The translations under genes were made by a program, and so were the position numbers. Positions 1 to 64,000 of a stretch of DNA of 64,000 nt are shown here, piece by piece. The notes beneath the pieces are model-generated. The model saw only the letters and a list, made by a program, of their open reading frames with translations. It ran no database searches and had not been told where the DNA came from. The stretch lies in NCBI RefSeq assembly GCF_964204645.1, contig NC_134026.1, forward strand, positions 6,510,001 through 6,574,000, given 5' to 3'. Source of the stretch: Tubulanus polymorphus (taxonomy: Eukaryota; Nemertea; Palaeonemertea; Tubulaniformes; Tubulanidae). Every line of letters starts with the position of its first letter. Position 1 is the first letter of the stretch.

Positions 1-949
1 GTTTATAAGTGATAAGCGAAATGTCAATAGTTCAAATATTTGCTTTAAAATACCTCTTTAATACATATCTTGTCCCAGATATCAACCAATGCACTTTTCC
101 ATGTACAGTCACATTTTGTTTTTGGATTTGGTTTCTGTGAACAGTTATCCGATCTAACTCTAGTCCAATAATCGAATATGCTTGTGCCGGTGTTCGCACT
201 GGCTACGAAAACCAGCTCCCATTTGTTGTGTCCATCTAAACCTAAAGGGAATATTCATTGCAATATGTCATCTAAAACTAACCACAAATAAAGAATAATT
301 GGACACTGACTATATAAGCATGGGTGGGGCCATGAAAAGTGGAAAAGGAAGGGCATTTCTCGCATAAAGCCGGTGGCCACAAGTCGGGTCCCTACCCTCA
401 GTGATAGAAATTTTTGAGGAAATACATACGAAAAGATACAATTTTCGAGTGGATGGGTATCAAATTTGCAGGTTTTGATAGGGCGGCAACCGCAATGGGA
501 AGGCCGGTTTCTAGAACCCCGAAATTACGTATATAAGCCGGGCGTAGGTCGGTCATCCGACGCGATGCGATCGATCGCCACGTTGCATCGCTAGTAAGTC
601 GGTTTCGATCCGCGATTCTGGTTGTCACGTGGTAGCTAAAAATGGCACCAAACCACGCAAAGATAGAGAGTTTCGAATTCCTGACTATTGCAAGGGAAAA
701 TTCGGTTTCTAACACTCGGAACGAACATAACAACTCGCGTGTTGCTTTCTTCTGCATTGTCAATCCCCATCGACCAGGAGTTCCATTCCATTATTGATAG
801 GCTATGTAGTAGTAGTCTTGACTTGAAGCTAGAATTCTGGTCTTTATGGGCAAAGCAGCATGAATACAAATGGAGGAGATTAAATTCTCGGAAAGAACTT
901 TTAAGATTCCTTCAGAAAAATTATTTCAAAACGCATCTCATTACCAATG

Positions 950-1050
950 TGGGTTCGAATCCCAGCGCATCGCTCCCGGTTGCAAGAGCGCGTAGGTCGT
1001 TTGATTGCAAGCCGTCGCAAGGCCAACCTACGCCCGCATTTAAAGGGTAG
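950..1050 (+). repeat. tRNA-like SINE fragment
   Basis: The sequence GTGGGTTCGAATCCCA near 950 matches a pol III B box (GGTTCGANNCC). The A box is not clear, so this is probably a degraded SINE head. Confidence 0.35.
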
Positions 1051-2282
1051 AACAGGCATGTACAGCGCGCATACTGACCTGTTGAATAAGTGAATGGAGC
1101 AATATAATCATTCACAAAACATTTGATGAAGTCAGCCGCCATTTCGGAAATCTTGTTCTTATTTGCATAACACTGGCTGCTGGTAATAACTGAAATAGAT
1201 AGGTTGATTGTCATTTCAAGTTTTCTGTGTAACATTCTACATAATAACATGTAATGTCTCATTTCAATTTGTTCTGGAATAAAGGGTAGGTAAAATATCA
1301 TAACAGTATATACATAAATCAACATCAAAGTGTCGTGTGTCTTACCTGTCACCGCACAAAATAAGACTCCCAGAGATAACAGAATCTTGTGGCTCTGCAT
1401 TTTACACGTATCAACTAAAATGATCCAATAAACCTCTTGATTAATGAATGAACTGAAGCGTCCTGAGGACATATTTATTTTCCAAAAAAATTTTGATTAA
1501 TATATCATGTCCCCGGGACGCTTCCGTACGAATATGTTTTTAATGATTAATGAAAATCTGTCGTGTAATAGGTCTATTGTATATCGAATAACTGATATCC
1601 TGGATCCAGTTCCTCCAGCCAAATATCAACTCAGCGAGACCCTGTATCAACTGTCCTACCTGACGGATAAACTGTTCAATTCTCAGCGTAGAAGACGCAA
1701 TGAATGATATCTGACATTTATCATTTCAACAGTTTCTGGATTTTTCTAATTCCCAGCGTCAGAGAAACAGTAATGAAAAGAATGTAATGATACGTGTTAT
1801 TTTCTTTTTCATGTTTCGTTACTGTTTCTACGAAGATATGATGTAGATATATCCTGAATTTGAATAAAATCAAATGCAGGATCGTTCATATCGATTGTCT
1901 TACCTTTCAAATATTAAGTTTCGACGGTTCACGAACGTTGAAATAGTTTCTTTTACTGAATGTCAACACTCCGATCAATTCATACACTTTAATATCCACC
2001 TCGGTGAACCAGACGATGATAAGATTCATTGTTTACTTATTTTATTTACTTTACCGTTTGTTTTGATTGCGAAGAAAGTTCGTTTGAACTTTTTGCGCGT
2101 GTTTGTGCAAAATATTGATTTTCCCCTTGAACAGTGAACCGGCGAGAATTCATGAGAACAAAAACAACTTTCTTTTCGTCATATTTGCAGATAATTTTAT
2201 TCATATAAAAAATTACGATGCTGTGATGCGTGTAATATAGAATAAATTCTGATGGATCCTCAGAAGAAACCGATCAGTTCCA

Positions 2283-2319
2283 CCTTGGAGTAATCATTTG
2301 ACAAATGATTACTCCAAGG
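2283..2319. repeat. 37-bp perfect palindrome
   Basis: The arms CCTTGGAGTAATCATTTG and its exact reverse complement are separated by a single A. The outer 11 bp recur in a second palindrome at 37497-37524. Confidence 0.85.
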
Positions 2320-2578
2320 TTCCACCAATGTCCACCGATCAATTCAATTCGATTTATTTTGATTCCATGTAAAGTTATAAAATATAACATGATGGAATAT
2401 AATAAGGTGTATAAACGTCGATGAGTGAAAGCAAAGATCATTTAAATACCACAAATATGCGTTAATGCCTTCAACCAACGTCGATGCCTAAACACCGATC
2501 AGTTCCACAGTCATAAAAGACCGTAAACTTAATTGCGGCAGTTCGTTTTCAATAAATAACCCAGAACTATGATCAGGT

Positions 2579-2755
2579 CCAGTTGCGCAGACGTGACTTA
2601 AAACCAATTGTGGTCTCTAATCTGGAGACCGAAATTAAGTTGTTAGATAAGCAATAGGACCAAGATGGTCTTAGACTGGTCTTACTTGTTATGAGCTACG
2701 GAACTTAGATGGTCTTAGACAGATCTTAAATATAAGCCGTGACTTGTGAAACTGG
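2579..2755. mobile_element. MITE-like element, CCAGTTGC family, copy A
   Basis: The ends are imperfect inverted repeats: CCAGTTGCGCAGACGTGACT on the left, and on the right the complement of CCAGTTTCACAAGTCACGG. Copies with similar ends lie at 23859-24147 and about 40215-40450. Confidence 0.5.
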
Positions 2756-4465
2756 AGTGTTTCAGAGAACGACTTAAAGTTTCATTTCGTCATGATAACG
2801 CGAGACTTATGAGACTTAAAACGCCGACTGTAAGGCATGCAATTGTCCGAGGCCGCAAATTGGCGCGTTTAGGTCAACTGCGAGGTGACCATCAGCGCCA
2901 ACCGTAGTAGATTGCGCCAGTTGCACCTGGCAGAGGCAACGCAGAGCTGGCAGTTGCAAGGATGCCGTTTGTCGAAGGGTTTTTGTGTCGCTGTCGGTCG
3001 AATTACAGCCGTCTTTCAGGAAACCCAAAGTCGCTGGTAGAACCGTGGAATAGTCAGACTGATCACTCCTAGGTAGGACAGGCCACAAGTTGAATCATTC
3101 CATCAATGTATTCGAACTCATATTCTGTGTTTATCAAACGCGCTCGTGTCGGAAACGAGAGTGGAACCGTGTTAAAAGCGATCAACATTATCACATATAA
3201 TCCTCCCCGAGACCCCGATATGTAGAAAATTTCATTCTCGTAGTGAAAAAAGTAACAAGAAAAACTTTCATGGAATAGAAACGATATATCATTCTGATCG
3301 CTGGTACATTTGTCGACAGATGGCGCAACAGAGCAAGCGAAAGCATTCGTTAGAAAACAGCTGTTCACGAGGTGTGTTGTTTTGAGCTACGAGCAATTAT
3401 CATAGTAGTTTTGAGTTATGAATATGATATCATTGTGTTTACTGATTTCAACTTAATTGCAAATGTTGCCATGATTTTCTAGTTGTGCGATTGATGAAAA
3501 ATCATCTTTACTGATACTAATCCTTAAGTTTTTCGGTATATATATATATATATATAAAAAATTTGTTTTGTTTTTCGTATATTTACTAGATAACTAAAAT
3601 GAAGCTGCCATTACGGGCGATGTATAACATGCGTGCACTGAGGGAGTGCTCTGTCTTATATTCAACTGTAATCAACATTAAAAATTCAAATCTGCACATT
3701 CGGTACAAATACGTAAAACCATATAGAATATTGCCGACAACAACAACACGTTTATTCAGTCATAGAGCCTGGGCTTAGTTGGGCATCACCTTACAGCATT
3801 GCGCGAAAACCCACAATATAAATCTAAACATCTGCTATTGTTCTTTTCTTTTCTTCTGTTGTTCTTTCTTACGTTTCTACTTGTGGAATACATCCACCCA
3901 TCTTTGGAGTTTATTTGAAAGTTAGAAGTTTTGAGATTGACTTAAGAACCAAAATGACTGCAGACTGGTCACAAGTTGTAAGATTGGCCATAGAACCAAA
4001 TTGAATTTATACTGGTCTTAATTTGTGAGATTGCTTACAAAACTATTTGAGGGTCTTAGACTTGGTCTTAGCTTTACAACTGCAACTTGCCCCGGTGATG
4101 TTGACTAAAAGGACGGGCTGACACTAAGCGGATAGAGACCCATTTGAAAAATTGTGAAAAAATGATATCGCTGTCAAAACCGCGGTTAGTATCATCTTCT
4201 GATTGGCTGGGCTGGGGCTGGGGCGCTCCGAATGTCACGTTCATTCGACATAAACACAACAGCGGTGAATTAATGATATCGCGGATGTAACCCGGTGACT
4301 CCGGCGAGTATTTTCTTATTCATGCGATCATCTGGCGCTGTGGCGGCGTGTATACCAACCGTCGAGACGATACAAGGATATAAGATAAGCTAGACGCTTA
4401 TCGGATAAGAGGCGAATAACAGCTTATCAAATCAGCAGATACTACACGATTGCATAGAACTTTTA

Positions 4466-4723
4466 TCAATCACCGCAGCTATATTCCCCCTCGCTATTTT
4501 CATCTTCGTTCCCTTCGTCGCCATTTTCGATTTTGTCCTCGGAATTTGTTCCCGTCAGCATATTGTACAGGGATATATCGTTCATGCAGCCTTTGATAAA
4601 CTCCTCTTTCGTTAAGACACCGTCAGAGTTTGTGTCCATCTTTTGGAAAATTGATCGAGCGCGGTTGTCCGGCGGGAGATCGCTTTGTATTTCACCTTCA
4701 TCGTCAACCATTAGATAAATAGC
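4466..4723 (-). CDS. Calcium sensor exon 4 (EF-hand 4, acidic tail, stop)
   Basis: The acceptor is TTTGCAG. The exon encodes 85 residues and a TAG/TAA-type stop at its 3' end. After the EF4 loop (residues 160-171) comes a family-like segment, then about 26 residues rich in Glu, Asp, Asn and Ser, ending YSCGD. The loop between EF3 and EF4 ([13 protein letters not shown]) is shorter than in vertebrate hippocalcin. Confidence 0.9.
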   Translation of the reverse strand, partial: AIYLMVDDEGEIQSDLPPDNRARSIFQKMDTNSDGVLTKEEFIKGCMNDISLYNMLTGTNSEDKIENGDEGNEDENSEGEYSCGD

Positions 4724-7700
4724 CTGCAAATATAAATAATGATAGAATATTCAGGATCTAGTAACAAATGAACTCATTTCAATCCCCCCTCCCGAACTGA
4801 GGGCAGGGTCCTGATCATGGAAGCATGTGTTGCGCTGATAATGTTCTCACCGACAGTGCAAGGGAAAATTTGTTTTTGGTATCTTTTTGCAAGTCATACG
4901 AATTATTTATGTTTGAATAGACTATCTATATTTTCAGCTTCAGAGTTAACGAGATTAAGACATCACTTTCGGTTGGTCTGGAAGGTCTTTATACGCGAGA
5001 ACGTCGTATAGGTACAGGATTCTAGTGTTATAGATGTTTAGTGGATGGAATATACATATATACATATATACATATATATATACTTGTATAATATATGACC
5101 GGTACTTTCTCTGGTGATTAGAAGCAATGATGCAACTACACGTTGCCTACATTGATTGGTTTATAGCTCGATCTATCTCGGTAAAGGTGCAGTAGTTACT
5201 GTATTTATTAAATGTTCACACATCGATCCGAGACAACCAGCTTTTATATTATACCACGGATATATCACGATTTTCCGGAATAACCGCGAGATTTTTTTAT
5301 AGGGCTTCTTGCTCTGGTTAAGGGGCCGGCTAGAACTCATTAAGATACGTTGATTAGACGGCGAATTGATTTACTCGGAAAAGTGAGAAAATATGTTCTA
5401 AAGTCGTCGCCCGCAGACGAGAGCATTTTGTGCTGCGCGAAGTTTGGACGCATTTAGCCAAGAATGGCTCGCATACCACGGGCTCGTATCCCATTTGTAG
5501 ATTAATGTTAAAACGATGATAAATCTATTTGAATATAAAGGAATTTTTCTGTTATTACTACATCGGGATTGAGGGTCTAGCAAGGGGAAAATATGATTTT
5601 ATTGATTCAAGTATCCCCATATCATACAAAAAGTAATAGTCATGTAATAAATCAACGTTGTTCTATTCTGAAATTAATACGAGGTCTAAAGATACATTTT
5701 TCAGACTAGGGAAATCTCTTAAGCGACCTGGCAGGCCATTGTGTCACTCCCCTTACAAATACTCGTTTCTCCATTGACTTGACTTGATATGTTGTACCCA
5801 ATGAAAACTACTATATACATTAGCATTGAAAGCTCGCAATTTTTAATAAAATCAGTTAATCTACACAGTATAACCAATCTTCATGTTTACTGATTTGACA
5901 CCTAGGTTATTTATCAACACGGCCAATCGACAACTTCTCTATCATATGGATTTTACATAAAAATTGAAGTGAAATAGTCTGACCGAAGCCGCGCATTGAG
6001 AAACTATAGGTATCTGTTAAGTCTTTTTTCTTTTGACTGAATTATTGGTCCCTTTCGTGAATATAACACGATACAATCTAACATACAATAAGGGCTTTAT
6101 CGACTCATTGAGCGTGAGAATGCTTACGGGAAAAATGCGCCTCCGATCGAATCCGACGAACCGACGACGGAAATCTTTCATTTAATGAAGCTTGTCTTAG
6201 ATTTCCGTTAACAAATTTTCCTCTTATCTCGAGACGTCCCTCGGAGTTTCGATGGCGCGCGCGCGGCGAGGAGATTGACAAATCAAATCTAGACGCAAAC
6301 ACGGCAGACAAACCGATTTTATTGATTCGTTCCAGATAAACTACTGTCGTCAGTTCCAATAGACAGATCTCTCAATAACCCCCTAACTCATCACGTGACA
6401 ACGCCAAGTTAAAGGTCAAACACGCCGATGAATCCCCAAAATTTGTAAATCTACGTCTCATCTTTGTTCCTATTTTCAAGGCAAGACCCACCTGGCTATG
6501 GTCTTATGAAGAGAGTGCGAAACGTCGAGTCCATTTAGAATTTTCATTTAATTGATAGATTTCGTTCTTAATGTTTTCTTTTGTTTGTTTTAGTGGATTT
6601 TAAACTTATTGACTATTGTTTCCTATTCTACGCGTCGGGTGTACGGGCTATTCTACTAGTAAGGTAAGTTCAAAGTTCAAATTTATTTCACGGTAAGTAT
6701 ATGACAGGCTATATACTAAGATTAATGGAGAATAAAAAACAATAAAATTAACAATATTTTCAACACGCACAATTATGAAAAGAGAGAAAGAAAAGCAGCT
6801 TTCTATGTGGGCCTCAAGGCCACTGTTGCGAGTACCCAGTAAAAGAAAGGAATGGAAAAAGATTGAGAAAAAAGAATTGATAAATTTCGTAACTTTAAGG
6901 AGAGTGTATAGGCATGGGCGTTTAAACTAGATTAACTCTAGTTAATACGTCCATGGTATGAATAAGCAAGAAAGTTCAGAAGCCGGAACAATTATAACAA
7001 TCATGGGTCATTACATTGATGGATATCATTGTTGGCGTAGGTGAGATAGAATCTATTACGTTTTACGGCAAGTTTCGGCAAAACAAACTATGACGTCACG
7101 TTGACCGCACTTTACACGAGTTACTGTGACTGATGACAGACGATAATGACGTCAGACATTCTCAGCTTTACCTTGATAATTTCACTCATTTCTTCCTCTT
7201 CGATTGCGCCGTTTCTATCGATATCGTAAAGTCTAAACGCCAGATCGAGCTTCTCTTCGGGTTTGCCGTCTTGCGTTATACTGATCGCCTGTAAAAGAAT
7301 ATTCTACACACATTCTATCAAAAATGGAGAATCATAAGCAAGGTATCACACGGAAAGGAAGGCTGGCCTTGGATATCGATGTACGGGCTCAATTTTCCGT
7401 GCTATTACGAACTTGTAATGGATATGATCATTCGAGGTAAAATTGTGTATTCTATAATCAAATATCCATCGTGGATAGCAATCCAGATTGCAGCATTCGG
7501 CTGACGTAAGTTTTTCTGTCTGTCCCTCAGCCCCGTTATCTCAAAATGGGAACAATCGACACTTTCAACGATTTCCAGCCGAGCCTGTTTGTTGTATAAT
7601 AAAGTCACGTCTGCGAAGCCCTGTAGCCGCAGATACAGATAATGAAACTTACGAATGATTAAGACTCGCCCCCCGCATTCCCCCCCCCCCCCGAGTTGAC

Positions 7701-10700
7701 GAGTGAAAGTCGTATCTTGTAACAATCGCGGTAAACAGTCGACGACGTGAGCTGAGTTCTTAAAGTCTTAAAGCCAACACGTTGATGTTTTCGGCTATTA
7801 TTTTATGGTGTAACTCAGTGGTTTATCGCTCGGTTAAGACGGAAATGTTTATCTACACTAACGATGGCCGGTGAAGCTATGGAATACGTGGTTAGTTTTG
7901 ATTATATGTAATGTCTCGGTCTGAGACGATGGACTCGGATTGCATGCGAGGGACGAACTGTGTTGGCAGTTTATAATGCACCTTGAGAACGTCCCTCAGC
8001 GCGCATCCGTTCGCCTTAAAACAACAAGATGATATTGAATATAAAAAATGCAATAGCACCGCAACCGAAGCATAAATGCTCAGTGTTGTGACTATAATAT
8101 AGAGAATCATACAGCATTAAGAATAAAAAGTCCGAAATTGTCTCCGATAATGAATGATGTCCAATGAGTATGTCCAAGTTATCTTCGTAACATCCTCCGT
8201 GGCAAGGATTCGGACCTGATGGCAAGTGCCGTGGCAGTGAAACCAGGTTCGAATCCCGATTTCTTCATAAGGAATACATTACTGAATCTTCATAAGGAAT
8301 ACATTCCTGATGATGACTCTTAGGATAAAGTCGAAACGTTGTTTAAAATATTGTGGCTTAATATTTCGGACTCTTTTCTCAGTCTGCAGGTATTTATGTT
8401 ATTGCAATAACAGCATCTCGCGTGGTCCTACCAATAAGAATTCTTTGAAGTCGATTTTTCCACTGTTATCTACATCGAACGTTCTGAACAGGTGGTTATA
8501 GAACGACTTCGCTTTTCCGTCAGGAAATAACTGAGCGTAGATCTCCAAGAATTTCCCCCTGGTTATTTCACCTTCCGGACAGTCACGCTGTTAAAGAAAA
8601 GAAGAAAATCAACGTTATGGATTTCGCAGTTATGGATTTCGCATAGAATTATGATACTGTCTTATTTCAGCTTAGGTAAAAATTTACATTAATAACAAAG
8701 TTTTATTTATCAAACAACGAAAATACCGCCATGTGCCACTGATTCAGATAGAAGGACTAATATTTGCAATATTGAAATGAGAGAAATAAGTGCATATCGA
8801 TAGAGAAGTTGAAACACAGTCATATCGCCCAAGGGATCTATACCTGTGCGAAAAAGTCTTAGAAATATCCATGATTCTAAGTGAAATTACTAACTTTGAT
8901 TGTTATACTATTATTATCATAGTCATGGGTTGGGTTTGTTTCTTTAAATAACAATATATTGATAGCAAAAATTCATGCAATATTTCATAAAGTAATATGT
9001 CTATAATTCAAAAGACAGATGCATATTTATATGTGATCGTGTTCTGTAATGTGACCTTTGAAATAAGGAATTCTCATAAAATATGAGAGGTCAGTTTTTC
9101 AAATACAAATCGTGTGTTAGTCCCACAGAAAAGTGACTGTCTGGTAATTCAATTTAAGAAAGACCCACAATTATGAGGGTTAACTAAGATAGTGTTGAAG
9201 TTTCGAGCTGATTCTATGAGCCATTTACAAAACTAAATTAGTAGCGACGTTTAGACTAAATTCTAAAAGGCATTTTCAAAACTAAAAGAGTAGTGACGTT
9301 TAGACGCAATTCTATGAGCCATCTTCAAAACTAAAAGAGTATGGATGTTTTGACTTCGATGAGTTGTATACTTATAATTGTGAAAATGGTTCATAGAATT
9401 AAGTCGAAATATCAATGCACTCTTAGTTCTTTTCTTCGTGGTTTTCTTCGTTTGTGATCTAAACCTGCCACGGGTTTGTCAATACTAGCGATCACGGTTG
9501 ACTCATAATTCAAATACGTAATAAAAACGGTTATGAAGCGACTGAAGATGGAAGTTATTATTACAACCGCGTAATACATTTCGCCCTAAACGCGCAAATT
9601 TATTTGACTTCAAATTGCTCATGATTTCGCACGATATCGTAGCGCATTTCAGACTCGTTCTATACGACAAATCAATCTTCGCCATGCCGCCACCATGTTC
9701 ATCTATTTTACCAATACATAATGCACTCGAATTTCATAAATCAGAAATTGTGTACACTGTCATTAACAGAATTCAGTTCCTGCAAATTTTCAACCGGCAA
9801 AAATCCACACAAAACTAATAGCGTAAATTTCATATTAGACTGTGTATATTTATATAAGCATCATCGCCATGGTTACGTATCCTCTTTTCCCCGGGTTTAC
9901 ATTCCGAAATTGTCCGTCGCAAATAGAAACGGCTTTGTTTTCATCCACGTTTGTCCGTGTTCCGCGTTTCCTGTTCATTTCCCGGCTATCTGCTTTTGTC
10001 AACAGCCGACGCGGACCCGGCCGCAATCCGTACAAATCGAGGAACAAATACTAATGTCATTCGAACCCCGGCACCGGATGTGATTCGCTTCGTAGGAAAT
10101 AATTAGGGTTTTATCCGTGAAGTTTTATCGAATAAACCGCTGCGATTAGGAAATTATGTCCGCAGTTTTTCCCCGACAGATTTCTTTTATAAGAATTATT
10201 CCAGATTCCGCGGTCAATTAAGACGGTTTTCTCTGCTCGTAAAACGGAGGAACTCAAACGTGACTCTGTTTCTGATTGCTTTTTTTCAAACTAGGAACGG
10301 TTTTCGAGTGCTATAAGGTCGATCGGGTTCCCAGAGTTGAGTTGGTATTTTTCTTCGCTGTTCAGAGCCTTTGATTTTTGTTACGTAATGAGCTATGAAT
10401 CGAAGAACTGAACCGGGATCTGCATTGTGGTGGAACTGGGTCCTGCACATCGGAACTGGGCCCTGCACTGCGGAACTGGGCCCTGCACTGTGGAACTGGG
10501 CCCTGCACTGTGGAACTGGGCCCTGCACTGTGGAACTGGGTCCTGCACTGTGGAACTGGGTCCTGCACTGTGGAACTGCGTCCTGCACTGTGGAACTGGG
10601 CCCTGCACTGTGGAACTGGGATCTGGTTATAGATTCCCCTGATCCCCTTCTCATTTCCACGATTTTAAATCATTGTATTTTCACCAGATATTTCGCGTCA

Positions 10701-13700
10701 ATTTGAACGTAATCAATTCGCATGAAAATACCTTGAACTGAAAATTAAAAAGACCTCGTGATTGGCGCCTGGTGAGTGGTGCGTTGTGCGTGGTAGCACG
10801 CAACAATTTACATGCGCGAGGAACATTTGCGTTGTCTCCTTTGAAATCTGCACGGCTTATATTTGACAGTTCTCTGCGGTTTGACGCGCGCTGCATGCAA
10901 CCCAGGCATCTATATTAAACCTCCCGATTAAAAAAATCTTGCGGCTTCGAGGGACAGTGAATATTATATGCTGACATAAGGTGAATTTAGTTGATTTAGT
11001 AAACAGCATTTTCAGACGATGCTACAAACAAAAAATACATCTACGCGGCATCTTGAGAAAAAATAAACAACACACGAAAAATAATCGATAATTTTTTGCC
11101 CCGAAGATTTATGATCCTTTTGATTTTCGAAATGATTTTAGATGCGATTTCTTTCTATAGTTTCTTTTCATCCTACGCAGACACACTCTAAATATATACA
11201 TATACACGCGTTTAATACATACGCCTTGAAGGGAGTTATATCTTAGCGATATTGATCACTTTTTAAAACAAAACAGCCGACGCCTTCAGTATATTGTAAA
11301 TCGTTCGTCTTGTCGTTCACAGTCTTACACCGCGCTGTGTGTGAGTGTGCGTATAGATTTTTGAAAACAGGAAACTTTTCAATGAGAATTTCGTACTCGT
11401 GGGAAATAACCAGGGAATGTCACTTTTGACTTTTCATCTTATATATGACGCCGTCTGCAAATATTAGTTTTCAGCTATGCGTGACGTCATAGTTCGTCAA
11501 GTGTAAGGGGCCATATCTGAAGTGAAATTTCATTGAATGCCATGGCGGCCAATATATGTCATATCCGTGCTTAAACACTAAAATAATCGGGGCGACGTAT
11601 TGACGATGCATCAGACGGTTAACTGAAGTTGAACGTCGCGGTTGGCGGTCAATGTGACGTGTATGTGGTCAACACGTGTGACGTCAGCGAAAATAGTGTA
11701 TATTCAGGACCTCGTGACGTCATACGGTGTACTGTTTCTTTTTTAGATGACAAAATAGACTAGAATAAATCATATGGTGCTTTATGTCACACTGTCGAGG
11801 TCTCAGGTTCCAGCCACCCGACTGAATCCTTCATGGTATAAAACATATCAAGTCCCTTGTAATATCTAGTTCTGATACGTAACTGGTTTTACATCTGGGG
11901 AGCCTTTCATTCGAGAATCAAAGATCACTAACTGTCCGATGAGGCTTTTTATCGGAACCGAAATGAGAACTTAAGAATCTGCAGTAAATTTCTACTACGA
12001 CGTGTGTCAGACGATATTGTATCGTCGATGAAAGTGGTTTTATGGTGTCACATTCTCGACTGTAACATGAAGTAGTGTTGATGTGGTGTGAGGGATCGCT
12101 ATAACCCGGTTATCCATAGTGGATCGAGACGTCGTAATAACGCAATCTTGTCGTATGAATGAAGCTGATTCAAATCGCGCGTATACGATCCAAAAAACGT
12201 CATCTACTGCGCATTATTGCAACGAGTCCCTCCTTAAGTGAGCGCACCGAAAAGTAAATGGCGATTCATCGCATTGGAAACGTATTTAGGTCCGTTAACC
12301 ATCGATGAGACACTCTACGTCCGTGTTGTGAAGATGATATAAAATCCCGCACTAGTTTGCAATGTTTTCTTGATTTCACGATTCAGAACATTAATCAAAC
12401 ATGATATCAACACTCCTAAAATACCCATTTTACGAAGTGTGAATGTGATAATCGGTTAATACTCGGTGTAAATTTCTCTTCGTGTTTAAGTCCCGCAGTT
12501 TCCTGTGCGATAGTAATTAATTTTTCCGCGAAGAATATGAATGAAGTCCTATGAACGTTTGGGCACCCCATTGTTAATTGCAGGACCCATGTCGATATTA
12601 ATTCTAGCTCAGGGGTTCATTGAATTGAGTTAGCCCCCGAGTTTAAGTTGATACCTGTTGGACCCTGTAGATAATAATTTCGAAACTCACCAGAAAACTC
12701 ACCAGATTCATGAATGTTCATTAATTCATGAATGTTCATTAAGATCGAATTTGAGTTTTCTCAGAAATCGTATATTTTCAACTTTATCACTAGGCCATGA
12801 TTGCTGTATTTTTCATTTTCACAAATTGTCAATTTTAAGAACATCTATACCAAAGGTATTCTGTATCGTCAGTCCAGTTCATTCACAATCGCACCAGTAT
12901 ACACTCATCAGTACTCACTGGTATCTGCCCCGATGCATTTCATATTTAGAGACTCGAAATAATATAATGATCAGAAATTCTATTGGAAAATAGAATTAGC
13001 GTGTCCCTAGGGGGCATATCCAGCGTGGAATATGCGGCTAGTGATACGCAAGGCGATGGTTGACTGTACTCGAGTTTGAGCTCCTGGAACTGCAATGAGC
13101 AGAGTTTGAATAATGAAAACTAGTAAATACAGTTGATAAATTTATTTCCGTGTCTCGAAACTCGTGCGACGAGTTTGGTCACTAAAATGTTGCCAATTCA
13201 GAAAACATGTGTTGCTTCACCAGTCGAAAAGCAGTCTTAGATATCGTAAGACTCGTCCTAAGATGCTAGATTATACGTTCTTAGACTGGCTTTAAATCTA
13301 AGCCTAGCTGTGCAACTGGCTCCAAGCTCTCTAATAAGCTGTCAGTTATAAGATTAAGATTCATATAATTCTATATTTTTGAAGTCATTTTGTAATCGAG
13401 AGATCTAAGAAAGCATTGATCATTCGGGAGACGTGGTTTCAGGAATGGATTTTTTCCAGACCGCCAGGTGGTGGCATTGGCCAAGACGACGTGTCCTTTC
13501 CACTGTTAACACGTGTCGACGTGTTAACAAAACTCACGGGGTTCTGGAGCAAAAATCACGAGGTATTTGCTCCATGTTTGCCTCGGTAGAAGAGAAGATG
13601 CTCGTGCGCTCTGATCAAGCGAGCTAGATCAGAAATTCAATTAAAATTCTGTCTCGCAATGAAGCGAAGATGTAATTAAGTTGATTTTGAAAGAATTTGC

Positions 13701-14647
13701 ACGCTTTGAAAACAGCGTTCAGAGCGCAAATATCAGCGAATATTCTTAATTGATACTTCGCATTTCTGGCGAGAATCGTGACGTTGATGGAAGATCGACT
13801 TTTATCGCAGTGTTTAATTCGATTAGAATTTCCCTCTGTTCAGAAAAAGCGATTGGCGCTTGCTAGAAGGTATATATAGATTTATATATAGATGATAATT
13901 TCATCAGAATATGCAGTGTGAGGTGAAAGGGGTGAAAATGCCTAGAACGCAGCGAGCAGACCAGATAACTAGTCCTATACACATGAGACACGCAGATATA
14001 ATGAGCAATGACCAACGCTTGCTAGACACGCGAACATAGCGGCGACAAGTGCGTAAAAATATCTTCAAAGGCGTAATATGATCTGTGCCTGTTTATAATG
14101 CGGTATAGAAACTCGGCTTCGGCAAATGTGAAAAAAATGTTTCCTTACGACGTGACGTGAATTTGTGCGCGATATGATCGCGTAATGAGGTGTCAGCTAG
14201 AGTCGGTGACATGTAATGCCTGCTCGGTGAATTGGCGACCCTTTTATACCCCGAGTGTGTCAGGGGGTAATCGAGTTTAGAGAGTTCAAACTTCATCGAA
14301 AAACTGATTCGCTGCTGGAATTAGTTTTAAGGAAATCGCAGGTGAAAGCAAAGGTCGGAGCCCATTTTATAAATACACTATAACAATTGATAATAATTGT
14401 CATTTATGTAGCGCAGGTATCCAAACTAGAGTCTGTCCAAATGCGCTCCAAACTCGGTATAACCCCCAGCCTATGACTCTATTCATGTATCAGTCATCTC
14501 TCACTGTGGAGAAGTTACATCCGAGCAACTACTCAGGCGCTCAGGGGTCATCTATCGAGTCAGATATCAGGTCAGGTCGGATATATATGTTGCTTGAGTT
14601 TTTTTTAGTTCGGCTCGGCTCTCGCCGTGTGGCCACGATCAACCAGC

Positions 14648-14711
<64 letters not shown>

Positions 14712-14948
14712 TCCCTCTCCCTCTCCCTCTCCCTCTCCCTCTCCCTCTCCCTCTCCCTCTCCCTCTCCCTCTCCCTCTCCCTCTCCCTCTCCCTCTCCCT
14801 CTCCCTCTCCCTCTCCCTCTCCCTCTCTCCCTCTCTCCCTCTCTCCCTCTCTCCCTCTCTCCCTCTCTCCCTCTCTCCCTCTCTCCCTCTCTCCCTCTCT
14901 CCCTCCCTCCCTCCCTCCCTCCCTCCCTCCCTCCCTCCCTCCCTCCCT

Positions 14949-14990
<42 letters not shown>

Positions 14991-17900
14991 TTCTCTTTTA
15001 ACCATTTATGGCAGCGCAGAAATAAGCCTTACTCATTTCCTGAACTTTTACAATTTCTCAATAACCCAAACAGTTTACGGCGCATTTATGGGTGAATGGA
15101 ATTTGTGCATTTTTTTAACATAAAACACGAAAACAAGCAAAATATCATCATATAAAGACTGACGCTTTATGGAGTGAACTAATAAATGGTAAAAGGTTTT
15201 TCTTGTTAGGTCGTCGAGACCACACGAGTCGAGGATATAAACTACGGACACGTTCAGGATGTTTTAATGAAAGCGCGGACCTTCACGTAACCAATAACCG
15301 ATTGCAAATGGTACCAACAAAACGAGCTGATAATAATCTTAACAAGCAACGACGCTCTATCCCTTAGCCACCGTTCAGCTGTGTGCTGCAATCGGAACGG
15401 CTCGATCGAAAAAATAATCCCAGAAAAATAAGTGAATTTTCCATTTTTGTCACGAGGGTATACCTGACGAATTCCATCCTTTTTTTCCATCACTTTGACT
15501 TTGAAATATCAGATCTAATTGGATTCCGGTACAACATATTCATGAACTAAGTCAACAGAAATTCAACTGGCTGCGACAGACAAAAAGTAGCCGCACTTTA
15601 GACAAAAAGAGTTGGGTCATCCAGGACAATTCAATGGTTGAATTCCAACTTCATTCATTTCTTTCTACCATCTATCAAAAATATGTCCGTGTCCTTTTTG
15701 GAAAACTTCACCGTATTGTTACACCACTCATGGTTGTCAATTTGTGACCTTGACTTTGTCGACGAAAGCGCAGTCCAAGTAAAAACCACCTACGTGTCGC
15801 GACGAAGTGACGTCACATGTGCGTGTACTTGAGAACGTCCTAAAATATGGATGAGAAACGGCGCGATATTTTAGATCGTCCTGAGAAAAAACGCTTTTGC
15901 TTTTGCTTCGAAAGCACTTGTGATTTCTTTCAGGAACTCGCTCGTTATAGATCTTAGCTTTAAGTCTCTTCCTACCGTAGAATTTATTATATTATACAAC
16001 TTCGTGAGATAATGCATTTTTGATTAAGATTGAATTGTGGTGACGGCAGACATTGTGAAAAGTCGAGGCAAAGCGCAGTACCAACTCGATCGAGTGACGG
16101 TAGAAAAACAGAAGGATTTATAAACTACAGATTACCTTCCCACTTAGAGACTTACTCAAATTAACCCGCCCCCTTAAGTAAGAATCCTACAAAAATAGAG
16201 AAGTTTTTACCCAATTTTAGTGGGAAATTTTCAAAAAACGTTTTCGAAAATGGCCCAAATTGGGTCGAAACATCCAATGCTCATTTAGTTTTTCTTTATC
16301 ATTGTGGGTTTTTTACTTACACACACTTGTCTATGGAAACAACTCCCCTCGTTTCATTCCCCTTGATTTAGTTATTTCTTCACACATGACGATGGTCTCT
16401 AGAGACAGTCCGAAATGCCTCCTAATTTCTGTCATTGATCTTTCAGATTTGTACATACAGTCGGTTTTAATCTTTTCCATGTCTGAGTGTTTACGGGCGT
16501 TCCTACTACAGCGACGAGAGACGGCGACAGAACAGAGCAATTCATTTTCTGAGTCGTAACAGGTGATTTTTAAAATCACTCCCTATCAGCAGAATCGGAG
16601 TGCTCTCTCTCTTTCTCCATCTCTCCAGTAGTTCCTTAATCGACGTTACATGAGCTGAATTTTAAGTGGATTTTAACAGCTCAATTAGACGGAATTGCAC
16701 AAATCTTTCATCTAGCTCCGACTTTCGATATCGCGCTGCGTTATTCGATGCAGAATGTAAGTGGGTGGAAAATATGGAGTCCCATATTTTTCAAAAATAA
16801 AACTAGCGGTTTCAAAAAAGCCTTGCGATGCGTATAGTGATCAATCGCCAACATCTATGTGAGAAATAAATGTGGCTACATTTGAAATAGGGCTAGTTGA
16901 ATAGACTACATGGTCCAATATGGCGTAAGGTTAAAATCATTTACATTAAGAAAATTAAATCGCGTACGATTATAAAAATTGAATTTCTTGTAACACGTCC
17001 AGATTAGAAATGCCGTGACTAGGCATTTGAGAGATCCAAAGAAACATTTTTTTACGGCTTGCCACCATATTGCGATTTATTGTTAGCACCAATTGATAAA
17101 GTCGAAAAGTCAAAACGGATTTTTCATGCTATCGGAATGCTGCAATAGAGTACGCACAGCAATGCGATCGAGTACATAGTGTTTTGATAGCTGTATATAG
17201 ATTTAGTTGTCTGGATGGATATCGGCATTTCTCGATTGATATCTCTTACACCCAAAATACACATTATCAATACGTATATTACGTAATATGGCGTGATAAA
17301 ACAAGAAGGCGTTTTACACATGAAACCTATAACACGAAACACTTACAGACTTCACGGGTAACAAGTTCTTTGAAGATCTTAGATCCACGTCTCTTTAAAG
17401 CATGAATAGCATATTCCAGTAAAGACACAAATTTCGTAATATCTGACATATTGAAAATATGCTAGTTACGTAGTAGATGTATGTGTTACCCTAACGTTGC
17501 TAACTATACCGGTCCCTCCCCTAGAATCAAACTAGACCGACAAGTGAGTCATGTGTATAAAAAAAGGAAGGGACAGGATTGGTTCAGATTCTGGTCAAAC
17601 TCTGCTTTGAAACATCACTTCATAGGCTAAACGATTAGATCTACGAGGCATGAGATGCCTATCCATCTAAAACATAGAGAGTATATTCTAAAGAAAAAAA
17701 AAGAAATCAATTCTTTTTCTTTCGTCAAAATTCAAAAATTCCAAATTTGAATCCAAGTTAGACATTTTCGATTATCCAACGTCCTCCCAGTGAATCATGC
17801 ATAAAATCAATCGTATGATGAAGTAAAATTTGTTCTTCCGAGGAGCCTTAGATTTGACTCAGTTAACTCATTGAAAATTAACTAATTGAACTCGGAGCTG

Positions 17901-18091
17901 AATCTTACTCAAAACTATGGAACTGTATCCTGTTTTTTTTTCTCTATAAGACACAAACTAGCTGCGATACTTACCGTGAAAGCCTTGTACCAATCCTTGA
18001 TTTGTTTGCGGCTGAAGTTCGTTTTCGTCGCCAGAAAATCCAAATCCTCGTCGGGAATTTTCGCCTGTTTTTTACCGATCTTATTCCCCAT
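4466..18091 (-). CDS. Neuronal calcium sensor (neurocalcin/hippocalcin/visinin-like), 4 exons
   Basis: Exons, in order on the minus strand, are 18091-17975, 8587-8432, 7288-7172 and 4723-4466. All have GT/AG borders and all junctions are phase 0, giving 648 nt and 215 aa. The protein starts MGNKIGKK, a typical N-myristoylation context. EF-hand 1 is degenerate and has the CPxG signature (residues 42-45) that disables Ca binding in this family. Loops 2, 3 and 4 look functional: [12 protein letters not shown] (77-88), [12 protein letters not shown] (113-124) and [12 protein letters not shown] (160-171). Proteins of this family are Ca-triggered myristoyl-switch sensors at neuronal membranes, acting on channels, cyclases and receptor kinases. 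The protein is about 20 residues longer than usual because of an acidic C-terminal tail. Intron 1 is 9.4 kb. The family call is secure; which paralogue it is remains open. Confidence 0.9.
7172..7288 (-). CDS. Calcium sensor exon 3 (EF-hand 3)
   Basis: The acceptor is TTTACAG and the donor GTAAAG. It encodes 39 residues, AISITQDGK to MSEIIK, with loop [12 protein letters not shown]. The AIS-plus-EF3 arrangement matches the IALSVTS region of hippocalcin-like proteins. Confidence 0.9.
7681..7692. repeat. Poly-C run in calcium sensor intron
   Basis: A homopolymer C run of about 12-14 bases near 7679-7692. It is a simple repeat and probably unstable. Confidence 0.8.
8110..8380. repeat. Foldback-like repeat with hammerhead-like core
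   Basis: The left side has AGTCCGAAAT near 8127 and the right side ATTTCGGACT near 8366, inverted. The right half carries a CTGATGA motif (8307-8313), a 4-bp pair GACT/AGTC and GAAAC (8333-8337). The stretch 8186-8265 also holds a tRNA B-box-like GGTTCGAATCC. Confidence 0.5.
8432..8587 (-). CDS. Calcium sensor exon 2 (EF-hand 1 remnant and EF-hand 2)
   Basis: The acceptor is TTAACAG and the donor GTAGGA. It encodes 52 residues, from the RDCPEG motif to FKEFLL. The canonical EF loop 2 is at residues 77-88 of the protein. Flanking intron sequence shows no continuation of the frame. Confidence 0.9.
9182..9432. repeat. 49-bp tandem repeat with inverted copy
   Basis: Units at 9212-9260, 9261-9309 and 9310-9358 (plus a partial one from 9182) share a core such as CAAAACTAAAAGAGTAGTGA. 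An inverted, diverged copy lies at about 9375-9432. It lies in the first intron of the calcium sensor gene. Confidence 0.8.
10431..10620. repeat. 20-bp minisatellite, about 9.5 copies
   Basis: The unit is GGAACTGGGCCCTGCACTGT with few changes. It lies in intron 1 of the calcium sensor gene. The open frames across it in all phases are a result of the 20-bp period, not coding. Confidence 0.95.
14647..14998. repeat. Pyrimidine tract (CT-rich), about 350 bp
   Basis: Blocks are (CT)n, then (CCCTCT)n, then (CCCTCTCT)n, then (CCCT)n, then (CT)n. It is in intron 1 of the calcium sensor gene. Reading frames across it are trivial SP/SL repeats. Confidence 0.95.
17975..18091 (-). CDS. Calcium sensor exon 1 (start codon, myristoylation site)
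   Basis: The ATG is at 18091-18089. The exon encodes 39 residues ending in DWYKAFT and is followed by donor GTAAGT. Gly2 is in a myristoylation context, and the [13 protein letters not shown] segment matches the helix before EF-hand 1 in NCS proteins. Confidence 0.9.
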
Positions 18092-21000
18092 TGTGGTTAA
18101 CAGTCTCTACCGGCGGCGGGGAGAGATCCGAGATCTGATGATCTCCGGTCGCCTTAATAATGTTTATGTTATATCTTTTTTCCCTCTAAATCTCCAGTCC
18201 GAACTAATCCATACGCTGACACGGGAACAGATGAGTCTGCATAGACATCATGTAGCTCGTATTAATTCAAAATGCCGTTGCTTCGAGCGCCTTTATTGAC
18301 TGCACTACGCGATTGCCGACATCCCTCTCCTCCCTCTCTCTCTCCCTCTCTCTATCCCTCTCTCTCTGTCTCTTCTCGCTACGAGCACTGCAAGAAGATA
18401 ATAACTGGATAAATAGTCTTCTATCCTTTTATGTACACAGGGGTGGCGCACTATCTCTTAACAGTTTTTATCCGAGGGCATCGGTATCCTTATGGTCGTT
18501 CGGTATGCTGGGCAAATGATGATGTATATGCAATATGCACCCGAGAGTAGCTAGAGAGCCAACGACTACTGCTGCCGCGTCTAAAATCCTTCACCTGTTA
18601 GTACCTCCTCACGGCAATTGATTTAGTTCGTTTAAAATCAAACGCATGTCACTCAACGCTCCACTCCTGCGAACCGATTTCCTGAATAATTAAACTACAC
18701 CGATTTTTTCTCGTCGATTTGTGCAATTCAACCGTTGATAACGCTACGACTCGCCTACCGCCCACGTCATAGACTCTCAAAAGGATCAAACAGTATTTTT
18801 ACCGGATCTGACATTTTGACATCTTTGCCGCAACGATTTCTTATCATATCAACACGTTCGCGTTATCTTTGATGACAAAAATATGAAATTGCCATCATTT
18901 CACTGTCTCTCAACTCGAAAAACATTACATTCAATCCATTTATCTTAACTCGAGATTGAAATTTATTCCACATTTTCGTTTTAAAAAGCATTGGGAATGA
19001 ACTATCTAATTCTACTTGTGGAACTGGATGTCGTGTACTTTCTGGGGTTCCGTTTATGAACAGCAGTGCTAACACGACTTTGCATTTTTTAATAAATAAA
19101 CAGGCTAGACAGAAAATCGGGATTCGAACCAATAAACTTTGCCTCGCTAGACTCGGATAGGAACGATGATAGTATTGACCCTGTGAAGGTCCGCCTGGAC
19201 CGAAATGACATCAAAATCATTACCGGACTGAAATGCACATAGAACTAACATTCATTCCGTTTACGAGCGATTAGACGCTGTGTTTATTGGAAACTAATCA
19301 TTTTATGTAACTCTCCTGCAAGTTGAACTGGTGTCTGGAATCGATTCCGCCTGGAAACGTATTCGATTTCCCATTAATGACGTCACATATTTACATTGTC
19401 ACAGACCCTGTTTTTAATCCAATACGAAGATCGTTGAATGAACAAGAATTGTGACCATCATTGGAGCACGACTGGATGATTTGAATAAAACTGACGAAGG
19501 CATAGAAGTTGGTCCAGAAATCCACTCTCAAAATAGAAACTATCAATCTTCCACAGATTTGACTCTTGGGACACCAATGGGGCACCCGAAACACCAGCTA
19601 ATCCACCAGATGGCGCGAAGAACAGTAGGCCTTCTGTTGTCAAAAATAGTTCATTTTCAATGAATTATGAACTATATTTTTAGACTCCCCGAATCCATAT
19701 ATAATCCGACACCCGCCAGATATACAATATATTCATTCTTCAACTCGGATATTGGTAGCAAAGTTTTCATAAATGATTGATTAATTCAAGAGAAAAGTTC
19801 ATTCAAGTCTAATTGAAATGTAGAAGAGATCGAACGCGGAACACCGACTCTCTTCTAGCAACTCCTCGCGGATCCTCGCGTGCCATACGTGGAATCCTCG
19901 ATTGCCACAGTAGTGCTGCGGTTACCCCAATGAAAATTAACTTACATTACTATCAAAGAGTGCAATTTAAACAATACCTTTTTAAGACTGTAGAACCGTT
20001 TCAGAAGAGAATCTATCTAAGTGCTTGGCGATGAATTAAGCTTGAAACTACGTAGCTAAAATAACAATTTGTGAATTTGAAGCATGAAGTCATTGATGTG
20101 GAAAAGCTCTCCGGGGTAATGCTATTGTATGAAACGCATTATAAAGATTTCAATTCGATTGAAAATGCTCCGGGTTATCAAGGATTATTACTCCCTCGGG
20201 ACTCATTTTTACGCGGGTTCAAGGGCACCCATTACTCAGATATCAGAGAGGGAGAAAAAAACCGACGAAATGCACCACTAACTGCGGCATTACTTGCGAT
20301 CAGTATCAAGAGACAGCGAATTGTTTTGATGCAAGGAATCGCACATTATAGATATTTGTGAGGAGAGAGAGGGGAGATAGAGCACCTGTGCGGACGCGCA
20401 GCGCCATTAGGCGTACCGGGGATGAAATTAAGTGATTCTTACTGCGGTAAGTCGACGTTAATGTATTTTATACGAGAGACATCCCTATCATCGCGATCTC
20501 TCATCTTCAAACTGAATCAACTGCATATAGACGGACATGGCGTATCTGTTCATACCGATCACGTGGTCAGTCGGACAATCTGTAAGCTGAACAGTGACAC
20601 TCGGGAGAATGAATTGACCGCGTTAATCAAAGTAAACGATTTGCTGATTTGTCGGTAGATTATTATCACGATCCAGTACCAGACAGTTTATTCCGATTGA
20701 TTGTGATTTTTCAGTTCCCCGGGAGTTTAAAAGTTGTCATTTACTAGCAATCTAATGCTGTATTACGAAACCAGGAGCTGCTGAATTGAATTTGATCCTT
20801 GGACTGGTTTTAACCCGGGGCTAGTTCGATTGAAATTGAATCGAGTTAGCCCACGAGTTAACACCAGTCAGTAGCACTGATACCTGGCCCTGCGTTATTT
20901 TTTTTGAGATGGACTAAGAGTATATTTGGTTTAGCTGTATGACAGCTTTTAATGAAAATGATATATTACAATATTCACTTATACATTCAAAACTGTTTTA

Positions 21001-23858
21001 AAGATTATCAGATATGTGAGACTATAGTATCACATTACAATTTCTGTAATGAGCAGAGTTGATTCTCAATAATTGACTTAACTCATTTACCGGATGAAGC
21101 TAATTAACACTAGAAGTGAAAGCTCGTAATTTCTAATGAAATCAGGTAAGCTACGAAGAGTTACCTGTTTTCTTGTACAATCGATACCAGGTTAGCACGC
21201 CTCGTCTACAACTTTTCCTGTAATGTGGGAATTTCTCATAAATTTTACTAAGAAGCTCGCCTGGTCGATCCGATCGCAGTTCCGAGCGCGTCCGGTTATA
21301 CAACAAAAATATCTGATGGAGCTGATACGAATGTGAACCTTTACACAAAAGATGAGGTGTTTGGGAAACAGATTAACAGGGTGGGGAATCGACTGTGTAA
21401 ATGATTCATCTTCAGATGATATTCGAGCTAGTGCGAACGAAATCGTTATCTCCATTGTATTTACAGTAGTTTTCAAACTTCTCCCTCTCGGAAGCTTATC
21501 GACAAGTCTAAGTATTTCTACAGCCAGATATGCGTGATGTCTACACGGCTCGCTATCATAATATACCCAACAACACTAGAGCTAATCTCCATCTAGAGTG
21601 CGAAACATTACTTTACAGATAGTAAAAACCGACGGATCACTCCCGGGGTTTGACTCGATACCTGCGCGTCTCCATTAGCGGTATATTAGCTCTTCGCTTA
21701 TTTGCACGTAATGGTCATTACTCGTGTTCAATTTACAAATCTCGACGGTATATCTTCCTCGCGCCTCGCGATGACGGAACGCCATCCACGCCTTTGGACG
21801 CTGCACACGACGCGGGCTGAGTTACTGAGTTAACGATGACCAAACCGTTCAAATAGCGCCTCGAAAAAAACCGCTGACCGCCAGAAAGAGACAGGACATC
21901 GTATCCATGATACCTTACCGTTGTAAAAATTTCCATTATATTACTCGTGCAGTAGATTGTGTTTACCCCGGAGTCGAGTGCCTCGAAATATCACATCTAG
22001 TAGATTTTCAGAGTGCGAGATTTCTTTTCATTTAGTGTTGATAACCTCTACGACCGGGCCCGTGTTTTACAGACTTTTAAAGTACAAACAATACCTGAAA
22101 TATTTATATGTTTTAGTAAACTATTTAGTCAATTTACAGTTGGCTTTTTGCGTTTTATTTACAACAAAGCTAACACCGAAATTCGCCTCAAGCTTCATTT
22201 CATCTGCCGACTTGAAAATCTTAAGGTCGTAGCCCCTGCGCAATATATTTTAATCGTTTCTATACTGCTCGGTTTTGAATCAATAACACCCTAAACACGA
22301 TCAACGACATCCGTTTTAGTTGCGCACAGTCGCGTGCTGTTTGCGACGTTATGAATGTAGAATCAGTATATGACAATATGACGTGTTCCGATTCGATCTG
22401 TAATTACCTACAAACCCCCGTGATTAATACGATAATAAGCGGTATATTTGTGTAGAATTGAACTAAGGGTCAATTTTGTAAACTTAGAGATCTCGTTCGA
22501 TTATGAATCCAATGAAATTGAGTTAGTCTAATAAAAAGGCAGGTTAAGGTCAGTTTTCACTAGGAATCGTCTTGTTGACATTTGAATAGTCGGCAAAGTC
22601 TGCGCCCTCGGATATGGGAGTGCTCCATCATAAAAGTTACCACAGGGAAGCGAGTTTTTATTCAATTCAATAATTGTGTGGAAGTACAACAAGAATTCGT
22701 AAAATAAGGTTCATTTCTACATGGTATATTTCTAAAAGGAAATATACCGATTCGAGGGTCCAGCTCAGGGTAGATTATCTTGTCTAGAATAAACATACGA
22801 TGTTCACATGGAGGAGGGTTCGATCGAGTTTGAGTACCGGAAAATGATGTTTAAAATTCCGACTGTATCGTATAATGAACTGACGTGTACTCGTGAAATT
22901 GATGAAAACGTGTTAGAAAATTAAGTTTCAACTGCAATTCAGTTTCGTTTGTGTGAGAATTAATCGTCAGATGCAATTAACAATTCTTACATTATCGCGT
23001 TTTTAATCGTAACCGACATTGAACCAATATTCTGCAGTTTATTTTAGATTCAGTCGGTGACGCAGGAGAATTCCTCGTCACTGACCGCATCATCATCATC
23101 ACTGGGGATGAAAGCATCTCATACTGATCAAATAAACGTCTCATTTTCATAATAAACTGAATAATGTATAATTGTCTTAATGGACGGATTCTTTTTATTG
23201 CCGCATAGGACGTGAGCTGTGCAAAAATATACACGCAATTTGATAATCGAGAATAAGATAAACGTTCGTGTCGAAAATATGGCCTAAATCTAAAAAATGT
23301 TTATGATCACTAATATAGATGGAAAACGCTTTTTACGAAACCTTTTAACACAAAAAAAATGCAATAAACCTAACCTAAACTCAGACATGGCTAACTCAAA
23401 CTTTTGACTAACTTGGACAAAAACAAAATCATTTCCCCACTGCTTAGCGTTTTTTTTTTCGATCCTACTCAGGCTGCTTAATTTGGCCAATTTTGTCCGC
23501 AGAGTTAGGCGAGGTTCACTGCAGTATTCGTTTCTATATCACGAATATACGTATGACTTACATTTCAATTCTAGTTTTATTGTCTTCCGCGCAATAACTC
23601 ATATTTATTGGTTCATTGATAATTTATGAATCAGCCAGGTGTTTCGTATCTATCTTCAGACACTGGTAAATCATAGAGATTTATAGCTAATTAGCCTACA
23701 ATAATGGCGCTCAAAAACGCGATTTACTGATTTGAATTCAGAATTTCAGATTTTTTATTCATGTTGGTGATTTATCAGATTCATAAAACAAGTTTTAACT
23801 GTTCCACTTAGATCTATTAGAAAAGATTCACATATCCCAGAACAACAACAAGTAGGAC
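18092..23858. other. Intergenic, no gene supported
   Basis: Several short ORFs occur here but show no motif, no codon pattern and no splice-linked partners. A short CT-rich run occurs near 18325-18370. There is a 10-bp-arm hairpin at 22723-22748 (GGTATATTTC and complement). A tRNA B-box-like complement occurs near 19119. Confidence 0.5.
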
Positions 23859-24147
23859 CCAGTTGCACAGCCATGGCTTAGCTTAAACGACCAATATAAG
23901 TTCTATGTGTTTCTATTTTGGTTCTATAGCGTTAAATCTAACAACGAAACCATCCTCATTTTGGTTCTATGATTGCAAATCTAAAAACTTAAGACTATTC
24001 CATGATCATGTTGGTTCTAAAGCAAACCTAAAACCTTCAAGACCAGTCAAAGCTCATTTTGGTTCTAGCAAATCTTACTAAGGCCTAATGTCAATGTCAG
24101 ACTTAAGATTTAAGACGCTGTACTTAAGGCAAGACTGGTGCAACTGG
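23859..24147. mobile_element. MITE-like element, CCAGTTGC family, copy B
   Basis: It starts CCAGTTGCACAGCCATGGCT and ends with the complement of CCAGTTGCACC. It is longer than copy A, with internal repeats of a TTGGTTCTA type. Confidence 0.55.
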
Positions 24148-24221
24148 AGCTGAGTGTCGTTTGCTCAAAAGTATTTCCCCCGATGCATTTCTCTTGGTTA
24201 CCAGTGGTTATCTCAGATCCT

Positions 24222-24240
24222 TGTGGGGGGGGGGGGGGGT
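24222..24240. repeat. Poly-G run
   Basis: A run of 15 or more G near 24224-24239, close to the 3' end of the coiled-coil gene. Confidence 0.8.
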
Positions 24241-24300
24241 ATGGGGAGCACTGACTGGTCATTGGTCGGTAAGTACTGTTTGACAGTGCGATATTGTTTG

Positions 24301-27300
24301 TTATTCAGTAGTTATGACAGGAGGTGCTGTCCCGCTATCGTTGGCTACTGAAGAATCTCGTTCAGTTCCCGCCGACAATCTGAGAATATCACCAGTCATC
24401 CTCGACTGTAAATCTTCCGTCAGACGAATTTCACGCAGATGATTTCGCCTGAAACAGATTCGGAGAAAAAAGCGTGTATTTCATAAACGTATGCGAAGAT
24501 AGAGAAAGTACAGTCAACCCCCGATATTCTGAAGCTCTTATGAAAACAAATGCAAATATATAACAGAACCACTGAAACTGATGGATCCGTCAATGTTCGG
24601 GCTAAAAACTAAGATGATCTATCTATGCGTAAATGTGTTGCTCGTGGTAGAAACTGAGTCAAAAGTAGCCGTATTTTTGTTATCAAATTGATTTCCCAAA
24701 CGACCACTTATAACACAAAGCGAACAGTCGGTGGTAGGATCAGCTTCACTAATAACTCATCACCAAACATCAATTCATCAGCGATGAAAAAAAGAATTCA
24801 TTATTCATCGGCAAAAAACATAAAACATTATCAGCGATCTTTAATGAAATTCGAATATACACAATGTATAGAAGAAGTGATTTAAAAGATTTGAAGTGCC
24901 AGGCTGTCTGATTCCACGCTTTCTCGGGAAATCAAGTCAGTTCAGATCAAACGAATGGGTTTGGCAAGGTTACACTTTTTTCATCGATAATTTCCTTTTA
25001 AGAACTGCATCAGAGAACTGCCGGTCTATTGTAAACAACCTTATCTTGTAGGATTCAACTTTATACGAAATGCGGATGAAAGCTTCGTATGTAAATCAGG
25101 GATGAGATAAACGGGGAAAACTATTGTCACCACAATGGGCAGACGAACAGTGCACATCGGTCTCGAGACCTTTCCAAACTCCAACTGTTCGCAAAATCCC
25201 AACGGAATGAACTACAAACAAGGAGAAAATGACGTTCTCTCATAGGCTGTCTCTCTCCGCGGGATCGTCTGCTTTGGCTAATTACACCATCAAAGTATAA
25301 TATTCATTATTTTCTCTGTGTTGCAGGTATCTCTTAAAGTTGAACTAAATGAGACAGACCTACGACAGCGCGCTAGTCGAAAAATGAAAAATGAGATTCA
25401 GTGTATTTCTCTCGCGAGCGCGTATAGAACCCATCTAGATCTTTTATCACCGAATTCCCCTCTGAGGCGGAATTGAAAAGACCGCATTAACCTCTGTCGC
25501 GCTTGAGGCGCAATTCTTCTCTGATTTTTTTCGGTGATTGAATAAGAAAATGAGTGGCGGGCTATACGCACAATTAGGTCCGCGAGAATTATTACACCGT
25601 AGTTGCCGTTGCAGAAGCTAATCAACTATCGATTTGTATTGATTGACGTCAGGTCAAAAATCAATCCTTCGGTGGGAGTCTTCACTTATAACACAGTCTA
25701 ATCTTGAGTCACGCGTCACGTTGAGAGCTTTGTTTTAACTTTGGACGTCATCACCGGACTTACATAAGCTATGTTTATACCCTGTTCACTAATCACATTT
25801 ACCAGTCAGTTCCACACGGGTTCCGACATAAGTTTTGACTGAAGGTCGGCTATATTTCAAAATAGAACTAATTTTAATCGTTTTTTTTTTTACTTTGTCT
25901 GTCGTTATCATCGTTGACCGATTCTCTCAAATCTTACCTGGATATATTTGCTGCCAGTGATCTGATTCTACTCATTGTCAGTAGTTTATCGGTGTCCGGT
26001 GCAAGTTGCGATTGGGGGTCGCTTTTCTTTTTACCTGAAAATAGTCCAATGTACAAAACGAAAAAATAATTTCAACCAAAACAATAGATCTATAGTACGA
26101 CAGTTCGTGGTTGAAATCTGACCCCATTATTCACGTCTTTTGATTTTTTTAAATCTTGATAGGTTCAAAAGATGGCACAGAATGTATAAAGAACTTGCCG
26201 TACATACAGGGAGTGATTATCAGTCGTGGTCGACGCAAAATTGCGGCAATTACTGATTGAAACTGACAGCACTTTAATGCGTCAGTAGTGATTAAAATCA
26301 CAGACAAAGGCCATCGCCAACCACCCCGGCGACCAACTGGAAAATCTAAAATTTCTATCTCATTTAACCCTGACGATTTGAATCCATTTGGACGCGTGAC
26401 GGATGAGTTACCAACGAAAACATCAGCCATTTCAGGTGCCGCGCAGATATTGAGGGTTAAACAGCGGCCGATTAATCAGTGATTTGGCGGTGTAAGAATC
26501 AAAAGCCCACATTCAGCAAAAAGAAATAGCTCGGCAAAATAGGCGATTACTGTTAACAAATTCACAGATGAGTTTCTATTCTTTTCGAATGTAACACATC
26601 GAAATATTTCCCGCGTTTAGTTTTGACGAATCCAAATTTTCTTAAGTTTTTCGAATTAATATCATCTTTAGAATTTCAGAAACGATTATGTGATTTCATA
26701 ATCGAAGCAGCTATTAGTTTTCCACTTGTTCACAATGAAATATTGGAAATAAGGTGTATTCGTATATTCTAATACCCATCTTTAGAGTATCTATTTGAAT
26801 GTTTAACGTTAACCGTTGATGAAACAAGTCAGAAGATGACTATAAGCAAGCAGTCCAAACGTTGAATAAAACATTCGCTCGAGGACACATCGGGCACTTT
26901 TCCATTCTTTATTATGGGATTTGATATCGTTTTTTTTCTTTCATTGTGGGATCTCATGATTCTACGAGCGACTTAAGACGGCTATTAGTCTTGTTCTCGG
27001 CGCGACCGATGAAGCGTGCCGATATAAACATCAGTTCTAATGAACGCCGTATCTCTTCGCGCTAATTTCAATTACGACAACAAAATCTCATTTAAATCGA
27101 CAGAAGATGAATGCGTCGAGTGTAATACGAGTGTACGTAAAGGTTTAGCGGGCGCCGTGTTGTTTATGGGAATTTTCGCGGTCTGAAATGATGATTGATC
27201 TCGAGCCGCAGGATGACGATGGCGGCCCGCGCCGACTTTCATTTGTTTCGATCTAACGTTTAATAAATTCTCATCAATTTATCACCGCTCATGAAATGGA

Positions 27301-30300
27301 TGGTTATGAATTTAATCGTGGCTTTATGGAATATATATGTTTATATTCAATTCAATTCAATCAACTCTTCATTATATTGATACACCTGGTCGAGACGTAC
27401 GGAGTTTAAGTTTACAAACCTGGATTCATGTATGTTTGTGATTGGAAATTTTGCAAAATGCAACCACGTCGGAGACAGCAACTTTCCGAAGAATAAATGA
27501 CATTCATTCTAAAATCATTTCAAGATCGTTTAGTGCGAGATTCTTTCACTTGTCGCTATTCGACACTAGGAGCCACCTCATACATATTTAGAAAAGAAAA
27601 AACCCCAGACTCCAATCTAACTCGCATCTGTGAACCGGATCCAGATCTGCCATCTACTGTTATATGAGTATCTTACCGTTATTTACTGCTGCCGTTGCTG
27701 CTGCTGCGCTATTTGGCCGATTTCGAGCCTCTTCTACTTTTTCACGAATATCATCTTTCACTAAATAATTCAACTGTAGAATCGACAAATAACTAGCGAT
27801 TTCTGATCATATTCAGTTAACGGACACAAACGAGAGATATTTATGGGATATTCATAACCCGTAATTTCACTTTTCGATCTGGTTCCTTATCGAAAAGCAA
27901 CTTAATTTTCATTACATAGTAAAAAGTACTTTAATGAAATGATATATGATTCCCTGAATTGTTAAGTCAATATGAGACTACAATCTTTATTTGCTTAGTG
28001 TAATCAGTCATTGGACCCTGTGCCCAGTATCACGAATAGGTTTAACTCGGATTTTTGGTGGTTTCATTGGTATATTGGTAACATCACATTGGTTACATTA
28101 CTTCAAACTTATACTCATTTAAGCTGATAAGCTTCGTTTTAAGCTTTTCGTGCAGTAAACCACGCCCACTGGATAGGTCATCGATAGAGGTGTTTCGCCA
28201 AAGCCATATTGGCCGTCACGACCAATGTGACGTGAGGTGTGTATAGCCCGCGTGGATAAAGCTACAAAAAGGATACGCGCAAGTCTCTGTATAGGAACCG
28301 CGTTATCATCAGTACTGGTAGGTATATGAGCCTCAGCCTCCCAGAATAGTCGTTTCGTCAGCATCTCATTCGTCACCGGTAACAATTGATCCAAAGCGTC
28401 GCTGAATTCTTTCCACGTCATTTGTCCTGGTTCTTTACCGGGATGTAACAACAGTTTACCTTCACACTGTCGAATTGACGGAAAACGATATCATTAAGTC
28501 GTTAGATTGGTTAAAGATGGACTGAGACTTCGCGACAACTGTTCAACGAGGATACCCTATGTAGGAAGTAAAACACACGTCTATTTGCTTGAATTGTGGC
28601 TACTGACCTCTAAAAGTCTTAGCTCCCTGTATTTCAGTATGAGATAAAGTAAGTATTCTAGCACCAGCTCTTTCGATATTTTGTTCCTCGTGAATGAAAT
28701 GTAGCCCATTTGTAACGTTTCGAAATCATCTTCCTGGAAAAATTATAAGCGTGAACTGAACTCAACGACTATCAGACATTTTTCATTTTGCGAATCGACA
28801 TCGACGACAAGCTTGACTCTGAAGTTTGACTTTGAAGTTGACAAGATTCGTAGAGGAGCCGTGTCGTTACCTGGTGTAGAATCATCACAACGGGACGAAT
28901 ATTACTTTAAAGATGTAACTAGTTTATTTGACGCACGAGCTTTCGCTACTAGTGAATATGTAGTAGCCTCATCATTCGCCTGATGAAGCTACAATACACT
29001 GATAGCGAAAGTTCGTGCGTCAAAGAAACCAGTTACACCTTTAAAGTACTATTCGTCCCGTTGAAACAGTTCATTTCCAATGTTTTAACTTGAGTTTGAT
29101 AAACTAACAACTGTAGAACTGGATCCAGGACTTAGTTCTACGCGGTGTTTCTCAGTTCAGTTTCGCTTCATAATCGAAGAAGTTAATTCGTATAAAAGAT
29201 ATTTTGAATTTTACTGAGATTCTAACCGAGAACTGTAGAATTGAGCACGTACCACTGCGAAAGGATAGAGAACTTCGCAAAACAGTCGAAAATCGTTGAC
29301 TTGTTTCCATTCGACTCGATCGATGAGATCGGCCAGTAACAGGACGTATCTATAAGTCGCCGCATCGTAATTACCAACCAGTACATGTATAAACATCTGA
29401 ATAAACTGTAAAACAATTTTTTTTTTCAAATTAAGATAGTTCCGAGCTATATGAAACATGAACAGAAATCTAGGTGAAAGGTAGCTTGGCTTGAAGGTTT
29501 AATACGGCAAATTACGGCAAGTCTTTTTTTCCCAAAAGTATCAATAATTATGGTACTTCCTATTTCTAAATTTAGATTTAAATTCGCCCAATTTATTCCA
29601 AATTGCAGGTGTATGGATAAGAACTCTGTGAACTCGGTGAGCGTGCAGATGCACATTTTTCCTCCTCTCGCAGCCCCGAGGGAATTCTTAACTCAGTTAT
29701 ACCAGAAAAATACTGCGTTTACTTTATTTTTGCCGGCGTTTCCCAGAAGAGACGACAGCAGATCGTGCATAGCAAGAAACATGACGTCTTCTTTAAGATA
29801 TCGCTCCAGCATAAAATGATAAAGATTTTCCTGTGAAATATACGAATATCAAAGAAATGTTAAAAATAGGAAAAATGCAATAAAGATCGTTTGAGACTTA
29901 TGAATACTACGAATACAATCGTCCATTAAACACAAATTTTGAATGTAATCAAAACCTACAGAATTTCAGACGTCCAAAGTTTTTAAACGCTCAGTATTTC
30001 ATGTCATCATCATGTTAGCCTATAGCTTAATGCTTACTAGGATGGAAAAATATCCTTCTTCAGAATCGCCGTGTTCATCCTGCCAGATGATAAATGCACT
30101 GAATTGTTCTATCAGAGATTTAGATCTCGCCTGCAAGAAATAAATGACGAATTTTTTCTATTCAAGAGAGAAAATCACACTTTTTGGAGAAAAGCTCTCG
30201 GACGCGGAAGAAGGCACGCACCAGTGAAATAGGTCGCGGAATAGTGCGAGCAAGATCCGTTCTTTCTGCATAATCTTCCCACAATTTGTGCGGTGGATAT

Positions 30301-30717
30301 TTCTGGAAAAAATTGTGAAATTACTTCTTGGTTTATCGTTTAAACAATTCAAAAGTTTGCGCCGTCGGATAGAATTCGACGAACACATTAATACTTTGTG
30401 AGAAAATTCGCTCTCAAGTTTTAACTCGAAACTTTGGTAGCGACATTTCTACCTATCCGCTTCGATTCACTTTCTCGGAAGTGCTGAAAGTCACCCAACA
30501 CTCCCCTCACCCGGCACGTGGAATCAGCACTAATACCTACCATGTGCGCTTCTAATGTCGTCGCAGGACTATCAGCTGAAACTGACGGGGTGGATGACCG
30601 TGACCTTCGTTTCTGCATCGAAGCAGATTCACCCGTTGTTTCTCCCATCGTCTCCGGCCTGAGGCTTTCCGCTTCCTGTGTGCTGGGAGGTTTTACAGTC
30701 GATGCAGCTGTTAATGG
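24301..30717 (-). CDS. Coiled-coil gene C-terminal exons 12-21
   Basis: It starts with a low-complexity Pro/Ser/Thr/Glu exon (30717-30541), then KYPPHKLWEDYAERTDLART (30302-30222). Helical exons follow, such as SLIEQFSAFIIWQDEHGDSE (30130-30038), and 29405-29253 with LVGNYDAATYRYVLLLADLI. Exon 28466-28266 has MTWKEFSDALDQLLPVTNEM, weakly EF-hand-like without a clear Ca loop. The end is basic and the stop codon is at 24303-24301. All junctions in this part keep the frame. Confidence 0.8.
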
Positions 30718-33700
30718 CTGGAATAATTCACTAATGGACAAACGGTTAATTAATTTAAAAAGTAAACGTGAATTTGTCCTTAATTGAAGTGAGTAAATCC
30801 GAATCTAGAAGCAACATATTCAGTTTAATGGATTAGATTATTGATTTCTGCAGTAGTATCGTAAGCTTCTTTGTTAACAACTGTTTACGCAAATGACGGG
30901 TAAGATTTGATGATGAACTAGATCATTCCCATTGAGCCGATCCCCGAGTCACAATTGTGCAACTGGGTCTAGGCCCGGTTCCATAGTCATGGCTTTGAAT
31001 CAAGGCCTGTCTTCGTCCAACCTAATTCGAATCCAAGCAACGTTAGACTTATATCTCGACTAAGGAACTGCTAGTATTCTGTGGGGTCAACGGTACTTAA
31101 CTTACTCCATCATTTGCAGGTTAATTTTCACTTTCGGGCGTAGGATTTTAATATGCGAGCAATTTATCGGTAACGGTAAAACGTTCTCGGCATTTCCCAT
31201 TTTATGAGGACAAATTACGGTCTACAACGAGAACAATAAAAAAGCAATTATCTTTCAACAAAAGACTTCCAGACATTTGAAACAGGAAACTAACTTTCGA
31301 CGTTTAAAATGAAATCTGTTTCATTTTCAAATACATCATTGAAGTAGAAAAGTTATTCTAGCCACAACGCCAGCCAAACAAAAAGAAGAATCATCGATGG
31401 GAAAGTATTTCAAGAGGAATGTATTCATTTTACCTACTTTTTCACCACAGCTTGCACAATATTTGGCACCCTTGAATTCGTGGTAAGTATGACCACCGTT
31501 CGACGAAGTGTACATCATAGCGGCGTATTTACTGAATATACGCTCTTGCGGAACAAACGGATCATCAATAGGATTATCATCGTCAATTCCGCCTAATTCT
31601 TTAGCGAGAGGATGAACTGGAAAATATGTTCCCATTATGTTGGATTAAAATATTAGTAATTATCGAGGGTAGAATTCAAAAAAGGGTTATGAACTACAAT
31701 TTCAGTGGAGGAATCCCGATAGAATTGATATGTATCTATTCAGAGGCCAGCATCCTCTCCCCAGGGGAGACCTGTGACCTGTCTTGGGAGTAGTCAGTAT
31801 CCTGTCCCCGAAAGTGATCAATATATCGATAATTTATCGTTTAGAATTCAACACTTTGCACTTAATCTTCTGAAGTTGACGTAAGGATATCAAAATCACC
31901 AAGGCAAGTTGCCAAACGGAATAGAATGTAACCAAAACTGTATCATACGCAGATACTTAGACCAGTTTTAGTCACTGCACCAGTTTGACTGTTATTTCAA
32001 ATTCTAAATTCTCCATTTAGGTGTTCAGATAAAGCAACGGATTATTTTCAAATTAGAGCATCGAATTCCTTATGTCCCCGGATTAAACTTCAAACGTTTC
32101 AGTTCTTTTGCGCTAAGATGATTATAGTCTCTACCCTCTTATAACTCACATTCATCACCACTAACACGTAACAACAAGAACAGAAATTTCACCAGTGACT
32201 TCTATTCACTGCTATACGTGGTGAAATCGGCTGATACAGCGCCCGGCCTTTAGGCGATGCTTAAATTGATAAATGAACGTTTTTAATCCTTAATATTTAC
32301 CTGGCTTTTTCTTCAGTTTGGAAGCATTTTTCATCGTAGAGCTGCGTAAAGATGACAAATGATGGATAGTTTATATACAACTCGCAAACAGAAAATCGTT
32401 AATTAAACGAAAATGCCGGTGTTTGAAAATCTTAGAAATACTATTTCTATTTCTGCGGATCTTCTGGACGAGAGATTGATTGTGGCCCAGTTCATATTCA
32501 AAATGATTTCATATGTAGGCACCTTTGGCCAACTGCGGATATCTGAATTAGTCGACTATAGTCAAACTAAGTAAAACGAATTTATCAGTCGGAACTATAT
32601 TCCAGTTACAGCTCTGGAATTAAGTGCATTCGGAAATAAGTTGCGACTATTAGTCGACTAGATACGAAAACCGAATTTTGGTACCTTGTTCTGTACCTCG
32701 TCCTTTCCACCCAATGTTGTTCCCTACGTAGTCAATAACATGTCTGCGGTTTAGTTTCACGATCGGATGTTTTCACAAACCACATAAGGCTGGAATAAGC
32801 CCATCCGATCATGAAAGCTTACCACCAACGAAGCTACGTAGGTGACTTACGGAAGCGTGGGTTTATGTTCTTCGAGTATCTGTAACTGTTCTTCTAACAT
32901 GACGGTATGCTGCCTGATTAACCCGAGTTCTGTGTTCAATTCATCTATATTCTTATTGAACCGTTCTTGTTCCAAAAGCAACTAAGATGAAATAGAAAAT
33001 ATTGAATGTAATGTTGGTTCTAGGATGAACATTAGGCGGACTGTGATCGACTTGCGACAGCTTTGCAACGCTACTCGATCGGTTGCAACTGGACACGAAT
33101 GGGCGCATAGGTCGGCAGCGTCGCAAATGTCAGCGACAGTGTGCAACTACTATATACAGTTTCTAGCAAGAACAGCTGTAACAAGATCCCTGTGAAGGGC
33201 GATCGATTCTCGGTCGACTTGGCACCGTATTTAGGTCTGGCGATCAACGCACTGTTAGATTAGATTAGATAAAACTTTTATTCTCCTGCTGACTAAGATA
33301 GTATAAGGAGGTTCGAATACAATATACATGCATGAAAAATAAAATATCATAACATACAAAAAGAAATAGACAGAAATCTATCGTGAGGTGCTGCCGCTAT
33401 GCTCATCGTTAGCGGATTTTCCATACACTAATATGAATTGACTCTGGCAGTCTATACACTTTGACGTGCCGCAGTCGCTTCGTGTTAGTGTATACAAAAT
33501 CCGCTAGCGATGGGAAAGGCGGCAGCACTTCACAGTACAAGAAGATTCTAAAAAATCCTACAATCCACCTTGCAAAATTCATTAAAAAAGGCTTAGATGT
33601 ATAGATCCCTCCAATAATTTGTATGTTGTAAATAGTGTATGTATAAATTGTTAATAACTTTGTTATATTTAATCAAAACAAATTTATACTTTCTGTTAAT

Positions 33701-36700
33701 TGTAAACATTGTATACTTTGTATAAGTCTCCCTCCATGTACCATAGAAATGGTTGGAGTGTAAATAAAATCCTAATCCAAATCCTAATCCTAGAAGGCAG
33801 TTCCCCAACCCACACGTTTAACACTTTATCGCAGATACTAGCTCTAAAAACCGTATGTAATAATCACATTGGCTGGATCATATTTACAAAAGATTTTAAA
33901 CAACTATTAGATTTCGTTAGAATTTATAATGATCAACTAGCAAAGTTTCTACCTCCTGGTCGGCTCTTTCTAATACCACATCTTGATGTTTACTGAATTC
34001 TGTAGCGGTTAAAGTGGCGTTTAAGTTTATAGTTGACAACTCTTCTTTTCCCTGTTCGAAAAACTTTTCGAATTCTGAAATTAAGACACGATTTTCTCAG
34101 TCATATAAACGGCTAGAGAGCTGGAATCGATTCGCTGTCCGAATATTTACCTTCTAATGTAGAGTTTTGAACTGCTAAAAGTTGTTCTTCGATTTTCCTC
34201 GCTGATTCTATATCACTCATTAAATGAGCCTTAAAACAAAAGATATGTCAATGATTGGGGTAATCGTTGAACTTTAAAATATGGTTAGCTTGAACTGTGA
34301 CACAGAAATACTGCAATTAATAGAATTAGTCTTCGACCGGTTCGTATCATTGCATCTGAGCCTATGCTGATTGCACATTTGAAATGATTTTTTATCAAAG
34401 CCTTAACTGATGAAGCCGATTCAATGTCGAGACAAAAAAGACCAAAATTGGTCTTAAATCTTAAAGTTGTATAACTAGGCTACAGAACTAGATGGTCTTC
34501 GATTGGCCTGAAGTCGAAGTGATTATGGAACCGGTTCCAGACAGAACTTTTAGACTTCGCTAGAATAATTCCTAGAACGCCAACAGTGAAAAACATTATA
34601 CTTTCAGATGAATCTTAAACCTACGCGTCTCGTTGCTACAACTGGCTTTTTTCTCTTTATTGGTGGATCGTCAATCATCTTCTCCGTAAATGCTGAATTC
34701 AAACAAAACCAAATATCCATATTGAACATCAATCTAGGATTTAGGATTAATTCGTTACGCACTTTACAACAGTAATCTGCACTGTCTCGTACCGTCTTGT
34801 AGTTCGTCGTAGCCTTTTTTATATGTCGACAGAAATCTAATTTCCTCTCGGGCTTCTTCAAGTCTTTCCTGTTTAAGAAAAAAAAGTTTCCTATCTCTGT
34901 CGCTTTCTTTCTGTTAATCAGTTACACAAAGCTTGGAGCTATAATCTCCACACTACCCAGTTTCACAAAATGCTGTATTCATGTTTTCATTTAAACAATT
35001 CAATTACCTCGAGATCTGCTATTTCGGCTTCAAGATTTTTCTGTAGTTTTTCCGCTTTATTGTGTTCTTCCTCCATTTTTTCTTCCAAACTACATTAGTA
35101 CGAGAGTGATAGAACATCGAAATAAAAAAACCATATGTAAAAATCGATCACCTTCGAGGGAAATGTTTGACAGAACTTTTGGAAGTCGCATTACCTGTGA
35201 TGAAACTTTTATGAAATCATAATTCGTTTTGTAGGACGGGCCCCGTGAACTCAGAATAAAAAGGTTCTTCGGAGGTTCGTAAAAGAACCTATGGATTCTT
35301 TGCGAAACTTTGGGGTTGCTTCAAGAACCTGTCTGAGCTTCAGGGGACGTTTTGAGTTTGCTCTTCGAAGCACCTCATCGATGAGGTTTGTGGAAGAACA
35401 TTAATGGGTTCTCTCTGCGAGTCAAGCGGAAGAAACCCTTTAATAAGCTATTCATCAGACCGATTTGCGATTGACATGTTGGCGATTGAATGATTGAAAA
35501 AAATTTGTTAATCCACAACCCAGCGTAAGTATCGAATAATCCTATTCAATTAATCAATTTGACTAGTCTTATCGGTTGGAAATAGTTCGTCGAAATTACC
35601 TATCAATTTCAGCGTTTCTATCAACGACTTCTTCTTCTAATTGTGAAATCATTTCTTTCAGTTGTTCGCATTCGTTCATTAGATGAGTTGTTTTGGATAC
35701 AGAATCTTCGAACGCCTTGTGTTTCTCGAACAGTCTGAAAATAATAGTCACAATCTGGATCACATTTCAATGGATCGAGATTTCTTAGACTGTAAAGCAT
35801 GTAATCCACTGTTTCGGAAGAGAATTAAAAACGCAAATTCTATTGATACAATACAGTGAAAAACGCGCTGCGTCGGCGTTGTTGTGACGATCGCTATGTC
35901 TATGACTTTTCCAAATGACAACTAACACTTAGTAAATTGAGTAGGAAACAGAAATCGGATGTGAAAAATAGAAATGACTTCAGTAATGTGACGACTTAAC
36001 GGACAATTACTTAATCGAATACGACTGATTATCAAGATAAGATCAAAATAACATCACTTCAAAAATTTGAAAACAAATCGGTTATTCTGTAAATATCATA
36101 GGTACTTTTTCTTTAGAATTTCCACTTTTTCCATCATATCCTCAGCTCTGGCATCCTGTTGTGTGAAGACTCGGTGAACTAATGTAAAATAAGGAACTCG
36201 GTCCATTTGAGTGGGTCGTGACGACTGTGACTGATGAGAATTCTGACGTAGTTTAGAATTCATCGTCAGCTGGTGGCTGAACACAGCATCTGAAACGAAA
36301 ACGAACCGCACATATATTTATCTGTTCGCATTGTTCTCAATTCCAGACTCACAAATAGAGAGAAAAATCTTATAGGAAATGGGAAAACATAGTTTTAGAA
36401 ATGAGTTTTTGACGAGTCATATCTCATTAAAAAACCTTCTTTTTTTAATCATTAATCAGATATCTATTTGTTCTCATATCTCCAGGATGCTTCTGTAGAT
36501 TGATCAATAATTCTTCTAAGATTAAAAATACAGTTGTTACTGATGACAATTGATAAGTGCAAAGCTTCAAATATTTGGTTTCGACATTTCGATAGGTCGT
36601 GTTGATTTATAGCTGTCACACGAATGCTTCGGTGACATCATAAAGATTAAATGCGATTGTGAATATAACACCATTTTGTGGTTCAACAGATCTATGTAAT

Positions 36701-37328
36701 GAATTTTCTATCAATTGTTTACAATTCCAATAACAGAAATTAGTACTGTGATACCTGAAAATCACAAGCCGGAGCCTTTGTATAATCTAGTTCTCTGTCC
36801 ATACCATAGCAATAGTTACCGTTATAGATAAACTACACGTGGCTGATAGGATGAATATGAAGTTTTTGCATCTTTGATCTTAAGATAAGGATGATTACCC
36901 AACTTATTTTCTTATTCATAAGCACGAATGATTTTGATTTCCCTACAATCATATACTTGTTGTGCCTCATACCTGCCGGTAACGAAACAGAGGGTTGTGA
37001 TGTAAAACGTCAACTGATTATTCTTCACTTACCAAACAATTCATCGCTCATCAATTTCATAATTTCACTGAATATCCCCATGTGAGGAATGAGTTCTTTC
37101 AGCACTTTAAATATCTGTGAAACCCGTTCTTGTACCGGACCGGTGGTTCCAGCCGGTTTATCGTTCATTAACATTTTATATTTCAGAGCTATAAAACAAC
37201 ATTATGAAAAATACATATAATATCTATTTTACGACACGGCGCAATTCAACGACTTTATGTTCTGACTGTACTTACATAACGATTTAGCGTCCATGATTGG
37301 ACCCTCAGTGGGATCAACTGCCGCCATG
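24301..37328 (-). CDS. Large coiled-coil protein, about 21 exons, unnamed family
   Basis: Exons (minus-strand order) are 37328-37277, 37188-37033, 36289-36106, 35734-35600, 35089-35008, 34868-34793, 34229-34151, 34074-33953, 32981-32851, 32341-32301, 31616-31438, 30717-30541, 30302-30222, 30130-30038, 29830-29723, 29405-29253, 28733-28608, 28466-28266, 27773-27677, 26034-25938 and 24448-24301 (stop TAA). Nearly all have consensus borders and phases join, except between 34793 and 34229, where one exon ends in phase 1 and the next needs phase 0; a small exon may be missing. The product is about 840 aa. It has an N-terminal globular part, a heptad-rich coiled coil (35734-32851), a conserved-looking block with CASC (31616-31438), a disordered Ser/Thr linker (30717-30541) and an alpha-helical C-terminal half. 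A resemblance to TSNAXIP1/CCDC-type sperm or ciliary proteins is possible but unproven. No enzyme motif is seen. Confidence 0.8.
28888..29063. mobile_element. 176-bp palindromic element with hammerhead-like cores in both arms
   Basis: The outer 64 bp of each arm (28888-28951 and 29000-29063) are about 88% identical in inverted orientation, beginning CAACGGGACGAAT. The plus-strand right half has CTGATGA (28980-28986), GCTA...TAGC and GAAAG (29007-29011). The minus strand of the left half has TGATGA, GCTACTA...TAGTAGC and GAAAG. It lies in an intron of the coiled-coil gene, between exons 29405-29253 and 28733-28608. The element type is unproven. Confidence 0.7.
31434..31616 (-). CDS. Coiled-coil gene exon with CxxC block
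   Basis: It encodes VHPLAKELGGIDDDNPID, then a block with FSKYAAMMYTSSNGGHTYHE and a CASCGEK motif. Aromatic, glycine and cysteine residues make this the most domain-like part of the protein, unlike the surrounding coiled coil. Two donors are possible (after 31438 or 31434). The first keeps phase 0 with the next exon at 30717. Confidence 0.75.
32851..36289 (-). CDS. Coiled-coil gene exons 3-9 (coiled-coil rod)
   Basis: Exons 36289-36106, 35734-35600, 35089-35008, 34868-34793, 34229-34151, 34074-33953 and 32981-32851. The translation is rich in Glu, Lys, Leu and Gln with heptad spacing, for example CEQLKEMISQLEEEVVDR, then EKMEEEHNKAEKLQKNLEAE, and later EEQLQILEEHKPTLP. This is a long parallel coiled-coil type of region and suggests a scaffold or filament-associated role. 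The join between 34793 and 34229 is out of phase as drawn. Confidence 0.75.
33382..33534. repeat. 153-bp inverted repeat, arms about 48 bp
   Basis: The left arm starts GAGGTGCTGCCGCTATG and the right arm is the complement of GAAGTGCTGCCGCC. Both include TAGCGGATTTT and TACACTAA. The loop is about 55 bp. It is in an intron of the coiled-coil gene. Confidence 0.75.
33730..33795 (+). repeat. Retroposon 3' tail-like sequence
   Basis: TGTAAATAAAATCC is followed by repeats of AATCCT, a pattern seen at LINE/SINE 3' ends with a microsatellite tail. Confidence 0.35.
37033..37328 (-). CDS. Coiled-coil gene exons 1-2 (start codon)
   Basis: The ATG is at 37328-37326, with the start MAAVDPTEGPIMDAKSL. 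Exon 1 (37328-37277) ends at donor GTAAGT. Exon 2 (37188-37033) continues in frame through SLKYKMLMNDKPAG to KLMSDELFG and ends at donor GTAAGT. The segment LKELIPHMGIFSEIMKLM is predicted helical. Confidence 0.8.
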
Positions 37329-37923
37329 ATTGTTTTTTATCGATTTCAATGAATATCCACTAGAAATCAATAACAATAAGTAAAAGGTTTCGATCGAAGG
37401 TTTACAGATCATCCGTCATTAGTATGAAATCAGACAGTAAATTATCGTATCGTATTTACTTGATACTAAATATTGCACTTACGTTCGATGTTATTTCTTG
37501 GAGTAATAGTCTGATTACTCCAAGGTTATTTCAGCTAAAGGTTTGTCCGCTGTAAACACTACACTACATTACATTACATTAGTACACCTATCTATAAGCG
37601 GCCGCCATATTGTATACTAGTTACTAAGGCTTTTAAAGTGCTCGGCAGTACTGATTATGTGCAGTAGTATCTAGGCCGTGGTAATTGTGATTTCTTTTGA
37701 TCGGGTCATTTCAAGCTGTCACGCTCTGACGAACTGAGTCCACAATTCAGAGCGCTGGTTGTGTTTATGCTTTTCCATATACGAGAAAGAAATAAAGTGG
37801 TTTTTTCCGATCAGTAACTAATCGTTACCGACCCTCGGGGACTGGTGCAATGTCACACCTGATATTCTGCTATAAACAACGAGACAAAATCCTGTAATAT
37901 CAAATCTAACCGTAGCAATAAAA
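37329..37923. promoter_or_regulatory. Head-to-head intergenic region, probable bidirectional promoter
   Basis: 595 bp separate the start codons of the minus-strand coiled-coil gene and the plus-strand SEA gene. It contains an 11-bp-arm hairpin at 37497-37524 and a GC-rich patch near 37598-37612. On the minus strand that patch reads CAATATGGCGGCCGC, close to the YY1 consensus CAARATGGCGGC. No TATA box was recognised. The promoter role is inferred from gene arrangement. Confidence 0.5.
37497..37524. repeat. Short palindrome in bidirectional promoter
   Basis: The arms CTTGGAGTAAT and its complement flank a 6-nt loop, AGTCTG. The arms equal the outer part of the palindrome at 2283-2319. Confidence 0.8.
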
Positions 37924-40180
37924 TGGCTGAAGGAAGAGATGATCTAAATCATGAGTTAATGCTCTTGGAACTTCAGGTAGGATCTAGAATTCAAGTTGAA
38001 AAAGGCACATATCATTTGTCAAATAGTTCTTCACTTTCTAAATATAATCACCTTTTTTTCTAACGCGCACAAGATCACATTTCAACAAATTTCTAACAGC
38101 AAACACGTGAACTATGTTATGTAAACATTTATCCATTTAGTCAATTCACTTTCAACCACAATATTGAATTCTAGAAATGTATGCTAATAACACACCTAGC
38201 CGTACTGAAATGGGTAGTTCAATAGACTTCGAGATTCGGATACTTTGAGATGTTGAGAGGAATTACCATTTCTATGAACTTTGAGATTCTGATACTCTGA
38301 GATTCTATACTTACTGTGTCAGGAATCCGCATTCATTTCTATGGACTTAGAGATTCAGGTACTTCGAGATTTTGATATTGATATTTACTTACTGACGTTA
38401 GAATTCCTGGAGTGAGTTTGAGATCTTCTTGGAGATGATTGCGTTAAAAACTCATCAGGGAACTTATTTGGAAACTGGTTATTACGCTTGATTCAAATAC
38501 ATAACAGTATATAATCATTGAATCGAGTGCGGAGACAAGCAATTTATTACAGCCACTACAGATTTCTCAACATCTCCATAGTAACATCTGAATCCAACAC
38601 CATCATCTAGCTGGGACCTTTACACACAATGAAGCTATAACCGACCTTTATCGATGAAGGTATCGCGGGTACCTGTATCAAGCTATATTAATGTACAAAA
38701 ATCTCGGGTAGATATTTTATGGTATATCGCAGGGCGACATGGCGGCGATTCAGAGATCTGGGTCCAGTCGTTCTGGTCCCAGTGGACTCTATTCAGTAAC
38801 TGCTAAATTTCTGAACGTGAGTATTTATCGATTTATTTCATATCCTGATAAACTGCAATAGCGTATAGAAGAGCTTTGCATTTATCTAGAGGATTTGACG
38901 TCGAAATAAAATAGAATAGCATATATGTATGTATTGGACGCTTTTACTTTTATCCTTTATCACAAACACATCGTTTAACACCGGCAAAAAACAATTTCAT
39001 AATGACCATAACTTATCTCATCTCATGGTAACATCTAGTGTTTTTCGATGACGTTTCAATTTTCGAAAATCTATTTTCTACTAGCTACAAAACAGAACTT
39101 CAGGAAAAACCCCGAAAAAGGCATCTGTGAGTGTGAATTCAATTGTTTAGTTCGTCTCAAATGGAATGTAGAACCGTGATAACGTTAAGTCCCTCTAATG
39201 ATAAGAAAAGCGTTGTCTCGAGCTCTGGCACTTGTAGTTTATTCGACGTTTCGACTTTATCCTAACACATGTATATATTTTAGGAATACGGAATGTTTCA
39301 TTATCAAAAATGGTGAAACAACCATTTACTTAATGTGTTGATCGATCTTGCCAGGTCGTTCAGCAATGTTTGTTCGTAAACATTTATCTGTGTGTGAAGG
39401 TCTGCAATATAAAAAATATCGGATATTTCCCTATTGCTAAATATTGTTTAATCGCTGAAGCGTTCACATAATTCACCCCGCGATCCAATTACACAAGAGT
39501 TCGAGTAAATCAGGTCATTTTCAATATTTCAAACTTTCAGTTTTGAGGTACAATGGATTCAAGTCATCTTTTTTATCTTTAATTACCCGAGTTTCTCGAG
39601 AAATAACTGATTCTAATTTTTTCTTCACGTTATGGGAATTTGACGTATTTTGATGTATAATTTACTGCATTAACGACAGTTTTCATTGTAATTGATAAAT
39701 AATGAGTGAATAGCGAATCCTTTGAAGACCTGCTTTTCATGCATCTAATTTAGGATATACGGACTCCTCGGATGATTGAAGTTCTGCCACAAACAGAAGG
39801 AAGAGACAACCGCGCATTCGATCCCAGTACGCAGAGGTTACACACAGGTCGAGGTCAAGGTCAGGATACGCAGCCGATGAGCGTAATCAACGCGGGTAAT
39901 GAGGAGCCGTCGACGGTTCCAAAAATCAAAACAACCGAATTGATGATCGTTCGCCCGAAAACAACGCGGAAAATTTGCAAACCTATAAAAGAACAATCTG
40001 AGATTTCCGAGGCGGACGCGAAAAGAGCCGACAATGCGCGGCGAACTAATGACATCGGTGTACGACTCGTAGAGGACGAGTCGGAAGATAACAATAACGG
40101 GAATTCGAGTAAAAAATACGCATTAATGAACCATTTCCTGAACGCCGCGGGTTATTCGGATCCTGAAAAAATCGATTTGA
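37924..40180 (+). CDS. SEA protein exons 1-3, cytosolic N-terminus
   Basis: The ATG at 37924 gives MAEGRDDLNHELMLLELQ, then exon 38733-38816 (rich in Ser/Gly), then the long exon 39754-40180 with many charged residues and the sequence TTRKICKPIKEQSE. All are in one frame. It shows low-complexity character and no domain. Introns 1 and 2 hold diverged short repeats. Confidence 0.8.
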
Positions 40181-43100
40181 GTAAGTAAGAAAAATGACAA
40201 GAGACCCGTCCTTTGGCAAGTTGTGCGGTCATAGATTTTTAGAGTTAAGACAATCTTAGTTTCATAACCTATCTTACAACTTACGACCAGTCTAAACCAT
40301 TTTTGTTCTATAACCAATCTAACATCTTAAGACCAGGCTGAAGTAATGTTGGTTCTATAAACAATCTAAGACTTAAGACTTAAGACCGAGTCCTTTTAGA
40401 TTTAATAAAGGCCACAGCTTTTGGAACTAAAGTCGCGACTGCGCAACTGGTTCTTTTGACATAACGTGATTCCCATGATACACTCTGATTATGAAAATTT
40501 GAATTTTCGCAAACATCAATAGTTATAATGGTAATGATTGATACGGTAAACTGCCTCCGACTCGGGGGTTCGGTAAATTCAAGTACCTATTTTCAAATTG
40601 AACTTTTCTCGCCATCGAGTTAGAATATTATCCCGATTCCTTCATAATGATCGAGTGTAGGACATGTTTCGTATTCTTATTATCGCGCTCCCGCACAATT
40701 ATCTATAAATAATCAAGCTTCCGATGACGTCACCGTATAATCTTTTTTTGTTACAGCCGGAAATGATAAGGATATGATTCTAGACTTTCCAGTCGATGTT
40801 TACAGAAAGAAACGAAAACGGACGATAATTGCTGTCATTTCAGTGTTCGGCGCTTTGATCTGTATCGGGGCTATACAAGTAACAATATTAGCCGGTTAGT
40901 TAACAACGTCATCTAATACTCCGTCAAAACATGTCATTTCCTTCCGTAAATATAACATTTTCTTTTGGTTTTTTTCATGCTATTTTAGCGCTCGGACACA
41001 TAAAGATACGTCCAGATAATTCGACGAAAATCATAATTGAGCCACCGAAAACGGGTATATCAACGTATAGTCACGTGTTGAACATCCTTCGACAAATTTT
41101 TGCCATTTATTTGTTGGTGTATTTTAGAAGTTTTCTGACTTTCCAATTATCATCTTTCTGTTGTTCTTTCAGTTGCGCGATTTAAGCTAAGATTTACTAT
41201 AGAAAATCAGATATTTTCACGAGCATTGACGAATTCGAGTTCACCTGATTATATACACCTCGCATCAAGCATACAAAATGGGGTAAAATACCACTGAAGA
41301 ATTGATACCAAATATTCATTTACTTTCTTGCGTTGCGAATTAGTTCGTCAACTCTTTTATTTCTAGGTGGATAAGATGTATAGCAATAGCACGATTGCGC
41401 ATTCTTACGGCAAGTCAACTATGATTAGCTTCAGGTGAGATTCGAAGACCAGTCACAACCCATCGTTCAGTCTAAGAAACCCTTTGTTCGGTCTCTAGAC
41501 ATATTACAACCCTTTGTTCAGTCTCTTGACCAATCACAGTCCTTCGTTCAGTCTCTTAACCAATTAGAACCCTTCGTTCAGTCTCTTGACCAATCACAAC
41601 CCATTGCTCAGTCAGTCATATCCAAATCATATGTGACATTCGTTGTTTGTTTACAACCTTTCGACCAATCACAAGCCTATATGGTTAGCCAACCACACGG
41701 TCAGCCTAGGCTCTGCCCGTACGTTTTACCTTAGGTGGCCGGCTTTAGGCCAATCACTACTCTTGGGTTCGTCCATCATGATGACCATAGTCGCACGTCA
41801 CCAAATCAAACCCTGGAGCCAGATTCAGACATACGAAGCCTTAGGTTTGTGTACTTCTTCAATTTCAATCGAAAAAGCTCATTATTTTCTATCGATTCAT
41901 TCATTCCAGTTCAGGGAGTGTAATTGTAACGATGAAATTGTACCTTAAAACAACCGTCAATTGGAAGAATGTGACGGAAGTAGTTGATGTACCGACGACG
42001 TTTATGACCGAGGTTTTCACAGAAAATATCCATAGATTTTTGCCAGATTACACCATTTCAACGGACAGCGTGTCGATCACAGTACAAGGTAGAATGTTTT
42101 GAGATAACGTAGATACTGAGGCAGTTCATAACAGACTGGGTAATAATGTGAGAAATTCCATGGGAAGAATTAGAAATTCCAGTCATTCGATGGCTGTATT
42201 GTAATATATCGGATAACTTTGATATCGGTCGAAGTGTTGGCACTCAGTGTCTGAAACTAGTAGAGAAATTTACATTTCTCCCACATCTCTCATGCAGAGA
42301 TAGAGATGACGAAACTCACTGCCGCAAAGTGTGATTGATTGAGTTAATGAAGCAATCAAGTGAAACACGCTGAATTTGTATTTGGTAGATTTTTTTTTCA
42401 AAGTAAATTGAACTAAAAAGATTCGCCTCATTTAAATGTAGTAAAATTTTTATCCCTCGACAGTGGATCCGGCCTTTGGACGAAGTTCCTATTTTCTATA
42501 ATACAGTAAAATTTTATTATGTCTTTAGTTTTACCTATAAGCGCAACGCTTGTACCTTACATGAGATGTAAACACCCACGGTATCTGGGAGACCTGATTG
42601 TCCAGGCCTGCCTGAATACATTCTATCAACTAAAAGTGTCCTCTGGTAGTTGCAGGTAAGAAGTTACTATTTTGCATCCATTTCTTTTCTACCAATTGGT
42701 CTAATGTCGGAATTCTAATGTTTTCTGATATATTTCCAGTCAGCTGTCTAAGTTGATAACGTGTATGCAGAAACCATCGGGATGTACCAGTTCGCACATA
42801 CTACATTTTCTGTCCAGTTACGTTTCTCAAACGTGGATTTCGAAAACGATGAATTTTCGGCCAGTTGTCAGTAAATGTTACAGAGTGAATGAAACCTTAC
42901 AAACTGGTAAATATCGCAAAACTGAATATTTTATACCTTGCTAATTTCAAGATCTTTTATATCGTCTTTCGTGGATAGATTTAACTTAATATCCATAAAG
43001 AGCAAACGGTTTCATATTCTTGTTCCAGAGTTAACAGAGTAGACCCCTTCTCAAAGCAAATGTCAACTGATATAAAAACTACAATAGATTAATTAGACTT

Positions 43101-45091
43101 TGGTGACCTTAGAATAGCAAACTGGTTACATAACATAAGTTAACAAAACATGTGTCTAAAACATTTGAAATGAATAATGAAAAATTTTGAAATTTTGAAA
43201 ACAGAAGTAATAAGTTAGCTTTTATAATCTGTTATCAGTCTGTTGAACGAAGACTTTATTTTACAATCATGTCATGGCGACAAGTAAAAAAGTCAGTTAA
43301 AAACACTGTCCTATGGGAGGTATATCTGTTCGATGTTCTTGTTTTGCAGGAATTTGTCCTGATCAGATGAGTTTAGACTCGTTGGACAAGTCGGCACCGC
43401 ATTGTTTTAGCGACGGCAGAGTGACCGATTGTGGGTATGTTTCGAATGAAATGATATATGAATACCGGGCATACTCTTGTCTTCAATAGATACCGGCACA
43501 AAAAATTAGGAAGTTGTTCACCTATGAAAATTATATGTTTTTGAAGAAAGACGCGAATTAAACCAAATATTGCAATAACGTCTGAAATATATTAGTGGTA
43601 GTGGCTATTTGTTCTCATAAGTTTATATTTTCATAATTTTCATCGATTCTACCAACTGATATTATTCGAGTAGATTTGATTGACTCTGATTTTCGTAATT
43701 GTCGATGTTTTTCAGAGATGAGCTGGCCAGAACGCGGTGTTTACGCCAGGAGTTAAACTGTTCAACTAGTTCTATCGCTGACGCTCTTTTGAATGCCACC
43801 TCGTGCAATGACACCTGCTTGAATTTACTTTCGAATTCCAGTCGCCTGATTGAAGATATGAAATCTATTTGTCCTTATCAATATTCCTGGCTGACGGATG
43901 GCTGGAAAAATAACACACCTGAAATAAATTGCAGGTAATTATTGATAGTTATTTTTGGGATATGAGTTATTGTCAAGACCAGTAGAAGCCCACTCATTTG
44001 TTCTTTTATTCTTGCTTTATATCGTTTTGATCTTTGCTACTCGAGACTAACCCTACTGGATTGTTCATTTAACCTCACGACGGGACCACGCACTTTTTGA
44101 AGTGTCACACCGTAAGCAGCCTATGCAGGACTCGAACCCACTTGTCTTACTTAGAGCTGATCATATCAGTCCTCATCCCACTGAGCTGAGGCCGCCATTT
44201 TCAAACAATTCATCCGAAAAAATGCAAACCCAAAATGCAGTTCCATAGATTCGATCTATGTATGACTTAAATAAGTAAAATATTTGAAAAATACTTTCTT
44301 TTAAATCTGGAATGATACTTAACAGAGATCTGTGAGCTTGATCTTGAAAAGCTAGTCCTGTCCAGTCCTGATTACACGACTTACTTTCCAGAAATCTTTA
44401 CCAGCGTTACCTGATAATTCTGACTCAATCGTGAAGCTTTATCAATGATTTCTACTGCATTTTAATCTTCACAATTCATTATTTCCAGGCATCGTAGATT
44501 ACTACAGTTGTGTGGACATCTGAATGATCGCAATTGTTTCAATCGTTCAAATAATCAATCGGAATTATTGACACAAACTCTGATTGATCTAAATGACGAT
44601 TATTCTGTCTCCGAGTTTGACGACGATCTTTCGTGTCAAACTGGTGCTAACAAATCATCGTCGTTTTCTGAATACTGGTTGAAATGGGACACGTGGAACA
44701 CGTGTCAATCGTATCTATCCGAGTGCAAACGAGCGTTGAATCAAAGTCAAATCTCAGCCGCTTGCATGTAAATTATACATATTTCGATTATATATAACGA
44801 GATTAGTAGTGCTATGTAGGTCTGAATTTTTCTTCGTTTTTCTCAATTTCTAGGTGTTTAGAGAAGAAGTTTATCCCTTGTGTTGTGTGGGCGAACGATG
44901 ATTTCTACTACGGCTGGTCGTCGGATTCTGTTTCTGTTGGTTTTAAATCATTATTTGAACGATTCGTCAACGATGTGGACGTAGTAAGAATAACCGGATT
45001 TTCAGCGAAATGCCTCGCGTCGGGTCCTCACAAGTCGACAACTGAAACCGCGATCACAACGACGAAGAAAAATACGTTTCAAAAAGTTTAA
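37924..45091 (+). CDS. Type II membrane protein with SEA domain and Cys-rich ectodomain, 14 exons
   Basis: Exons 37924-37977, 38733-38816, 39754-40180, 40757-40894, 40989-41054, 41173-41282, 41367-41434, 41910-42088, 42529-42655, 42740-42906, 43350-43434, 43716-43934, 44489-44767 and 44854-45091 sum to 2241 nt, an open frame of 746 aa plus stop, with GT/AG at every border. Residues 1-209 are a polar, disordered cytosolic part. A basic KKRKR stop signal is followed by one membrane segment (about 210-234). A SEA domain follows (about 257-375) with the motif SGSVIV at 317-322. The rest is Cys- and N-glycosite-rich and consists of repeated modules. There is no signal peptide, so type II topology is inferred. 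SEA domains occur in mucins, enterokinase-type proteases and receptors, where the domain self-cleaves and stays associated. No protease or kinase domain follows, so the molecular role is unknown. Confidence 0.88.
38215..38410. repeat. Diverged tandem repeat in SEA gene intron
   Basis: About three copies of a segment with GAGATTCGGATACTTTGAGA and the related GAGATTCTGATACTCTGAGA, spacing irregular. It lies between exons 37977 and 38733. Confidence 0.5.
39205..39300 (-). repeat. Dispersed repeat, AAGTCGAAACGT family
   Basis: On the minus strand it reads TTAGGATAAAGTCGAAACGT followed by CGAATAAAC and then GAGCTCGAG. It matches the right half of the 8.3-kb copy and the copies near 26835 and 54810. 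Confidence 0.55.
40215..40450. mobile_element. MITE-like element, CCAGTTGC family, copy C
   Basis: The right end is the complement of CCAGTTGCGCAGTCGCGACT. The left end (about 40215) is degraded. It is in a SEA gene intron. Confidence 0.45.
40757..40894 (+). CDS. SEA protein exon 4, transmembrane segment
   Basis: It encodes a short acidic stretch, VYRKKRKR, then a hydrophobic run of about 24 residues starting TIIAVISVFGALIC. Positive residues lie on the N-terminal side, so the N-terminus is predicted cytosolic (type II). Confidence 0.85.
41173..42088 (+). CDS. SEA protein exons 6-8, SEA domain
   Basis: Exons 41173-41282, 41367-41434 and 41910-42088. The beta-alpha-beta pattern starts VARFKLRFTIENQIF, continues with SSIQNGVDKMYSN, then SSGSVIVTMKLYLKT, and ends FLPDYTISTDSVSITVQ. 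The G-S-V-I-V motif aligns with the SEA autoproteolysis site G/SVVV. The domain is split by introns of phase 0 and phase 2. Confidence 0.85.
41455..41613. repeat. 30-bp tandem repeat in SEA gene intron
   Basis: About five units with the core TTCGTTCAGTCTCTTGACCA, fairly regular 30-bp period from 41486. The intron lies between exons 41434 and 41910. Open frames here are a result of the period. Confidence 0.85.
42529..45091 (+). CDS. SEA protein exons 9-14, cysteine-rich modules
   Basis: A pattern C-x(8,9)-C-x(6,7)-C recurs: CRSQLSKLITCMQKPSGC, CGDELARTRCLRQELNC and CRHRRLLQLCGHLNDRNC, with a last partial copy CLEKKFIPC. Further cysteines and amphipathic helices follow each. Many NxS/T sites agree with extracellular location. 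The stop TAA is at 45089-45091. The module does not match a domain I can name with confidence. Confidence 0.85.
44125..44200 (-). repeat. tRNA-like sequence (SINE head)
   Basis: Reverse strand: GGCGGCCTCAGCTCAGTGG has an A-box-like AGCTCAGTGG, and GGGTTCGAGTCC (44128-44139) is a good B box about 40 nt later. The length and order fit a tRNA-derived SINE promoter. It is in an intron of the SEA gene. A functional tRNA is unlikely because the acceptor arms do not pair well. Confidence 0.5.
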
Positions 45092-48000
45092 AGTTCAACT
45101 AATTTTCGATCGAGTTCAGAATGATATTCACAGAAAATCGCATCAAAATCTCGCAGGCTCCAGTTCCGCATTCATGATTAATGATTAAGAGTTATCTCTT
45201 CGATTTGAAATAGGTCCAATGACTTAATAGCTCTTAGTTGAATCTAAACTCGGAACGGTACAACTGTGGGTCCTGATTCGACAGTTATATATTGATAAAT
45301 AGTTCGACTGAATAGTTACCACGGTTCGTTTCGAATGTTTTAATCATACTCGAATCTTTACCGATAACTATGTAACTGGGTCCTCCACTGAGAACCTTAG
45401 TGTCAGTGATATCGCTATCTTGATCCCAAGGCTCTGAGTACACGCAGAGCACCGCGAACCAGCCACCCTCAGGACTGGGTGAACTGGATCCTGGAGTCAA
45501 TTGCAGTCACCACTCAGAATCCCCAAGCCCGTTTTGGTTCTATAACCAATCAAACAGTCCAGGAGACAGTCATCAGTAGAGCTGATGGGCCCGAGTAAGG
45601 AGGACTACACAGCTGGGCTCGGGGTTTTATTCTTGTTTTCTTTGTTTCATCTCGTTTAAGATTTCGTTGTAAGATTTTCCGTCCAAACTCGTTACATATT
45701 TGTGAAAAACTATTACTTCATTTTTACGAATATTCGTGTGCATTCATGAATGTATATATAGAGCGACAGGCGAAGGGTTTTTAATTTCAGAATTTGTATA
45801 CAATTTAGATTTAAACGCGTGCTAAAAGTGCTACATTTATTATACGTTTTTATAAACCTTTGAAAAATGTGAAAGTAGGTTGAAATTTGACTTTATTCAT
45901 TGTCACTAAATCATTTTATTAACTTTAAAAAGACTTCGATTCTATTTGACGTGAGGCGGCATTCAGCATTTTTCCATCAGTCGAGCTGGCGGTGGGTACC
46001 GGTACTCACTACGGCTTCATAGAAGCCTTTTTATGACCCGATCTTTCATGTTTGTACCATTCTTGGGTGTGTTGGTAACTTTGACTGTCGGATGAAGTAA
46101 ATTGAAAACGCTTTTGTGCTCCCTCCTAAGAGGAATAGGGGTCATGTTTCCATGGAGAGAATATTCCATCGTATCATTAATCGGCATAACTTAATATAGC
46201 AGAAATGAACATGAAGCATTTTATCAACATATTGCTGACATTGCCCAAATATTTACGATTTCATGGAACGGATATTGAAGGCATTAGATAAGTAAGTTTC
46301 GTGCAAATATAAAGCGTTATCAAAACCAAACACGTAAGCAAGATAAATTATTGACAAAATTTCGCGCGTAAACAGAATATCCAATAGAAACTTCATGTAT
46401 CGAAACATTGATGAAACGATGCGTGAAATTAGTGTTTAGAAACATAAAAGAATATTTTATCATAGACCGCAATGTTTGTTTTTTACATGTTACGTACCTC
46501 AATTATATCCGCACACAACCTATAAACTTCAGTGTTTCTTGTATTAAAGCCTTATAAAAGGCTGCCTTGTTTAAATACCAATTGACACAGTCATGTTCAT
46601 TCACTTGAAAACAAAGTTTTTCGCTTGAGATTTAAAGTTCAAAATAACATCGTGTTTGTATTTTGATTCTAAGCTTAGTGTGCTTTGTGTGAAGGTCCAC
46701 GTAACGAATCCGTCTTTAGGCGCATTTCGAAAAAAGCTGTGTCTGTTCCTGTATTCCCCAGACGGATTGACAGAAACGAACTTCAGGAGGGGATGATGAA
46801 TTATTTCCTCCTCCCTATTATCTTCTATAAACTGACCCGCAGGATGCAGACAGTGTGGGGAAGACAGAATATCCCCTCACCGCATAAACTGAAAAGTCTT
46901 TCAACTTCTTTTTATAAAGAAGATAACTCTTTCTTTCGATATCAATTTTCAAAACTTGCAAAATTGCAATACAAGAAATATACAAGTATATTTAACATTC
47001 ATAAAAATATTTTTTTTAAAAGAATTTTTAGAAGAGAAATGTATTTTATTTTCACGTTATTTGATGAAAGTTTATACTGCTCAGAGTGGTGCCGTTTACA
47101 CTTGATACTGCAACTGTGATATTTCCGCAATGTCCACATCTCCACATTGACCACAGGAACAATGGCCAGTTGCTCGCAAGTTGCCGTGTAAATGCCGTAA
47201 TGACTATACAAATTATGTCCGACCAACTAAAATAGTTTGAGTCAGTTGCGCGGTTCTCGGTATAGGTCATCCTCCCTTTGCAGGGACTCGAACCTGATGG
47301 CATCGCTACACTCAGCCACGGCACGAACCCCTGCCATAAACGACCATGTGCGCAGTTACATGCGCACTATCCGAACGAAAACTGGCGGCACCAATCAGAT
47401 TGCTCGTTGTATAATCGTTGAGGCAAATTTCAAGGAAGAACTATAAACCAACTATAAATGGGAAAACCTGGGCTAAAATAAAACTGGATTTCTGATTGGC
47501 TAAAAATCACATCATCTGAACTGCGCATGTATCTGCGCACACGGTCGATTATGGCAGGGTTTCGTGCCGTGGCAATCTCGATGCCATCAGGTTCGAATCC
47601 CTGCCGGGGGAGGATGGGTATAGGTAATAGACTCCAGAAAATTTGGAAATGAACTTATTTCCTGACGATTCAAAATGGACCACCAAACTGTTAAACGGCG
47701 TCCTGGTGGTCAACGCTAAACACCGTTGGAGCGTTCGGGTGGGGATAACGATATCACACTGTCGAACCCCCGTTCAGTCTCTCAAGTTGCTGGAGTTTCA
47801 GGCACCACAAAACTCATCGGTTCCAGGTTGTGACGATAGGAAATTACAATTACATTTTAAATTCTCCCCGGATAATCGCTCTTACAATAAATAAGAGTAT
47901 GATGTAAGATCAAATCTAATTGAAAATGAACTTATTTTGATCGGGTACGCCCGATATCTGACAGTGATGACGGTATGACTGGTGTGTACCGGTTCCCCAT

Positions 48001-48191
48001 TTACATCAAAACTCATACAGGTTTGTTCGATCGGTATCTGCCCATTCCGGAATTCTCTTCCGATGCTCCTGGACTACCTATTCCGGAATAGCATCATCTG
48101 TGAACCCGATAGAAATGGCCGGTATAGAGTTTCTAATCCGGAATTGATACTATTCTTAAACCGGAATACGTTCAATCGGAACCTGCTTTCC
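45092..48191. other. Intergenic between convergent genes
   Basis: No coding sequence recognised. It contains the inverted element at 47261-47623. The ORF at 46685-47119 has no domain signs and is AT-rich. Confidence 0.5.
47261..47623. mobile_element. Inverted repeat with tRNA-like boxes
   Basis: Arms of about 105 bp (47261-47366 and 47522-47623) are strongly similar inverted copies, with GATGGCATCG and GCCACGGCACGAA in both. Each arm holds a B-box-like GGTTCGARTCC in opposite directions. The left arm, on the minus strand, also has TGGCTGAGTG, A-box-like. It could be two SINE copies head to head or a single foldback. Confidence 0.65.
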
Positions 48192-49000
48192 TTAGTCTCG
48201 TCGCTGAAGTCTTTCATTTTCGCCGTTTGAAAACGACCTGTGGTAAGCGGGGTTGACGCGTACGAACGGACTTTGCGTCGTCGTGATTCTCGTCAAGGTG
48301 CACGATTCGCAGCACACGCAGCGCATCACGATCTGTTTGAAAGCTTTACGAAATTTCGTCGAGATGACGTTGTAAACGATCGGGTTAACGGCGCTGTTGA
48401 TGTAGATCATCAAACGGCAGAAGTAAACGATGGCGATTATTGTGGTTATGCCGAGCTTTTTAAAAGCCTCGATCGAGTTGAATATTAAATATAGAGACAA
48501 GACTCGAAACGGAAGCATGCAAACAAAAAACGCTACGGTTAATAAGATGAGCATTATTACGATCTGGCGTCGGCTTTGTAGCGCTATGAGCGCTTTTTCG
48601 TCGGTCTGGTTCCCGAGCGCACATTTATCGTATAAAAGTCTCTTACCGACGATACTGTAAAGAACTAACATAATGACAAAAGGAACCATAAGAAAACAGA
48701 CCGCGTTTGCCGTTATGTATACTTTCTGCCATGTTTTTGTAATCAGAGTCTGGCAAACGAAAATCGAACTTCCATCCGTTGCGCTTTTCGACGTCAGTTC
48801 CGCCATGAAGAAAAACGGCAACGTCGTTACGATGGCGACCGACCAGACGATTGTTAGTAGTTTCGATAGGCAGCGATTGGTCCAGAGAGCAGGAGCGCGG
48901 AGTGGGTGGCAGATGGCGTAATAACGCTCCATGCTGATCGCTAGAATAGTCAGGACCGACGCGTGAGTTACTGCGTTCTCCAAAAACGGCAAGAACTTAC
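48192..49000 (-). CDS. GPCR exon 2 (TM3 to C-terminus)
   Basis: It starts by completing the TM3 Cys codon, then KFLPFLENAVTHASVLTILA and ERY. ECL2 has a Cys (SIFVCQTLITKTW). TM5, TM6 (FFVCMLPFR) and TM7 (NPIVYN) follow, then a C-tail with Cys residues suited to palmitoylation (RCVCCESC). The stop TAA is at 48194-48192. Confidence 0.9.
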
Positions 49001-52000
49001 CTGCAAAGAGAATCATTTTCAATTAGTTATGTCAAGTGTCAGAGTTCGTAGAATGTAGAGACGACCAGGATTCGAGCCCATTTTTGTATGAGTGGAATTG
49101 TTACACCTGTGATGCTATATGATTTTGTGATTTGTTATAGCGAACATTAAAGAATTTAATCATATAAGAAACCCGTGCTTAGTTGATCGATAAAATTCAC
49201 ATCCAAGGTCAGTCAGAGGTCATCCTGTAGTCCTGTGGAGTTGTGAATTTCGGATAGAGCATGGACGTTAGTTTATAGATAGAGTTTATAGAGCATGGAC
49301 GTTAGCCCATGGATAATAGCAAAGAAAAAGGGGTTCTGCCTATTTTACTTATAATTATATATTCTACCACCGTTCCAATTTGTTATATGAAATAAACTTA
49401 AAACTTAAATTCTGATGGTATTGTCAGAATCAGTTCGGAGACGTGTTTTCGCCTGTCTGAAGCCAATCGATTCACTCAGCGGTTCAGCATGCAATGATTA
49501 GAACGCTGGTAACCGACCCCTCCCCCGGTACTTAATATATACGGCATCAACAACATCGGATAATCCGTGACAAAAATCTGTTAGTCTAGAATTCCCTGTA
49601 GGGATCAAACGCATAAACCTGAACATGACACGTGGTAGGTATACGGTGTGCCTTGGCGCGCTATACGCTTCTCGAATAAGCAAGTTACTCACTTATCCTT
49701 GTCACGCGTCAGAGCCATGAATCAAGAAACCTAGGAAAAGCTTACAAACTTCTAAGATCGAGAAATAACTTAATAATTGATCAAAGAACAATATGTAACT
49801 GAATATATGAACAAAATGTTCAAAAGTTTACAACATCTAATACGAATTCACCACCGTGGTGTAATGAATAATTATGTATGAGAGCGTTAAACTAGTTCAT
49901 GTAATATGTTTTTAACTCAGAGCTGAGGAACTAAGTCCCGGGGCAAGTTGTTCAAAAGTATGGTATACCTGTGGCGTACAGAGAGTGATAATAGATGTAA
50001 CAGTTGAATTGTGCCTTAAATTATGGGTTTGTTTGAAACTCTGGGCAAATATTCATGATAAGCCGCTTTACTATCTAAGTTGTCTTAGTATATTTATTAT
50101 GCTGACGACTTCTTCAAATAACGCTTCAGTAGACTGAATTGGAAAAACAAATAAGCTACATTTTAAGAAAAACAGTTACGCGAAAACTGGGTATTGGGGC
50201 CTGCCGTGAATAACTGAAAAAGTGGCAATCTAAAATATCAGATTTTGTCAAAGTCGTCTTTAGTAAGACTAGTCATGAGACTTTTTCAAATTGATGAATA
50301 CGATATGCATATGCATGTTAATGGAATTTAGATTATATCGTATGATATCAAAGAGATTTACAATTACAATTACATTTACAATCAAAGAAATGAAATAAAC
50401 ACGTTACCGATACTAAAAATATAGATGTCCGTAATTGCTGTAATTACGAGGCTGTCGTGCAAATATAAATCATTATTATAGTCTGTGCCGACCAGATGTA
50501 GCCACTTCCAGTGGTTAAATTGGTAAATTGATATATGAAAATCAATAAGATATATTAATGGCATTTGAGTCCCCTGTGGTTGTCCGTGTCAGTTATAAGT
50601 GCTATCATATGTTCATTATCAATCTTCACGTAGTTTTATTGATGGATATGGATGAGCCCGATGATACACAATATCACATCTACGTAGCCTATAACTGAAT
50701 GAATCTAGAATATCATATCACCAGTGTATGTGCCGTCGTGTTATCTCGTGATTCAAGCATTCAATTAATTGATCATGCATTTGATGTTCGAAATAAAATT
50801 GATTGATTTATATCTAAGAAAACACGAAAGCAGGTGTTCATTGTTATGTTCATGTTCATTGTGTTCGATTAAACTAAGGGTCCGTCGTACAGCGAAGCCT
50901 TCGTCAATTGTTTACTTCTCTGCTTTTCTGGACCCGCCTTGTACATACAGCTAAAGCCTTTTATAATTCCGCGTTGGGAACAATGAACGAATTTGGCAGC
51001 GTTATAAAAAAATGTCATTTTCATCGAATTTGAATTAGATTTAGAAAATTAAAATTTTGTTCTCTGAAAATGTTAGCGTGAAATTAGTGGTGACATGAAA
51101 GGATGACAACGGACTTTGACTGTTTTATCACTCATAGTTATGAGTTAAATATCACTGAATGTAAGTTGTGGCAGTGACTGCCATAGAGGGAGTTTACGTG
51201 ACGTCACTGCACGTCATATTGAACGCCATGCGCAAGCAGCTAACTGCTATTTTACAACCAGGGCGAACTTCGGTTTTCGTTAGTGTCAACGTCGGAGCTA
51301 ATAATCGAACGCACCTCGGTCGTCAAAGTGTCGGCCATCTTGGAAATAGGTCCGAACTACAGCGACTGTGTTCAATCCCTTGGTCGACAATTTCCAGACT
51401 GCAGCTTGGACTTACGGACCTTCGGTTTCCAACTTAGTTTGACTAACTCCGATAACCGAAGTTCGCCCAGCATGACGAAGCGGGCAAACAATACGTGTGA
51501 CATCCGTGCATTTCGACTAGATATACGCGATGAACTGTTCGGTTCATTCCGTAGCAAATCAGAACCTAATAAATTACAGACTACGAACGGATTTTTCACC
51601 TTCCCTGGAATCTAATGCGATTCAGAAGCCAATGAAAAGCTAGCGAAAAAAATTCAATCCATCGTTGACTATTTTGCACCTTTTCCAGCGCAACCACGCG
51701 TCACTGACAGTTAATTGAATGCTCCACATGCAGTCAACTTGTGATTCGAGCTCCGTGCTCGTTAAATCCTAAGAAATGCGATAGTTAGCATTTGCGTGAA
51801 ATCACGATTTACTCTTATGACTTTTATGAACTCAATTCTACCGTTGCATTAGACTCACAGCCATGGACTGGACACCGGGGGCGAATCCAACAAAACTGTG
51901 GAAATCAAACACGCATTACTGTGGAACTGATTCCAGAGTCAGGTCAAACCTACATAACTGACCAATACACTGGGCCCAGACGCACCGATGAAAATAAGTA

Positions 52001-55000
52001 TTGATGATCATTGAATTGAAGTAGATTACTGTGAGAAGTTGAGAAGTTCCGCTGTTGGTAATCATGATTTATCTGCATGTTCGCCGTGAAGCCCCCAGAA
52101 AGACGGACGACGCGACTCCCAGCTCGTAATTAAACAGCGAAAGAGAACTTATTTTCTGCGTGACTTGTCATTTCATTTGTCAATGTTTTCAGCTGATTCA
52201 AAATAAGGTAACTAGGAGAGAAATGCCTAGAATTATAATCATTTCCCTGGTAAGTTACCTTACCTCACAATTAGCTTCCATTTTTATCTCAGGGTTACGA
52301 CTTATCACCGAAAGTCTCGTCCGAAAACAAAGTCTCGTTATCAGCCGTCAATGAGACGCCATTTCCGCTCTATCCCGTCTCCACGGGTGATAAAACACAC
52401 CTTTAGCGTTAGTCGGATTTCTAAGAAGAAAGCAAATGGCGAAATATAAGCTATTGCGGTGCTTTTTTCTGAGTTTTAATAGCTATTTTTATCGGTCGAT
52501 TTTGAATGCCAAGGTTGATTCTGATCATTCTGGCGAGAAGCGATATAGCTATATACGGCTTTTAAGATATTGGATTCTTGGATGAAATATAATGGATGCA
52601 TTTTTCTTGTTCCGTGGTGTGAACAAAATCCGATCCGAATATGTCTTAAGTTTAAACAGGAGTTGCCGTCGACGCGAAGAGATTCTGAATGTCGTGATAT
52701 CAATTTTGACACGGGTTTCCTGCCTTAATTGCCTTCGTAGTTAAACTACTGAATGTCTCTTATTCCGACAGAAATAACACACACGTCACCAAACCAACCG
52801 TAGGCTCTCCAGAGATCCAATTAATTATCGGGCTCTATGATTAATGTTTTATAGACACCAGACTGTCTGCTATTTAAGCGCATTCCGTTCTATACAAAAT
52901 CCATTGAAATCACGAAAATTGAAAATACTCAAAATTTGCTTGATATGATACTTAATAACATATTCAATGATTATAGTAAAAACGCAACTAATCTTCAGAT
53001 CTGGATGATAGGATGAAACATGTAAATAAAATCATCTAATCATCCTGAAGATTTTGATAGTTGCGCTTTTACAACTATTTGACTATCCCGATGCTCTTCC
53101 GAAATTCTAATAACAAATCCGAATTTAATTCCATCAGAATTCACCTTTGTCCTTTAAACCTGTTTTTAAAGAACATCGTCAGGTTTGAAATTTCACATTT
53201 CATTTCCTTGCATTCCTAATATCTTAATTTCAAAACTACAAGTAGCATGTAAACGCGTTTGATAGAGCTATGCCTTCGTCTAAATCTTATTCATCGATAG
53301 AAACGTGCTGTAAATCGGTAATTAAAACCATCACCTGAAAAAACAGGTTTCGATTGGTGGCGAATTTTAGAAATAACTTCGTTGTAGACAAACGAATGGG
53401 ACCTCCGAGATATCAAATACACGCGATATTTCGTGATAGTTCAGACAATCAATTGATTGCTCTATACGCAATTCTATCACTAGAGAATTTCTTCTTGGAG
53501 TCGTTTCAGGGAAGAGGGAGGGGAAGAGGCAGAGGCAGAGGCAGGGGCAGGGGCAGGGGCAGAGGTAGAGGCAGAGGCAGAGGCAGGGGCAGGGGCAGGG
53601 GCAGGGGCAGGGGCAGAGGCAGAGGCAGAGGTAGGGGGCAGGGGCAGGGGCAGAGGCAGAGGCAGAGGCAGGGGCAGGGGCAGGGGCAGGCGCAGGGACA
53701 GAGGCAGGGGCAGGGGCAGGGGCAGAGGTAGAGGCAGAGGCAGAGGCAGAGGCAGGGGCAGGGGCAGGGGCAGGCGCAGGGACAGAGGCAGGGGCAGGGG
53801 CAGAGGGAGAGGCAGAGGCAGAGGGAGGAGGAGAGGCAGAGGCAGAGGCAGGCGCAGAGGCAGAGGGAGGGGGAGAGGCAGAGGCAGAGGCAGGCGCAGA
53901 GGCAGAGGCAGAGGGAGGGGGAGAGGCAGAGGCAGAGGCAGAAAACCACGCCCGAATCGTCCACTTCTTAAATCATACTTATCTATGACTACAGCAGAAT
54001 CCGATCGCGGACTAATTATTTTGGATTTCCGGGTTTATATCATCGCGTTGTCTGGCGATATGGCATCATTCTAGAGGGGGATGTCAGTAATTGAAGACGC
54101 TGAGAGCGGTTTTATCTCCAGTGCCCTGGCAATCATTTGTCGTCATTTATTACAGCCAGGAAAATTACAGAGAGCGTACGACCGTGCGCTGCTCTCTACA
54201 GTAATCAGTATTCCCACTGTGCGCCTCTTATACGTTACACCTTGCGGTAATTTTATCAGGAAAAACGTAATATTGTTTGTTCCCAGTGATTGTGTATATT
54301 TTTTCGGTTAATGCATCACGATTATTCCCTCATCCAAACATATTTTTCTTTTGAATTATTTGGTTCGATTATAAGACTGGAGACGGTACGACGAATAGGG
54401 TTTACACTCTAAGATGATTTTGCGACCTGACGCTTGGTCTGAAACGTGACGTCACATGTATTCCCACTGAAGACTTCGCTGTCTGATGACACCTGCTACA
54501 TGACGTCATATTGACCGTCAAGTACAAATAGCTAGATGACGTATTAGAGGCACGTTGGACGTACAATATGACGCCATATTGGCCGTCTAATGGTCGTCAA
54601 CTGTAACTCTAAATAGGTCATTCAACCGCTTGCGTTTGATGGCCGATGTAGAGAACGATGTGATGTCACAGTCTCCACAATATCAGTGTAACCACTGATG
54701 AAATACCCTGATGAGTCCGTGTTGTGGCGATAACAACTCCAATCCCGCACACTGGGAATAAAAATAGTCCGAAATGTTTCCTAGAGCTAATTTATGCGAC
54801 GTTTAGAGGGATGACATTTAGGATGTAGTCGATACGTTGAATAAAATAGTAGCTCGAGGCGACATTTCGGACTCTAGCGTGGGATGATGTTTAGCGTGTG
54901 CAGAACTAATAGAGGGCGCTCGCTATGTATCGTAGCGGGTTATTATGCTCTGGCGTATTGTATGTATATTGAGCGCTTCACATATTCCCTGTTGAAGGAA

Positions 55001-56511
55001 CGAGTCGGAGCAAACAAAATATCTGTGCGCTGAAGATGATGACGTTTCTTTATAAAACGAGATGAAATTATGATATTAAAAATAATTGAAACGAAATCAT
55101 GACTTTTTCGATCATATTCTATTCTAAGATGAAGTATTTGTGGATGCCACTTATTCATTCGGGATATTTTATCACATACATAAACTTCCATATGGAACTT
55201 GAATAACCCTATGTTATTACTGCAATTTGGCGTATAGTGAATTGAAGGTACGCGGTAATAATGCCAGAGGTAAAAATGCCAGAGGAAATAATGCCAGAGG
55301 GGTAAATCGATGAAATACAGCAAACTTACTCGTCGAAAACTACTCAAATTTGTGGGAAAAGTTCCTGCTAAACCTTTGATTCCATTAATTACAACAGAAA
55401 CTTCTCATAAACTATTCATCTCACTGTTGCTTTGGTATCATGAATCCTAGCAAACTAACTCGTCAAAAACTACTCAAATGTGTCAGGGTACCAAACCTGC
55501 TAAACCTTTGATTCTACTAATTGCAACAAACTGGTTTGTCAAAAACGTCACATAAACTATTCATCTGACTGTTGCTTTGATATCATGAATCCTAGCGAAC
55601 TAACTCGTCAAAAACTACTCAAATGTGTCAGGGTACAATTTCAGCCATTATTTTATAGATTTGTGATCCTCTTTATTTTATAATTTTGTCATTCATTTTT
55701 TGATTTTTATTACCGTATTATGTATATCTAATCTGTGCATTCATTACGTAAAATCTGGCATTTTTACCTATGATGTGATTTCTACCTCTGGCATTTTTAC
55801 TTCTGGCATTATTTCCTATGGCATTTTTACCTCTGGCATTATTACCTGGATTTGAATTGAATAATGCACGAAAGACTTCCATATTTACAGGTTGAAAATC
55901 AAAGAATTTGAAATAAACCTGACGCGATAAGTCCGATGGGTTGATTATGTGTATCAGCAGTCATGATTTTGACCTTTTCCTTGTTTTTGCGCGTTCTGGT
56001 GCCCGAATCGTAAGGCCCGAATCGGCCACCATAGCCTCGAGAGTAGTGAAAGGTGTTTACCTTTCTTTTACATCGTAAATAGACATTTGCGATGGATGTT
56101 GGGTTTATAGGGAGAAAAACAAGCTGTAGACTTTCAACTGTAAATTGATTGATACTTACACATTACCTCGCCAAGATACCAGATGTCTTTATTGTAGAAT
56201 TCCTGCAGCCCGATCGGTGTACAAACTATCAATACTAACAGATCGGCAACCGTCAAATTTACCAGAAACAAGTTCGTCGAATTTCGCATGTCTTTATTCA
56301 AGGCGATGACAAAAATCACCAGGATATTTCCGATAATTCCGAACACGAGAACGAATACGAACATGAACGTAACGGCGATAGTTAACGATACGGGAATATC
56401 AACGTTTATATAGTTCCCTTCGGGGGCAGACATTGAGCTCCAGTTCAACATCGTGAAATTCGCATCGTCCATTTTCCACGATAGGTTCTCTTTTCTACTA
56501 TCCATTTTCAT
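48192..56511 (-). CDS. Class A GPCR, TRH/ghrelin-receptor-like peptide receptor, 2 exons
   Basis: Exon 1 is 56511-56160 and exon 2 49000-48192. The donor is T/GTAAGT and the acceptor TTTGCAG; the joined frame is 386 aa plus stop. Features are an N-terminus with NxS/T sites, TM1 with the GNILV motif, TM2 with NLTVADLLVL, a TM3 cysteine just at the splice site, ERY in TM3 (SMERYYAICHPLRA), TM6 with CMLPFR, and TM7 with NSAVNPIVYN. The TM7 stretch CRLMIYINSAVNPIVYN is close to thyrotropin-releasing-hormone and growth-hormone-secretagogue receptors. It should bind a neuropeptide and signal through a G protein. The ligand cannot be read from the sequence. The single intron is 7.2 kb and carries several repeats. 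Confidence 0.9.
52977..53070. repeat. Inverted repeat in GPCR intron
   Basis: The left arm AAAAACGCAACTAATCTTCA pairs, with some gaps, with the right end TAGTTGCGCTTTT and the preceding CCTGAAGAT. Confidence 0.6.
53506..53942. repeat. Purine-rich hexanucleotide tract, GGCAGA/GGGGCA type
   Basis: About 437 bp of GGGGCA and GGCAGA hexamers with higher-order variation. It lies in the 7.2-kb GPCR intron. RG repeats in the open frame are trivial. Confidence 0.95.
54768..54880. repeat. Short foldback repeat (AGTCCGAAAT ends)
   Basis: Left end AATAGTCCGAAATG; right end is the complement of AGAGTCCGAAATG. The interior has GATGACATTTAGGATGTAGT then CGATACGTTGAATAAAA, as in the 8.3-kb copy. It is in the GPCR intron. 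Confidence 0.6.
55254..55846. mobile_element. Non-autonomous TIR element, 593 bp
   Basis: Terminal inverted repeats of about 46 bp begin GGTAATAATGCCAGAGGT. They are themselves made of AATGCCAGAGG sub-repeats. The inside has direct copies starting at 55319, 55449 and 55594 (units of 130-145 bp). There is no ORF for a transposase. It is in the GPCR intron. Confidence 0.75.
56160..56511 (-). CDS. GPCR exon 1 (N-terminus, TM1, TM2 and start of TM3)
   Basis: The ATG at 56511 was chosen as the first of two near Mets (next at 56505). There are about 37 extracellular residues with NLS, NFT and NWS glycosylation sequons. TM1 contains IIGNILVIFVIALN and TM2 contains NLTVADLLVLIVC. The exon ends within the codon of the conserved TM3 Cys at GTAAGTATC. 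Confidence 0.9.
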
Positions 56512-57269
56512 TAATGACCAGACGTGATTTTCAAATTTATCGCTTTGAATATTTCATAGCGCGTTCGACGTTATAGTTCGGTGTTGTTGTTATGCCTCGA
56601 AATCTGACGTGTGTTCATCTTTAATCTCTGTTTAGATGAATGTATTATCGAAACCGTCGCCAGTTATAATTGCTATCTTCAATAATTATAACTTAAAGAC
56701 CTGCGCACGCGTTTATCCGTATGACTTACAATCGGCGAACGCGTCGAGATGTTTGCAAACATATTCCATACGAGACCGAAATCCGCGGGAGTACTGCATA
56801 TATATAGATTCGCTAATCTGAGAGGTTTATGCGAAACAGATTTTGTCACTGCGCAATTAACGAGTCGCAAATCTGCGCGTTTTATCGAGGGACCGCATGA
56901 ATCAAGATCGCTTCAAATCAGTCTTCGAGAGTGGGCATAGAATTAACGGTTGTGTTAACACAAGACGAACACTTCGTGTTATCTACTGTTATCATGTTTC
57001 AAACGTGTAGTGATATATGTGATTAGTTTCGTCATGTCGTCCCCGCTCAGTTGTGGAGTTTCGTCAAAATAATCACTGTCCGCAAAACATATCTCGACGT
57101 TCTAAAAGAAATAGGCCTGCGCATATCTTCCATTTTTTCCGCCCAAGCTCGAAGCGAAGTCGCCTTTAATCCTGCGCTGATTATACGACTGATTAATATT
57201 AGATTTTTTTTTCATTGTCGTTTCATCATCGGATGTGGTCTAAACAGGCTTTATTAGAGTATTCTACGT

Positions 57270-57420
57270 GTGTGGTGATTCAATTCAATTCAATATATTT
57301 ATTTGCATAGAAGAGGTAAACATATATACAATCTACACAGGCCTAGCAAAGCTAAAAAAGGCCGCTTAACGCTAGCACCCATACAAAAAACAAAACAACC
57401 GTAACAAAAATATACACGAA
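57270..57420 (-). repeat. Retroposon 3' end-like sequence
   Basis: AATTCAATTCAATTCAATAT then TTTATTTGCATAG suggests an inverse-oriented LINE/SINE 3' tail (TTGAA)n after the complement of AATAAA. Similar sequences are near 6670 and 58410. Confidence 0.35.
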
Positions 57421-59438
57421 TGTAACCCAACAGCGTCGCGCTCAGCCTGTCTTTATAAACCATGGTTTTTCTCGCTATGAAGATCCTGAGATTTTTAGAA
57501 TTAATTCAATTCAATTCTATTCAATCAAATGGCTTCATATAAAGATTCGAACTGCGGATTTTCGTTGATTTATTCTACAAATGGAATCCTTGGAAAACTA
57601 TTGACAACTTTATAATTCATCAAACACAGGACAGGTGTTCCTCAATGAACTGTTCCACAATTGATTTACAATATGCTAGTAGCAAAGCAACCAACCCCCA
57701 ACGGTTGTTTTAACCGGTGTTTAAAGGTGCCCCCCTTTTTTTATTCTGGCTTCTAGTCCTTCGCAGGTGTCCTAAAAGTCACCGATTTTTCGCCGTAAGT
57801 TCGCAGAAAACGTTCGTCGTTTCTGAAAACCTACGATTTATAAACAGATTATGTCGAGCCCATTTGTCGACGCTGAGATCGTCCGCAAATTCACATTTCT
57901 ACGGTTTTGCCACATCATCTATTTTCAACCGGTTCTCTGTGGTTTCTCGTGGCTTGTGCCATTTATTTGATATAGTTATCTACGACCATTCTTTTTGATA
58001 ATATTCCGCGTGTTCCGGTGTAAATATGGACTACATCAATCCGAACCTGATCCCACCCGCATTCGTCGTTCACACTCCTATCGCTTCGTTTAACTTAGCT
58101 TTCTCGAGTTAAGGCCTTGAATGGGCCTTGTACGCAGCTTCACCTGATATTGTATAGCTTTACCGCAGGGTCGAAGCTGGCATTTTCTGCTCGAGATTCA
58201 TTTTTGTCATCGTGGAAACGGAACGCGAGTGCAGAAAAGTCGATAGTAGGAGTCGTCGTCAGAAAAAACAAACGGAGATGAGTTTTCAAACAGGGTTTTG
58301 AAAAAGGTTTGAAAGGCCGGTGTATCCTTAAATGTTTAACGAATATCCGAATACAGCGGAAAACCAATTAGTTTTTCTTTTTTTTCTTTAATTTTCAACA
58401 ACTTTCTCAAGTTCAAATTCAAGTAAATTTATTTCATGGTATAAAGAAAACATAAGATACACAGACATATACACAATTCCTATAGATCAGTGATTCTCCT
58501 TGAATGAGTTATAGACCTACATCAAAAAAAGCCCCAGCTAAATTCACGGGCAATAAATCGATAAAGTTGGAAGTCCTGGGCCGAAAATCAGTCATAGATA
58601 TTAAGACTAAGATTTTTAGTCTGTTAATGTGATTGGTTATAGGCCTAACCGATCTTAAGTTGGCTATAGAACCAAAGGAAGCTTAGACTGGTCTTAGGTT
58701 GTAAGATGGGTTTAGGGCTAAAATGTTTTTTGGCTGATCTCAAATCTTCCAACACTCCACAACCGGCTACTACAGAGCTGCAAAACACCCTTGATGTTTC
58801 CAAGGGTGTTTGAGTGCTACTGCGACCATTTAACGGACCATTACGACTCTAGAGACTAAAGATACCCGCTGATAATACAATTAGCGCGGCAGCAAATGTG
58901 ATTTTTTTATGAAGTAACACGCGTCGAGTGACAAGAATATTGATGCGGGAGAATCTTGTATTGATACCTGTTAATGTGATAGAGAATTTATCTATAATTC
59001 CAACCGTTCTATATCAATCGCGAAGAACTTGAAGATCTTCATTCAGTTCACCTAATAACGGAATACATTAAGCCTCTTTCGCTCATAGAAAAAACCGTGT
59101 GTTTATTTTTGCGAATATACCAACCATACAACTTTTCATCATCATTCACGATGAATCGCAGAATGACATTATTACGCATCACGCCAGGGACCTCATATTT
59201 CCTTAACCACGTTATCAATTAAATGATGCGCATTCACACCGCTTAGGTGGAATAGTAGGATTGATTCCGTGATAAAAATAAACCTTTTGAATAATCGACT
59301 GATAAACAGTACATCAATCCGGGTCAAACCCAGGTTAAGAATATAACTTGGCTATTCATAGTGGCTCAAAATTCTATAAAGTGTTGAATGATGTATGAAA
59401 TGATTAAAGAGTATTCATTACTACTCGCATGCCACAGT

Positions 59439-59549
<111 letters not shown>

Positions 59550-60290
59550 CTCCGACTTCTTCTCTGGAGATGACGAAAATTGGGTCCTAGTTAGTTCAGG
59601 TACGGGGCGTAGGGGCTCCAATGTCGTTAATTAACATTAAGATACGGCATATTTGTACATTGTGGGTTTTAATCATGACACCATCGCTTGCCAGGGTTTG
59701 ATTTGCATGACAGTCGTTTCTCTTTCGGCCCGAGGCCGCTTAATCATTTTACCTGGAGCACCGCGAGATGGCGACCGTGTAAAAGACCACCCACCGATCA
59801 TTATAAAACGATACCTTTCGATAAAATCTGTTATTTTATGACGCGTGTTTAAGAGATTCCGAGCCGTGTTTTCCATCAACATCACCGCGAGATTCTATCA
59901 CGTGTGTTTATTCACCGGTCAGTGTGTGTTATAAAATATTGTAAAAACACCGCATGTAAACATCTTTCACGTAATTGACGAGACTTCGTTATCACCAGCG
60001 CCGCATAAACGAGAATTAAAACAAATTCCTGATGTTCGGGGAGAAGATGCCGCCTGATACGAGTAGTTTGTACCCATTCAACCTCGAGCTTCAACGAATA
60101 GAAATACGTTTTATGGGACTTTCGTTTTGGAAAATAAGATTAAAGCAATATGCGGGTATAGATTCTCTTGATATCGGCTCCATTTTTGGGCCCCCATTGT
60201 ACAATATGACTTAACATGTGTATAAATCAATGTTTCGTCAATATTGAAAGTGAAATTCCACAATTGAGAAGAAGGTTTATGGAGAACACA

Positions 60291-60325
60291 AAGTTTCGGC
60301 CGTTTCCAACTGCCATCATCAGGAG
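60291..60325 (-). ncRNA. Hammerhead-like core motif, isolated copy
   Basis: On the minus strand: CTGATGA (60322-60316), T, GGC, a loop of 11 nt, GCC, GAAAC. The layout equals that of the 8.3-kb and 28.9-kb copies with a different stem II sequence. Activity is unproven because stems I and III were not established. Confidence 0.4.
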
Positions 60326-63300
60326 GCCGAGGATGTCTTGGGGCCCAGTATAGAATAGTCGTGACTTAATCACAAACATGGTCTTAAATCTGATAGATTT
60401 CTATAGAACTGAATTGGTCTCGCATTTATGCCACGTCTGGGCAAATAGTCCCTGGTGATAGCTGTTTGGAAACAGCCAAAACTGCGTGATTTATGCGCCG
60501 CATATTAAAAAATATATAAAAACTTAGATTTTTTTTCTAGGGTCCAACCATGAGTGGTACATTCGGTTGAAACGCAAATTAGGTTCTCAACTAGGCCACA
60601 TTTGCAACCAACACAGAAAGTCCCCACTCTTACAAGAAATCCTTTAATTTCCCAACGCTACAAAACTCGAATTCATCAAAACACTCAAAGTCCATTTTCA
60701 ACCATACGAAAATAAAGGTAATATATAACCATCAGAAGCAATATTGATAATTACAAACCAGTATAAAATCTAATTTTTGCGATTTCTTTTCACAAATCTC
60801 AATGTTCAGTGAAATTGCAATGCGCAGTGGGAGACCCCTTTTGCGCGTAATCTCAAACTCAAGCGGGTACAGATCAGTCGTCAGGAAAGATATTCAAAAA
60901 AATCCAAGGCAGGCTTAAACTGCAAATAACCCTCTTTAACCTCTGTGAAAATAGGAAATATAGCTTGAAGAGATACTTAGATATTTTAAAATTAATAAAT
61001 ATTGCGATTTCTTTTACGCACGGTTTAGATATGCGGTCCTTGGTTTCACATCGTCACTGTTCTCAATTGTTGAGTTCAAAAATTCCAAGAATCGCCAGCA
61101 AATATCTGCATTTAATTTCCTTTAAAATGGTGTATAAATCGATTTCGTCGAGCAAGGGACTGCAGAACTATATGATATTCAATCTAAACTTATGTTTTAA
61201 AAATGAGCGCAAATTATCACAACAATGGGGACCTCGCGGGACCGCCACAAAATGGCGCCTAGACACTGGAAACTTCTTTATTTTGAATGATGTTTTCTAA
61301 ATCATTTAATTCTTCATTCGTAAAATTCCACTTTAATCACTTTTTTCGCCGATTAGTCAGTTTTCAAAAACGCGTAAATCATCCGCATTTTGTTTTTACC
61401 TAATGGAACTTCAAGTCCCCTGAAAGATGAGTCCCTGGTTTGTAACTAGCAAACGTAAACTAAACATTGAGATCATTCTTGCGAATAGAATATGCGCGCT
61501 TGACTCTGAAGACTACTCGAAAACGTCACATCTTTAATGCAGTGTCGAGCTCTGAACTGAAGTGTTCCCATTTTATGAAATACACATCTATATTTTTACA
61601 AGTTTTCTACACGTGTTTTTTTAATCGTGTAGTATATATATATATAAAGATATATGCATATATATGATACGAGACCCTCTCTCTAAGCGGCGGGCCACAC
61701 AGCGCTGTTTATTGCGTCTAGGTTTTCATACAGCCCTCACATGTCCCAGTGCCATTTGTATAGTATATCAGTGATAGTACATCATGGGAAACGCTGAACT
61801 GAATTCTCCGATTATAGGAAAAATGCATTGGCAAAAATGCAAGCGTAACCGCAAACATAAACAGCGAATGGACAATATGGATATCATTGTACCTTTCGAA
61901 GTGACGAAACTCTAATCAGAGAGATATCAATGTGTATATACAGACCTATTAAACACCGGCTAAATGTGCTTCAAGTTCGTTTTTTTTGTGAAAACTAGTT
62001 AAACCTAATATAGTTATAAATACGCTGGATATGGTTTTGATTTCTGACGCACATGTCGCGCAACATTGTCATTACATTTCTTATTCCGAAGTGAGGAACT
62101 CAGATAGACGGATGAAGTGCTCTTAATGGACATCTTTATTATCATAATGATGGATTATTTTCTTCTCGTTACGCGAAATACAAGCGATACCGACGTCTTC
62201 CAGTGACTACACGTTGAATTTCAACAGATCTTTTACACTGAGAATTCTGCGTTAGTTAAAGAAGTTCCAGGCAAGTTGCGACGTAACAAGGTAAAAATTT
62301 ACCGATCTACATGCGGAGCCCAGCTTCAAATGTGTTACGTTTATTACAAGATCATTCAACTTTAGATTCAAATATTAACTCCAAGATACGTCGACCAATC
62401 ACGAGGGCTTAGTATTGATTGAGTTAGAGTTCGTTACGTAGCTGCCAATTGTTTTAAGAATTAGTTTTAAACCAGAACTGTTGAATCGAGCTCTGGGTAG
62501 TGAGTGATTTAGCAGGCCCGCTACACGGAATATTCAGACGCGGGTCAAAATATGCCCAGAAGGAATATTTCCCGCATGAATAAGACAAACAGGGAAAACG
62601 TGAATTTTATAGATTCTTAGTAAGTTGCGAGCGCTACCATTTCTATCGAAACAGTGCAGATTTTCAGGGCCGATTTCAGCCCCGATTACAGCAGAAAGTG
62701 ACATGTTTTTCTTTAATCTGTCCATTTCTGAATTAAGTTTCGTACCGATGAATCTTCGAGACATTTCGAAATATTCCAGGGTCGTGCAAACCCCTCGGAA
62801 CCCCGTCTACGGGTCTGATATTCAAATAAATCCGGAACGAGCATAGAAGTACAGTCGATATATATCACAGGTTTAATAACTGTAAATAAGGATCCAATGT
62901 CTGACGTGTTTATTGTCGGAAGTTTTACACATTAGACTTGTTCGGCGAGAAAAGGTACTCGACAGTCAATGCGACGGGTTTAAGAATCATTGTTCTACAA
63001 CTTCAATTCAAATGTGTAAGTTTGTTTTATATAAAAACGCCGTTTATTTGTAATTCGCACAGAGGACTCTCTCTTTCGCTATTCTATACCGCGACTATAT
63101 AGTGTCTCCTTCAACCGCCTTGGTTTTGGCTTCGAATTCAGCTGTGAAGTGAAATGAAAAGTGTGTCAGGGATAATTTGTCATTTTCTAGGGTGAGCTGT
63201 CACGGACATCGAGCTCTATCGAGATCAATACAAATTCAAGATGTCTCACCCCGATCCTTTGTGACGAGCTGTCAAATTATATCGTTGATTTATACGTTGA

Positions 63301-64000
63301 ATTGGAAAATATTCTCTACCCCTACCTCCCCCCCCCCCAAAGAACTTCACTAAACACTTGTGTAAATTATCTTTTGACAAGTCATTACACTACATCAAAA
63401 TAATGAAGACACATTCATGGTTGTTTATGTTTCGCGTTAAAAAAAAACACTTTTCGCGATTATTTTCTCATACAACGCGTCGAGTTTGTCGTATTATTTA
63501 TTAGACTGAATGAGTACAGAGCGGGTTGAAGAAAAATTCTGAAATGCATGCACGAATGTATTGCACAATTTTCATTAATTTTTCCATAACTATATTTATT
63601 ATTTATTATGATTAATGACGCCAAAATAATTTACAAAATTTCTCCACAAAAATAACCCCTATGATATATACGTGTATATTCTATCACATGGAATGTCTCT
63701 GGTAGAATATGTGAACCTTTTTCAGAGATCCGAGATCTTTTCCCTTTCAACTAAATACTGTACACCTTGGGCCTTTTTAGTTACTTTGAGCGCGGAGCCG
63801 CCGCCCAGAATTCTGCAAAAATCATCAAATTGAAAGCAAATTTCCTTGAGTCCTTCGTGTCTTCCAATTTATCAATAGGAATTTTTTTTTTGTTAATATT
63901 TCCGTCTTGATTTTCAATCTAGTATCTTATACAAATTACGTTCATTTCAATTTTCAATCTTATGATTTGCAAAAAGTGTTTTTTCATTTCTCCCATAATT

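Follow-up and report, generated by a model that had tools for sequence, protein, structure and literature searches.

A palindromic repeat family of Tubulanus polymorphus linked to Penelope-like elements and carrying a hammerhead-like core

The palindrome and its parts in the window

The window, by which we mean the whole 64-kb stretch of Tubulanus polymorphus DNA that was analysed, contains a palindrome with arms at 28888-28957 and 28994-29063. The arms are 70 nt each, are 89% complementary and lie 36 nt apart, which confirms the palindrome that a first-pass annotation of the sequence had placed at 28888..29063. As RNA it is predicted to form a hairpin of -111.2 kcal/mol on the plus strand and -121.5 kcal/mol on the minus strand (z -17.7 and -19.3, respectively). 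The annotation had also read words in the order of a hammerhead ribozyme core in each arm. The right arm is as described, whereas the left-arm core is incomplete because an A occupies the catalytic C3 position. An intron setting, which had been assumed as well, was not established, as the nearest ORF (28119-28490, minus strand) has no Pfam family and no database protein of similar length. The parts of the palindrome, named according to the interpretation developed below (pLTR, pseudo-LTR), and the degraded family fragments of the window are collected in Table 1.

Table 1. Parts of the palindrome and related fragments in the window
Feature	Position	Strand	Basis or remark
Tail on one side of left pLTR	28845..28887, perhaps from 28841	-	Window versus arm probe positions 1-111: 28845-28958, 88%
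Left pLTR arm, inverted, hammerhead-like core incomplete	28888..28974	-	A at C3, G replaces extra A
Core remnant in left arm, TGATGA-G-GCTACTA...TAGTAGC-GAAAG	28940..28974	-	Sequence
Right pLTR arm, tail-less	28976..29063	+	Match to arm probe positions 42-128, 86%
Right-arm core, match to minimal hammerhead descriptor	28977..29017	+	Descriptor search
Right-arm inner stem I, CGC/GTG	28977-28979 and 29015-29017	+	Descriptor match, contains G.U pair
Right-arm CTGATGA	28980-28986	+	Extra A at 28987
Right-arm stem II, GCTA/TAGC, 4 bp	28988-28991 and 29003-29006	+	Descriptor match
Right-arm GAAA	29007-29010	+	U-C at 29013-29014, predicted cut after 29014
Single pLTR fragment of the palindrome family, degraded	21089..21209	-	blastn, 71% identity, E 2e-12
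Marginal pLTR-family fragment, degraded	44786-44821	+	E 7e-4
Marginal pLTR-family fragment, degraded	5814-5870	-	E 0.002

Elsewhere in the window, the ORFs 48195-49022 and 56137-56553, both on the minus strand, match the 7tm_1 receptor family over the Pfam cut-off and may be exons that belong to one receptor gene or to two. Long low-complexity stretches at 14541-15123 and 53339-54074 hold several open frames on both strands. The GC skew is -0.25 at 14001-16000 and +0.17 at 52001-54000.

Copies in the genome and the link to Penelope-like elements

A search of the genome for further copies, as the annotation had proposed, revealed that the palindrome unit belongs to a dispersed family: the arm 18-mer GCGAAAGCTCGTGCGTCA has 750 near-matches (382 + 368, at most 2 mismatches) in the 268-Mb genome, compared to 10 (2 + 8) for its reversed control. 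The palindrome itself, used as a query, gave at least 82 matches, with 40 of 544 candidates scored. A total of 106 loci was examined, 26 of them because they resemble the window palindrome and 80 because they surround exact occurrences of the 18-mer on contigs C1-C6, among the places listed and leaving aside repeats of earlier loci and three others; this second set is biased to the 18-mer used for choosing. Five of the places (L107-L111) were taken with longer flanks. In many copies an outer side extends 40-45 nt further; the counterpart of this extension in the window is the tail of Table 1. Single-arm copies end at or near GGTGAATGAGT and have short repeats on their flanks (e.g., L073, L090, and L096). 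TSD-like repeats (score of at least 9) accompany 19 of 62 ends that reach the tail; in the control, in which ends were paired with flanks taken from other copies, 2 of 310 had one. The set includes a few low-complexity cases and counts L030 twice. These repeats vary in length, mostly between 9 and 14 nt, and the flank-repeat test found no TSD at the window copy.

Sequence similar to protein P0001 was detected by tblastn in 6 of the 106 arm loci (L043, L045, L059, L075, L078, and L079), and the same search found none in the window. The closest database relative of the arm-adjoining coding sequence is LOC141900033 of Tubulanus polymorphus, which is 90% identical. Because the arm adjoins RT/GIY-YIG coding sequence in these six loci, we read it as the pLTR of a Penelope-like element (PLE). 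Canonical elements of this kind are marked by RT and GIY-YIG in one ORF, according to PMC11167929, and this combination occurs beside the repeat, as fragments only in the loci examined. The L107 ORF (762-1658) matches GIY-YIG with an E-value of 2.3e-4 and 21.9 bits, just under the Pfam cut-off of 22.6; the GIY-YIG match of P0001 (19.8 bits) is also under the cut-off, as are both the RVT_1 and the GIY-YIG match of P0003, and both domains of the turtle relative P0002 score over their cut-offs. The proteins align in shared blocks. Comparison with solved structures gave three weak RT matches for P0002 and no match for the L107 ORF. Another ORF, at 3226-3555 (+) of L108, lies beside Penelope fragments and has a Pox_A32-type ATPase match of 28.1 bits (cut-off 22.8); it may be left over from a Maverick or a virus.

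In L108-L111 the endonuclease frame runs toward the arm, so the arm in these loci is the 3' pLTR in sense orientation. In L107 an ORF truncated at its 5' side lies between an inverted pLTR and a direct 3' pLTR that has a tail. Inverted pLTRs that meet head to head in a palindromic junction, an optional tail on one side, TSDs of variable length, and single pLTRs give the family the anatomy of the Penelope type, as in endonuclease-bearing PLEs. The link of the palindrome family to Penelope, which the annotation had inferred, is therefore supported by RT/GIY-YIG sequence beside arm copies and by the form of insertion. Its suggestion of an unusual insertion form was right in kind, but such a form has already been described for Penelope elements (PMC3846280).

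The endonuclease-bearing Penelope of Adineta vaga (PMC3846280) resembles the Tubulanus family in that its pLTRs occur both in direct and in inverted orientation as well as singly, form palindromes where they meet head to head, can carry a tail on one inverted copy, and are accompanied by TSDs. It is present in few copies, whereas Tubulanus has hundreds of short, pLTR-only copies; its pLTRs are 181-218 bp long compared to approximately 90 bp, and its tail is 31 bp compared to approximately 43 bp. The available part of that paper mentions no hammerhead in the pLTRs, in contrast to the hammerhead-like core in Tubulanus. Poseidon_Ac (PAc) of Anolis (PMC11167929) is comparable as an RT and GIY-YIG element with a pLTR hammerhead, and in that the tail corresponds to RT start sites. 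PAc is reported to be active in vitro with an ORF that begins at stem II, whereas the Tubulanus element is known here from fragments, none of which shows an ORF start.

The hammerhead candidate of the pLTR

The descriptor used to search for hammerheads comprised CUGANGA, stem II, GAAA, a UH site, and stem I in this order, and allowed one extra base after A9. The family arm reads as an inner stem I of CAC/GTG, CTGATGA, an extra A, a 7-bp stem II, and GAA-A-GC-U-C, with a self-complementary AGCU, and the cut is predicted before GTG, at GAAAGCTC/GTG. The descriptor is matched by the family pLTR, by the PLE-linked pLTR of L108 (220 nt), and by the right arm in the window; the left window arm does not match because of its C3 position. 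When the 220-nt pLTR was shuffled, 4 of 100,000 sequences matched with a stem II of at least 4 bp and 8 of 100,000 with at least 3 bp, counts that flatter the hammerhead because the descriptor was written after the motif had been seen. Judged from its sequence, the consensus of the family pLTR fits a minimal type I hammerhead that lacks helix III and contains an extra A10 as well as the self-complementary AGCU. Two other arrangements were rejected on inspection: a classical helix III (GAAA-GC-TCGT-GC-GTC) would require one G to bulge out and would leave the core without an adjoining stem I, and a palindrome-spanning hammerhead in type III order has no stem I beside the cleavage site.

Minimal type I hammerheads without helix III are reported to be carried by Penelope pLTRs (PMC6155905, PMC7761336), and double hammerheads to depend on tandem copies and on a helix-III loop that is palindromic (PMC6466107). 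The Tubulanus candidate shares with these the type I order and a self-complementary sequence in place of helix III. It differs from minimal Penelope hammerheads, as known from reviews, in the extra A after A9 and in a stem I of only 3 bp at the core. The hammerhead of CChMVd has a natural extra A between A9 and stem II, which moderately slows cutting, and C or G in its place is described as very harmful (PMC3705267). Metazoan non-LTR retrozymes, which are thought to be moved by PLEs, are likewise short, non-coding units with type I hammerheads (PMC7229834). They are described as direct tandem repeats with mostly canonical hammerheads, whereas the Tubulanus copies are single or inverted and their motif is minimal.

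Among 143 arm sequences, the extra base after A9 is an A in 128 (it is a G in the left window arm), CTGATGA is kept in 67, and the whole descriptor is matched by 26. In the 48 arms of L001-L026, which were chosen without the 18-mer, consensus columns 41-63 are conserved at 90-100% and columns 64-95 at 58-100%. To look for covariation, 50 of the 58 cores listed were aligned, each of them selected because it has CTGATGA. In this alignment 86% of the stem II cells are paired; one stem II pair is changed on both sides in 12 of the 50 cores and unpaired in 20. The number of doubly changed pairs (2) is not above that in shuffled alignments (mean 1.5), although the number of doubly changed cells (13) is higher than in the shuffles (mean 8.2). 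No compensating change was found in stem I among the 50 cores.

Folding in 170-nt contexts gave a stem I probability of at most 0.021 (inner) and 0.009 (outer), and a stem II probability above 0.95 in L108 and L109 and of about 0 in L111. In 105-nt contexts of L108 and L109, the hammerhead fold lies approximately 3 kcal/mol above the minimum. Weak folding alone is not decisive, since the lizard hammerhead is reported to cut only with protein added; it is also described as dispensable for insertion in vitro (PMC11167929). The covariance-model check suggested in the annotation came out negative: Rfam gave no hammerhead in the window, in 28600-29350 (E up to 10), or in six loci, although its models perhaps do not cover the form without helix III. 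A genome-wide search with the Hammerhead_1 profile returned three weak matches below the cut-off (73 of 34,410 candidates scored), and matches at the same sub-cut-off level occur in 11 of 14 control genomes.

For the window copy, the right arm is the only match to CTGATGA-N4-30-CGAAAG in 64 kb. This pattern was also present in 6 of 100 shuffled windows, and by itself it is weak evidence for a hammerhead. The right arm is the only descriptor match in the window too, compared to a match in 11 of 100 shuffled windows, or 3 of 100 if stem II has at least 4 bp. It offers candidates for the stem I and cleavable site that the annotation had called for, namely an inner stem I of CGC/GTG and a U-C site. 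Within the whole palindrome, the right-arm stems have a probability of 0, and six of the seven bases of the core are paired to other parts of the hairpin (probabilities of 0.84-1.0). Self-cleaving RNA in both orientations, as envisaged in the annotation, is unlikely because the left arm lacks C3 and has a G for the extra A, the right core is paired into the hairpin, and Rfam gave no match. With its core decayed or trapped in a long hairpin, the window copy should be inactive and probably no longer cuts RNA in either orientation. Support for the hammerhead reading extends to the family pLTR, which fits the form without helix III with a UH site and a 3-bp inner stem I, but not to the window copy as an active pair.

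Alternative explanations and formation of the inverted pairs

The explanation that accounts best for these data, and which we regard as very probable when its parts are taken jointly, is a non-coding head-to-head pLTR pair of an endonuclease-bearing PLE with an inherited hammerhead-like core that is inactive in the window. A MITE or foldback DNA transposon, the long inverted repeats of which form the palindrome and resemble a hammerhead by accident, would share the short, non-coding, palindromic unit and the high copy number. Arm copies nevertheless adjoin RT/GIY-YIG sequence, single arms themselves carry TSD-like flanks, the repeat length varies, and the tail is one-sided, so that neither a TSD of fixed length nor symmetric terminal inverted repeats were found; we consider this origin very unlikely. 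An active head-to-head arrangement in which the transcripts of both strands cleave themselves is extremely improbable: core-like words stand in both arms and the right arm matches the descriptor, but the left arm is missing C3, and the right-arm stems are lost in the palindrome, where nearly all core bases pair with the other arm. An old insertion may also produce a hairpin transcript whose small RNAs silence the Penelope family. The hairpin is long and strong, and most Penelope copies of Adineta are reported to give small RNAs, preferentially antisense (PMC3846280). The matches to microRNA families are, however, weak and lie far under the gathering scores, as any long hairpin may give, and a microRNA precursor was rejected on these scores; such silencing is an unlikely addition.

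Of more weight, and still rather doubtful, is the idea that the palindrome is a Penelope pLTR pair whose core resembles a ribozyme by chance and never was one. It agrees with the lack of an Rfam match, with the share of shuffled windows that contain the loose pattern or the descriptor, with covariation essentially at a single pair that is often unpaired, and with a weak stem I and an extra nucleotide in the core. It is opposed by the rarity of the descriptor among shuffles of the pLTR itself, by reports of hammerheads without helix III in this kind of repeat (PMC6155905, PMC7761336), and by the natural precedent for the extra A in CChMVd (PMC3705267). Most likely, the core is what remains, in worn form, of the small ribozyme that PLEs carry. 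By analogy with other Penelope hammerheads, any activity of the pLTR hammerhead would depend on a double-hammerhead form or on the protein of the element. A bolder proposal holds that the pLTR hammerhead works in one of these ways only and that the pLTR-only palindromes make up a non-autonomous family of high copy number, comparable to retrozymes but inverted, which forms whenever two cDNAs begun on both target strands meet at the RNA 5' end; we regard this as possible but doubtful.

During insertion, the protein of the element would start cDNA near the tail, and the cDNA would run to the RNA 5' end at ACTCATTCACC, an RNA start predicted from the junctions. The inverted arm would then arise at the RNA 5' end, either through self-priming or through a second cDNA begun on the other target strand. 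In the window pair the optional tail lies on the left pLTR. Self-priming has been proposed for inverted pLTRs (PMC3846280). The lizard Penelope protein is reported to cut and extend both target strands (PMC11167929), so two cDNAs could meet head to head.

Arm divergence is 0.131 within a copy and 0.158 between copies (39 loci), and the nearest neighbour of an arm is its own partner for 7 of 78 arms, with approximately 1 expected. Mismatches at subfamily sites within a copy number 46 of 185 (37 pairs), compared to a shuffle mean of 96 and a minimum of 74 in 2000 shuffles. The arms of a copy disagree at 0.24 of subfamily sites, a higher value than the 0.11 at other sites. This agreement at subfamily sites does not separate self-priming from two cDNAs. 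Among 21 loci, the complete arm has the length needed for reaching the tail in 11 and the truncated arm in 8 (classes that may overlap), and the two apparent outer end points are partly an artefact of probe length and a small indel. Complete arms are not set apart from truncated ones as a lineage of their own (21 loci, permutation p 0.62), and 8 junction types occur among 12 junctions found with one pattern, 5 of the 12 being identical. Both results argue against multiplication of the palindrome solely as one ready-made unit, and its repeated formation is favoured. One junction type, read by eye, is common to L004, L005, L013, and L014, where the palindrome may have been mobilised as a whole.

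Penelope pLTR palindromes and minimal hammerheads are already known; the member from a nemertean, the palaeonemertean ribbon worm Tubulanus polymorphus, is new. Among the papers listed by literature searches, and judged by titles and the starts of abstracts, none is about a Tubulanus Penelope. In this one genome, Penelope insertion has left hundreds of natural end products whose junctions, tails, and TSDs can be read. Such copies could be used to test whether self-priming or a second cDNA on the other strand gives rise to inverted pLTRs, which PMC3846280 leaves undecided. The Tubulanus pLTR also provides a candidate Penelope hammerhead, recognised from its sequence, with an extra core nucleotide. 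To our knowledge, this nucleotide (A10) is otherwise known only from the hammerhead of a viroid.

Some copies lie within larger repeats. Four palindrome copies on G000:C3 (23383845, 23395604, 23408769, and 23421958) are spaced 12-13 kb, and L019 and L022 are 97% identical over 1.1 kb; a longer, palindrome-carrying unit seems to be tandemly repeated in these cases. At G000:C12 (approximately 6.08-6.44 Mb), most of the 3-kb surroundings is common to five copies (L010, L017, L024, L025, and L026), so the palindrome was multiplied there inside a larger repeat. L033 contains mirror-oriented pLTR pairs (951-1158 and 2905-3112) that lie 1.7 kb apart, match in identities and extents, and share 262 nt of identical flank.
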